Part shown: positions 1 to 64,000 of the stretch, in pieces
How positions within the stretch are numbered: position 1 is the stretch's first letter
Layout: the number at the start of each line of letters is the position of its first letter
From: Crambe crambe
Lineage: Eukaryota > Porifera > Demospongiae > Poecilosclerida > Crambeidae
Reading direction: 5' to 3'
Length of the DNA stretch: 64,000 bases
Assembly: GCA_963924555.1 (NCBI GenBank)
Contig: OZ004581.1
Span: 7,169,338-7,233,337 of the forward strand
Made by a program: the position numbers and the translations under genes
Notes under the pieces: generated by a model
Seen by the model: only the letters and a program-made list of their open reading frames with translations
Databases searched by the model: none
What the model was told of the DNA's origin: nothing

Positions 1-3000
1 CAGTGTGAAGATCACTTCATCACTGATCAGCACATAGTCCAGAATATGGAGGTAAAAAGTCGCAGTTTCACCACTTGCATTTCGGTTTCTGGTTATCCAT
101 GAGTTTTCAGAAGGTAGTACAACAGTGTGATTACCTTCATTCTTTGTACCATTCACAGAAGAAGAAGCACTGTTCAGGATACCTTGTGTGTCTTCATATC
201 TATAATAGACCCATCCAGTGATGTTGGTTGATGTTCTGACTAGCAAAGATGATGCTGAGTTGGTAGTGACAGAATGAATAGTCCCAATACTGACATTATA
301 GAGTTGGAGAGATCTGCTGCTATATAAAGCATCAGGGTATGCTAGATTGTCGTCTCGGTCATTCACAAGAAAGTCTGGTATCCCATCATTTTCATTTGAT
401 GTGTAGATCACTACATTTTTGATCAGTTCATGAATCTGTAAATCATCAAGAAGTGATAGCTTGGGGTCACCTAGTGGGTTCCTATTTTCAAATGTAGCAG
501 AATAACTCATCAATTCTCCACGAAGGCTTGATATCATGAACCATCGTGCAACTGCTGTTGTATTTGGAGCAAGATCACCAAAGTTGGCTGTCAATGATGG
601 ACTAGCTCTCTCACCTCCGATGTTAGCACCGATAATCATATAATTGATTAATAGTCCTCTCTCATTGTCTATAATCTCTGGTTGTGAAGAAACTATCTGA
701 AGATTGTAAGCTGTGCCATAGCCAGCATTCTTCACAATAACTCCAAGAGTGAATGGCACAGATGGTTCAATGACATCTGTAAATGGGTCATCTGCCACAA
801 CGTACCTCTCAAAGAAATAGTGAACTAGCAAGGAAGGGTCTGGCCTAACAGTGATAGGTGCTGGAGAAAGGGGCACTGTGATGTTGTCATTTCCCAAGAA
901 GTAATTCAAGGAACCTCCAACATTGTATATATGATCAGAATCTGGAGCAGCCTCTGAGTATGGTAGGATCAACCATTCAACAGCTCCTGTTCCTTCATTT
1001 GAAAGTGACCACATACCATTAGTGTTAGCAGTGAGTGAACCAGAGAGCATTCCATTACCGATCGAGAAACGGTTTGTGGATAGCTCTCCAGTGATAATAT
1101 CTGTAATGATGATTTCTATGTTAATCCTCTCAAGAGAGAAGTCTTCCTGGTTTTCAATCTGAAGCCTAGCTAGAAAGGCTTCTCTTGTTATGGCCACTTC
1201 CTGTTCAATCCTAATTCTGACTACGGCACAAACTCCTACTTCATCCTCAATATTCCTGATCATATTTATTTCTCCACTAGCAAAATTATAAGCATCGATA
1301 TATGATGAAAATCCATTACTTATTGCTATATCATTGTAGATGTCAATATTTCGAGCAAGTTCCTGAACAGTGCTGAATGAAGCCATGTTAGATCCATCCA
1401 TTGGCTCTAATTGGCCATTATTCCATCCAAATAGAGTGTTGTTGATACGGTCAATCATTCTTCCTACCATTTCTAAAGTTGTTCCATTTGGGGGAGGAGC
1501 TGCCAAGATTGCAGAGAACTCAGTAACTGATATTAGTGTACCTGCTTCACTTTGATCATCCAATGCAGGTTGTAGAACAGATGAAACCCATTGAGAATCA
1601 CCAGCTGTTATCCATACTGCATCTCCAAGCACTTCAGTACCAAGAACGATGCTCTGTTGAATTGGATACAAGGCCTCAATAAGTCGATTGAATGACCGTT
1701 CAATATTTCTTTTGGATCGCCTGCGGTTTGAAAGGCATGCATCAAATGTGTTCCTAGCACAACTTGAAAAACTCAAAATCCCACCAGCTTGACATCGGGC
1801 AATACTTATGCTTGTTTCGAGTATGTCATTGAGGTTTGATGCAATGTTAGGTATACAATCTGCATTTGGGATTCTACTGTTAATTGACAAAATTGTTGGT
1901 GAGCAACCCAAAATGTTTGAGACACATGGATTACAGAAGTCTGTTGTACTACTTGAGTAGCCACTAAAGGAGAAACTACCATTACTTCTCGCACCATTGT
2001 TACCAAAGCTGAGTGGGCCACCTCCGAAACTTCTACTACTCCCGGTCCCAGGATCACCTAACATAGAGATTATCACACCATTTGCATATCTCATCATGGA
2101 ATCACCTAATGTTATAGATGCAGAATTGGATTGGTTTAACTGATTGCCACATATAGTTCGGTTTTTTAGTACAACTGGAGTGTTTCGGGACTGTGGTTCA
2201 TTACAAACATAACTATGCACAACATTGATTGCATAAATGGCCCAGTTAGCAGCATTAGCTGCACCATTACCAACATTTCGCTTTTGAACAGATCTTCGTG
2301 ATGAATTCACTGACACAATAATAAAAGAGAGAGGTTCAAGATTACCAAGTTCTTCAGTAGGAGTTGAAAACCGTAGGTACGGATGACTTGGTAATCGTAT
2401 GCCAACATTGTCCGCCCTAATGAGACCATGGTTTGTTATATTCAGTTGAATGGAAGTAATTTGACCAGATTCCAACTGGTCAAGGTCAATTTCATTTGGA
2501 GTTACTGTTACAACAGGTATTGGAACTCTAGTCTCAAAATCTGCCTCTATAGATATTGAGTAAGTGTCTCTGATATTGATGGGAGTAACACTCCATCTAT
2601 AAATCACTGTTTGTCTCTCAATAAATATTGTCATTGTAGGAGAGTTAACAGAGGTAATGATAATCTCACGATATGTTCGGTGTGATGGTGCTTCCACAAT
2701 CATCTCATAGCGATCTTCATAAATGCCGTCAAATGTTGCAGTTCCATTACCCAATTCGGTAGATCGTGTCAGTCTTATGTTGCGCTCACGGTTGATGAGA
2801 GTAACTTCTGCATTGCTCACAAGTGGTCGCCCACTTGCAAAGTATGTGTACTCGTCTTCCACAACTACTGTTAAATTCATTAGAGAATCTGAAGACACGA
2901 TTAGAGAAACAGGGAGTGGAGTGTATGCTTCATTGCTTGCAATGATGAGTGTAGCATCGATTTCACCAAGCTGATAACTTGCTGGAATTTGTACAAGAAT

Positions 3001-6000
3001 AGAAAACAAAGCAGACTCTCTATTTTCCAATCTCAAACCACCCACACTCTGTTCTGCATTCCCTAAGCTAATGAATGAAATGATGTTGTTACTGGGTATA
3101 ATTGATCGCACATTATTAGCAGTGGCTCTGCCAACATTAGTTATGTTGAACTGAAATATCCTAGATCTTCCTTGAACAATTCTGGTATCCAGAGAAGAAG
3201 GATCTATCAAGAGATAAGGAAGGGCTGGTTCAATCTGCAGATTTGCAATCACTTGAAGTGTTGTTCCTTCCATTGCTTCTACAGAAATTAAAAAGACTCC
3301 ATTTAGCAGTTGTGATGTTACAACTCTGATGTCCATGGTTAGCTGTTCTCCTGGCTCCAATGTCCTATTTGCTCCAAGGAAAATCTCAACACTTAAGTCT
3401 GTTGTATTAGGGAACACTGCAGTGGCTGAAAGTCCAGTTAAAGTGCCAGGTCCATCATTATGAATGATAGTTGCATTGTAGAATGTCTTGTCAATTCCTT
3501 GTCTTGCTTCTCCATTCAGTGCAATTGTTTGTGGGATAGACTTCATTCCAAGAATTCCAAATTCCACCAGTAAATTCGATCGTGTTAAACTTGGGTGTCT
3601 TGCTCCAACTATGTACATGCCGTATTCTGTTGATGGAGGATGGAAGGTGAAAGAAAAAAGGCCATTACTTGTTGTGAAGGTTTTGATGGTCCTTGTTACT
3701 CCATCACGGGAGATGTCAATGCACACAGGCACAACGCCTGTTAGAGCTCCTTCCACAACACTATTAATAGCATACTCAACATATCCAGTGAGTACTATAG
3801 GTTGGGCATACGGGAAAGTTTCTGGTGAGAGATGTGACAAAGATGCATTGTAGCCGGGAGTAACCTCTAAGGTCCATTCAACTTGGGCACTACCAACTTG
3901 ATTTTCTATTCATACAACTATCATGTGACGCCCAGCTTGAACCCTGTTCCACATGACTTGACCACTGTACTGATCCACAAGTAGGTCTTCAGGTCCTGAT
4001 ATTAATGACCATGAAAGTGGTGGTGACCCCTGAGACACTCTTACTGTTATACTGTATTGCTGAGCTTCTAACAGAACACTATCATTGATCAACTCAGCAA
4101 TTGGTGTGTAGATGACAGTGCTACAGTTATCACCATACCATGGTGGGTTACACTGACACTCTCCCAGGAAGCAAATTCCACGTGGTGTGCTTTCATTTCT
4201 GCCACAGGCATTGGGTAAACATGAGTCATATGAACGAACAGTTTGTGAAGCATTCGCACTATTGCCACAAGCACTTGCAGTCCAGTTACGAACAAAGTTA
4301 CCAGGACAGACGAATGCAGAATCCTGGTATGTGAGCTGTAATGGAAGTTCACAGGGATTTGGGGCATAAGCTGTAGCATTATTGATTGATGATGCTGTAC
4401 TGTCACATGGTAAAGAAACTTGAGGTAGCAGTGTCACAACTGGGGAGAATTCAAGATCTATAGTTTGTACCACTTGTGCGATGTTACCTGCTATGTCTGT
4501 TGCTGTCCAAGTCCGTCTAATAGAGCAGCCTAGATGAGTGTCATTGTACATCACTGAAACATTTTCTGGCCTGTTATCAACAGCCATTGCCTGACCAGTG
4601 CTTTCTGGGGTTATGTTATTGCACATGACACTTGTATTTTGGATTCCAAATATGTGTGGACTTTCAAAGTCTGTCTGCCATGAGTAGGACACAGTGTCTC
4701 CTGAGTTACCAACCTGGTCAGTTGCTTTTACTAGAAATGTGTAGTTGCTATGACCTTGAAGTGTTGGCGTAATAAAGTGACTATTATTGCAAGATGAAAG
4801 GCTGAGTTGCACCCCATTGGACCTAAGAAGACATTCAAATGAGCATGGTGGTTCATTGCAAAAGAAAGTAAGAACAGGGGTAACTTCATTTGACACTGGA
4901 TTTGGTGCCCTTGATATAGTAACTACTGGTGGTGTTGTATCAACCTGAAAAGCATGGGCCAAAGTAGCTACATTACCAGCATCATCAGTTGCTGTGATTT
5001 CCAACCGATACAAACCTTCATTAAGGCTATAACCACTCCAGTAAGATTCAGAGCAGTTCACCCTGGAGACTACCATGCCATGCTGTAGAAAACATCCCCA
5101 CGTTACATTCTCATTACTTTCCCATGCAAAAGAGACATTAGCATTGGTCACAGTTGCATTTTGAAGAAAAATGATGGTTGGTGGAGTAATGTCCATAGTC
5201 TCGAAAGTCCAAAAGTTCTTGTCAACCACTGGTTCATTTTCTGGCCCACAACGTTCAAGTCCTTGAACAACTCCTCTATTGAATGTTATATAAAATCGCA
5301 TCTTTTCAGAAAAGATGAAATTAGGTGTAATAGAAAGCATATTTGGATGAATGTAGTTTACTTCATCAGATGATCTTGATGCATCTATTCTATAGACTTC
5401 TTCTTCAGAATTATACTCATGGAAGTTGATGTAGGCCATCAATGAAGGCCTTTGGATATCAATACTAAAACTAATGTGCCATGTTGTATTGGACGGGTGG
5501 ACCAACTGATGATTAGGCACTGCTGTTGACGGAATTGGTGCAGGAGGAAAATACCCAGGTAAAAGGTCGATGCAAGTCTGATCACTCGAGAGTCTATCGG
5601 ATCTAACAGATGTGAAGCAGAGCAAGTGAGTCTGGTTCTGCTGGTTGATTGATGGTGTCCATGTGACGTTAACATAGTAATTGTTTGAGTTTGAGATTCG
5701 TGTTAGCCGTCCAACTATGGTGCCAAGTGGTGGTAGTGTTTGAATCTCCACAATGGAGGTATCAGAGCTACCACTATCTGCTATTAATTGTGTCCTCAAT
5801 GTTGTTCCTGGAGGGATAGCCACACATGAACCACGTGGTAAGGTTGGATGGATAAATACAGGCTTTTGGGTACAAGATTGTGTCGTAGACGGGATCACAA
5901 GAACAAGAAATTGAAGTGCAACACTGCTAAGTGGTACTGATGATTCAGGAGTGAAATCTTCTATCATTACAGCAACCCCCCAATATCTGGCCCCCCATAT

Positions 6001-6999
6001 AGCTTCATAATGTATTATACATGTATCAAAATACAAATAAGCTCCTGGAAAAGCACCCTCGAATGGACAAATGCCTGCACATTCTCTACCCACAGCCCAT
6101 CTGCACCGAACAATGTCATCATCTGGGTCACTGACAGCCAAGGCTATTGTATGATTGCATCCAGCTTGCAGACGTATCACTGGAGCTGTTATGGCACGCG
6201 GTGTTGAATTAATACGTCCAGTATCGTTTCTTATCATCAGAGAAAAAGTGGTGGATATATTCCAATTGCTTGAAATAGGAGCAATCCAATTACTCCCTGT
6301 GAAACCTATTGCAACGGTCCTTCCAGCTACAAATGAAAAGTCATACACTAAGTGACGTTCTCCAAAAGTCCAATCTTCAACATTTTGAGCACTAAAGCTT
6401 GTGCATATATATGACATTGGTGAGAAAGTACCAGTACATCCATACTGACAGTCAAGATTCCCCTCACCATTTATAAGATCTTGTCTTGCAATCGTTCCAC
6501 TATCACAATAATGTATAAAGTTAGAACCACCCATGGTACGGGTATAGCTTCTTCTCCACGATACATGGTAAGAAATTTCCATCTATCATGAGGAAACCAG
6601 AGTAGCTAATAAATTATATATAATTCATTACGGGGGTTGGGGGGAATGCCTAATCATGATTTGATCATGATAAGCTTTCTGAGGTTATTCTTCTTAATAT
6701 TCATATTGCCAGAAGTACCATTTTAAGTGAGTGACTGACTCTTACGTATGTCGTGACATACGTAGCAATTGTTCTACAGTAAGTGGGATTGAGGAAGATC
6801 ATACACTATGTAGGGATGGCACAGATTGCACCATTGGACTAATACTTAGTATTTTCATTCATGATTCCCTCTTACAGTCAGCACTGAACTCCTAACTTGA
6901 AGACAGAACACCTTCAATGTGCTAGGACTCAAGTATGAAGAGCAGAAGATACATTTTACAGCGACTTCTAAAATCGCCATTTTCATCTGGTCATTCATT

Positions 7000-7050
<51 letters not shown>

Positions 7051-9507
7051 CAACTTATTTCAGAAATGTTTCATTCAAATGCTATAAGTTTTATATCGAA
7101 ATCGACTGCACTATAATTTAAACTTGCTAGCACAATGTGGCAGACATTTTTATGTCCCATCCCCATACACGTGATTCTTGGACCTTGACCTCATAACTGA
7201 CTAGTGAAAGTTCAGTTTACTTCTAGAGTACCTATCATTGAATCTTGTTAACAGAGGCAAATTTTCCACTTCATCCTGAGATGGAAAACAGTGGCAATGA
7301 CGATTACAGGTTTCTGTGCAGTAGCTATCAGGACTTCTCTGACTATGAGCTCCTAGTCCTTCCAGATCAGATTCATTTCGGCTCACAGAATATTAGAAAA
7401 ATATTTCCGTGAAATGAAAAAAATGTCATTGTTCAAAAAAGTAAGGAAACAAGGGTATAGCTATAGGTATGAAGGATGGAAAGATGGGGATCAGTCTTTG
7501 TTCTGTATATCCAGCCAATCATCCCTACATAATATATGTCAGGTAGCTTCAGATAGTAGTGCATATCTATGTAGGGATTGTCGGCTGGATATACAGAACA
7601 AAGACTGATTCCATTCCGTCCTTCCATCCTTCATGTTTAGGACTTACTTTTTTGAGCAATGGTCATCAGTACATTTTTTTCATTTCACAGAAATATTTTT
7701 TCCCTTACTTGTTCTTGGTAGCTATTTTTTTCTCTCTTTTAAGTTTTATGGTTTTATGTATAGACTTTATTCTTCTGTATATGCAGGGACAGAAGTTCTC
7801 TAATAGCATAGCAGCCCAATGATTATTTATCAGTGAGTTGAGGCTTGAAGAGCTATAGAGTCTACCGGTAGATGGATTGGTAAATCTAAAATCCCCAAGT
7901 TGCAGATTGAGTAGTCTATGTCATCTAGCTCACACATGCAGCTAGCTGAGCTGAGTAATATTATAATTTCAAATAATTGGAAATCAATTACGCGAAATAA
8001 TAGTCACTATTTTGAAAATATGGCTTCCAATAATTAAGTTATCTGTCTCCTTTTATATCGACTCTTTTGAGGATTGACGAGTACAAAAGATAGTAGATGG
8101 TAGAATTTGGAGCGGATATATCCAGAAATCATAGCTGTAGCTTGAGTGGTTCGAGAGATATGGTAGAATAGAGAAAGCGATTTACCTGCTTGCCATATTT
8201 CTGAAATAGTAAGCTCCCCAGTGCTGAAACTTTGTCTGCACTTTCTAGCAGGCTGGATAATCATTCATAGTAGCTTTTGTTAAATCTAAATGGGGAAATT
8301 TCACTTTTGTATTACTCTATATGTATGTGGCGTGCAGAACCATCCGAGTCATCCCTACATAGAGAGAGCTAGCTACCGCTCTCTCTGATAAAACCTCCAA
8401 TGAACTACATGGATATAGGATCACAGCATCCAGTTTCCATAATAAATGATAGATCATTACATCAAAAAAAGTGGAAAGTGGGGATGGCTGTGTGTGGTTC
8501 AATAATTCAGCAACAAGAGAGTGAACTTCAGTCAAGTAACCCCTTACCCATCACTAATATTACCAAACTACGAGCTAACATGGTGATGGGTAAGGGATTA
8601 CTTGACTATAAAGTTCACTCTCTTGTTGCTGAACTTTTTTGAATCTCACACAGCCATCCCTACTTTCCTTTATTTTTTCCTTTAGATACTTGTTATATTA
8701 CAGTCCAAGGATTATTAAACGTATAATATTTTACAGGGATGGCCCTAAAATCTAGCTGGGCATACTATACATGCAGCTTCTTATCAAACCAAGTCCAACT
8801 GCCCTTAAAACTAGTTGATTTAAATAATGTAGGGCTTGGTTTGATATGTGGCAAGCCAAGCTGCACTGAGTAGCTACGTAGCTGTACAATTATAGTGCTA
8901 ATAATCATAACTATAGTTACACCCACCTTCCCAGATATAAATTCATACGAATTTAAATAGATTTACAGCTAAGTATCAACTGTGTGCACCTGTTACGTAT
9001 ACTCAAGTCTGAGCAAAAACTACTATACCACTGGCCTTTGAATCATGTAGTGCTATGTGAACCCCTGCATCAATGATAGCTACTGGAATCCCTCAGAAAA
9101 ATTAACTAGCTAGCTACAATACTTTATGATGTTAGCTATTGGACTCAGTCAAATGAATTTTATTATAAGATCATGAATTTCATTGCAAGAGCCTCCCACC
9201 CACACGTCATGGTTGTCACTCATAGAATAGTAATTATTGTACATAGACAATAGCTCACTATCATGTTTTAATGATCAGTGCAGTCATCATTGACTCATTT
9301 CATAGTATGCAAGTACCAGTTATGATAACTTTCTACATGTAGATTAGCTAGCTACTATAAATTGAAACTAACCTGGTATTGAGGACCTCCAGGGTTAGGT
9401 CTCACCATAAAGATCCCTCCGCGAAAGTGTGTTGAGGAGACCATTAACGAGAACTCAATTAGCAATAGTAATAAAAATAACCAGGCCATACCTCCACGGC
9501 TACCCAT
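1..9507 (-). CDS. Receptor paralogue A (giant-ectodomain Ig/FN3 receptor family), 3' end outside window
   Basis: Two exons are visible. Exon 1 (9507-9373) encodes a signal peptide and ends in a GTTAGT donor, phase 0. Exon 2 runs from 6582 (directly after an AG acceptor) to the left edge and stays in one frame, except for a TGA at 3910-3912. By eye it is close to paralogue B (27133-42038) along its whole length, apart from a divergent block near 1710-2300. It shares an HFRGG-containing N-terminus, Ig-like repeats, an EGF-like module and many N-glycosylation sequons. The Ig/FN3/TM exons seen in B would lie beyond position 1. The product is probably a large type I membrane protein, ligand unknown. 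The single stop suggests a very recent pseudogene, a null allele, an assembly error or readthrough. Confidence 0.8.
3910..3912 (-). other. In-frame TGA in the giant exon of receptor A
   Basis: The frame reads M-I-V-V-stop-I-E-N-Q-V. Paralogue B has glutamine (CAA) at the same place and otherwise the same residues. The register is unchanged on both sides, and the same frame stays open for the remaining 3.9 kb to the window edge. No splice donor/acceptor pair surrounds the TGA that would remove it cleanly. Confidence 0.85.
7000..7048. repeat. (TCA)n microsatellite
   Basis: About sixteen perfect TCA/ATC triplets lie in intron 1 of receptor A. Translations of the repeat on either strand (poly-Met, poly-Ile) are artefacts. 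Confidence 0.95.
7398..7700. mobile_element. Palindromic MITE with long inverted arms
   Basis: The left arm starts near 7398 with a CCGTGAAATGAAAAAAATGT-like sequence. The right arm ends near 7700 with its inverted counterpart (ACATTTTTTTCATTTCAC). The arms (about 140 bp each) also share an inverted block containing CTGGATATACAGAACAAAGA around a short loop near 7530-7560. A half copy occurs at about 37079-37200 in intron 1 of receptor B. No coding capacity, so non-autonomous. Confidence 0.75.
8470..8675. mobile_element. Palindromic MITE (second family)
   Basis: Left arm 8470-8555 and right arm 8580-8672 are inverted copies. Each contains GGGATGGCTGTGTG, AACAAGAGAGTGAACTT and AAGTAACCCCTTACCCATCA-like blocks. 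A fragment of the same sequence is embedded in the larger palindrome at 41131-41521. No coding capacity. Confidence 0.75.
9373..9507 (-). CDS. Signal-peptide exon of receptor A
   Basis: ATG at 9507-9505 opens 45 codons. A short N-terminal stretch is followed by a hydrophobic core (AWLFLLLLLIEF) and a likely cleavage region before the mature start (SSTHFRGG). The exon closes with CAG and a GTTAGT donor, phase 0, matching the phase-0 start at 6582. The same exon occurs for paralogue B at 42038-41904 with nearly the same 45 residues, which supports both the start codon and the splice. Intron 1 (6583-9372) holds the MITE-like elements described separately. Confidence 0.85.
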
Positions 9508-9640
9508 TTTAACCGTGCTAAGCTTCTTCCCCGATCGATATTATCGGAAGTGACGTCGTGTCGGAGAGAATTGTCTTCCCGGACCGGACCCGACTCGACG
9601 TCGACCAATTGAGCTGCGCATGCGCAATTACTATCAGACT
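9508..9640 (-). promoter_or_regulatory. Probable promoter of receptor A
   Basis: The region just upstream of the ATG is unusually CpG-rich for this window. It contains a TGACGTC CRE-like site near 9551 and a perfect NRF-1-like palindrome GCGCATGCGC near 9615, followed by CAATT. A matching block (GAGTTGCGCATGCGCAATT) lies at about 47750, beyond the transposons upstream of paralogue B. No TATA box is evident. Function is inferred from position and conservation between paralogues. Confidence 0.5.
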
Positions 9641-9831
9641 AAGTTTTATTGCAGGGCACTCATAAGTAATTGCTTACATTGTAGCTAATGCTGTACGTAC
9701 TTCTGTGGTAGTCTGTGCAATATTTCCAGGGCCTTGTGATCAGTAGTAAATGGTGAAATGTTTCCCCACCAGGTAGTGCCCAATCATTGTTTATCGAGTC
9801 AAGGTGTTGTGTTAATGTTGAGCTTCCGAGC

Positions 9832-9875
9832 CGAGTCATCCCTACATAGAGAGTGCTACCGCACTCTCTGATATA
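9832..9875. repeat. Short dispersed hairpin element
   Basis: CATCCCTACATAGAGAGTGC followed by its inverse (GCACTCTCTGATA). The same or inverted module occurs near 6800, 8350-8395, 25870-25910, 37610-37645 and 37845-37875, so it is a dispersed hairpin, probably the end of a MITE family. Confidence 0.6.
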
Positions 9876-9904
9876 TAGCTATAAATATATAGTAAAGTTA
9901 AGAT

Positions 9905-11355
9905 TTGTTTACAGTGATGACTGCTGCTGTTACATCATCAAAGCATTTATTCTCACAGGCAGCATTATCATAAGCTACTCCATGTGGCACAGAACTGAAA
10001 TCAAATATTATTGTTACAGTAGCTAGAACTAGTACACCTTGAACTGAATCTGCATAACGCACCATAGATCATAGATCATATACATACATGCATGCATGAT
10101 AAGGTACTATAATTATTTGCCAAAAATAGGAGGTTATAATTGCCAAGTTCAATTAATGAGGAAGATGATGTAGCTAATATTAACCTCATTCTGCCTACAT
10201 TGTTAGAAGTTAATGAATACTTATGTACCTGACATTCCTACTGATGTCGAAACACTCACAGTTATGTCATACTGAGCTCCTACTGTGAGGTTGGTAATAA
10301 TGACATGGCTCTAAGTGACTGTTTTACTCTTTCTTTTAGGGACAAATGGACTATACTCAACAATGTAGTCAGCAAGCCCCTTCAGCTCAACCAATGTTTG
10401 AGCATCCCAAGTGACATTGATTGCAGTGGAATTAATCTTTAACACCACTACATTCCGTGGTGAAGGAGGTTCTATTGAATTAGAATTAGCTTTTGTGATC
10501 TCATAACATCAAGTACTACCTCCAAATATTATAGTCTAAATTTATGATAATAATTATTATTACATTGAAGTTTGAACATAGCATATGTGACAGCCGAGGG
10601 TAGAAGTCAAACTTTATTCACATTTTAGTCAAAGTTTACTTTTGTCATGACTGATGTTTTACAATGAAATTTTCTGCCTTTCGACTTTTTTTCTCAAAAG
10701 TAGAAAGCATGAATAAAGTTTGATTTCTACCCTCGACTATCACATACAGCTACGTATAATAGTATCGCATATGAAGTCATGGAAGTTTCATAATCACTCA
10801 TAAAGGCCAGGTATGAAATTAAAATTACATTACGTACAGCAGCTCTACAGCTACCTCCTTCTTCTGTGAAGCAATAGAGATACTGTTGTTCACCACAGCC
10901 AGCCATGTTGATAGCCTTCACCCTAATCTCATAGGCAGCTGTCAAAATGCATGCATGAAATAATAACAATTGCTGTACATGCAGAATCACTCAAGCAGCT
11001 TAATTATCTTTAATGATGTTACTTCTAGGAACAGTGGTGTATATGTGTGTCGTGCTGTTCTCAACATACCCGAAGCAGGAATCTCTAATCACTTTGATGA
11101 TGCCACTACTCTTGTGAACACAAATAGTAATTAACTTAACCAAAATCATAGCATAGCTTTTAGTTGCATTATCTAATTTAATTATTTGCAGCTCCTGGCC
11201 CAGTAAGCAACTTGATTTGCAATGAAAGTTCATCACCATCTGAACTTAGTTTCTCCTGGGAACCACTCACAGAGTTAAATGAAGAAGTGATTAGTTATCA
11301 AGTTGAAGTGAAGGAACTATGGCACAGAGATGGTACTAAAGATGTGGTATAGCTA
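9905..11355 (-). pseudogene. Decayed 3' exons of a third receptor-family gene, partly inverted
   Basis: Compared with the intact exons of receptor B, minus-strand relics occur of the cytoplasmic exon (about 9910-10000), the start of the TM exon (about 10045-10075), the second FN3 exon (about 10240-10470) and the short exon between the FN3 halves (about 10840-10935). The FN3 relic has lost the stretch before the SHVIITNL motif and carries an in-frame TAG. Next to them, on the plus strand, are a second-Ig exon end (about 10990-11130) and a first-FN3 exon start (about 11190-11355) that ends in a premature TAG. The mixed orientation shows rearrangement after duplication. The head-to-tail position directly upstream of receptor A suggests the tail of a lost tandem copy. 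Confidence 0.75.
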
Positions 11356-11384
11356 ATTACAGACTTTAACAGTCATTCATTAAT

Positions 11385-13240
11385 TTTGATTGTGGTTAAG
11401 TTATTTACTATTTGTATTCACGAGAGCCACTAGACTAGCAGTGCAATTAAAAATCCTTGCCTCTCCACAGTTATTATCAAAGGAGGGATATCGTGATATG
11501 ACAGAGATGGTAGGAGGATGGGGTGGCAGTGCTATAATTATTGATATAGCTAAATTTTTTATAATTATTTTTATTTCTATTGTATTATCATAAGCTTATG
11601 TTGCCCATGAGACTGTAGACTATGTTGTTGCTACTGCCTTTAAGGAATGGCAAATTATCAGTAGGTCTCAGTGTCACATTCAAAATGTATTCCGTTGAAT
11701 CACATTGGACAGAATCATAAGTTTATTTGAAATGGTAAGGATGTACGTAGCCAACTGTGGATTGCTATCATCTGAACAGGTGCCTACCGCAGTGACATCA
11801 GTATCAACACTGGGATCTAGATGTACAATACCACTCAGAGTGAAGTTTGTCCCATTGTAAGGAATGGGGTGGTTGACAATTAATATCGTTGGGGATGGAA
11901 CTACAAAAGTGAAAATATATTAAATATTGCATGTGGGGGGATGAGCTGGAGGGTTTAAGCTCCGTCAGTTGCCGCCACGTAAGAGGGTTGCTGCCACCAG
12001 GATTCTGTCTATGGCCCCAGCTAGTTTTACCCAGCACAGGATCAGGATAGATAACTGTTAAATTATTATTCACTTGAGTAAGACAAAAATCAACAGACAA
12101 AAATGAGGTGGATACTTTTATACCCTTCACCTCGTCAAACTGAACATAGTAACACACACACCATGGAAGGTTCTGGAATCTGAGTTTGTCAACACATACA
12201 ACATATTCACACACACATAAGACATTGATGAGGTGACACATAATAATGATTAGAACATGCGGGAACAAGGATTAGCACATACACGAGATGATGCAGAATT
12301 ACACGTACATGTTAGCATGATGGTGATTACAGGATTACATACATACATTATGTACATACACTCATTACATATGGTGATACAAAATTATACACATACACAT
12401 GTACATTAGAATTCCCCTACATGGCACTGCCATGGGTCACCTCACGGGAGGCCGTCCCTCCACACTCCATAACTATGTAATAATCAAAATTAGCTAGTAA
12501 TGACCAACAAACAAAATTAGTGATAAGACCATGTACAGAATATAATCTCCTACAACTTACTTTGGACAGTGATATATTCTCAGTATTACTACTTGTGAGG
12601 TTAGTTATGCCAGCTTCTGGGATGTTAAGTGTAGCTTGACAAGTGTATGCACCTCGATGTGAAGTGTGGAGAGGGTGAAAATTTAATGCCCAGTAAGAAC
12701 TGTTTAAATGAATTCGATTCAGAGGTATCTGGAATGTCCTCAATAAAGATCCATTTCAAGACTGGTGAAGTTACCATTTAATATTCTTCTGCTATGGTGG
12801 AACACAAAAGAGTGTGATTTTCTCCTGCTATGGGCAATAGCTATGGAACAGCTGAGTGAATTGGTTACTTCAGGAGCTGGTAATTCTGGGAGGAGTGAAT
12901 AATAGATAGAAATGCAATACTGATTTGAAGCACTTACAGAGAATGGAAAGCACAGTATCATTCATTACTGGATCACTGGCAGTGACATTTGGGAGTGCAG
13001 AATAAACCAACGACTGAACACTCATAGAAGCCCGTATCATTCATGATCAATGGTGAAAAAATTAAGGAAATTTGATAGTTTCAATCCTGTCAGTAGCAAA
13101 TTAATGTCATGGGCCTGGTGAAGTTTATTTCAATCTCAAAATCAGTATCCACACCAGGGTGTGATCACACAAGTGAGAGAGAAGGAGGTACGACTTTCCA
13201 GTATCACAACTGCTTCAGGTGCTGGCACTGCATGTACAGA
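11385..13240 (-). pseudogene. Scattered Ig-exon fragments of the receptor family
   Basis: Minus-strand pieces resemble Ig exons of receptor B. About 11420-11530 matches the start of its second Ig exon. About 11745-11905 resembles the start of its first Ig exon (VPSPTILIV, then LDPSVDTDV). About 12555-12745 encodes an Ig C-terminal half with the YTC motif and the NIPEAGI signature, followed by an AGTAAGT donor-like end. Weaker Ig-like text lies at about 12940-13240. I cannot assemble one open transcript. The Ig signatures are clear, but exon limits are approximate, and some pieces could be live exons of an unfinished gene model. Confidence 0.5.
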
Positions 13241-14340
13241 AACAGAACTGCTGAAAAAAGAATCATCATTCATCTAGTTGTTCATCATTATCCATCAAAC
13301 AACTTATTTCAGAAATAGTTCACTCAAATGCTATAATTCTTATACCATATGTAACTGCTCAAAATTGACTCACTATAATCCTTTACCTTTAACTCGACAT
13401 GTCCAATATAACGTGGCAGACCCTTGACTTCTATATGGAGAAGTACAGATAGGGGAAGGATAGAAATTCCTGTCTTCCAACTTTGACTATATATCATAGC
13501 TAGTCTACCTAGAAAACTCTGCCGTAGCTGTCTGAAACAAGATACTTTTTCTGATTATTGATTTTTTTGGACACCTGGTTTAATGATGTATAAAATCTAT
13601 ATGAATTAACAGCCATGACTAGCTAAAAGTCAGGATTCTGAGTCAGTTTTAATGGGCTATCTTTTGATACCTAAATAGTAGGTGCTGCCAGAAAAAGTGT
13701 CCGGTAATTGATCCTTCTGATAATTGATTGATTACTTATTCTACCTTCTTGAATATGCTTGAATATCTTTCAATGCACGTTTACTGTCTTTTATAGAATA
13801 AAGCATCTTTATGCTGATTTTCCGGATGATACTGTTTGTATTCTCGTGAAATTAGCATCATCGCATCGGCAATGGCCTTCCTGTGCATGCGCATTGGCGA
13901 CTGTTCGCAAGCTGCTTACTATATAATTACCGTATCGTGACGGTATTATTGCCAGTGCAGCCTAGGCCTGTAACCAAGAGAATCAAATGGCTTGGCCTGT
14001 TGCCATTCAAGATGTCCCGCATAAGCTAGGTGAGCTAAGCTGAATGAGATAGAGGGAGGGGAGAGCTGATTTTAATAGTTAGATTCACCACTATTCTCTT
14101 TTCCGGGCATGCAAGCCCGGAATCTAATAAACAAAACTACTACTGGACTGACCTTTCACCTTAAATTTGACCACAAAATTATTCTTTGTGACATCATAGC
14201 CACTTAAAATACTGGAAGTTAACCAAGTTACACTAAAAGTGGTAGTCTTGTACCTGGTACATGCATGATTATAGAAAGTGCATATTGAAGATAAATGTCT
14301 ACACTAAGGGGTTACTAACTAGCAATAATTACTTCAGCTA
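13241..14340. other. Intergenic, no gene seen
   Basis: AT-rich sequence without a convincing exon. It contains a GTGCATGCGCA NRF-1-like word near 13884, a small palindrome around CCGTATCGTGACGG (about 13931) and a hairpin CCGGGCATGCAAGCCCGG near 14104. It ends at the TA target site of the pogo-type transposon. Confidence 0.5.
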
Positions 14341-17300
14341 GCGTAAGCAATCTACTATCGACTGGGTACTACTATCGACCATTTCCAGATCTATTATCGA
14401 CCAACAAAGTATCCGAATATCAGTTGAAGTGTACGGGAGAATTAACGGAATGTTGGACATGTGATAATTTGTAGTTGTTACTGCTGTCTTTATTCTGCTC
14501 TTTTTTTGTGCAATCAGTGCTTATTCAAGGTAGTTGTAGTTGAATTTAGCTATATTAAAGATTCATTTTGTAGATTTTAGTATTTGATGTTATTTTTTTG
14601 TCATTACAGGCGCATGCCACGATACTCCAAAAAGAAGAAGAAAGGCGGCTTTAAGCCAACAAACCTACCTAGTTCAAGGCCAGAAGAGTCATCTAGTCTA
14701 AGTCGAAGGCCAGCAAAGCGTATGCAATGGACGAGAATGCAGATGGAAGCTGCTGTCAGAGCTGTTGAATCGGGTGTTTCCGTCTCCATAAATAGGGCAG
14801 CTAGAGACCATGGAGTACCTCCATCTACTCTAAAAGATAGGTTATCTGGACGAGTAGTGGATGGTAATAAGCCTGGCCGTTCTTCCTATCTCACTGAAGA
14901 TGAAGAGATGGAGCTAGAATCATATCTTATTAAGTCAAGCCAACTTGGTTATGGGAAGACCAGAAGCCAAGTTAAATCCATGGTCGAGAAAGTTGCTGTT
15001 GATAAAGGGCTCCTGCGTAAGTCTCGAATCAGTGATGGTTGGTTTAAAAAATTTCGTTTACGTCACCCCAAGCTCTCTCTTCGCTCTGGAGATGCAACTG
15101 GACATGTTCGAATGAGGGCCACAAGTCAAGAAAATTTGACACACTATTTTAATCTTCTGAAAGAAATCTTTGAGGAATTTGACTTTAAAGATAGTCCTGA
15201 AAGGATATACAATATGGACGAAAGCGGTATACCATTGGATCCGAAGCCACCAAAAGTTCTGGCAGCAAAAGGACAAAAGAAGGTTCGCTATAGGTGTGCT
15301 GGGATCAAGGGACAAATTACTGTCCTTGGCTGCTGCAGTGGGACAGGACAGGCGCTTCCACCATTTATTATCTTTGATGCCAAGCAGCTGAACTATGAGT
15401 GGACTCGTGGTGAAGTACCTGGCAGTCGGTATGGCTTGAGCGACACAGGATGGACAAACAAAGGCCTGTTTCATGGATGGCTTGTTGAACATTTTCTCTT
15501 GCACGCTGTTCCAGGACGTCCATTGCTACTCTTAGTTGATGGTCATAGTTCTCACTATGATCCTGAGACCATCAAGTTTGCGAAAGACCACGAAATCATT
15601 ATTTTCTGCCTCCCGCCTCATACTACACATGAGGCGCAGCCCCTTGATGTAAGTTTCTTTGGGCCTCTGAAGATCAACTGGGGTCATGTATGTCATGAAT
15701 ATTACCAGGCTGCTCCAGGTCGAATTGTTACCAAATACAACTTTTGTGAGTTGTTCGCAAAGGCCTGGATGAAGACCTGTACACCTGAAACAATTTGTGC
15801 TGGGTTTCGTCGTGCAGGCATCATTCCATTTGATCCTGGGAGTGTCAAGAAACGGTTTCCTCATTGTGATGATGCTGAGGGTATGGACATACGGTGTGAC
15901 AAGAACAACTGCACAAATTCAAAGGTGAATTCCACCACCGAACCTGGTGCTGGCAGCAAGGACTCTGCCAGTGAAAGTCCAAAGGTCACTCCAGTTTTTT
16001 CCAATGAAGAAGAAACTTTGTTTTCTCGACGTTTTGAAGAAGGATATGATCTCTATGACGATCACTATGAGCAGTGGCTATCTATTATGCATCCTGAAGC
16101 ACTAACTGTTGCTGATCCACTTTGCTCCATCGAATCTACTCCAACTGGACTAGCAGAGTCTCACCTTGGTGGCTCTTCCTCTGAAACTCCACCCCAAAGC
16201 TCCTCCTCTTCCTCATCACAAACCTCAAGTAGTTCAACTTCTGATGCCAGTTCCAATTCAACTTCTAGTACCTCAAGTTCATCACCATTGGCTGAAGATA
16301 CTCCACCTGAATTTGAGTCACCACCTCTATTCTCATCACCTGAAACTAGTGTGCCAGAAACTCCACCTATGAATTCAGCCGATTTAGTTAGTCCATCAAA
16401 TTCACAGGGACGTTCACCATTGGCACCCATTTCCCCAAATGTGTCTGCATTGCATCTTGGGTCTCCTTTAAGCAAATATCTTATTCCCATTCCAAAAGAC
16501 TCCAAGAGTACTAGAAAGACAGGGCGTGCCACAGTTCTTACTAGCAAAGAATGTTTGGACATGTTAGAAGAGAAGAAAAGGAAGAAAGAGAAAGAAGCAG
16601 AAGAGAAAGAAGAGCGTATGAGGGTACGCAAGAGACGTAAACTGGAGAGGGAGGAGCTACAGAAGAAGAAAAAGGAGGAACGTCTTGAGCGCCAGCAGAA
16701 GGCGATAGCTAACAAGAAAAGGCAGCCCCAAAGAAGAGGTCGTTCCAAGAGCAAAGGGAATAATTCTGGTGATCCTGCTAATAATAGTGCCAGTACCTCT
16801 AGTTGTGGTAACCCTGGTGACCCTGGTCATGACAATGTTACCACCATTGACCTCCCAGTACAAGGAACTGCTTCTGAGCCTTGCCTTGAAACACCCGACA
16901 GTGACCAAGAGGAGGCTTATGAATGTGTATTTTGCTATGGGAGCTTCTGTGCTGATGGTGAAGAGTGGGTGATGTGCGCATGTGATCGTTGGGTGCACGA
17001 GAGGTGTATGGAGGATGTTTCTATCGATGAAAATGGTGCAGAGCGATTTTGTCCTTTTTGTTTGAACTGAACTATTTTATTATAAAGCTATATTATTAAT
17101 TAAAATTAATGGCGAGGGTTGGTGCAGGTTATCATCCCAACAGATGTATATAGCTAGGTGGATCTCATTCCACCAGATGTAGTGGATATAATGGAACTCG
17201 ATCATTCCAGCAGATGTAGTGGATATATTAATTCTTTAATTTTGACTATTTTTTTGGCTGTATGTGTGTTAGATAATATAAAATGAAATAGTATTGTCCA

Positions 17301-17603
17301 GTTTTCTGTAGTGGTACACATCCAGAGATATGATCGATTTCTGTTAAAGTGGTCGATAATTTATCATACAAATTTGTATGGTCGGACGATAGTAGGTATC
17401 GGTCGTCGATAATAAAATTTTGAGTATAGCATGCAATATTGCCTATACAAAGTTCATTCTATTTAAACGAATGTCAAATTTGCTATATCTGTAAAGACGA
17501 GGTCATGACCTTTCTGACAGTGCAAGTTGCAGTCCTCTGCGACCTTCAGGGACAAAGATATGATAAGTCAAATATGTAGTGGTCGATAGTAGGCAGCTTA
17601 CGC
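14341..17603 (+). mobile_element. Complete pogo/Tigger-type DNA transposon
   Basis: The element starts GCGTAAGCAATCTACTATCG. Its right end, reverse-complemented, starts GCGTAAGCTGCCTACTATCG, so 19 of the first 22 positions match. Both ends are flanked by TA (14339-14340 and 17604-17605), the usual target duplication of the Tc1/mariner-pogo superfamily. Extra copies of TATCGACC-type words occur just inside both ends (near 14366, 14394, 17341, 17386) and may be subterminal transposase binding sites. The only gene inside is the intact transposase at 14584-17070. Intact ends plus intact ORF indicate recent, possibly ongoing, activity. Confidence 0.9.
14584..17070 (+). CDS. Pogo/Tigger-family transposase with C-terminal PHD-like zinc finger
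   Basis: Single-exon ORF; a start at 14614 (MPRYSKKK) is as plausible as 14584. Domains in order: Psq-type helix-turn-helix (about residues 48-90, SINRAARDHGVPPSTLKDRL), CENP-B-type DNA-binding region (about 100-185), and the DDE nuclease with D212 (NMDESG), D319 (VDGHSSH) and D355 (QPLDVSFFGPLK), a DD35D-type triad. A long Ser/Pro-rich linker follows, then a Lys/Glu/Arg coiled coil with nuclear-localisation-like runs (about 660-720). The C-terminus is a PHD-like finger with CVFC, CAC, HERC and CPFC pairs. It is expected to bind and cut the inverted repeats of its own element in the nucleus. All catalytic residues are present, so it appears functional. A domesticated host gene is less likely because the ends and TA duplication are intact. 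Confidence 0.92.
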   Translation: MMLFFCHYRRMPRYSKKKKKGGFKPTNLPSSRPEESSSLSRRPAKRMQWTRMQMEAAVRAVESGVSVSINRAARDHGVPPSTLKDRLSGRVVDGNKPGRSSYLTEDEEMELESYLIKSSQLGYGKTRSQVKSMVEKVAVDKGLLRKSRISDGWFKKFRLRHPKLSLRSGDATGHVRMRATSQENLTHYFNLLKEIFEEFDFKDSPERIYNMDESGIPLDPKPPKVLAAKGQKKVRYRCAGIKGQITVLGCCSGTGQALPPFIIFDAKQLNYEWTRGEVPGSRYGLSDTGWTNKGLFHGWLVEHFLLHAVPGRPLLLLVDGHSSHYDPETIKFAKDHEIIIFCLPPHTTHEAQPLDVSFFGPLKINWGHVCHEYYQAAPGRIVTKYNFCELFAKAWMKTCTPETICAGFRRAGIIPFDPGSVKKRFPHCDDAEGMDIRCDKNNCTNSKVNSTTEPGAGSKDSASESPKVTPVFSNEEETLFSRRFEEGYDLYDDHYEQWLSIMHPEALTVADPLCSIESTPTGLAESHLGGSSSETPPQSSSSSSSQTSSSSTSDASSNSTSSTSSSSPLAEDTPPEFESPPLFSSPETSVPETPPMNSADLVSPSNSQGRSPLAPISPNVSALHLGSPLSKYLIPIPKDSKSTRKTGRATVLTSKECLDMLEEKKRKKEKEAEEKEERMRVRKRRKLEREELQKKKKEERLERQQKAIANKKRQPQRRGRSKSKGNNSGDPANNSASTSSCGNPGDPGHDNVTTIDLPVQGTASEPCLETPDSDQEEAYECVFCYGSFCADGEEWVMCACDRWVHERCMEDVSIDENGAERFCPFCLN

Positions 17604-18956
17604 TACACTATAGTCTACCACTAGAAGTGTGCACACCTCTGGATGATACTTCCCTCCCTCCCCAGTAGTCCAGTCACCAGTGGCTGATGTATAGGGGAAC
17701 TGCACAACTTCAAATGAATGATCTTACTAAGTTGTGCGTGCTCAAAGTCAATATTCAGACAACATGCATTGGTCCATAGAATCTACTAGATCAAGATATA
17801 TTTGCTGCTTATAAGAGCTAGCCAAATTTGCTACTAGTTGGACGGGGTCAGGACTTCCTAGGGACACAACTCCCTTCATCCATGGCCATAGGATAGGCTA
17901 CATTATCAGAATTGGTCCCTTTCGAATATGCTAAATCTACCCCTGATCTGGTCCTTACTATTTTTTGTGCAAGACAACAAGTGTCACTCAGAGGTATGAA
18001 AGATGATGCACAAATTACTAGTGTAGCTACCAGTAATTACTACAATTACTGCTTACTAGATAGAGATTAGCTAGTAGTAATTAGTTTCCCACAGCTTAGT
18101 GCTTTGATGTAAACTTCTATAGTCTCACATGTACCAGGGTCTGACTTCTAGAGCGTGTTAAACAAGTATATAGTTACCAGTAATAATTACTGCCCAGTAA
18201 TTTTAAGTGGCAATAATGTACAAAGGTCAGTCCAGTAGTCCATTCCAGTAATCCAGTCCAGTAGTCCACTCCAGTGAATTCAGACACCCAAACAAAAATA
18301 TTTGCAGGTGACTCATGATTTTAGTGTATATAATATCACCCCATAATTATAGCTACTACTAAAGACCCAATCATGCCAGAGTTTTAGTAGCTATGTCCAT
18401 CATAGCTAGCCACTACTATTAACAGCATAAAAGACACTCATTACACTAGTCAATTACTTAAGTAGCTATAAGAGCTATAAGCAAATGCAGATTAGTGTAA
18501 GTTGGGGGGGGGGGGGGGGGGGGCTAGAGCCCCCCACTTTCCGCCGCCTATGATGGCTGTGCATATATAACCGTAACAAGTCCACGAGAATTGTGCAATC
18601 AAAAGTAGTAAAGTAGTGCTAAATAAACTCCCACTGCAAGTACTACGCTGACTTTGATGCATCCTTTATGAATAATTTGTGAGTATATAAGTCCATTTTG
18701 TGTATTGAGCAGTGCAGCTCCCTAAAGAGACCACCTCTCTATTAAGACCACTCCACCATGTATTATTCAGCTCCACCTCTCCACTCCACCATCATGTCCC
18801 AACAGCACTTATTCAGCTATTTTGACTCTCTAAAGAGACCACCTGGCCACTCCACCATCCTATTCAGCTATTTTAACTCCCTAAAAAGACCTCCTCTCTA
18901 TTAAGGCCACTCCACCATGTCCCAACAGCACTAATAGCATAACTCATGATATGCAG
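17604..18956. other. Non-coding stretch upstream of the Roc-COR exon
   Basis: No convincing exon. It contains repeated CCAGTAGTCCA words (about 18228-18270), a 21-base G run near 18505 joined to GAGCCCCCCACTTTCCGCCG (an end also seen near 40130), and degenerate repeats of a GAGACCACCTCTCTATTAAG type at 18718-18930. Related ACCACT words recur near 48510-48650. These are probably transposon debris within or before the intron preceding 18957. Confidence 0.5.
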
Positions 18957-21127
18957 GTGCTGTATCTCAAGATGATGCACAACACAGGGAAGTTTATTAC
19001 AAAGCCATCAAAGAAAAAATCGCCGTGAAAATAAAGATGGCTAGGCTTGTCCATGTTGGCCTCCCTCGGTCAGGAAAGTCATCCACGATCAAACGGCTGA
19101 TGGGAGACATTATGAATCTCCTGGAACTCAAAAGAAAAATTTCAGCATCCAGCTCAGAGGCAACTGAACAAGCAAAAGTCATCACTGCACGGAGCTTGTG
19201 CTCAGATTTGGCAGCAATCTCAGTCAATCCTGAGGATCCAAATTCATTCCAGTGGCTCAAACTAAAGGGCTTTGTGGAGGAAGACAGCTTCCTCACTCAT
19301 CTATTGGAAGCTGTTCAAAAAGATGCAGCAGATAAAACCTCATTATCATCATCAGAGCCCACAACAAAACCACATGCCTCTGATTCTTTGGCGGATAAAA
19401 AAGCTCACACACTTGTAAAAAGGAAGACAATTCAAAAATTGTTAGCCCTCCCTCAAGATGCCAGGGAAAGAGAGGTGAACGACATCAAGAGTCTGTTGAA
19501 AGATCTTGATCATCTCATTCTTTTGATCAATACCGACACCGGTGGCAAGCCTGAGTTCTACGATATGTTTTCTTCCCTAATCATGGGACCGTCCCTCTAC
19601 CTCCTTTATCATCGACTGAATGACCCGTTGGATAAGCCTTTCAAATTATCTTTCACTGATAGTGATGGTGAGTCCACACTTCAAGAAGAAGAGGAAGAGT
19701 CGATGATTACTGTCGAGGAAAGTCTGTTTCAAGTCCTTGCAAGCATTGCCAGCTTCAGTGATCCCAGTATCAGAGATACGTACAGTGTTTCTTCACAGGA
19801 TTCCACTGAGAGCATGTGCAAGAAATTTCCAATTCATTCCAGAGCACTCTTTGTGGGGACACACTTGGATCAGTTGAAGACCAAGAAGGAGTTATTGGAG
19901 AAGCAGAAATTCTTGAAGGAACGAGTCGAGAATATGAGCCTTTATAAGGATGGTACTCTACTATTTCCCGCAAGAAATGAACCTATTTTGGCAGTGGATA
20001 ACTTCAAAGGTCTCAATAGTGAGAAAAAGAATATCAAGAATATCTTGGCAAAGATAGTCAACCATCACTTCCGCGAGATCACCATCCCAGCAGCCTGGCT
20101 GATATTAAGTCTCTATATGCGCAAGGACATCAACAGCGCATCAAGAAGGCGTATAATGCTTCTGGAAGATTGCAAAGAGCAAGCAGGCAAACTTGGAATC
20201 GATCCCACGGAGTTAAAAGAAGCTTTATGGTTCTTACATCACTGCATGGGGCTGATCTTCCATTATCCTGGAGTGAAAGATGTTGAAGACAAAATCTTCT
20301 GTGATGTGCAAGTCATCTATGATGGCATCACACAGCTGATTGCACACACTTTCAGTGACCCTACCAGAATCGGTCCTGGTATCATAGAGAAGTTTAAAGA
20401 AAGAGGGATGTTTTCTGATGAAGATCTCCAATGTGCCATGCAGCCGTGCAGTGATGAGTCCAATGAACTTCCACTGGATCAGTTAGTGAAGCTTCTCGAA
20501 CACCTCAAGATTTTGATCGTTATCTCCTCCAAATCCACTGGAAAGAAAACCTACTTCATGCCTTGTGCCCTGAAGAGTGCGACAGCTGCAGAATTGAAGA
20601 CCGAATTGAACTCCATCGTAACCTCCAAGAACAATCCAGCTCCTTTGATACTGCAATACGACTGTGGTTACATGCCTGTAGGCATATTTTCCCACATGAT
20701 CGCTGATTTTACCTTCCAGTGGGAATTGACCGAAGATGAAAAAATCTGTAAGAACATGATCAAGTTCTCCTACAAGACAAACCAAGTCGTTTTGATCTCA
20801 CGTCCTTCGTACATTGCAATTGCACTTTCACGAGGTCCTCACTGCAGTATCCCAAATAAAGAAATATGTTCTACCATGCGTGAGAGGATTGAGTCGTCTC
20901 TGGATAACCTTGCTCCGCACATGGATTACAAGTCAAACTCGCTGCAGTACAAGTTCGGATTTGAGTGCATACACAACTCCAGTCATGCGGTGAAGGAACA
21001 CCTCGCTCTGCGGAAAAGCGATGAGGATTTCTTGAAGTGTCAGGTCGATCAGCGAATCCTTTATTTTACCGAGTCTCAGAGGGTGTGGTTTCAGGAGGTT
21101 GAAGTCAGAGTTGATTCTTTGTCACAG
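18957..21127 (+). CDS. Roc-COR-like NTPase exon of the caspase gene
   Basis: The exon encodes about 720 residues. A P-loop GLPRSGKSS lies at 19058-19084. A switch/Walker-B-like DTGGKPEFYDM starts at 19535, and a G4-like THLD motif (FVGTHLDQL) near 19852-19878. The C-terminal half has winged-helix/COR-like text (LHHCMGLIFHYP near 20237-20272; GYMPVGIFSHMI near 20666-20701). This order of motifs is that of Roc-COR (Roco) proteins such as DAPK1, MFHAS1 and LRRK. There are no leucine-rich repeats or kinase in the exon. It ends in CAG and a GTAATT donor, phase 0. An in-frame run from 18959 to the first ATG (19037) favours an internal exon over a start here. Confidence 0.75.
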
Positions 21128-24100
21128 GTAATTATAAGTTGTGTAGCTGTGAAAATGGGGTCCTTATTAAGCTCTAGGTCTAACCAGGACACTTTGTTAT
21201 AAAATAACCTCTAAAGAAGACACTAGAGCCCCTGAAATGGGGACACCTCTTTAATCAGGATGCTTTTTTCCGCTACTATGTTTCCAATAAGGAGCAAGAA
21301 AAGCTTAACGTACATATCTCTAATAAAAAGCAGTTTTTTAAAGCGAATAAAGAAGCTTACTCAAAAAATTACTACAGTAACCATAGATCACAAGAGTTGG
21401 CACAGTCTCGTCCATAAAGATAATTATCATGACCTCTTTCATATAAAAACAGGCTGAATCTGAGACCGATTTACCTACTGTGGAAGTTTTATCAGGTACG
21501 TAGGTGTCAGTGCAAGGTTATCCATCAATTATCCCAAAGCCATTTATGCGTTACGTACATACATACACATACATAAATACATACATACATACATACATAC
21601 ATACATACATACATACATACATACATACATACATACATACATACGTACATACATATGTACATACGTACATACATACATACATACATATATACATACATAC
21701 ATACATACATACAGAGATGAAGGAATTCTCCAAGGATTTGAGCCCAGATGAGCTCTCAAAGTGGTTGCTGTCGAAACATGTGCCAAAGGGTGATTGTGAC
21801 AAGATCAAAGGTACGTATAAGTCATATTAATAGCACAGTGATGCTGTTCTCTGCTTTGCAGCTGTAATATTTCTGACTAGTTCCCCCCCCCCCTTCCCTT
21901 TGGTTTTGATTTGTTGTCTTTTACAAAGGTGCCGGTATTTCTGGTCAACTCTTCATGAGTTTAACTGAGGTAAAATTGAAAGCGAGATACAAGATTGATT
22001 TGACACTAGTAGGGGTGGATACTATCATCACACTGCAAGAAGACTTGAGGCCAAAATCAGGTGCGTAAAATGCTGCCTGTGCAAATTGGCCATGGGTTAT
22101 CAGTTACTACTAGTTAAGATGTACTACAACACCAACCACCACCTTAGAAAGCCCCTGGGACGTGTATGAATTACCCTCAGGCAGATAATAGTTCTAAAAA
22201 TAGCACATAGTATGAATTCTATGCCACCATTTCTTTCCACACAGCTGATGTTGAAACCTCTCTAATTACTTCACAGGTAATTCGTTAATGGTAGCTAATT
22301 GAATTGGTATGTTATGAATTCCTTTGAAACAGCAGGTTGAGTCTGATGCTTCAGCAGTACCACCAGATGAGCCTGGTACATGCAGACAGAATAACTATAA
22401 TACCACTATTATGGCAAGAAAATTATTTTATAGAGGGAAAATTTTGAGTGGATAGTTTGTGGTTTTTGGGCAAAAGATAATAATGACCATTAGCTACTTG
22501 AGTATAGCACAAAACAATTCCTAATTCTTTCTATTTTAGGTACAACATAATTTTGTTTTACAAACCCTTTTTATTATGCACTACATAAGTGAAAGAGTTC
22601 TCTGAAAACTTGAGTGCAGCTGAACTAGCTCTGTGGCTGCAGTCCAAACATGTGCCTAAGGACGAATGTTACATCATCAGAGGTCAGTTTGTAGTGGGTG
22701 CACTTTTAAGCTTTTAAAGGTCAACTTTTTTGGTTTTCCCATTCCAGATTCAGGGATTTCTGGTCGCCTCTTCATGAGTCTAACAGAGGAAAAATTAGAG
22801 AGATATGAAATTGATGACATCAGCCCAATTGGACTGGACACCATTTTGACCCTGCAGGAAGAAATGAAGGAAAAGAAAAAAGCAGGTATGAAAAAGTGGC
22901 TTGAAGTAATCGTTACAACTATTATGAAATCTATTATCACCCAATAGCTAACTCTGATTGTGCAAGTCCTCCAGCTACAGCAGGTACCAATTGAGTACTG
23001 TATAATAGAGCTAGCCTCGTCCCCAGGCCCTCCAATTTATTATGAAAGTCAAATTAAAAGGAGGGCCAGGGGTCAAGGCTATAATAGAGGGTGATAATAA
23101 TTGTAAGGTCATGAACTCTGAACCCTGAAATCTAACTTAGTTATTGTATTACATTTCTGCTCAGACTGTATAATCATAGTCCACACTGTGACACTTCTTT
23201 AGTCCTTCTTCATCAATTCTGTAGGGGAAAACATTAAACGTATGACAATTAGTTGTAAAAAAACAGTTTATAATGATTTTGGTGGTTATCTCAACACCTA
23301 TATCTTACATGAATATTAATCACTGATGTGTTAGTAGTAATTATACAGTTAGGAGAACAGTTGTAGTGTCAAACTGATGATTTTTCCCCCTTGTTTTTGT
23401 TTACATTTCTGCTCAAACCGTATAATCATAGTGCACACTGTGACACTTCTTTAGTCCTTCTTCATCACTTTTGTAGGGGAAAACATTAAACGTATGGCAA
23501 TTGTAGAAAAATTTGTAATGATTTTGGTGGTTATTTCAACACCTATTATTATTTAATCACTGATGTGTTAGTAGTACGTAATTATCGTTCTTCCTACGGT
23601 CAGGAGAACAATTATAGTGTCAAACTGGTGATTTTCCCCTTGTTTTTGTTTACATTTCTGTTCAAACCCTATAATCATAGTCCACACTGTGACATTTCTT
23701 TAGTCCTTCTTCATCAATTCTGTAAGGGAAAACATTAAACGTATGGCAATTAGGTGTAGAAAAACAGTTTGTAATGATTTTGGTGGTTATCCCAACACCT
23801 GTTACATGAATATTAATCACTGATGTACGTGTTAGTAGTAATTATCGTTCAGGAGAACAATGGCCCCTTGTTTTTGTTTACATTTCTGCTCAGACTGTAT
23901 AATCATAGTGCACACTTTGACACTTCTTCAGCCCTTCAATTTTGTATAGGGGAAAACATTAAACATATGGCAATTAGATTTTGGTGGTTATCTCAACACC
24001 TATATCTTACATGAATATTAATCACTGATGCACGTGTTAGTAGTAATTATACAGTCAGGAGAACAGTTGTAGTGTCAAACTGATGTTTACATTTCTGCTC

Positions 24101-25365
24101 AAATCATATAATCATAGTGCATACTGTGATACTGTCTTCTTTAGTCCTTCTTCATCACTTTTGTAGGGGAAAACATTAGACGTATGGCAATTAGGTGTAG
24201 AAAAACAGTTTATAATGATTTTGGTGGTTATCTCAACACCTATTATTACTTAATCACTGATGTGTTAGTTCTTCCTACGGTCAGGAGAACAATTGTAGTG
24301 TCAAACTGGTGATTTCTTTGTTTATATTTCTGCAGACCGCATAGAGCAATTGACTCTGTAATTGGAGGGGCTTACCAAGAGTGTATTCTTTCTCTTTGAA
24401 GTCTTATATTTTGTGTTTCTCCAGGTAAAAAGGGTAGGCCATTGCAGCTGAGTGGTAAAGAGCCTAATGTTGACAAGAGAGTGGATTACTACGAGGCTTG
24501 TGACCGAGGTTCCTTCGTTCCAACACTCAAGCTCCATGACAATGATGACGAACTCACCAAAATGGATCCAGAACCCATCAACCAGCACAAGTATAAGGAA
24601 GGATACTACCCTATGACATCCAATAAACATGGTGTAGCATGGATCATCAATAACAAGGTATTCGAGAAACTTGAGAACGAAAATTCACCTTCTACACGGC
24701 ACGGAACCGATCGAGATGAAGATAATCTTGTCAAAACTTTGCTTTTTCTGGGCTATCGTGTCAAGATATACCGTAATCTCAAAAGGAAAGAAACCATTGA
24801 GTTGTTCTCTCATATCGATGAGCTTTTGTTGGAGAGCAATAAGAAAGCCAAGACTAGAGTTGCAAATGACTCGTTTATCTGTTGCATACTCTCCCATGGG
24901 AAAGAAGGCAGGATTATTTGTTCAGATAGCAAGACAGTCGAGATACGGTTCATAGAAGAGATGACTGGAGACAGTGAGCTGCTGTTAGGCAAGCCAAAAA
25001 TATTCTTCATCCAAGCTTGCCAAGGTGGTAGGATAGGTGACCTCCGAGTAGAAGCAGATGCAAGTGCAGCACCTTGTGCACATACGACAGGACGCACACA
25101 CTTCTACATGTGCTATGCCACCGTTGGTGGGAACAAGTCTTATCGAGATCGCTACAAGGGGTCGTGGTTCATAACCGAAGTTTGCAGAGTGCTGTGCGAA
25201 AAAGCAACATGTACAAGTCTCCATGCCGACTTTCAGTTGCTTATCAATCAAGGTCTGGCCAATGATTACGTCTACACGGAGGAAGGCTTTGCTGGGAAGG
25301 AGTACGTGCAGACTCCAACGTGCTCCAATCAGCTCCAGAAACATGTGCACTTCTTCAACTACTAG
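18957..25365 (+). CDS. Roc-COR-like GTPase / SAM / SAM / caspase multidomain protein (5' end not found)
   Basis: Ten exons join in frame: 18957-21127, 21453-21495, 21715-21810, 21929-22060, 22245-22276, 22336-22375, 22590-22682, 22748-22885, 22948-22983, 24425-25365, together about 1240 codons. Most junctions are phase 1 and all have GT/AG ends. The order is P-loop GTPase with COR-like region, first SAM, Ser/Pro/acid-rich linkers, second SAM, caspase. Because 18957 follows an acceptor and needs one base from upstream, at least one 5' exon is missing; it may lie beyond the pogo element. By analogy with Roco proteins and apical caspases, nucleotide binding plus SAM-mediated oligomerisation could activate the protease. 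Alternatively, two genes with a cryptic boundary cannot be excluded without transcripts. Confidence 0.8.
21546..21712. repeat. (CATA)n microsatellite ending at a splice acceptor
   Basis: Some forty near-perfect ACAT/CATA units lie directly before the first SAM exon. The acceptor ACATACAG at 21707-21714 is made from the last repeat unit, so the intron lacks a normal pyrimidine tract. Met-Tyr-Val-Cys-like reading frames here are repeat artefacts. Confidence 0.95.
21715..22060 (+). CDS. First SAM domain, two exons (21715-21810, 21929-22060)
   Basis: The exon pair encodes a SAM-like fold: LSPDELSKWLLSKHVPKGDC, then GISGQLFMSLTEVKL and a final helix DTIITLQEDL. The tryptophan, the glycine-rich turn before the central helix and the LTE motif are typical of sterile alpha motif domains. 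The phase-1 intron splits the domain after the IKG turn, exactly where the second SAM is split. It likely provides self-association next to the caspase. A death-fold domain is a less good match. Confidence 0.75.
22590..22885 (+). CDS. Second SAM domain, two exons (22590-22682, 22748-22885)
   Basis: This closely resembles the first SAM: FSENLSAAELALWLQSKHV, then SGISGRLFMSLTEEKLERYE and DTILTLQEEM. Same intron position and phase as the first. The two are therefore a tandem duplication of an exon pair, with the linker exons 22245-22276 and 22336-22375 between them. A short exon at 22948-22983 links to the caspase. Confidence 0.75.
23130..24345. repeat. Tandem repeat array, about 210-250 bp units, in the caspase-gene intron
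   Basis: Units begin with TACATTTCTGCTCA-like text at about 23150, 23402, 23650, 23878 and 24087, with a partial unit near 24320. Each contains ATAATCATAGT, GACACTTCTTTAGTCCTTCT, GGGGAAAACATTAAACGTAT and GATTTTGGTGGTTAT in the same order. Small deletions explain the varying length. The whole array lies in the intron before the caspase exon. Confidence 0.9.
24425..25365 (+). CDS. Caspase catalytic exon, apparently active
   Basis: One exon holds the whole p20/p10 region. The catalytic histidine is in SHGKEG (codon 24895-24897) and the catalytic cysteine in QACQGG (codon 25018-25020). The residues that give P1-aspartate specificity have counterparts: the arginine of RHGTDRDEDNL, the glutamine of QACQG, and the arginine of KSYRDRYKGSWF. 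The linker contains VEADASAAP, a possible self-cleavage site between large and small subunits. The small-subunit signature CYATVGG and GSWFITEVCRVL is intact. It is a cysteine protease expected to cut after aspartate. No CARD or DED is seen; SAM domains take the usual prodomain place. Confidence 0.92.
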
Positions 25366-26029
25366 CACACACAATGGCACTACTACTTACTAATTTAAGC
25401 TGCAGCTAGCTATAACTTTATATAGTGATTGAAAGTTCTTTTATGAAAAAGTGTACTTGTGCCATGTAGCTAAATTAATTAAAGTTTCGTTATAATAATA
25501 ATCATGTGCCATGTATACATGTACCATTGATAAGGGTAGACCCTACTAGCTAGTTATGTGACTTGATTGTGTGTAGTATTGAGATATAGCTAGGGGTAAC
25601 AACCTGAATCCAACCATGCATCCTAGAAATATTGGAGGAAGATAGGTAGCTGGCCAAAAACTATATGCCTTTTTCTGAGGAACCATGTGCACACATTCAG
25701 CTGGGGAGGCAGTGTGGCTTTATAAAGGAATGAATTCACACTATTGTGAAAAATGATGTACATATACCCAGTACCAGTTGATATAACCATTATACTACTG
25801 CTTGGTATGCTCAGTGTAACATGCCATTATTCATATTTCTGCTTTTTCTGTGTGTTTGTAGAACATCAGGTATTATCAGAGAGTGTGATAGTACTCTCTA
25901 AGGGATGGCACGGATCACCCCATTGGACTAATACTTAGTATTTTCTTTCAAATGCAAAAGTTCATGTCATAAGTTAGACATGTTATGATGAGACTTCTTA
26001 AATTCAGCTTGAAGTATGTGCAAATACCC
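25366..26029. other. Intergenic, 3' flank of the caspase gene
   Basis: AT-rich, no exon recognised. An AATTAAAG sequence lies near 25480, but no perfect AATAAA poly(A) signal was seen directly downstream. At about 25870-25940 is the dispersed hairpin CAGAGAGTGTGATAGTACTC joined to GGGATGGCAC and ACTAATACTTAGTATTTTC; the same combination is at about 6810-6855 in receptor A. Confidence 0.5.
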
Positions 26030-26745
26030 TTTATGAAACTAAATCTTCACCAGTAGTTTTTACAGGCTTTGATGGTGTTTGTGTAATTCCAGGACTCTTT
26101 TGCTTGGGGATTTTTTTAGGGTTGCTAGGTTTTCCTCTTACAATACATGTCCTACGAAACTCTTTAAAACGATTCACTAGTGAAGTAACAATGGCACCCT
26201 GATAAATATTGATCAAATTAATAACAATTAGGGTGTACATAATAATCATAAGGAGTTCCTGCCGGAGAAGACATGAATGGATATTTAGATATCACAGGTC
26301 TTGCAACATTAACATAATCATCCTTGGTAGGATAGCATTTTATGCACGAGCATAGATGAAACAATAGCGGATGACATCTTCTTTTTTTTTTACCACTAAA
26401 ATAATGCATCTGCTCGAAAATGCTTAGGCAACAAATAAGAAAGGAAGTTTGTCATAATGTCGTCCTCTTCCAAATTTATCCTTGAACTTTCTGATACAAT
26501 GCTAGAGAGTCCTAAAAGAATAAAATGAAATTGAGCTTGTAGCTAGCTATGAAACCAACAGAAGTCGAGTTAAATAGATTTAAGCAGTGATAAGCTACTG
26601 TATTTTCCCCTACCTTTACTGTAGGAAGAACTACTGCCTTCAATTTCACCTTCTTTGGAAGTATATAGGTGGCATCTAGCTCTACAAACTCTTCCCAATC
26701 CTCATCAAATAAGGTAACTTGAGAATTGACATTAAACTCTTTATG
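26030..26745 (-). pseudogene. Fragment of an unrecognised gene (beta-grasp-like start plus conserved C-terminal block)
   Basis: Minus-strand exon-like pieces: about 26745-26614 encodes LFDEDWEEFVELDATYI and ends at AAG/GTAGGG. About 26515-26396 encodes a Glu/Ser-rich stretch ending in a stop (FRADALF). About 26340-26250 encodes CYPTKDDYVNVARPVISKYP. About 26187-26035 encodes AIVTSLVNRFKEFRRTC and a Lys/Pro-rich tail. The YPT...Y...A..I...YPF followed by ..SL..RFK.FRR arrangement recalls multicopy invertebrate proteins that carry SAM domains elsewhere, but I cannot name the family. The fragment is cut upstream by a hairpin MITE at 26748, and no initiator exon is visible. Confidence 0.45.
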
Positions 26746-26747
26746 GA

Positions 26748-26850
26748 TTTAGACACCCTCAGGCCCTTAGTAGCACCCTCACTTCACTCGGGATGCTACA
26801 GCCTCGGGCCTTCGGGTGTCTATATAATTGGTCTCGTTGCCTAACTTATA
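26748..26850. mobile_element. GC-rich hairpin MITE
   Basis: It starts TTTAGACACCCTCAGGCCC and ends GTCTCGTTGCCTAAC, with an inner palindrome around CACCCTCACTTCACTCGGG. The same family is present in decayed form at 29165-29545 and in three well-preserved copies within 56108-58503. Confidence 0.7.
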
Positions 26851-27132
26851 TAAGGTAGCTAATCATTGTTTTCAAAAAAAACAACAACAACAACAACAAA
26901 AAAACAAACAAACAAAAAAAACTGGGGTGAGTTTAAGTAGTATTCCTCCCTATAATCATCTTGTGTAATTATAGGCATAAGTAGCTACGTATAAGAATAA
27001 GAATTATACATATGAAAAAAAAAACACACACTAAAAAGTAGCTTATAATCAGTAAAAATCAAAGTCATACAATCAATTTTCTATATCACGACTAATCACA
27101 GCTAATAAAAATGTAGTTAATAAGAATTTGTT

Positions 27133-27467
27133 TTACAGTGATGACTGCTGCTGCTCTGGCATTCCATCATCAAAGTGTTCATTCTCATAGGCAGCATTAT
27201 CATAAGATGCTCCTGGTGGCACTGAACTGAAATATTCCAACAGTCCGTGAATTGAAAATTAGGCAACTAGTTATTGTACGTAGTACCTGGTTGATTCCTG
27301 CTTGGACTTATCTCTTCTCACAGTAACAGCAATAACAGGAATGGCTACCACTATTGCAATAAGGATGACTAATGCCAGTGTACTACCAAAGATGGCGGCT
27401 ACTGTGTTGACATCAGCAACTGAAGGAGGAGTTGTCATCACATCCCTAATTACACCTTGAACTGAAT
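27133..27467 (-). CDS. Transmembrane and cytoplasmic exons of receptor B (27467-27287, 27226-27133)
   Basis: The TM exon begins DSVQGVIRDV and contains the helix TLALVILIAIVVAIPVIAV followed by a basic stop-transfer (RRDKSKQ). The last exon encodes SVPPGASYDNAAYENEHFDD and ends PEQQQSSL-stop (TAA at 27133-27135). YDN and YEN fit the pYxN consensus for Grb2-type SH2 domains, so phosphotyrosine signalling is possible; this is inference. Copies at 51083 and 62856 keep the frame around Ala-Ala-Tyr-Glu but lack both YxN motifs. Confidence 0.85.
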
Positions 27468-30400
27468 CTGCATAAATCACCATAAAGTTACTATAGCTAC
27501 GTACCTACCTATTATGTATGTGCATGCAGATGTTGAAAAAAATTGAATAATAATAGCACTTCATTGAATTGATAATCGAGGTACGTACTTGTCCCTAATC
27601 ATTTGCAATCTACAGTACAACATATTGTTCAAATTGTTAGTCTTGTCATCAAAGACTCAATTTTGTGGGTACTACAGTTACCTTTTTGGGGTTCTGTGGG
27701 TGGGTGCTTGTGTGGATATTAATTTTTAGCTATTTTGGAGGTCCAATAATGATAAACAAACAAATTAAACTGGAGGCTGGGGAAAATTAATTCCGTATAA
27801 TTGCCATAAATTGTAACAATAAATTCAGTATTTACTCATCATACCTATAATGGTTAGCAGCTTACCTGACATTCCTACAGATGTTATAACACTCACAGTG
27901 ATGTCATACTGAGCTCCTAGTGTGAGGTTGGTAATAATGACATGGCTCTCTGTCCAAGGAACAGTGACCATTTGTCTCCTTTCAGAGATAGCTGGACTAT
28001 ACTCAACAATGTAGTCAGCAAGCCCCTTCAACTCAACCAATGTTTGCTTGTCCCAAGTGACATTGAGTGCAGTGGAATTAATCTTAAACACCACTACATT
28101 CCGTGGTGAAGGAGGTTCTATTGAATATAGGGAAGAATTTCAAAACATCAAGTAGCATACCTTCAATTGTAAAATTGTTTTCAGCTAGAAAGTTTGAACA
28201 TCATGTACAGATTAAAGCTGTGTCTATAATGGCACACTTTTTCAAAAATTTAAACCATTTTTAGAGCTCAACGTAAGAAATTGATGGCAGGATGTATCCG
28301 AGTATAATAATAATACATGAAATGATATAGCTACATACTTCCTTCCTCAGTGAAGCAATAGAGATACTGTTGTTCACCACAGCCAGCCAAGTTGGTAGCC
28401 TTCACCCTGATCTCATAAGGAACCATACCAGCTGTGAAAGTGCATGCATGGAATAATGATAATCATGAATATATTATTATTAAGAGAATCACTCACTCAG
28501 TCCTTCCCTGAGAGATATTTCTCTCATTTTGGTATTAAAGTCTGTAATATCAACAAACACCACATCTTTAGTGCCATCTCTCTGCTGTAGTTCCTTCACT
28601 TCAACTTGATAACTAATCACTTCTTCCCTTAACTCTGTGGGTGATTCCCAGGAGAAACTAAGTTCAGATGATGATGAACTTTCATTGCAAATCAAGTTGT
28701 TTACTGGACCAGGGGCTGCAAATAATTAAGTAAACAAAAGTTTTGATTGTGGTTAAGTTACTTACTATTTGTGTTTATGAGAATAGTGGCATCATCAAAG
28801 TGATCAAAGATTCCTGCTTCTGGTATATTGAGAACAGCACGACACACATATGCACCACTGTTCCTAGAAGTAATATCATTAAAGATAAGTTGTTTAGTCC
28901 GAGGATTGACCACTGGATTGTTGCTTCCGCCAGCAGGTACTTCTTGTCCGTCAGGATCAATCCATGTAATGTTGGAGTGAGAGAAGATATTCTCTACAGT
29001 ACTAGCAGTGCAATTGAAAATCCTTGCCTCTCCACAGTTATTATCAAAGTAGGGATATCGTAATATGACAGAGATGGTAGGAGGATAGGGTGGCAATGCT
29101 GTAAGCATGTACATAAGTAGAACTGTATACTTATTACTCTCTGAGAACAATAACTCTATTATAAGATATAATTAATACGTAGACAACAAGACTGAGGGAT
29201 CTATGGTATAGAAACCTGAGGGCCCTGGGCTGTGGCAGCCCAAGTGGAGCGAGGGTACTACTAGGGGCTTTGTGAAATTGAGCAATTTGATTGAGGACTC
29301 TTGAATCACTTAGTGCCCTCTTCTTAGTGTCCTCACTCTGAGGGAATAGGCTGTTTATTACCATTGCTTGGAAATGGTACATTGCTATGGCTATGTTCTA
29401 AATTATTAGTTAGATACCTCGACTAAACCCTCGGGCACCTAGTACCAACCTCACTCTGCTTGAGCTGCAACAGCTGGGGGCCCCTCAAGTTTCTATGTTG
29501 GTCAAGGTGTCTAACTTGTTAACATAGTAATAGCAATGTATTGTTTCCAAGCAGTGGCAATAAACAGCCTAGGCCTTCAGAGTGAAGGCACTAAGTGATT
29601 CAAGAGCTCTCAAAGTAACCAATCAAATTACTCAACTTCACATAGCTAGTTCTAACTATACCACTTAACTTATTGACAGAATGATCTATTCAAAAAATAA
29701 TAATTAAATGGTATTATTTATACACAAAATATACAGCTTGTAGTAATTAAGTTTTAGCATCAATTACTGTACACCATTTCTATCCATTATAATATTATAT
29801 GTAAGCTTATGTTGCATATACTGCTATAGCTCACATTGGACAATGATCAAAACAGTCTCTTCACCTAAATCACTAGCAGCTGTAGAATTGAATCTATCAG
29901 ACTGCGGAATAATGCCAGCTCTACAAGTAAAGTTGGTACTATCCACAGTGCTTAATGGGTACACAGTGAGAGTGCTGGTGAATACCGACTGAGACTCTGA
30001 GAGAGGAGATATAAGAGCACGACTGGTGCCATTAAACAGTTGACTAGCTCCTCTTAGCCATGACAAAGAGACATTCACATCACTAGTTAGGCTAGGATCG
30101 ATGTTCACTGAGCAAGTTAGTGTGAGTGGAGTTGTAGTTCCAGCATATAAAATGTCCATTGGAGCAGTGATGGAGACAGAGGGAGTAGGAACTGTATTTA
30201 AGAGTGAAAAAGTTGTTATATAAGAATATGTATGTGCAGGTACGTATGACAGATTATATGACTGCAGGACAGATATGACTATCACATCTACTTACAACTC
30301 ACGTTTTGCAGTTGGCTGTGAGAATGGTAGTTCTAAAGTGGAGCAGTTAACAGTACATAGAACCAGTGTGAAGATCACTTCATCACTGATCAGCACATAG

Positions 30401-33400
30401 TCCAGAATATGGAGGTAAAATGTTTCAGTTCCATTTCTTGCATTTCGGTTTCTTGTTATCCACAAGTTTTCAGAAGGTAGCACAATAGTTTGATTCCCTT
30501 CATACTTCGTAGCATTCAGAGAAGAAGCAGTGTTATTCAGTATACCTTTTGTGTCTTCATATCTATAGTAGACCCATCCAGTGATGTTGGTAGATGTTCT
30601 GACTAGCAAAGATGATGCTGAGTTGGTAGTCACAGAATGAATAATTCCAACACTCACATTGTAGCTCTGGAGAGATCTGCTGCTGTATAAAGCATCAGGG
30701 TATGCTTGATAGTCATCTTGGTCATTCACAAGAAAGTCTGGTATTCCATCGTCTTCATTCGATGTATAGATCACTACATCTCTGATCAGTTCATGAATCT
30801 GCAAATCATCAAGAAGTGATAGCTTGGGGTCACCTAGTGGGTTCCTGTTTTCAAATGTAGCAGAATAACTCATAAATTCTCCACAAAGGTTTGATATCAT
30901 GTACCATCGTGCAACTGTTGTTGTGTTTGGAGCAAGGTCACCAAAATTGGTTGTCAATGATGGACTAGCTCTCTCACCTCCAATGTTAGCACCGATAATC
31001 ATGAAACTGATTAATAGTCCTCTCTCATTGTCTATAATCTCTGGTTGTGAAGACAATATCTGAAGATTGTAAGCTGTGCCATAGCCAGCGTTCTTCACAA
31101 CTACTCCAAGAGTGAATGGCACAGATGGTTCAATGGTTTCTGTAAATGGGTCATCTGCCACAACGTACCTCTCAAAGAAATAGTGAACCAGTAGGGAGGG
31201 GTCTGGCCTAACAGTGATAGGTGCTGGAGAAAGAGGCACTGTGATGTTTTCATTACCCAAGAAATAATTCAAGGAACCACCTACATTGTATATATGATCA
31301 GAATCTGGAGCAGCCTCTGAATATGGTATGATCAACCATTCAACAGCTCCTGTTCCTTCACTTGAAAGTGACCACACGCCATTAGTGTTAGCAGTGAGTG
31401 AACCAGATAACGTTGCATTACCAATTGAGAAACGGTTTGTGGATAGCTCTCCAGTGATGATATCTGTAATGATGATTTCTACACTTATTTGCTCAAGAGA
31501 CAAGTCTTCCTGGTTTTCAATCTGAAGCCTAGCTAGAAAGGCTTCCCTTGTTATTGCCAATTCCTGTTCAATCCTGATTCTGACTACGGCACAAACTCCT
31601 ACTTCATCCTCTATATTCCTGATCATATTTAATTCTCCACTGGCAAAATTGTAAGCATCGATATATGATGAAAAACCATTCCTTACTGCTATATCATTGT
31701 ATGTTTCAATATTTCGAGCAAATTCCTGAATAGTGCTGAAAGAAGCCATGTTGGATCCATCCATTGGCTCTAATCGACCATTATTCCATCCAAATAGAGT
31801 GTTATTGAGACGATGAATCATTCTTCCTACCATTTCTACAGTCGTTCCATTTGGGGGAGGAGCAGCCAAGATTGTAGAGAACTCAGTAGCTGATATTAGT
31901 GTACCTGCTTCACTTTGATCATCCATTGCAGGCTGTAGAACAGATGAAACCCACTGAGAATCACCAGTTGATATCCATACTGCATCTCCAAGCAATTCAG
32001 TACCAAGAACAATGCTCTGTTGAATTGGATACATGGCTTCGACTAGTCGATTTAGTGACCTTCCAACGTTTCGTTTGGATCGCGTTTTGCTTGTAAGGCA
32101 TGCATTGTACAAATCATTTTCATAAGCACAACTTAAAACATTAAAAATTGTGCTGTTTATTGCACATCGGGCAATGGTAAAAGCAAGTGCAACTATATCA
32201 TTACGGTTTGATACTATGTCAGGCAAACATGTTGCATGTTTGCTTCTTCTTACATATGGTATTCGCCTCAAAACAGCATTAACAATGTTACCACTTAGTG
32301 ATGGTCTTGGTAAGCACTTCAAAATGCCTGAAACACATGGATTGCAGAAGACCATTGTGGTATGTGAATAGCCTCTAAAGGAGAAACTGCCACTGCCACT
32401 GCCACTGCCACCACTTGTAGGTCGCGATGTGGAATCCACCAGAGTGCCACTGAATGGCTGGCTCAACTGAATGGTGCGAATAGTTCGTTTTTTTAACACA
32501 ACTGGAGTTCTTCGAAACTGTGGTTCATTACAAACATAACTATGCACAATATCGATTATATATATGGCCCAGGTAGCAACACTAACTATGCTTCGTTTTT
32601 GAACAGATCTTCGTGATGTATTTACCAACACAATGATGGAAGAGAGTGGTTCAAGATAACCAAGCTCTTCTATAGGAGTGGAAAACTGAAGGAATGGATG
32701 ACTTGGTAATTGTATGCCAACATTATCTGCTCTAATGAGACCATGGTTTGTTATATTCAGTTGAATGAAATTAATTAGACCAGATTCCAACTGATCAAGA
32801 TTGATTTCATTTGGAGTTACTGTTACAACTGGTATTGGAACTTCAGTCTCAAAATCTGCCTCTATGGATATTGAGTAAGTGTCTCTGATACTGATGGGAG
32901 TAACACTCCATGTATATGTCACTGTCTGTCTCCGAATAAATACAGTCATTGTAGGAGAGTTAACAGAGGTAATGATAATCTGACGATATGTTCGGTGTGA
33001 TGGTGCTTCCACAATCATCTCATAGCGATCTTCATAGATGTTGTCAAATGTTACAGTGCCATTTCCCAATTCAGTAGATTGTGTCAGTCTTATGTTGCGC
33101 TCACGGTTGATGAAAGTAACTTCTGCATTGCTCACAAGTGGTCGCCCACTTGCAAAGTACGTGTACTCATCTTCCACAACCACTGTCAAGTTCATTAGAG
33201 AATCTGAAGACACAATTAGAGAAACAGGGAGTTGAGTGTGCACCTCATTACTTGTAATGACGAGTGTAGCATCAATTCTACCAAGCCGATAACTTGCTGG
33301 GATTTGTACAAGGATGGAAAATAAAGCGGACTCTCCATTTCGCAGTCTCAAACCACCCATACTCTCATCTACATTACCTAAGCTAATGAACGAAATGATG

Positions 33401-36400
33401 TTATTATGGGGTATAATCGATCGCACATTATTAGCAGTAGCTCTGCCAACATTAGTTACGTTGAACTGAAATATTCTTGATCTTCCTTGAACAATTCTGG
33501 TATTTAGAGAAGGAGGATCTATAAGGAGACTAGGGAGGACTGGTTCAATCTGCAGATTAGAAATCAATCGAAGTGTTGTTCCTTCTATTGCTTCTACAGA
33601 TATTAAAAATAATCCATTTAGTGGTCGTGATGATATAACTCTGATATCCATGACTAGCTGTTCTCCTGGCTCCAATGTCCTATTCGATGTGGCTCCAAGG
33701 AAAATCTCAACACTTAAGTCTGTTGTATTAGGCAACACTGCAGTGGCTGAAAGTCCAGTTAAAGTTCCAGGTCCATCATTATGAATGATAGTTGCATTGT
33801 AGAATGTCATTTCAAATCCTTGTCTTGCTTCTCCATTTAGTGTAATTGTTCGTGGGATAGATTTCATTCCAAGAATTCTAAATTCCATTAGCGAATTTGA
33901 TTGTGTTAAACTTGGATGTCTTGCTCCAACTGTGTACATACCATATTCTGTTGATGGAGGACTAAAAGTGAAAGAAAAAAGGCCATTACTTGAAGTGAAG
34001 GTTTTGATGATCCTTGTTACTCCATCACAGGTGACGTCAATGCACACAGGCACGATGCCTGTTAGAGCTCCTTCCACAACGCTATTAGTAGCATACTCAA
34101 CATATCCAGTGAGTACTATAGGTTGGGCATATGGGAAAATTCTTGGAGAGAGATGTAATAAGGATGCATTGTAGCCAGGAATAACCTCTAAGGTCCATTC
34201 AACTTGGATACTACCAACTTGATTTTCAATTTGTATAACTACCATGTGATGCCCAGCTTGAGCCCTGTTCCACATGACTTGACCAGTATACTGATCCACA
34301 AGTAGGTTTTCAGGTCCTGATATTAATGACCATGACAGTTGTGGTGACCCCTGAGACACTCTTACTGTTGTTCTGTATTCCTGAGCTTCTAATAGAATGC
34401 TATCATTGATCAGTTCAGCAATTGGTGTGTAGATGACAGTACTACAGTTATCACCATACCATGGTGGGTTACACTGACACTCTCCAAGGAAGCAAATTCC
34501 ACGTGGGATGCTCTCATTTCTGCCACAGGCATTGGGTGGACACAAGTAATACGAACGAACAGTCTGTGAAGCATTTGCACTATTGCCACAAGCACTTGCA
34601 GTCCAGTTGCGAACAAAGTTACCAGGACAAATGAATGCAGAATCCTGGTATGAGAGCTGCAATGGAAGTCCACAAGGATTTGGGACATAAGCTGTAGCAT
34701 TATTGAGTGACGATGCTGCACTGTCGCATGGTAAAGAAACTTGAGGTAGCAGTGTCACAACTGGGGAGAATTCAAGATCGATATTTTGCACCACTTGTCC
34801 GGTATTACCTGCAATGTCTGTTGCTGTCCAAGTCCGTCCAATGGAACATCCTAGATGAGTGTCACTATATGTAACTGAAACATTTTCTGGCCTGTTATCA
34901 ACAGCCATTGCCTGACCAGTGGTCTCTGGAGTTATGTTATTGCACGTGGTACTTGTATTTTGGATTCCAAATATGCGTGGACTTTCAAAGTCTGTCTGCC
35001 ATGAGTAGGACACAGTGTCTCCTGAGTTACCAATCTGGTCTGTTGCTTTTACTAGAAATGTGTAGTTGCTATGACCGCGAAGTGGTGGCGGCGTAATAAA
35101 CTGTCCCTCATTGCATGATGAGGGGCTGAGTTGCACCACATTGGGCCTAAGGAGACATTCAAATGAGCATGGCGGTTCATTACAGAAGAAAGTAAGAACA
35201 GGAGTAAGTTCATTTGACACTGGACTTGGTGCCCTTGAAATAGTAACTATTGGTGGTGTCAAATCCACCCGAAAAACATGAGTCACAGTTGCTATATTGC
35301 CAGCATCATCAGTTGCTCTGATTTCCAATCGATACAAACCTTCATTCAGGCCATAACCACTCCAATGTGCTTCAGAGCAGTTCACACTGGAGACTACCAT
35401 GCTATGCTGTAGAAAGCATTCCCATGTTACATTCTCATTACTTTCCCATGAAAAGGAGACATTAGTATTGGTCACAGCTGTATTTAGAAGAAAAATGATG
35501 GTTGGTGGAGTAATGTCCATAGTCTCGAAGGTCCAGAAGTTCTTGTCAACAACTGGTTCATTTTCTGGCCCACAACGCTCAAGTCCTTGAATAACTCCTC
35601 TTTCGAACGTAATATAAAAGTGCATCTTTTCAAAAAAAATGAAATTAGGTGTAATAGAAAGTACATCTGGGTGAATATAAGTTACTTCAGGTGACCTTGA
35701 TGCATCTATCCTATGGACTTCTTCTTCAGAATTATACTCATGGAATGTGATGTAGGCCATCAATGAAGGCCTTTCAATATCATTGTCAAACCTAATGTGC
35801 CATGTTGTGTTGGACGGGTGGACAAGCTGATGATTAGGCATTGCTGTTGATGGAATTGGTGCAGGTGGAAAATACCCTGGTAAAAGGTTGATGCAAGTCT
35901 GATCACTCGAGAGTCGATCAGACTTCACAGCTGTGAAGCAGAACAAGTGAGTCTGGTTCTGCTGGTTGATAGATGGTGTCCATGTAATATTTCTAACATA
36001 GTAATTGTTTGAGTTTGAGATTCGTGTTAGCTGTCCAACTATGGTGCCAAGTGGTGGCAATGTTTGAATCTCCACAATGGATGTATCAGAGCTACCACTG
36101 TCTGCTATTAATTGTGTCCTGAATGTTGTTCCTGGAGGAATAGCCACACACGAACCATGTGGTAAGGTCGGGTGGATAAATGTAGGCTTTTGGGAACAAG
36201 ATTGTGTCATAGATTGATCCACAAGAACAAGAAATTGAAGTGCAACACTGCTGAGTGGTTCTGTCGATCCAGGAGTGAAATCTTCTATCATTACAGCAAC
36301 CCCCCAATATCTGGCCCCCCTTGTAGCCTCATAATATATTATACATGTATCATTATACAACATAGCTCCTGGAAAGGCACCCTGTAAGTAACAAATGCTT

Positions 36401-39400
36401 CCACATTCTCTACCAACAGCCCATCTACACCGAACAATGTCATCATCTGGGTCACTTACAGCCAAGGCTATTGTATGATTGCATCCTGCTTGCAGACGTA
36501 TCACTGGAGCTGTTATAGCACGTGGTGTTGAATTGATACGTCCAGTATCATTTCTTACTGTCAGAGAAAAAGTTGTGGATATATTCCAATTGCTTGAAAT
36601 AGGAGCAATCCAAGCATTTCCTGTGAAACCTATTGTTATTGTCCTTCCAGCTGCAGCAAGTGAAAAATCATGCACCAACTGAAATCCTCCAAAAGACCAG
36701 TTTTCTTGAGCACTAAAGCTTGTGCACATATATGACATTGGTGAGATAGTACCAGAACATCCATACTGACATTGGAGATTCCCCTCGGTATTTATATTAT
36801 GTCTCGCAATGGTTCCACTGTCACAATAATGTCCACCAGAAGTTCTTCTCCATGATACGTGGTAAGAAATTTCCATCTATTGTGAAGAAATCAGAGTACG
36901 TAGTTACAATAATAATTGAAGTGAAAAACTCGGCTTGGACCGATAATTAATTCAGTGTAAAATAACCTCAAAGCTATGAATAATGTTCATCACATAATTG
37001 TGCACATGGAATAGCTAGCTGGCTAATAATTAAGAAAATCCTGCATCATCTTAGTAATAATTATAATGAGGGGGAAAACATTTCTGTGAAATGAAAAAAA
37101 TGTAGGGATGATTATTGCTCAAGAAGTAAGGAAACAAGTGTAGGGATGAAGGATGGAAATGGAATTCTGTATATCCAGCCAATAATCCCTATATGTACGT
37201 CCATTACTGCACTATAATCTGAAGCTACCTAACGTAAATGTGGGTATAGCTACTGTGCTCCATAGTATCTCCTCTTTCTTGGACTCTTCCAAGGATTAGC
37301 GAGTAGAAAGATTGTAGCTGGTAGAATTTGGAGTGGATTTATCCAGAAATATTTGCTGTAACTTGAGTGGTTCAAGAGATATGGTTGTCTTAGAATAATA
37401 ATAATAACAACAATTAATAACAATAGAGAAAAGAAGAATCTAGTGACTTATCAGCTTGCCATATTGAAATGGTAAGCTCCCTGGTCCTGAAACTTGGTCT
37501 GCACATTGTAGTAGGCTCTAGTAGGCTGGATAATCATTCACAGTAGCTACTAGCTTTTATTAAGTCTAAGTAGAATTTCACTTTTGTATCAACGTAGCAC
37601 GCACACATCATCCCTACATAGAGAAAGCTACCACTCTCTCTGATTATTTTATAGGATGCAGAAAAGAGTGATTTCTTATAATTATAAGGACTCAGTCAAT
37701 ATGAATTTATTCAGATCATAAATTTCATTGGAGCTAACCTTAAACCTATGCACCTGTCTTTTACTGCCCATACAACTATCATGGGAAATCATTCAGCTAC
37801 GTACACCCACCTTAATGCAGGGCCCATGCAGATATAATCAGAGAGTGCGGTATCACTCTAAGTAGGGATGGCAGGTCAAAGTCCATAGGATTGTATAAAC
37901 TAAAAACTCTTCTTTCTTTTCTACCCTTACTCTACAGGTTCTCAGAAGGCTACAGTGAATCATTACACCTACACAGTAGAGACAAGAATATTCAAAAATC
38001 TAAAATTCATTCGCTAACATATGAAAAAAAAACGACATCTTAAATTGACTTTTGTTCAGTTTGTTCATAATAATAATAATAATAATAATAAATTAAGATC
38101 AGTGTACTGACTTACTGGCTGCAGCTATGACATTGAAATTGTTGCGATCTACTCTAGCGCTACTTCCAGGCATGCCTTTTGCTATTTGTTAAAACTAAAA
38201 AGCCTTTATTCCAGAAAAAAGGCACGATTCCAGCTCTGTACTATACTCCATATAATGCAGACTCTGTCCTGTCCACCATTACCTACTTCATCTAGGCTAT
38301 ACTACAAGGTGAGTTGATTTAATAGAGCAACAGCATAAATCTCAGATAGCTGGAATATCTTTAGTTACAAGTCTACGACGGCTTTATGCATTAGCTAGCT
38401 GCTTCAGTCTTACCTGCATGCTTAATCATATCTGTACTGTGCAATTCTCCAAGCAGTATACAATATATTTTTACATGCGATAATTCAAAATGAGAATGTG
38501 GAGTCTAGTACAGACACTGCTAGCTAGCTCAACAGTATTGAATGCTTTATAGCTACATTATTCAAAATAAAATATCTCATCAGTTTAACTGCTCAATATC
38601 CACAAACACACACATAGTGTGCGCAGAGGGTTAGCACTTCAGTGCTTTTCATTATAGCACTGCTCATTTGCACTGCAGATGCTCATCCCCCATACTCTCC
38701 TCCCTCAAGCAAGATAACCAAATCTCAGCAGCCATTATATAAATGTAATGATTGGTTTAGCTAGTTATTCTGATCAGACAGTCAGGCCTGTACCAGCAGG
38801 CGGCTCAGCGGCCCCCCCCTTTGATTCAGGAAAATAATTATAATGTATCATAGATCTATAGATGAATTGATTCAATTTTCCAGGAATCATTGAATTTATA
38901 TAGTTAATAATCATGACCAATCTAACAATTCCTTGAAAGTTGAATCAACATTAGCAATTCATCTATCACAGTAAAGCTTATGCAAGTCCTTAACACTATT
39001 CATGTTCAGTTGCCACAAGCACTGATCACTGAATGGGTCATTTGAGTTAGTTCCTTGAGAGACCAGACACATCAAGGGCCAGACCAAACCCATCAACTAC
39101 AGGCATTATAGTTTTCGTGATGAGCACTTAGGGTACATTCTACAGAATTGAAGATGTGTGTTTGTGTACCGCTGCCCTCCTTTAGCCTGGCTGGCCAGAA
39201 CAATGTATGACATGGCATCATCTGACATAGGGGCCATTATGATCTGGTTATTAGATGATTTTCTAATGTATAAGTCCTTTTATTTATAGTGAATAAGTGG
39301 TACCATCCTCATAATTTCCCTGACTGCCTCATATCTGCTTGCAAAACATCAGTGGGTGTGGTTTGGGATGTAATTTGGAAAAAGTGGGCACGGCCGTGAA

Positions 39401-42038
39401 AATTTTCTGCACACATGTGCATGGATACCCCTTTTCTAAAATCCTGGCTGCACATGCAGCCCTGACAGTGTTCTACAATAAAGCTTTTATGCTGCAATCG
39501 CTCCTTCAAGGTGGTCAAGACAACAAAACTTCAGCTACATATAGGCTACAAAGAACAAAAAGATAAATTCATTGCAAAATACCCTGAAAGTGTTCAATGA
39601 ATTGTCATAGCTATAGCTAAATATAATTACAAAGAAAAAGAAAGGAAATAGCTAAGTGAGTGCAAAAAATTTCTTATAAATAAAACTGTTAATGTAGGGA
39701 TAGCTCCAAAGTTTATCACTGCAGCATCATATCAAAATCTAGCTAGATTATGTACCTAGACTGCAGCAGATTATGTACTTTGACATAGGCGGAGGAAGCA
39801 AAATAAAAGTGGGGGGGCCAATGTAGTCTAGCTATGTATTGTACTTTAACACAATTATCATTATAACTATTATGGAAAAAACAAAGTGCATATACAGCTA
39901 TTACAGCTAAAAATCACCAAAAAAAATTCTTCCTCCTAACATTAACTTTGATAAATTCTTTAGTAATAGAGTTTAAATCAATTTTGGTCTGTTAGGTCCT
40001 TGTGTATATATAATAGCATATCATATTGTTTTACCTTTGATTTACCTCATATGGCCAGCAAAAAAGTGGGGGGGGGGGGCCATTATATTAGAGTAAAAAA
40101 GTGGGGGGGGGGGCCATGGCCCCCCCGGCCCCCCCTTTTCCTCCGCCTATGTTTGATCAGTGGTGGATCTAGGAGGGGGCATTTCAGGCACATGCCCCCC
40201 CCCCCCTTTTGGTGTGGCCACTTATAAGAATTAGCTACAGTGGTGCATAACAGTTTGCAAGTTAGCTGCAGACTGGCTAAGCATCAAGTGGGCACAGTTT
40301 CCCTAAAAAGAGTGTGGTTAGGCAAAGTGGGCATGGTCAGGTAAAAATTTTTTTCCACACACAAGTGTGCGAACATGAGCCTCCATAATGTGCCCCCCCC
40401 CCCCCCCCCTCTAAAAATCCTGGATCCACCACTGTTGATTGCTTAGCTAGCTATCTATTCTGGCCAGATGGCCACTCCTCAGTATAGATGCTCATCCTAC
40501 ATGGCTGTACATATAGCTAGTCTGCTCACTTTATCATACCACAAGGGTGTAGATAAGTTTTTTCAACTGGGGGGGGGGGGGGGGGGGGGCTAAATATGCA
40601 TGCATGAATGTATATTATGTGTGAAATGCAGCACTGCATTATCTAGGGGGTCCGGGGGCATGCTCCCCCGGGAAAATTTGAATCTCAGGTGTTCTGAGAT
40701 TGCTTCTGGTGTGATATGAGGTGATTATATCACTATTAATCATAGCAGTACATGCACAATCAATTAATTAATCAATGATCCACTACTAAAACATGTTAGT
40801 GGCCATTAAACACTACATGTACACAAGAACAAAACTGACCGTTCCTTTACTTACAGCTGCAAAATGAGTTCATCATATATATATAATACTAAATATTTGG
40901 GTTTCATTCTAATAATAAGATATACGATTCAAAAATTCTGGGGGGCTTTAGCCCCCCAAGCCCCCCCCCTTACCTACACCCTTGCATACCAGCGTGTGCA
41001 CCTCCAACTACACAAATTTTGTTCCACATCCAGTGTTACGTACTTACAAAAAGGAATATTAGTTTATGTTATGAATTTCTATATAATAGCTATAGCTAAT
41101 TACAAATGGAAACAAGTGAGCACAAAAAATTTCTTCTAAATAAAAAGTGAAGTAGGGATAGCCATAAAATTAAGCTGCATTCCTATCATTCCTAGCCCTC
41201 CTAATTTCAATAACCACACCTCCCAACTTAAATCCCTACTCTTCACTCCCCCTTTAGCAATAAGAGAGTCAAGTAACCCCTTACCCGTACCCATCACCAA
41301 ACTCAAGAATCACACCAATAATATTATTACAAAACTACTATTCCTATTTCACTCCTTAGGAGGCCTAGAAGTGAAGTAGGAATAGTATTTTTGTAATAAT
41401 AATTATTGCTGAGTTTAGTGATTATTGCTGAATGTTATTGAAATTAGGAGGGCTAGGAGTGATAGGAATGCAGCTGTATTTTATGGCTATCCCTACTTCA
41501 CTTTTTATTTAGAAGAAATTTTTTGCTAGTGAACTAAGGCAAAGCGGGGCTATTTCGAATGGTGGGGCTATTCCGAAGGGGCTATTCTGAAGGGTCAAAT
41601 ATTTTCAAAACTCCACAAATTTACGTATGAAAGATAGATTATATCATCCAACATTGAGCTCATTAGTCTCAGTAGTTTCAGAAATATTTGAACCTACCGA
41701 ATAGCCCCATCCTTCGAAATAAAATTGACTATGGTTAAATGTTATACACCCTTAGTACATGTAATCATCATCATTTCAAGAATAAGTAGCTAGTTTATCT
41801 TTCTAGCATCATGTTATTATTAACATCTTAAAAATCATAAAACTGATTAATAGTCCTCTCTCATTGTCTATAATCTCTGGTTGTGAAGACAATACAAGCT
41901 AACCTGGTATTGAGTACCTCCAGGGTTAGGTCTTGCCATTATGATTCCTCCGCGAAAGTGTGATGATGAGACCATTGGCGATAACTCAATTAGCGAAAGT
42001 AATAAAAAGAACCAGGCCATTCCTCCATAGCCACCCAT
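27133..42038 (-). CDS. Receptor paralogue B: giant ectodomain, Ig, Ig, FN3, FN3, TM, short tail
   Basis: Complete model of nine exons, all GT/AG and in frame: 42038-41904, 36876-30303, 30191-29835, 29098-28766, 28715-28497, 28431-28339, 28117-27866, 27467-27287, 27226-27133. The coding total is 8238 bases (2745 codons plus TAA). Order: signal peptide; about 2190-residue ectodomain from one exon; two Ig domains; FN3 modules; one transmembrane helix; a tail of about 40 residues. Downstream junctions are phase 1 until the TM exon, the classic exon-shuffling arrangement. Likely a type I surface receptor or adhesion protein; ligand unknown. Intron 1 (about 5 kb) is full of repeats, and a nested transposon lies about 90 bp upstream of the ATG. 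Confidence 0.88.
27866..28715 (-). CDS. Fibronectin III exons of receptor B (28715-28497, 28431-28339, 28117-27866)
   Basis: The first FN3 domain is split over two exons: PGPVNNLIC...LSFSWESP...VISYQVEVKE, then VPYEIRVKATNLAGCGEQQY. The second FN3 is in one exon: PPSPRNVVVFKINSTALNVT, LADYIVEYSPA, VIITNLTLGAQYDITVSV. All three are phase 1-1. Copies of the last two are found on the plus strand at 49350 and 49875 and as relics at 10240-10935. Confidence 0.85.
28766..30191 (-). CDS. Two Ig-domain exons of receptor B (30191-29835 and 29098-28766)
   Basis: Exon 3 encodes PTPSVSITAP...LTLTCSV...LSWLRG...FTCRAG, an Ig domain with both cysteines and the core tryptophan. Exon 4 encodes PPTISVILRYP...FNCTAS...ITWID...SGAYVCRAVLNIPEAG, a second Ig domain. 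Both are symmetrical phase 1-1 exons (357 and 333 bases). The intron between them (29834-29099) contains decayed copies of the GC-rich hairpin MITE at about 29165-29620. Fragments of exon 4 are scattered in the relic region at 10990-12745. Confidence 0.85.
29165..29620. repeat. Decayed inverted copies of the GC-rich hairpin MITE in a receptor B intron
   Basis: About 29210-29390 and 29410-29620 share inverted blocks (GAGGGCACTAAGTGATTCAAGA-like, TATTGCCACTGCTTGGAAA-like) and the CTCGGGC...GCTGCAACAGC core of the family at 26748. No coding content. Confidence 0.5.
30303..36876 (-). CDS. Giant ectodomain exon of receptor B (6574 bases)
   Basis: Uninterrupted 2191-codon exon. Seen in order: a Cys-containing N-terminal domain, beta-sandwich repeats with TPP and ATDDAGN signatures, and an EGF-like module (CGRNE, then CFLGECQCNPPWYGDNC). 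Further Ig-like/CARD-like repeats follow, then a Gly/Ser-rich Cys-containing block between two basic cleavage-like sites (RRSVQKR near 32610 and RSKR at 32071-32082), and a long C-terminal region (GVCAVVRIRIEQE; SPAPITVRPDPSLLVHYF; DDPFTETIEPSVPF; LGDPKLSLLDDLQIHELI). I recall the last region from giant secreted proteins of bacteria such as cyanobacteria and planctomycetes; this needs a search. Many N-X-S/T sequons fit secretion. The exon ends at a GTGAGT donor, phase 1. Confidence 0.85.
40158..40437. mobile_element. Non-autonomous element with CAGTGGTGGATC ends
   Basis: Left end CAGTGGTGGATCTAGGAGGG and right end, inverted, CAGTGGTGGATCCAGGATTT, with long C runs near both. A second copy in the opposite orientation is at about 58804-59068. 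The interior shares GTGGGCATGG and CACACCCTTTTT-type blocks. No coding capacity. Confidence 0.65.
41131..41521. mobile_element. Large palindromic MITE with an embedded fragment of another MITE
   Basis: Left arm 41131-41215 (AAATTTCTTCTAAATAAAAA, GTAGGGATAGCCATAAAA) is inverted at about 41435-41521. Between them is AGAGAGTCAAGTAACCCCTT, the core of the MITE at 8470-8675, and an inner palindrome around AAACTACTATTCCTA. A partial relative of the arm is at about 39665-39710. Confidence 0.7.
41904..42038 (-). CDS. Signal-peptide exon of receptor B
   Basis: ATG at 42038-42036; 45 codons. The hydrophobic core AWFFLLLSLIELS is followed by VSSSHFRGGIIMARP. Ends CAG/GTTAGC, phase 0. It aligns residue by residue with the exon at 9507-9373, confirming the start and the donor. 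The next exon begins right after an AG at 36877-36878. Confidence 0.85.
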
Positions 42039-42648
42039 TTTTTAACCGTGCTGCCGTCTTCCCCAAGTGCCAGGCCCCTTTCTGATGGAGTTAGAGCCCC
42101 CCCCCCCCCCCCCCCCCCCCGGGCCTAGTCTGGCATAGCACCGCCCACCGACTTGAGTAGTGGTCTGGTGACATACAATACAACGAGTTGTGCCGTTTTT
42201 TTAATTTAGCAGGAAAACTGCTAAATCAATGAATATCATTAAATGACGTTTAATGACGTAAAATTACGCAAACACTTGGCGCCTTTTCCTATAAGTGTTC
42301 GCGCGCTAAAATTGTACCTGCCATCGCGCCATGCGTGCCACGAATAACTATGACAACTGTGATGTCACTGGCTGATTATAATACCGCTTCCTACGACACT
42401 TCCTGTTAGTAACGCGCGTGCGCATTAGAATCTGCCGGCACAACTCGTTGTATTGTATGTCACCAGACTAGCCTCGTCCCCAGGCCTTATTAAAATAAGG
42501 GCCTGGTATCTACTGTTTGCGCATGTGCTGGTTTTTCACGGTTTTCCGTGAATTTGTGCACTTTCGGACATTTTAGGATACGTATTACGTCACAATAATT
42601 GGGCGGGGCCTTGTTTCTATGACGGAGGGCTATTAGTAAACAATAATA

Positions 42649-44212
42649 ATGGCAACCGCCAGTGGTGCTTCTCTAGCTCTAGCAGCTTCAGCTACCGACG
42701 ACTTGTTTTCTGACGCCGTCGCTTTCGCCTTGGAGACGTTGGGCTTGCCTCATGTCACTTTGAAGGAAGAACAGAGCTCGGCCATCAGATCTGTATACGA
42801 AGGACGAGACGTATTTGTCTGTCTGCCAACTGGCTTTGGAAAGAGCCTCTGTTATCAAGCTCTGCCTTTTATAATGGACCACCAGAACTTTGTGACTGGA
42901 AAAGATGTAGCTGGGAAGAGCAGCGCAGTGCTTGTTATCTCCCCTCTGATTGCTCTCATGGAGGATCAGGTCAGAGGGTTAAGAAAAAAGTATGTGAAGG
43001 CCTCCATCATCACCTCTTGGAAGTCTGCATCCAAGGAGAACTTGGCTACAGATGATAGTCTTAGTAGTGACAGCATCTTCTTCTGTGCTCCTGAGGCTCT
43101 CATGATGTCAAAGTGGAGAGATGCCTTTGACAAGCCAGAGTTTTCAGATAGGATAGTGGCTGTTGTTGTGGATGAAGCTCATTGTATCTCTAAGTGGTGA
43201 GGTGATACAGTAAGCAATATGTCTTATCCATGTACCATCCCTATTATCAAAATCTGTACAATTGTAGATGACACCTATAGATATAATATTGTAACTAGCT
43301 AGCTCTGTGCATATACGTTATTTGCTATATATAGCTAGCTAGTATCATTAAAGAAACTTCATGAATAAACTCTATAGGAGCAAGGACTTCCGTCCAGCAT
43401 ATAATAGGCTGGCAGAGATACGGGCACTGGTTCCTCTTGGCACTCCAATGATGGCATGCACTGCCACAGCAACCAAGAGCATTTATAAGGAAGTTGTGTC
43501 AAAACTGGAGATGTTGGAGTTTGATGTGGTCAGTCTCTCACCAAACAGACCCAATATTATGTACCAGGTGAAGGAGAGGCACGACCCAGACACTGACTTT
43601 GCTCAATTGCTCAGCACCCTAAGAGAAAAACTCATCTCTACTCCACGTGTAGTGATATACTGTCATTCACTGATGATGTGTGCAGATCTGTTTGCCCACT
43701 TCACTTATGAAATGGGCAGTTTGCAATACTACCCACCTGGAGCACCTGAGCTAAGTGACAACAGGCTCTTTGGCATGTTTCATGCCAGTACTCCTCAGCA
43801 CAGCAAAGAAGTGATCCTACAGAGCTTGATGGATCCTGAAGGGGTGGTACGGGTTGTATTTGCCAGCATAGCCATGGGCATGGGGATAGACCTTCGGGAA
43901 GTCAACACTATTGTGCACTACGGAGCGCCATCCAGCATTGAGGACTATTTCCAGGCAAGTGGAAGAGGAGGACGTAGTGGTGCTTCTGCTCACTCCATAG
44001 TATATTGGAGACCTTCTGACTGCCCTAGAAGGAAAGATCCATCTACCTTGCATCACCATGAAGTCAATGAGATGCGTTCATACCTGGAGAATTCATCAGT
44101 GTGTAGGCGGAAGTGGTTGATGGAGTATTTTGACTCTAAGAGTGCCAAGCCAGGAGATAATCCAATGACATGTTGTGATGTGTGCACAAAGAATGTGTCA
44201 GTGACCTCATAA
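42649..44212 (+). CDS. RecQ-like superfamily 2 helicase of the transposon
   Basis: Two exons, 42649-43196 and 43378-44212, 460 codons. The splice restores the tryptophan after DEAHCISK and continues SKDFRPAY, the normal RecQ order. Motifs: Walker A LPTGFGKSLCYQALP (GKS at residues 64-66), SPLIALMEDQV, DEAH (175-178), CTATATKS, then the second RecA domain with VVIYCHS, HASTPQHSKE, VVFASIAMGMGID and ASGRGGRSG. Cysteines at the end (CRRKWLMEYF, CCDVCTK) fit a RecQ zinc-binding subdomain. RQC winged helix and HRDC are absent. Expected to unwind DNA during transposition. Host RecQ genes are longer; the position inside inverted repeats marks it as element-borne. Confidence 0.88.
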
Positions 44213-44475
44213 TTATTCCATGTCAACACTGAAAGATGCTCGCCAGCGCAGCTTTATCCTACCCAGACTGCAATCATGATGAGCATCTTCTTCTTAGGAT
44301 GAGCTTTTCATTATTTTGTTGTAATAGTTTACTATCTAGCTAGTTTGTGTTTTGTAAATCAGTATAGGTACATGCAGTATGCAGTTATGTTGCTTTCGCC
44401 TATTAACAAAGATAACAAACAAAAACAAAATATAAAAGACGTGTTGAACTATAGCTATCCATGGTGGTCAGATAT

Positions 44476-47400
44476 TCAGTCACTCTCTTCACCTGCAACT
44501 TCTTCCTCACAATCAATACCATCTCTCTCCCTCTCTCTAAATCTCCCTCTGTACCTGCCATACTCCCTCTTCTTCTCCTTTATCCATATCTTAGTTTTAG
44601 GAAGGTCCCACTTGTGGAGAGGGTTCAACTTCATATTGGGGAAGAACTGGTGTTTTCTTGGTCCCACCATCACTAGTAGCTTCTGTCGAAGTACCAAGGA
44701 CACAATCTTCCCAATATCCTGTGCATCAGATTTGGCTGAATGGGCAGTGGTGATGACAGGGACATGGGTTGCAGCATCAAACTGTTTGCATATCGCATAC
44801 AGTGGGGAGACACAACGAACAGCTCGCTGGAGTGCCTTCTCTGTAAGGTTTGGACCCATGTTCTGAATAATGATTTTCACGAGCTTGTTAATGTGTTCGT
44901 TATAGAGGTCACAAGGAATGTTCATTCCAATCCCACCCCTGGTGTTGACAAACCTGTGCCACTTTACTTGGTGTGCCAAGTTGGGTGAGAGCACCTGAAG
45001 CTGTATATGAAGCCTCAGAGCCTCCAAGGCATACTTGCTGCACCCTGATGCCTTGAAATGAGGCAGAAACAAGCGCCAACACCGGATCACCCTCTCCCCA
45101 TCTCCTTCAGCCCAACCATCTCTAAATTCAGCAATCAGTGAACCATAGTGACATAACACCCTGGAATAGTTATACACCCTGTCTTCTGTGTCACCTGTCT
45201 CATCTGATAGGAAGGAAGACTCCACCAAAGTTGCTCTATCTACCACCTGCCGAGCAATTCCCCGGATGTAGGCAAGCTTTTCACTGTCCCTTGCCTTCAT
45301 AATGTGAGAAGGGAGATGGATTGCCTCCTCCATGCTTGCTATGCCAAGGATGTCACAAGCACATGCCAACCAATGGCCCTTTGTCACAGCCTCAAGGAAT
45401 TCAATGGCTGCATCAACACATTTCTTCGGGTCCTTCTTTATGGCTACCCTATTCAGCTTGCTGCGGAAGAAGGCAAGTGTACCATGATCTGAGGCTGACT
45501 TGGAGTAGAGACTTTTCCATGCCACCTACAATTATTATATATACAGTTAATTACAATATTATTATATACCTGCGATTAATTTATTACTTACCCTCAGTAG
45601 AGACACGAGGCAATGCCAATCCTCTGAAACTGGTTCAAACAGCTGGAGGCACTCAACCGAAGAGTTTGCACAGGAACACAGCCTCTGTGCTCCCACCTGA
45701 CGCTCACATGTAAGCTGATCACCACCACACACAACTCTTCTGTCCTCACTGTAACCTTCTCCAAGGTATCCCTGCAGTGTTCTCATAATATCAATCATAT
45801 CATCATGTTTTGCTTCGTTCTTCATCAGCACATCAAGTGTATACACTTCCGATTTTGTAGCCATTTCACTTGAGTACTGATGAAGTGTGTGCTTGGGAAC
45901 CACCTTGGCTAAGGGAACCAGCCCAGTGACATACTCAGTGAGAGTTCTGCTGATGATATCCACAAGAGTTTCCTTGACTCTGTTCACATCACTCCTACTT
46001 GGCAAGAAGTGGTCAATGGAAAGTCCATCAAGAGTAGACAGATGACCTCCAGTGTGTGGCAGTTCAGGTGCAGGAGTCCGACTGCGACCAGCAAGGATAC
46101 TGAACATGTGCATCATCTTGCCCTTGTTATCAGACCTGAGGTCACGCACATTATGTTGTTTATCAACATTGTCTCCCCAGAACTTGAAGACCACCCCTTC
46201 AGCAATCCACTTCTTCAGGGGAACAATGTGGGTCTGACTTAGCTCATCTGCGAGTCTGAGAGTGGCAGGGTAGCTGATGCACATATTCACCTGATTCAGT
46301 CGGCAGTAGACCTGCATATGAATGGAAATGTATACTGCATGGTTTCTTCATTTAGTAGCTATTCATTTTTGTGTATACCTGTTTTTCACAGTGACATGCA
46401 TACATCAAAGCAGAGATTATTGACTGGAGTCCACACATCTCTCGGCTTCTCTCCTTCAGCAGTACTGCAATGGCTGTACAAATCCCAGGATAATGTGAGG
46501 CTCCAATCTTGGTTTCGTTGCGGTGATCATGATAGGAAGCTATAGTGGTGAACAGATGAAGCATCATTGGAGCCTTGGATTGTAACTCTTCAATAAATGC
46601 CTCCCACTTTTTGTCCGCTATGGCTGTAACTGGTATGCTCCTGAACAGAGAAGTAGCACCATTCATCCGCTGACAGAGTGTGTTGCATTCTAGACAGATA
46701 GTGTTCACAAACGAATTGACTATAGCCTCTCGCAGTGCCCCTATCTGCAGGACAGCATCAACAATCAGTGGAGCATACCCATAAACCAAGTTCTGTGCAA
46801 CCCTACTCTCAGCTTCTGCTAGAGTTTTGGTTAAGGGTTGCTGACGAGAGGAGATACCACTGTTACCTGTTGTTGTTGATAATTATGATTAAATATTATG
46901 CATACATAGCTACTCACTGTCACACTCCTTTGTGGTGTCGGTACAACTGCATTCTCTATTATTATGGTGGATAATAGCTAATCATTATTATAGATAATAA
47001 TTATTGTGCATGCAGGTCCTCACCAGAAGGAGCAAGTGCTCTAGGATTTGCTAGTGGAGCATGGTTGCAAGAGAATCTTTCAGGAGCTAATTATAATGCA
47101 CAATTATCAAGTATTGTGTTTAATGTGTTTCTATGGACTGCACATACATGTAAATAACCTCTTCCTTGCTAGCTTAGAGCTGGGCCTCTCTCTGGCAGTG
47201 TCTGGCGAAAATCCCACATCATCCCTGGTTCTCTTTAGAGAACCACTTGTGAGTTGTGCTGTTAAGGAGTACTGTGCAAGCTCCTTGAATGCTACTAGAT
47301 CAGCAGCAGCTTTCTCCAGGCATTCAACCCGTCGAATACACATGTTGCATGCATATGGAGACGGAGTATCATTATCATTAACTGGAATTTTTAGCAGTGA

Positions 47401-47511
47401 GGTGATTCTGGAGGCCCATTTATTTTTGCACCCGCTTGCACTGAACAAATGTACTGTTGTTTTGCTGTTAACGACTTCAGAACATAGACGACAGACCCTG
47501 CAGGAAGTCAT
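44476..47511 (-). CDS. Zinc-finger / DUF6589-like transposase of the transposon
   Basis: Exons by eye: N-terminal exon from 47511 to about 47157; one or two short exons between 47040 and 46917 (limits uncertain); 46866-46379; 46311-45592; 45535-44476 (stop). The first exon has a ZAD-like zinc finger (CRLC near the start, then PYACNMCIRRVE). The 46311 exon contains FKFWGDNVDKQHNVRD and GGDQLTCER followed by FEPVSEDWHCLVSLLR, which I recognise as DUF6589-type. The aspartates of GDNVD and GGDQLT are candidate catalytic residues of an RNase-H-like nuclease; that is inference. The last exon ends with a basic, acidic tail (ERERDGIDCEEE). It converges with the helicase gene; stop codons are 260 bases apart. 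Confidence 0.78.
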
Positions 47512-47737
47512 ATTCTATCACAAATTTCCGTTGCCAACGATCCACGCACGTCAGTAAATTAGCACCTCCCACTCTAAACGTCATCGTCACGCTATAATGA
47601 TATTCATAGATTCCGGGGTCGCGCATGCGTAAACAGTAGATACCAGGCCCTTATTTTAATAAGGCCTGGGGACGAGGCTAGTCACCAGACCACCTACTCA
47701 AGTCGATGGGCGGTGCTGTGCCAGACTACCCCGGGCC

Positions 47738-47790
47738 CGCCCCAACGTTGAGTTGCGCATGCGCAATTTGAACAGTAGTTTGGTTTTGTT
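47738..47790 (-). promoter_or_regulatory. Displaced ancestral promoter segment of receptor B
   Basis: Immediately outside the outer MITE lies TTGAGTTGCGCATGCGCAAT, matching TTGAGCTGCGCATGCGCAAT at about 9608-9627 upstream of receptor A. In A it sits about 110 bases from the ATG; in B it is now some 5.7 kb away because of the nested insertion. Confidence 0.55.
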
Positions 47791-47877
47791 TTTTGTTGTT
47801 TTTTGTTGTTTTTTGTTTGTTTTTTGTTTTGTTTTTTCCCCGTTGTTGTGGTTTTTGTTTGTTTGTTTGTCTCATCA

Positions 47878-48180
47878 ACAGGATGTAAGAGCAATCCCAC
47901 CAAATATGAGGTGGTTGCTGTGTCCACCAAGAAAAAACTGCAAGGCATTCTAAATGAAGAGAAAATTAGTGGCATTACAGTCTGTGGAAGGGGTGTGTGA
48001 GGTGAATTTTAACATTAAAAGATTGTCTGGCAGTATCATTCAGTCATTTGTGTTGTGTTTCACCTTCTATCTAGATACTATTACTTTTGAAACCCCAACA
48101 AACTTTTCTACTAAACTCGATAGCTATACTTACATGTAGTTTTTTTTGTTTGTTTTTTATATAATAGCTACTTAGCGACA
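47878..48180 (+). pseudogene. Isolated exon-like remnant, unrecognised
   Basis: After an AACAG acceptor-like site, 47881-47993 is open in one frame (CKSNPTKYEVVAVSTKKKLQ, then GITVCGRG) and ends at a GTGTGTG donor-like site. No partner exons seen. The preceding stretch is T/G-rich low complexity (47785-47870). No family recognised. Confidence 0.3.
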
Positions 48181-49221
48181 GGTACGGCTAGTCTTGATAG
48201 TTTGTTATGTGCATAATAATGGAGATAGTCCACTAACAATTATTATCATGATAAATAGTTAGCTATGTACTTCTTTCATTAGCTTTGTTGCAGATACTAG
48301 CTATAGTAGCTACAATTCTGTATTTTATAATCAGCTACTCTGCTAGTAGAGGCCAAACACTTGCTGCTTTGATGAAATTGTTTCCAAGATTCTGTCATAA
48401 TGTGTTCAAATGCTCGCACACACATTTGCACTTATGTATCCATGATGTATATATACCATCTAAATTATTATAAAACTATGGTAATGGCTAGCTAGTACTA
48501 CACCTTAAAAGACCACCTGTACGTATATCCAGAGACCACTTGGTTGTGTTCCAAAGGTGCTATTTCAATTGATTTTGACCTCCATACAGAGACCACTCCC
48601 TACTAAGACCACTTTTTTGTGGCCCAGAAGTGGTAGGTAGGTTTCACTGTAGCATAGACATTGTAAGAGTGATTTGTGATTTCTGTTCATTGCAACACCA
48701 ATAGTGAGGCCCTATATGAGCAGACGAAATTGGTAAGAGCTGAACTATGTAGATCCATACAATCAGAGGAGAGGAGATTGCCACAGTTAGTGCTGGGGTG
48801 AAGAGAATCCCGTGCTGCCCCACCCAAAATTTGAGCATGCGGAATATATGAAACTGGACTTCAAGTAGCTATGCCTAATAATGGCTGGTTTACACTAATC
48901 TGACTTACTGACAATTTCCTATATAGCTAAGCAGAGTCTAAGAAAATGGCAACATTGAAAATGTATGGGAAAACTTAGCTACAAGCTGTGGAGAGAGAAA
49001 AAAAAAGATTTAGCTAGCTAATTCAATAACAAAAAAAAATATTATCAACTGCAGTAAGAAATAGCTCACATTACCACTCCCCATGCCCTGCAAGATTGCT
49101 TAAAAGCTACAAGTCTGAAATGATACGATGCATGCACCTACACACGCCATAATTATTGGCCAGCCAATGCCTGACCACTTCCTCTGGCCTGCACAAATAG
49201 ATAATAGATGAAAAAGGTATC
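48181..49221. other. Intergenic, no gene seen
   Basis: AT-rich. Contains AGACCACCT/AGAGACCACT repeats at about 48505-48650, as near 18720, that look like ends of a degraded DNA transposon. Otherwise nothing supportable. Confidence 0.45.
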
Positions 49222-51240
49222 CCTCAGCGAAGGACTGAGTGAGTGATTCTGCATATACAGCAATTATTATTCCATGCATGCATTTTGATAGCTGGTGTAG
49301 TGTTTAGTGTATCACAAAATGTATCATTGTGATACACTAAACACTACATCTGGTATGGTTCCCTATGAGATTAGGGTGAAGGCTATCAACATGGCTGGCT
49401 GTGGTGAACAACAGTATCTCTATTGCTTCACAGAGGAAGGAGGTAGAGCTACTGTATGTACCTACCTAATGTAATTTTAATTTCATACTCGATGATTATG
49501 GTAACATCCTTAAACTTTCATGATTTGTCAATCTCCGAGGGTAAGAGCCAGAAGAAGCTCTGAATCAGCAGAACAAAGATGGTCAAGGCTTGATAAAAGA
49601 AATGAAAGGGATAGGGCTTAGCTATAGACTATATGAGAAGAGGGCATGCAACTCCAAAATATCATAATGCAACATTTAAAGTTGTTGCTTCACTCACCCT
49701 TCTGTGCTACGAGCACATAACTAGTAGTTACGTAGCTATACAAGTGTGTATGCATGTCAATGTTACATACCTTATTATTGTAGTTTATCCTGATAATAAC
49801 CATTAGGGTTATACTAAATCATGATAGCTAAGTGCATTATAGTTTCAAAAAACCAATTCCTATATTCAATATAGAACCTCCTTCACCACGGAATGTAGTG
49901 GTGTTCAAGATTAATTCCACTGCACTCAATGTCACTTGGGACAAGCAAACATTGGTTGAACTGAAGGGGCTTGCTGACTACATTGTTGTCTACAGTCCAG
50001 TTGTCCCTAAAAAAAAGAGACAGTCGAGTAAAATGGTCACCGTTCCTTGGACAGAGAGCCATGTCATTATTACCAACCTCACAGTAGGAGCTCAGTATGA
50101 CATAACTGTGAGTGTCTCAACATCTGTAGGAATGTCAGGTAAGTATTCATTAACTTCTAACCATGTAGGTAATGAATACTTTCATTTTCTTCATAAAAAA
50201 AAATGTAGATTCCTTGCAGTAGATGTGACTTGGGCATGGCTTATCACAGGAAGCTACCATGTTGAACTACTGCTATATATAAGTAGGCTTGTTTTCTTCC
50301 ATGCAAACTTTGCTAAACTATAGCAACATGATAAATACTTGCTAGTTTGGTGTATAAAAATGAGCATTACATACATAGTTCAACTACTAACCAGCAGTAT
50401 GAGTACAATTTTTCTATACCTTAATTGTCCACTGATATGGTGGCCATGCTGCAGTAATTTAGTGGACATGTAGACAGGTACGTACATGTGACAATTTACG
50501 GACACTGCATGTAGTGGTTCTATTCAATTTTGAGGAGACATTTTTCATCCCAGCCTCCACTTTTATTGAGAATTTGTAACAAAGAACTTGAAAGTACATT
50601 TGAGGTACTTTTTCCCAATAGCTACACTGTATAGCTACGTGTTAACATCTGAACATGTAGTACTTAAACATCAAGCCACACAGACAATATATTATCACAG
50701 GCTTTTCAGATTCCTATGATAGAGGCCAACTTTCCCACCATTAATAACAAGTGCAACATGAAAATTGCTATAGATATGTATACGTACGTACATACTGTGA
50801 TTATGATGATATTAATGCAGATTCAGTTCAAGGTGTAATTAGAGATGTCACAACAATGTCTCCCTCAGTTGCTGATGGAAGAGATGTCGACACAGTAGCC
50901 ATCTTTGTTTGCACTGCACTGACTTTAGTCATCCTGATTGCAATAGCAATAGCCATTCCTGTTATCGTTGTCTTTGTGAGGAAGTATAGAAAGAAGTCCA
51001 AACTGGAATTAACCAGGTACTACATTTAATAGCAATAGTTGCTATTTAGCTACTAACAATATTATTGATTGGAATATTTCAGTTTAGTGCCACATAAAGT
51101 AACAGTACCTTGTGATGATGCTGCCTACGAGTATAAACACTTTGATGACGTACGTAATGCCAGAACAGCAGCAGTCATCACTGTAAACGTAACTAACTGC
51201 ATTAGCCATTATTGGCGAGCGAGCGAAGCGAGCGAAGCCC
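49222..51240 (+). pseudogene. Partial inverted copy of the receptor 3' end (FN3, TM, tail)
   Basis: Plus-strand pieces parallel receptor B exons 5-9: end of the first FN3 exon (about 49222-49247), its partner exon (about 49349-49442), second FN3 exon 49875-50138 (open, both splice sites present), TM exon 50821-51016 (helix ALTLVILIAIAIAIPVIVVF), tail exon from 51083. The partner exon has lost its AG acceptor where a hairpin was inserted. The tail exon carries a 4-base insertion relative to the copy at 62856, shifting the frame after HFDD. No giant exon lies upstream, so the copy looks non-functional, though FN3-TM could still be spliced. Confidence 0.75.
49293..49347. repeat. Perfect hairpin inserted at a splice acceptor
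   Basis: GTAGTGTTTAGTGTATCACA is followed after an 11-15 base loop by its exact inverse TGTGATACACTAAACACTAC. It ends one or two bases before the receptor exon copy, replacing the AG seen in receptor B. Confidence 0.85.
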
Positions 51241-51375
51241 CACACTAATTGGTCAAAATGGAAAATTGCGATATTTATATGTTACACGTACGTCACTCAA
51301 AATGCGCATGCGCTTACGCATGCGCATGAAATAGCTACTAAGCAACGTCATAATAAGCAATCATTTTCGTTAAGC

Positions 51376-51722
51376 TTGAAGTTAAAACACTATATTGTAG
51401 CGAGTATTATGGAACCCAGAGAACCAGAAAACAAGCGAAGGAGGGCCCCAGAACACCCTCTAGAAACTGACCAGCAAAGAAGAGCGAGACCTCATGAAAG
51501 AAATGAAAGAGACAGAGCTAGAAGGAGAACAGAGTCAAAGGAACAGAGAAAAACAAGACTAGCAAAGAAATGCGACAGATAGAGCCAGGAGGAGGGAATG
51601 TACAGAGTCAGCAGAAGATAATGCTGCAAGAGCAGAGCAAATGAGAGCCAGAAGGAGAGCAGAGTCAGCAGAACACAGAGCTGCCAGATTAGAGCATATG
51701 AGGGCTCATTATTTGAGAGACT
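51376..51722 (+). pseudogene. Arg/Glu-rich coiled-coil remnant, Helitron-like N-terminus?
   Basis: Open stretch PENKRRRAPEHPLETDQQRR and on, then after a stop and frame change repeats of RARRRAESAE type to LRD-stop at about 51722. Such RRRAESxEQR repeats are common at the N-terminus of Helitron-type replicases in invertebrates. A related fragment is at about 49545-49605, and the 5' flank (GCTACTAAGCAACGT, CGTTAAGCTTGAAGTT) recurs at about 59880-59950. Confidence 0.35.
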
Positions 51723-51751
51723 AGCTACTGAGTCTGAACAGGAGTGGTAGC

Positions 51752-52240
51752 TAGTCTGGCGTCGCCAGCCCAGCTTTTCTTCTTCTTTTTTGGGACGGGG
51801 AAGAAAAGTGGTCTGGGAGCTCTAGCATAAACTACTTGTGACGCCCACGCGCTCTCTCAAAATTAATTTAAATTGCAATATAGCTACATGCGTGTTGAAT
51901 AATTTTCCAAAGCCAGTCGGTAGAATTGCGAACACATCGCCCTTGAAAATCGCTGATACAACTTCCAGCCGTTTAGGCTTTAGGCCAGGTATTCCTAGCT
52001 CTTTAAACACAGCTCTTGGTTACTTCTCCATAGCTCTAGCTCTGCCAATCTGGAATAAATCGTGGGTGTGTCTCGCCAACATTGATACTACTTCACGTGA
52101 CTGAATAGAGCAATCTGATTGGGACGCAGCTATAGCTGCGCGCGCGGGCGACACAAGTAGTTGATGCTAGAGCTACCAGACCACTTTTCTTCCCCGTCCC
52201 CCCAAAAAAGAAGAAAAGCTGAGCTGGCGACGCCAGACTA
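51752..52240. mobile_element. MITE carrying a RecQ-helicase fragment
   Basis: Ends TAGTCTGGCGTCGCCAGCCC / inverted TAGTCTGGCGTCGCCAGCTC; the inverted arms run about 90 bases (AGCTTTTCTTCTTC..., GGTCTGGGAGCTC). Nine-base duplication AGTGGTAGC at 51743-51751 and 52241-52249. Inside, minus-strand 52010-51900 encodes LGIPGLKPKRLEVVSAIFKG and FAILPTGFGK, a RecQ motif 0/I region. It is therefore an internally deleted derivative of a helicase-bearing transposon related to the one at 42469-47680. Confidence 0.8.
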
Positions 52241-52874
52241 AGTGGTAGCCTGGGTTCAGAGAAGACACTCTAATGCTAACTGGGAATGCACCAAGTCAGT
52301 TAACAACCTGAATAGCTAGATATCGAAAGTCACTGTTGGGGCTATATAATCATAAGTGAGAGGAGCACATAGAAATGACCACTGGCTGCTTGCTCGCCCA
52401 ACTAATGCTATACGAGCATCTCTAGTTATAGTTGTGATATCTACATAGTAGACTGTGTGACAAGTAGTTCTTTTTTTTTTAATACAATTAATATAATAAT
52501 ATATGTGTGCCTATAAAACAATTTCTACTGAAATACAAGGTGATGTGGGTTGGTAAACGGTAAGATAACAAGACATGGGGGCTTTGGGGACTTAAGCTCC
52601 CCTCCCCAATTAAGTTTTAGCTGTTAGCCACATTCACCTAGTCCCTCATTAGTATGTGTATGTCATAGCCGGAGGCACTGCTACAGCTGGTACGGCCATG
52701 GCCGTACCACCATTCAGAGTTGTTTTTTTTTGTTCTGTTTTGTGTGTGTATACATGCAGTGTGTGTGTATGCAATTTGAATAATAACATGACTTATAAGT
52801 TAGTACATGGCATTGCCTAGATCATGCCAGATTGAAATTGAATCAATAACATTAAATTTTACTGGAGGGCTTCC

Positions 52875-52876
52875 AT

Positions 52877-52905
<29 letters not shown>
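52875..52905. repeat. Long C run
   Basis: About 28-30 consecutive C bases in the insert unique to copy 1 of the segmental duplication. Similar runs occur at 18505 (G), 40570 (G) and 42096-42120 (C). Confidence 0.9.
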
Positions 52906-52908
<3 letters not shown>

Positions 52909-53477
52909 GTTATGCATGGCCATACCACTACAAATGAGCTGGCTCCGGCTCTGTATGTGGAATTTTGTCCTAATTACATTTGTAGTTCTCTCTTGCTTGC
53001 TGCACATGCAGTTATACAGCAACAAGAATCAAAGCCAAAGTTCTTAATCAGAGGAGATTGGATACCCACACTATAGCTATACATAATTATGTCATGATTA
53101 ATACCACATTGATCCTTCATTATTCTTCTAATTGATCCGTAACATAAGGAGTAACCACGTATAAGACCAGGGAGTTAAAAAATAAATGCTCAAAATTAAT
53201 AGCTATATCGTTTTGCCACCCAACTTTGTCATAATGGCCAACCAAACATTTAGGTGGTAGGCACCCAATGCATATGGCCAGCTTCCTGAAAATAACTCTT
53301 TAAGACTCATAAAGAGGTTAGTTATAGACACATTATATGTTAAATAATTTGAAACTGTTTAGGTATTATAATTAGCTAGTTCAAAGTGAACTGATACAAG
53401 AACAGGCTGATAATAGCTAGCTGAATTAAGTCTGGATGAACTTTACAATAAAGGATTATGTATAGTCGAAATAAGGG

Positions 53478-54967
53478 TTACTTATCACATGACCTTGGGA
53501 AAGTGTACGTGTAGCTCATGGTTGCACCTGTTAAAAAGAAACAAAAAAAATAATGTCAGCAACACACAGTGCATACATGGTGAGTGGTGCATGTGTGATG
53601 CATTATAGCTATGGTGTTCAGCTCTCATACCTGCTACTCATAGCTACATAGCTAAAATAATTCTACCCATGAAAAATTTGGCTATACAGTATTTTATGGG
53701 TGACTTTAACTGACTTAGCTACTGACTTATACATGCACATTATAGCTAGTAGGAGACCTGATTTTAGAGATCGTACATACGTATATCTCATAATCACTAT
53801 AATGCTTTACCTTGGTAATTTTTGCATCTATGGTGCTTGAACTCTTCATACTCAAAGATTTGGACTTCATTATTAAAATCCCAAACCTGCACAATACTAC
53901 TTCTCATGACGTGCAGCAAAAAGATAAAAAATCCCTATAAGAATTTTAAGAATACTTGAGGTAGCTAGCTGTAGCTATAATAGCTACCATAATAGCCATG
54001 CATTGTTCAAATTTAAGCTATAGCTAAATTTAAGCATGAAATAAACCCAATCTATATAGCTATGTACAGTGATAACTGGCAATGCATACAAGCATGCATT
54101 CGTGGTTCATCCCATGCAGGGCCAGAAAGGTTTATTGTATCTGTTATTATAGCTACTGTATAATGTGAAGTGTGAGCTGTATAAATTCCCTTCAATTTTT
54201 TTTTGTTTTGTTTTATTTTTGAAAATTTCCCACTATAATTATAGCTAGCTATGGATACAGTAGCTATGGATACAGTAGCTATGGATACAGTAGCTAGCTG
54301 CTCTCAAGATAATAGAACCAACAGATCAAAGACTTGATTCTGGATGTTGTGCATGCATGTACCTGGAATGAGTTAAGTATTGTGAAGAGCCATGCAAAGA
54401 GAGTTGTGTTCTCACTGACAGCAAACAGACCAATTACCCATGTCACTCCCAGAAGGGGCATCAGAATAATGCTACTCTTGATAGTTGTCCTGAGAAGAGT
54501 AAAATATAAAAAAATTCGCTTGCGTTATAATCAAACTTACTTCACAAGCTCAGTGTTCTTGACTTCAATCTTATCACCCCCTACTTTATTTGCCTTGGCA
54601 TGTTTGACAATGGCATACACTGTCCTTGCCAATATCAGTGAATTGATCTATGATTATAAAACATGTTAGCTAACTGCATGGTCGAGAGAAAAATGCAAGA
54701 TGAAGTTGAATTTGGCATGACTGCTGATGCAATGCCCTAGCTTACCAAGATTGTGTTATCTTACCAGATGGCTTGTATTCAGTGTGAAGGTCATAAGAAG
54801 AGGATTATCTTTCAGTCGTTCAACGTAAACTTCTGATTCATACACATAGGCAGACAGTAACACTGATGCAATGCTGCAAGCAAACAAGTTGATATGAATG
54901 TTATGAGCAAGCAGTATGTAGCTGTACATACTGAGTTAAAAAGTGGAACCCCGAAACATGGACTCCC

Positions 54968-54998
<31 letters not shown>

Positions 54999-57900
54999 CA
55001 TACATACATACATACATACATACATACATACATACATACATACCTACATAAACCTCTATATTTACATTCTGCACCCCTGAATTGGATATCTTAACCAGGA
55101 CACTTACATACTGCACAGGTCCCCAAAGTGTCCACATAATTATTGAGAGGTTTCACTGTATGTAAATAGTTATATTTGTACTAGCTACGTAAGCAACTAC
55201 AAATTCAAACCACCAACTAATACTAATTATCTTTAACTTTCCTATGATTGTACTTGGCCTTGAGTGAGGCCAGGTAACTACGTAGCTAGAAACTCTAGTT
55301 GCTGCTCAGTGATCTGAATGCTACAGATTTAATCAACCACCCTTGGGCATGCGCAAACGATCCTAGTGCCCCTGGCTCCGCCCAGGGGAGTGGCCATCCT
55401 TTGAATGTTAACTCAATTTAAACCAGGGGTTTAAATAGTATAGTATATAGTAGTCAAGAATAAAATTGGGAAATTTCTGTTGCTTTCATTGTCATATTCA
55501 ACAAAAATATTGATATTATTAGCTAGTACGTATCACAAATTTAATACTCAATGTGCAAAGAGAATAGTATTTTAAATACTAGTTAAGAATACTTTCATGC
55601 TTCCATATGGTCAATATAGCATAATTATCTCATTTATAATGGGATTAATACCTGCTATTATGGGATTAATACCTGCTATTATGGGATTAATACCTGCTAT
55701 TCGTGGTGATATTCGTTGTGTTTTCAATTGTATCATGGATGTACTGGGCAAGGTTGTTTATGATGGACACTCCCACCACTACAGAACAATCTGCAGGCAT
55801 AAAAATCATTAGACTATAGCTAGTCACAATCAAGGAATCTCATTGGTCCATTTGGTGAATTCTATTCACTTAGAATCACGCCTTATGGCACTTAGAATCA
55901 CGCCTTACAGCACTTAGAATTCACTTGCCCTAGGTAAATCCGGTAAAGATGGTCATTCCAATTGGTCCAATTCTAGCAACGCATCGCGGTGGCCACGGTT
56001 ATTGTTTCTAGGTGCGCTCTGATTTATGTTTGTTGCATTTAAAAACCATGGTTATTGTTTCCAAGTGCGTGTTGAGGTAAGTTAAACAACTCCAGCGATT
56101 GGCTATAGTCTAAATAAGTTAGACACCTCGACCAACGGGATCTACGGTCTGTTTAGAAACCTTCGGGCCCTTAGTAGCGCCCTCGCTGCGCTCGGGACGC
56201 TACAGCCCAGGGCTCTCAGGTTTCTAAATAGACCGTAGATACCTTGGTCTCGTTGTCTAACTATTATTTAGAAGTATGTATGTACATATATAGCAGAATA
56301 CCCTCATTACAGGGACTGGGTGATTTGGGGACTCGTGTTGGCATCATAAACTAGCTACAGTGGAACCTCCGAATAAAGGACATGCTTGGGACTCAGCCTT
56401 TTCGTGTTTTGTACAAAGGTTGTCCTCTTTTGGAGGTTATGCTTAGAGATTTGTCCTCCATTTGGAGTGTCCTTTATCGGAAGTCCCACTCAATTACGTA
56501 TATGCATGTGTGTTATGGAGAGGAGGGCACAGGCTCTCTTCAGTATGTACCCTCCTGCCATGGCTTACCCCTACTGATTAGACAGGCTGTAGCTATAGGC
56601 ACTCATAATTCAATCAAACTTTATGCTTAATTGTGCAGACAGGCATGTTGTATGAATTACAGAGTCACACTCACATACTTTCATCATTATCATCACAAAG
56701 GGCAAAGTAGGGAATCTCAATTGAAGCTTTACTCTGTAAACTGCTATTTTCATAAACCTTTTCTGCAGTGAGTATAAATCAATAATAAAAATTTAAAACT
56801 ATGACGATTATTATACTGTTTAGTTTGTTGATTAAAGGCAGTTATATATTGCTCTTATTTCATGGGCTTGTTGATCTTATTCCTTCACAGTTTATTTTGA
56901 TACAAATCAAGTGTACATGCTTTGCTGTAGGGTGGATCCAGTTGTCCCAGGTGTTTAAAACTGTGCTTTATATCTGCCCCAGGTGTTGAAACTGTGCTTT
57001 ATATCAGCCCCATGTTTTGAAATTTACTGTGCTTTATATTTCCTCAATGTGATTGGACAATTCGGCCCCCAATACAAACAACAAAATGGCACTGAAAAAC
57101 ACAGAATCAGATATAAATCACAGTTTTCCATACTTTGGGGCAGATATAATGTGCACTTGCAGTGCTATGATTATAATACCTATAGCAACAGTATCACGTT
57201 AAATGGTATAGAGCTATAGTATGTACCTGATGAAAATCTCTCATAACTCAGTCTGCGAGGTCTGAATCTTTGGAAATTCACAGCTGTATGTATATATAAT
57301 TTACAATAGAATATTATTGGGTCATCACCTACGTACATAAGGCTGCATTATAGGATTCGACTTCATAAGTTCATTGACCATTTCTTACCAACATTACTTC
57401 CTATGAATGCATAGGAAGTGTTCCTTATCTCATTGAAACTGTTGCCAATTTGAGATGCCGTCTCGTCAATTGCTGTCACAATATTTTCTGTGTCCCTATC
57501 ACCCTGGTAAAATTATTAACTTTAAGCTACAGTGCAATACATGTAGGCACATAAATACCATTATAGGCACCTAGAATCTTTTAGACTATAGCTAGTCACA
57601 ATCAAGGAATCTGATTGGTCCATTTGATGAATTCTATTCACTTAGAATCACGCCTTATGGCACTTAGAATCACGCCTTATAGCACTTAGAATTCACTTGC
57701 CCTAGGTAAACCCGGTAAAGATGGTCATTCCAATTGGTCCAATTCTAGCAACGCATCGCGGTGGCCACGGTTATTGTTTCTAGGTGCGCTCTGATTCATG
57801 TTTGTTGCATTTAAAAACCATGGTTATTGTTTCCAAGTGCGTGTTGAAGTAAGTTAAACAACTCCAGTGATTGGCTATAGTCTAAATAAGTTAGACACCT

Positions 57901-59448
57901 CGACCAACGGGATCTACGGTCTGTTTAGAAACCTTCGGGCCCTCTGTAGCGCCCTCGCTGCGCTCGGGACGCTACAGCCCAGGGCTCTCAGGTTTCTAAA
58001 TAGACCGTAGATCCCTTGGTCTCGTTGTCTAACTATTATTTAGACTATAGCTAGTCACAATCAAGGAATCTGATTGGTCCATTTGGTGAATTCTATTCAC
58101 TTAGAATCACGCCTTATGGCACTTAGAATCACGCCTTATAGCACTTAGAATTCACTTGCCCTAGGTAAACCCGGTAAAGATGGTCATTCCAATTGGTCCA
58201 ATTCTAGCAACGCATCGCGGTGGCCACGGTTATTGTTTCTAGGTGTGCTCTGATTCATGTTTGTTGCATTTAAAAACCATGGTTATTGTTTCCAAGTGCG
58301 TGTTGAAGTAAGTTAAACAACTCCAGTGATTGGCTATAGTCTAAATAAGTTAGACACCTCGACCAACGGGATCTACGGTCTGTTTAGAAACCTTCGGGCC
58401 CTTAGTAGCGCCCTCGCTGCGCTCGGGACGCTACAGCCCAGGGCTCTCAGGTTTCTAAATAGACCGTAGATCCCTTGGTCTCGTTGTCTAACTATTATTT
58501 AGAATACCAGTACCATGCAAGGTCAGCACAATACGTACCCTTCTCATCCACTGAGGTACTAAATCAGCACCAAACGCTGTATTAAGAGCACAATGAATAT
58601 CCTATGGAAAATAAAGAGATAAGTTAGCTTACATCTAAATGCATGTACGTAGATGATGTGACCATTATTGGCCAATGGTTTTGTAAATAAAGGAGTTCAT
58701 AATTGATGCACACTTCAATTCTAAATTTGCTAAACCATACCCATAAAATAATCTGGTTTAGCTTATCTGTTAGTGTATGTACTTGTTTAGACATACATGT
58801 ACAGTAGTGGATCCAGGATTTTTAGAAGGTGAGGGCACATAGATGGAGACTCATGGTGAAATATCTGCACGTTTGTGCGTGGAAAAAATTTTTACCCAGC
58901 CATGCCCACTTTTTCTAACCACACCCTTTTTAGGAGAACTGCTTCCACTTGATGCTTAGCCAGTCTGCAGACTGTCATGCACCACTGTAATTCTTATAAG
59001 TGGCCACACCAAAAGGGGGGGGGGGGGGGCATGTGCCAGAAATGCCCCCTCCTAGATCCATCACTGATGCAGATAATGTACAGTAATAATGTTTTGAAAG
59101 TTAATATCAAAAAACTAGGGAATCCATAATGATGCACGCTTCAATTTTTGCTAAACCATGATAATTTTACCCCATAGCTAGATTTCACACTGTATTAGTC
59201 ATAGTAATCATAGGTACCTCAGCTCTGTTCTTGTTCAGTTTCTTCCGTCTTTTTGAGAGAGCTGATTTAATTAATATAGGATATTGCTTCTACAATGTCA
59301 TGAATCTCAAGGGAGCGTGTGTAATACCTGAGACCAACTCCAATCTCTTCAGCAGTCTACATACCAAAAACAAAAACATTAATCATAAACGAGAAAACAA
59401 ATCTAATATTATATTGTTGCATAGTTACGTACACAGTAGCTAAGAAAG

Positions 59449-59498
<50 letters not shown>

Positions 59499-60437
59499 TC
59501 ACAGAGTTACACTTACTCGATTAATACATCTAGTAATTTGTGGCCGCCGCCCTTGTGTTGAATTATCACATATTAGACAACAGTTTGAAGAAAAATAACT
59601 ATTATTGCAGAAATTTATATTAACATAAGCACATCTCAGAAATGCTAAACAGCGACACCGTGATAATGGTTGCGTGCAATTCATGGTGAACCGTTCCAAT
59701 ATCCTTTGTTGACATAATCTGAAAGTGATAACAGGAAATAGTGTGACAAACAGCATGCAGTGGCAGATTTAAGGAGTTTCTTTTACTTCTTAAGAAGTAC
59801 CCAACTTAATTTGCATCTTAAAATTTTGCACAGCCAGGCAGGGCTGGATCCAGGATTTTATTGCATGAAAAAAAAAAGAAGCTACTAAGCAACGTTGGTC
59901 TAACTTTTATGCAATCATTATTTTTTCGTTAAGCTTGAAGTTGAAACACTATTGCAGCAAAGCCTGGAGCCTGTAGATTGTAACCATGGAGGCAGATAGC
60001 TAATGGTCCCACTAACTGTTTTTCAAGGGGTGGGAGTGGATTGCTTTCTTCCCCCTACGTACATGCATGAGTCCAAGCATGGACTTACCATGCACTAACT
60101 TGAATGGTGTGGAAAAGTTTTTCTGTATAAACCATCCATGCATGCTTACTTTTTTGGATCATATGACCAATAACAAACATGCCTCTATAATTATGATCAA
60201 TACTATCCTGATGTCTGTTTGCCCTGTAGTCCATGCACCTGGCCATGCATGCAGCTAACTAGCTAGCTACACCACAGCTAGTTGTTATAGCTACTAGCCT
60301 AGGTAATATTGAGCTCACTTTTCTTCTGTTAGATCAGAGCAATGATCACCTACATCTGACTTTCTTGGTGTACCTTCAACTGAACATCCATGATGTAGAA
60401 GGACAAGGTAGATTTGAAGAAAACAGAACCAAAACAT
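53478..60437 (-). CDS. Adhesion-GPCR-like gene lacking GPS and TM1-4 exons
   Basis: Exons read in phase: 60437-60319 (signal peptide [17 protein letters not shown]), 59718-59517 (Cys-rich), uncertain exons 59356-59225, 58601-58539, 57503-57389, 57283-57227, 56762-56679, 55790-55694, 54873-54765 (GAIN-like text), 54647-54541 (TM5 end, [15 protein letters not shown]), 54489-54363 (TM6-7: [32 protein letters not shown]), 53934-53811 ([16 protein letters not shown]), 53527-53478 (stop). TM6-TM7 is diagnostic of adhesion GPCRs. Only 117 bases separate the GAIN exon from the TM5 exon, with no room for GPS and TM1-4, yet both are phase 0 so the frame survives. A possible frameshift near 59250 also hints at decay. 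Probably a damaged receptor, or a secreted/tethered variant. Confidence 0.72.
54962..55045. repeat. (CATA)n microsatellite
   Basis: About twenty ATAC/CATA units within an intron of the adhesion-GPCR-like gene. Tyr-His-Thr and Tyr-Val-Cys frames across it are artefacts. Confidence 0.95.
55635..55700 (-). repeat. 21-base tandem repeat that triplicates a splice donor
   Basis: Minus strand: ATAGCAGGTATTAATCCCAT occurs three times in a row, each with the AG/GTATTAAT donor of the exon 55790-55694. Use of the second or third donor would read into TAA. Confidence 0.85.
55809..56272. mobile_element. Composite MITE, copy 1
   Basis: Two joined units. The first starts TTAGACTATAGC and ends GCTATAGTCTAA (56102-56113), with an internal doubled CACTTAGAATCACGCCTTA. 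The second is a GC-rich hairpin (TTAGACACCTCGACCAACGG to GTCTCGTTGTCTAAC) with core GCCCTCGCTGCGCTCGGG. Non-coding, in an intron of the adhesion-GPCR-like gene. Confidence 0.8.
57581..58503. mobile_element. Composite MITE, copies 2 and 3 in tandem
   Basis: Two nearly identical units, about 57581-58043 and 58039-58503, abut head to tail sharing a TTTAGACTATAGC junction. Both match the copy at 55809-56272 almost base for base, so the amplification is recent. Confidence 0.85.
58804..59068. mobile_element. Second copy of the CAGTGGTGGATC-end element
   Basis: Begins CAGTAGTGGATCCAGGATTT and ends CTCCTAGATCCATCACTG, inverted relative to 40158-40437, with a G run near 59010. Intronic, non-coding. 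Confidence 0.65.
59451..59494. repeat. (GA)n microsatellite
   Basis: About twenty GA dinucleotides directly after the donor side of the Cys-rich adhesion-GPCR exon. Confidence 0.95.
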
Positions 60438-61418
60438 TGTTGAGTTAGCTAGCTAGTTGAGTTATAGCTAGCTTGCTATATTTAGCTGGCTACTCTAGTC
60501 TACCTACGTATGATACTTGATAAGACTATTAGCTAACCTTATAATGCTACTAGCTATAGCTATAAACAATAATACTTGCCCATTGGCCTGTAATGAAAAA
60601 CAAGACAGTTGTGTAAACTTTTAATTGTAATGCACCTAACATACATGCACAGTATTGGTTATTATAGCTACTTTCTAAAATAACTTTCCTTAGTAAACAT
60701 TGGCTGCTATATATAGTGCCCTGCTCTGTAACTGGGCAACGAACTGGAAGATGAAATTCAAGGAATTGAATTGTGTGGTAACTACTGCACTGTACAACTA
60801 GCAAGTCGCCGCTGATGGACTAGTAGCTGCATGCTGAATGGAGTGTGAGATCTCAACAGCTGACACCTACAAGACCCTGGTGTCTTTTTTGCTCCAGACC
60901 CTATGCTTCAATCCCCACTACAACCTTATCACTACTCAAGCATATCGCACACCAGGGAAGTAGCTAAGATTTGGTGGGGCAAACAATTAATTTGACCCTT
61001 TTCGCTGACCACACCCATTTTTCAGTCGTACTAAACAGCTTTGTTTCCATGAAAATTTACTGGGGCAAGTCCCCCAGTTGCCCTAATGGTAGCTACTCCT
61101 TCACACACTTGGGCTGATTAGCTAAATGAACTTTTACTACCAAAATGAACATAAAATTCTGCATATAATATATCAGCCTGGTACCTCTCAGCTATTCTAT
61201 TGCTCTAATACCCTGAGGAATAAGGCCCCATCCTATAGCTAGCTACAGCATTATGCCGATTTGTAGTGTTTTGCCTCCACGTTATATTTAATTTTGCCAC
61301 AGTACATACAGTACAGTACGTAGATCACTGACTAGAAACCCTTTACCTAACATGCGTGCGCGCGCGTCGGTAGTCTCGCGCGCGCCCCCTGCATTAACTA
61401 CCGGTATACCGCGTACCG
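60438..61418. other. Divergent intergenic region
   Basis: Lies between the start codon of the adhesion-GPCR-like gene (minus) and that of the hydroxyacid oxidase fragment (plus). No exon recognised. The last 80 bases are CpG-rich (GCGTGCGCGCGCGTCGG, CTCGCGCGCGCC), a likely promoter for the plus-strand gene. Confidence 0.45.
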
Positions 61419-62106
61419 ATGCTAAGCATGTTTTGCCTGTCTGATTTTGAAGAGCATGCTCGGAAAGTGCTGCCGAAGGATGCGTGGGGCTACTACTCCT
61501 CAGGAGCTGACCCAGAGCAGTCACTCAAAGATAATGTAGAGGCATTCAGGAGGTCAGCTAGTCAAGTATTAATACATGCATGATCCACCCTTTCATGTGT
61601 GGACATTGAGGTCATAATTCAATTATGCTGTTGTGTGCACAAACCAGATTTGCATGTGTACAGATGAGTTTGCATGTCCACCCTCTCCACCCTCTAATGT
61701 ATCGGGTTTCTATCCACCTACCTACCTATCAGGTTGCACGTCCAACCTAAATTGTAGTCTGGTGAACCATCCCCGGCCACTTCTGCAGCACTGGATGTAT
61801 TGCATCACCAGCACGCGGACTACCTAAATTGCATGTCCACCCGGTTTGCATGTACAAGGTATCAGGTTTGTATGTGATATTGGCATCTTTATTCATCCTA
61901 ATAGCTAGCTACCCACATTAATCTTAATGAGATTATCATGTGCACACATGATAGGTATCGGTTTCGTCCTCGTGTTTTGAGAGATGTCTCCAAGGTGGAT
62001 ATACGTGTGAAGATCCAGGGAGATGAGGTGGGGTCTCCCATAGATGTGTCCCCCACTGCCATGCAGAAGATGGCTCACATTGAAGGGGAAGCTGCTACAG
62101 CACAAG
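61419..62106 (+). CDS. Hydroxyacid (glycolate) oxidase, first two exons only
   Basis: Exon 1 is 61419-61552 (second ATG at 61428 fits better: MFCLSDFEEHARKVLPKDAW, then YYSSGADPEQSLKDNVEAF). Exon 2 is 61955-62106 (YRFRPRVLRDVSKVDI, then SPTAMQKMAHIEGEAATAQ). Splice phases agree (AG plus G; ends phase 1 at GTAAGC). This is the N-terminal third of an FMN-dependent alpha-hydroxyacid oxidase (family length about 360-370 residues), a peroxisomal 2-hydroxyacid oxidase in animals. The catalytic histidine and C-terminal peroxisomal signal would be in later exons, but none is seen up to 64000; instead the segmental duplication begins about 70 bases downstream. Either the intron is long or the gene was truncated. 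Confidence 0.8.
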
Positions 62107-62578
62107 GTAAGCTACACTACTTGGCAAGTTGGTTCATGTCTTGTTGGTTCATGTCTTGTTGAAGTACACCTCTGCTATAGGCTTGTTTTCTTCCATGCAA
62201 ACATAGGCTAGCTTTGCTAAACTGATAAATTCTTGCTAGTTTGGTGTATGAAAATGAGCACTAGTTCAACTACTATTAACCAGCAGTATGAGTACAATTT
62301 TTCTATACCTTAATTGTCCACTTACATGGTGGTCATGCTGCATAATAATTATGTGGACAGACAGGTACATGTGACAATTAACGTACACTACAATGGGTCT
62401 ATTCAATTTTGAGGAGGCATTTTTTTTGTCCTAGCCTCCACTTTTATTTGTGTTCGTGTGGCTTGATATGTTTACTACATATTCAGATGCTAACAACATA
62501 ACCTCAAATGTACTTTCAAATTCCTTGTTATAAGTGCACATACGTATACTTTATTTATGATGATGATGTTTAATGCAG

Positions 62579-62955
62579 ATTCAGTTCAAGGTGTAATTAG
62601 AGATGTCACAACAATGTCTCCCTCAGTTGCTGATGGAAGAGACATCAACACTGTAGCCATCTTTGTTTGCACTGCACTGGCTTTAGCCATCCTTATTGCA
62701 ATAGCAATAGCCATTCCTGTTATTGTTATCTTTGTGAGGAAGTATAGAAAGAAGTCCAAACTGGAATCAATCAGGTACTACTACAATTAATAGCTATAGT
62801 TGCTATAGCTACTAACAATAAATTATTATTGTTTTGGACCATTGGAATATTTCAGTTTAGTGCCACATGAAGTAACAGTACCTTGTGATGATGCTGCCTA
62901 TGAGTATAAATGCTTTGATGATGTAATGCCAGAACAGCAGCAGTCATCACTGTAA
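62579..62955 (+). pseudogene. Receptor TM and cytoplasmic exons, isolated copy
   Basis: 62579-62774 (DSVQGVIRDV, helix ALALAILIAIAIAIPVIVIF, basic RKYRKKSK) and 62856-62955 (LVPHEVTVPCDDAAYEYKCF, PEQQQSSL-stop TAA). Splice sites and phases are intact and the tail is in frame, unlike the copy at 51083. No ectodomain exon precedes it within the duplicated block, so it cannot make a whole receptor as it stands. Five residues longer than receptor B before the helix. Confidence 0.7.
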
Positions 62956-63899
62956 ACGTAACTAACTGCATTAGCCATTATTATTATTAGCTATGTACAT
63001 TTCTTTCTGTTAAGCTGATACGTAATTATAGTTGTGATACGTAGCTACATAGTAGACTGTGTGACAAGTAGTTTAATTTTTTTTTATACAATTAATATAT
63101 ATGTGTGCCTATAAAACAATTTCTACTAAAATACGTAGAAACAAGGTGATGTGGGTTGGTAAACGGTACGTAAGCTAACAAGACATGAGGGCTTTGGGGA
63201 CTTAAGCTCCCTTCCCCAATTCAGTTTTAGCTGTTAGCCAGTTATTCCCACATTCACCCAGTCCCTCATTAGTATGTGTATGTGGAATTTTGTCCTAATT
63301 ACATTTGTAGTTCTCTCTTGCTTGCTGCACATGTGCAGTTCACACAGCAACAAGAATCAAAGCCAAAGTTTTTAATCAGAGGAGATTGGATACCTATACA
63401 TAATTATGTCATAATTAATTTTGACCCTTCATTATTCTTCTAATTGATCCGTAACATAAGGGATGTAAAAGGTCAAGGAGTAACCACATATAAGACCAGG
63501 GAGTTAAAAAATAAATGCTGGCCCTTGGCCATTTTCTGCCAAAATTAATAGCTATATCATTTTGCCACCCAACTTTGCCATAATGGCCGACCAAACATTT
63601 AGGTGGTAAGCACCCAATGCATATGGCCAGCTTCCTGAAAATAACTCTTTAAGACTCATAAAGAGGTTAGTTATAGACACATTGTATGTTAAATAATTTG
63701 AAACTGTTTAGTTATTTTATAATTAGCTAGTTATTAAAAAAAAAATTCAAAGTGAACTGGTACAAGAACAGGCTGATAATAGCTAGCTAGCTAAACTTCC
63801 TTGTAATTTTGCAATGAAGAAAATTTATTAGTGACATTGAATTAAGTCTGGATGAACTTTACCACAACAATAAAGGATTATGTATAGTCGAAATAAGGG

Positions 63900-63949
63900 T
63901 TACTTATCACATGACCTTGGGAATGTGTACGTGTAGCTCATGGTTACAC
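63900..63949 (-). pseudogene. Last exon of a second adhesion-GPCR-like copy
   Basis: After an AACAG acceptor, the exon reads (G)[15 protein letters not shown]-stop, one residue different from 53527-53478. The rest of that gene, if present, lies beyond the window. Called pseudogene only because the remainder is unseen. Confidence 0.6.
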
Positions 63950-64000
63950 CTGTTAAAAAGAAACAAAAAAAATAATGTTAGCAGCACACAGTGCATACGT

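What the first reader, a model, noticed from the sequence alone, without database searches (positions are those of the whole stretch)
18957..25365. Roc-COR-like GTPase fused to two SAM domains and an active-looking caspase
Seen: P-loop GLPRSGKSS, DTGGKPEFYD, THLD, COR-like text, two SAM exon pairs and a caspase with SHG, QACQG and the three P1-Asp contacts, linked by phase-compatible splice sites. Known: Roco proteins (DAPK1, LRRK, MFHAS1) and apical caspases are separate families in well-studied animals; caspases are normally recruited through CARD, DED or PYD. Inference: a single-chain sensor-oligomeriser-protease, comparable in logic to bacterial STAND/caspase-like defence proteins, with SAM in the prodomain role.
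Basis: partly seen in the sequence, partly recalled or inferred. Interest (0 to 1): 0.9.

Follow-up and report, generated by a model that had tools for sequence, protein, structure and literature searches.

The report
Sponge GTPase fused to a caspase
A marine sponge gene, kept in four copies, appears to encode in one protein chain a divergent GTPase switch, two self-associating domains and a cell-death protease, which would let a cell couple a switch to a death enzyme without adaptor proteins; no RNA or enzyme test has been done.

Summary
The window is from the demosponge Crambe crambe (two contig lengths equal published ones). The ten exons at 18957-25365 splice in phase into one open frame: Roc-COR-like GTPase, SAM, SAM, caspase, stop. 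A probable first coding exon lies at 13987-14029, beyond an inserted pogo-like transposon. Three further complete copies have the same order, strand and phases; all four frames are intact (1233-1247 aa) and the five domain segments are under purifying selection. SAM identity is weak in this copy but firm through relatives. Caspase catalytic residues and P1-Asp contacts are present.

Three of four copies lack a Met before SAM1, so no separate start is evident, but there is no RNA evidence. No ligand-binding domain was found, so "sensor" is unsupported. Roc-COR-caspase proteins are known in bacteria; SAM in the prodomain place in an animal single chain was not found in my searches. Likely role: a GTPase-gated, SAM-clustered initiator caspase; a new variant of a known kind. 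The genome holds at least 233 Roc-COR loci.

The parts
13987..14029 (+). Probable first coding exon (MAWPVAIQDVPHKL + first base of a Gly codon), donor GTGAGC, phase 1, joins 18957
   Evidence: Paralogue B has the same start within a 57-nt conserved block; only the 5' flank and the first 8 codons agree, the rest of the exon differs. A 24-nt pattern made from these two sequences has no third exact match in 143 Mb (2 more places at 2 mismatches; reversed control 0). Not found in D1/D2.
14581..17070 (+). Intact 829-aa (stop to stop) pogo/Tigger-like transposase ORF (HTH_psq, DDE_1, weak PHD/RING) lying in intron 1; not part of the protein
   Evidence: the corresponding intron of paralogue B is only about 0.7 kb
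18957..21127 (+). Large exon: Roc-COR-like GTPase (723 codons)
   Evidence: Strong homology with paralogues starts at 18930 (B) or 18952 (D1, D2), at the acceptor; further upstream only a weak 67% B match at 18518-18715 and the first exon
19058..19084 (+). G1/P-loop GLPRSGKSS
   Evidence: Sequence; G34, P36, R37, G39, K40 nearly invariant (90% or more) in 33 sequences: this exon and 32 of the 113 hits
19535..19546 (+). G3 motif DTGG
   Evidence: D193, G195, G196 invariant in those 33 sequences
19859..19870 (+). G4-like motif THLD
   Evidence: T301 and D304 invariant in those 33 sequences
20093..20566 (+). COR-A region
   Evidence: Pfam COR-A 1.2e-4 for this exon (below cut-off), matched at E<=0.01 by 33 of 33 members of A1
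21453..21495 (+). Exon 2, linker
   Evidence: Conserved in B and D2; in D1 fused in frame to exon 3
21552..21713 (+). (TACA)n array abutting the acceptor of the first SAM exon; possible splicing liability of this copy
21715..22060 (+). SAM1, exons 21715-21810 and 21929-22060 (phase 1-1 module)
22245..22375 (+). Linker exons 22245-22276 and 22336-22375
   Evidence: Found in B, D1, D2 and A; in the three complete copies with length changes in multiples of 3
22590..22885 (+). SAM2, exons 22590-22682 and 22748-22885 (phase 1-1 module)
22948..22983 (+). Linker exon (36 nt)
   Evidence: Found in B, D1, D2 and A
24425..25365 (+). Caspase exon to stop codon
24631..25344 (+). Peptidase_C14 domain
   Evidence: Pfam 1e-33; own-genome match E 2.1e-33
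24892..24900 (+). Catalytic His in SHG
   Evidence: Aligned with caspase-3/-6
25012..25026 (+). Catalytic Cys in QACQG
   Evidence: Aligned with caspase-3/-6; QACQG in 4 of 4 complete copies

Best explanation
One gene (13987-25365, 11 exons, about 1254 aa) encodes a single-chain, GTPase-gated initiator-type caspase, presumably cytosolic. Shown by sequence: order Roc-COR-like - SAM - SAM - caspase, intact in four gene copies and under purifying selection. Inferred: a stimulus of unknown kind changes the nucleotide state or dimerisation of the Roc-COR part; this clusters the tandem SAM domains, in cis and with other copies; the caspase domains are brought together, dimerise, self-cleave at conserved Asp residues in the large/small subunit linker (GDLRV[E/Q]AD), and start cell death or an inflammatory-type response. 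SAM would do the job that CARD, DED or PYD does elsewhere. Architecture about 0.93; activation scheme about 0.5.
For: Phase-compatible exons and open frame. Three complete paralogues with the same order and exon phases. Loss of an intron donor in D1 is read through in frame, as expected if the junction is translated. Purifying selection in the Roc-COR, SAM and caspase parts. No Met between the end of the Roc-COR exon and SAM1 in the exons of B, D1 and D2, so no evident separate start. GTPase motifs invariant or nearly so among 33 sequences. Caspase versus solved caspases E 8.7e-26, with catalytic residues and the P1-Asp-binding Arg/Gln/Arg aligned, kept in 4 of 4 copies. SAM: profile-profile score 37.2 versus at most 21.0 in 100 column shuffles; the SAM of a neighbouring copy passes Pfam SAM_2 (27.7 bits, cut-off 20.5). 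Same logic documented in bacterial AP-GTPase-COR proteins with caspase effectors (PMC8195603 section 15).
Against: Only one species shown. Of at least 233 Roc-COR loci and 44 caspase loci (fragments included), only these four pairs lie within 6 kb in this order on one strand. Copy A (C1 ~0.523-0.526 Mb) has half of SAM1, SAM2 and a caspase (QTCQG) but no Roc-COR exon of this family in the 8 kb upstream; only weak, broken Roc-COR-like pieces about 14.5 kb upstream. So a caspase exon without the GTPase exists. In this window the acceptor of SAM1 is a bare (TACA)n array, and the SAM2 acceptor differs from the B/D1/D2 one. Roc not recognised by Pfam in this copy, and in the profile search against solved structures EngA-type GTPases score as well as LRRK2 Roc and 4wnr. 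No sensor domain. D1/D2 first exons not found.
Confidence: 0.7

Rival explanations
1. Two neighbouring genes: a Roc-COR gene ending just past 21127 (retained intron, e.g. stop at 21202) and a SAM-SAM-caspase gene with its own start.
For: Copy A keeps SAM2+caspase without a Roc-COR exon of this family in the 8 kb upstream. In B, D1 and D2 an in-frame stop follows 2-3 codons past the donor of the big exon (sequences), so a Roc-COR-only form is possible.
Against: Donor, small linker exon and phase conserved in the complete copies (in D1 as a fused exon); D1 read-through in frame. No Met before SAM1 in 3 of 4 copies, though an unseen extra exon could supply one. The pair stays together at four places on two chromosome-scale contigs.
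Confidence: 0.1
2. One gene, but regulated chiefly by alternative splicing: symmetric phase 1-1 SAM modules can be skipped, and intron retention gives a Roc-COR-only decoy. The full chain is one isoform among several.
For: SAM exon pairs are symmetric 1-1 modules. Retained-intron stop 2-3 codons after the donor in three copies.
Against: No transcripts to show any isoform.
Confidence: 0.12
3. SAM domains recruit the chain to a separate SAM-bearing partner or a membrane or RNA scaffold rather than clustering it; the caspase is activated by another protease, like an executioner.
For: Further SAM relatives of this kind lie nearby (C1 0.511-0.518 Mb) and elsewhere. The caspase sequence is nearest caspase-6/-3/-7 among solved structures (best 60 of 151 shown).
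Against: Tandem SAM plus a long N-terminal region is the initiator layout; caspase-8 is the commonest name among the named proteins of the 120 listed of 482.
Confidence: 0.2
4. Recently duplicated, decaying immune-type gene; this copy is a splicing-impaired relic.
For: (TACA)n at one acceptor, altered acceptor at another, transposon in intron 1.
Against: Frame intact over 1239 codons and dN/dS 0.17-0.32 per domain in W versus B.
Confidence: 0.08

Closest known systems
Bacterial AP-GTPase (Roco) conflict proteins with C-terminal effectors (PMC8195603, section 15 read)
   Same: Roc-COR-type GTPase in one chain with a C-terminal effector, caspase among them; several paralogues with different C-termini in one genome
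   Different: Those have N-terminal LRRs; SAM linkers are not mentioned in what I read; bacterial
Animal Roco proteins (LRRK1/2, DAPK1, MFHAS1; Trichoplax Roco with CARD/death domains, PMC11378527 section 14 read)
   Same: Roc-COR core; fusion to death-type domains
   Different: Kinase or adaptor outputs (partly recalled), not a protease; no SAM-caspase mentioned
Initiator caspases (caspase-8 with DED, CARD caspases)
   Same: Caspase fold, His/Cys pair, QACxG, P1-Asp contacts, long interaction region N-terminal to the protease
   Different: SAM-SAM instead of a death-fold prodomain; GTPase in the same chain
Amphioxus TNFR-caspase, LRR-caspase and death-caspase 'shortcut' proteins (PMC2575513 passages read)
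   Same: Invertebrate single-chain short cut from an upstream module to a caspase
   Different: No GTPase and no SAM-caspase in the passages read; TIR-SAM only
Roc-COR + HtrA-like trypsin + PDZ (P0041) and Roc-COR + Death (P0069) from unnamed contigs
   Same: Related Roc-COR core with another C-terminal output
   Different: Different effectors; source organisms not named

Membership tests
Roco (Roc-COR) GTPases | G1 P-loop, G3 DxxG, G4 of the T/N-x-x-D type (motif classes recalled) | tested here: met
   GLPRSGKSS, DTGG, THLD; D193, G195, G196, T301, D304 invariant in 33 sequences (this exon and 32 of 113 hits), P-loop nearly invariant
Roco (Roc-COR) GTPases | Recognisable Roc domain by Pfam | tested here: inconclusive
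   No Roc match for this copy; 8 of 33 members of A1 match Roc at E<=0.01
Roco (Roc-COR) GTPases | COR domain directly after Roc | tested here: met
   COR-A matched by 33 of 33 members, this copy 1.2e-4 but below the curated cut-off; the profile meets 4wnr ('Leucine-rich-repeat protein', a Roco by recall) over profile positions 345-424, sequence E 7.7e-4
Roco (Roc-COR) GTPases | GTP binding and hydrolysis, dimerisation | not testable with these tools
   -
SAM domains | SAM profile match | tested here: met
   Met through relatives only: this copy's two SAMs have no Pfam SAM match; the C1 0.5528-Mb relative (two exons joined) passes SAM_2 (27.7 vs 20.5 bits), B SAM2 18.1 bits, below; profile-profile 93.6%, above all of 100 column shuffles
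SAM domains | Self-association or polymer formation | not testable with these tools
   -
Caspases (C14A) | His/Cys catalytic pair in SHG and QACxG | tested here: met
   four complete copies QACQG, truncated copy A QTCQG
Caspases (C14A) | P1-Asp contacts (Arg, Gln, Arg; identity recalled) | tested here: met
   R of TRHGTD, Q of QAC and R of SYRD align with caspase-3; kept in all four (TRYGTD in D1)
Caspases (C14A) | Proteolytic activity | not testable with these tools
   -
Initiator caspases with CARD/DED/PYD | Death-fold prodomain | tested here: not met
   Pfam scan of 1239 aa shows none
Bacterial AP-GTPase conflict proteins | N-terminal LRR sensor | tested here: not met
   No LRR in the chain from 18957-25365; the first exon is about 14 aa
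Bacterial AP-GTPase conflict proteins | C-terminal caspase effector in the same chain | tested here: met
   By gene model, not by transcript

The most novel reading that the evidence does not exclude
An animal, single-chain GTPase-gated caspase that needs no adaptor: the metazoan counterpart of bacterial Roco-caspase defence proteins, in which SAM clustering replaces death-fold nucleation. It is one output arm of a very large sponge Roc-COR receptor-like repertoire (at least 233 loci) whose members swap C-terminal effectors (Death, SAM-SAM-caspase; in other contigs an HtrA-like protease).
Probability: 0.4. Interest if true: 0.85.

Novelty: new variant of a known kind. Interest (0 to 1): 0.68.

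Why it matters
Caspase activation in animals is described through adaptor assembly by death-fold domains. A recent paper states, citing earlier work, that SAM domains cannot supersaturate, and remarks on the dearth of SAM polymers in innate immune signalling (PMC13012725, passages read). A SAM-bearing caspase under a GTPase switch in a sponge makes that rule testable: does a switch in the same chain remove the need for a nucleation barrier? It also ties animal cell death more closely to bacterial Roco-effector systems, and points to an expanded Roc-COR repertoire: at least 233 loci by homology, against 9-47 annotated Roco genes in brown algae, which that paper calls a larger number than in other organisms reported to date (PMC11378527). 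Locus counts and gene counts are not the same measure.

Tried and rejected
Considered and rejected: bacterial origin or contamination. The introns and two exact contig lengths (C11 7,656,483 = published N50; C3 9,683,886 = published longest scaffold) place it in the sponge chromosome; the held genome is 57,594 bases and 5 scaffolds short of the published total. Chance splice sites: rejected by the paralogues. Haplotype duplicates: the four copies lie at distinct places on two chromosome-scale contigs of one assembly. A Roc-COR + trypsin form in this genome: Trypsin_2 has 3 matches, none near a listed Roc-COR locus, so P0041 is probably from elsewhere.

Led nowhere: phmmer of SAM1 against solved structures (none); PADLOC on the Roc-COR exon and the caspase (none; P0041 matched protease models by its trypsin part); first exons of D1/D2; bacterial-type promoter scan of the Roc-COR/SAM gap, uninformative for an animal; species-size paper search (none); protein search for other full-length fusions (6 hits among 7999 scored candidates; all have Peptidase_C14, five also DED and one of these PF14709 and PF00035; none a fusion of this kind).

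Papers. Passages read: PMC8195603 (also section 15), PMC7159879, PMC12909245, PMC5094078, PMC2575513, PMC13012725, PMC11378527 (also outline with abstract, and section 14), PMC12166358 (also section 5). All other papers: search listing only. No supplementary files were read, so architectures listed there (for instance for Amphimedon in PMC8195603) were not checked. No report of a Roc-COR-SAM-caspase or SAM-caspase protein was seen in searches (20, 20, 20, 20 and 15 papers listed of 27, 145, 873, 76 and 38,982) or 69 (no paper).
Full report
WHAT THE SEQUENCE SHOWS. Pfam recognises the caspase (1e-33) and weakly COR-A (2.7e-4, below its cut-off), and nothing else. The 723-codon exon holds GLPRSGKSS, DTGG and THLD. 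In 33 sequences (this exon and 32 of the 113 hits), D193, G195, G196, T301 and D304 are invariant and the P-loop nearly so. COR-A is matched by 33 of 33 and Roc by 8 of 33 at E<=0.01. A profile of the 33 meets EngA GTPases first (E 6.8e-4 and 7.7e-4), then 4wnr (7.7e-4; a Roco by recall) and LRRK2 Roc chains (E 0.001-0.006) among solved structures. It is therefore a divergent Roc-COR protein; the COR assignment rests mainly on the family, not on this copy alone.

SAM. Each SAM-like domain is split over two exons, and the pairs are symmetric phase 1-1 modules, which suggests exon shuffling. This copy's two domains have no Pfam SAM match and SAM1 has no solved-structure match. A profile of nine such segments scores 37.2 (93.6%) against 21 SAM_1-positive segments of the same genome, versus at most 21.0 in 100 column shuffles and 10.8 reversed. 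An HMM of those 21 scores all nine segments at 7.8-17.9 bits; 2 of 2700 shuffled sequences reach 7.8. The related segment at C1 0.5528 Mb (two exons joined) passes Pfam SAM_2 (27.7 bits, cut-off 20.5), and B SAM2 reaches 18.1 bits. I accept them as SAM.

CASPASE. Solved caspases match at E 8.7e-26 at best; SHG, QACQG and the P1-Asp-binding Arg/Gln/Arg align (the identity of those contacts is recalled). All four complete copies keep them, and keep Asp residues in the large/small subunit linker (GDLRV[E/Q]AD). Among the named proteins in the 120 listed of 482 hits, caspase-8 is the commonest name.

ONE GENE. The genome has three more complete copies: B (C1 ~544.5-550.2 kb, minus), D1 and D2 (C14 ~5139.2-5144.9 and ~5146.7-5152.7 kb, minus). 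Order, strand and splice positions agree. All four have one uninterrupted frame (1239, 1244, 1247, 1233 aa); exon lengths differ only in multiples of 3. In D1 the donor of the linker exon is gone, and reading on into the next exon keeps the frame. dN/dS, over six pairs: Roc 0.17-0.32, COR 0.18-0.29, SAM1 0.27-0.34, SAM2 0.17-0.54, caspase 0.23-0.26. The short linkers and the first 26 codons show no clear constraint. Fisher tests are in the observation check. Only W (the window copy) has a Met just before SAM1; B, D1 and D2 have none. Strong homology upstream of the big exon ends at its acceptor; beyond it B matches only weakly at 18518-18715 (67%) and again at the start exon. That exon, 13987-14029, shares its 5' flank and first eight codons with B, and a pattern made from the two has no third exact match in 143 Mb. 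The window copy's first intron carries a pogo-like transposon.

AGAINST. No RNA. Copy A has no Roc-COR exon of this family in the 8 kb upstream, only weak broken pieces ~14.5 kb upstream, and has QTCQG. Another possible member on C1 has an open Roc-COR frame at 0.572-0.574 Mb that lacks about 40 residues, but its SAM and caspase (59%) lie 17-19 kb further on, with a separate Death-domain frame (0.5594 Mb) in between; I do not count it. The window copy has a (TACA)n acceptor at SAM1 and a shifted acceptor at SAM2. Only one species is shown: P0001 and P0115, both from a contig of 2,741,742 bases in another data set, are 99.3% and 97.4% identical to D1 and D2 and look like the same species. A region search for SAM-SAM-caspase in proteins of about 690-2195 aa found 6 hits among 7999 scored candidates, none a fusion of this kind.

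SURROUNDINGS. together give 233 distinct Roc-COR loci (clusters within 3 kb; fragments and pseudogenes not removed; only 150 of 339 and 143 of 309 candidates were scored, so a lower bound). 149 of the 150 COR-A matches listed pass Pfam's cut-off. Of those 150, 11 have a listed Death-domain match within 7 kb downstream on the same strand, 0 upstream, and about 1 (at most 4 in 200 trials) at shifted positions; only 150 of 965 Death candidates were scored. Of 44 caspase loci (46 matches), four sit behind a Roc-COR exon in this way.

SPECIES. C11 is 7,656,483 bases and C3 9,683,886 bases, equal to the N50 and longest scaffold of Crambe crambe odCraCram1.1 (PMC12166358 section 5; taxonomy). The held genome is 143,139,886 bases in 119 contigs against 143,197,480 in 124 published.

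HOW IT MOST LIKELY WORKS. Roc-COR is a nucleotide-dependent switch and dimer in known Roco proteins (recalled). Here it would set the state of the tandem SAMs, whose clustering brings caspase domains together; dimerisation and linker cleavage follow. Only the anatomy is shown; each step of activation is inference. The stimulus is unknown.

COMPARISON. It works like bacterial AP-GTPase-COR proteins with caspase effectors (PMC8195603 section 15) but lacks their LRR sensor. It is an initiator-like caspase without a death-fold prodomain. I file it as a Roco-type GTPase with a C14A caspase output: a new variant of a known kind.

Noticed in passing
Whole genome G000; arrays on C1 8.1-9.4 Mb, C3 7.5-7.8 Mb, C5 5.8-6.3 Mb, C6 8.4-8.7 Mb, C8, C11 7.1-7.3 Mb: At least 233 Roc-COR loci, many of them single ~700-800 aa open frames in same-strand arrays, against 9-47 Roco genes reported for brown algae; looks like an immune-type expansion.
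   Followed up: partly
P0041, P0069 (unnamed contigs); L066: Related Roc-COR cores joined to an HtrA-like trypsin + PDZ (P0041) or a Death domain (P0069); in L066 a weak Death-like piece (E 0.007, below cut-off) lies downstream of a 58% relative on C8.
   Followed up: partly
14581-17070: Intact 829-aa pogo/Tigger-like transposase ORF with HTH_psq, DDE_1 and a weak C-terminal PHD/RING match, inside intron 1 of this gene.
   Followed up: partly
21552-21713: 41-copy TACA array at the 3' splice site of the first SAM exon; length variation there could alter splicing.
   Followed up: no
23140-23861: 249-bp tandem repeat (TRF 2.9 copies; further matches) in the last intron; paralogues A and B match it at a single stretch, so it probably expanded here.
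   Followed up: no
C1 511000-574200: Cluster of related pieces: copy A without Roc-COR; an open Roc-COR frame (0.572-0.574 Mb) 17-19 kb ahead of a SAM+caspase copy (59% caspase) with a Death-domain frame between; further SAM pieces at 0.511-0.518 Mb.
   Followed up: partly
C3:2468314, C13:223430, C13:279237, C16:4562592: Short ~90-aa frames with an unsplit SAM relative; three of the four were fetched and are nearly identical at dispersed places, perhaps a mobile or retrocopied sequence.
   Followed up: no
26512-30291 (-) and about 9400-11500: Ig/fn3 exons on the minus strand, with what looks by eye like a second, partial copy near 9.4-11.5 kb (not tested).
   Followed up: no
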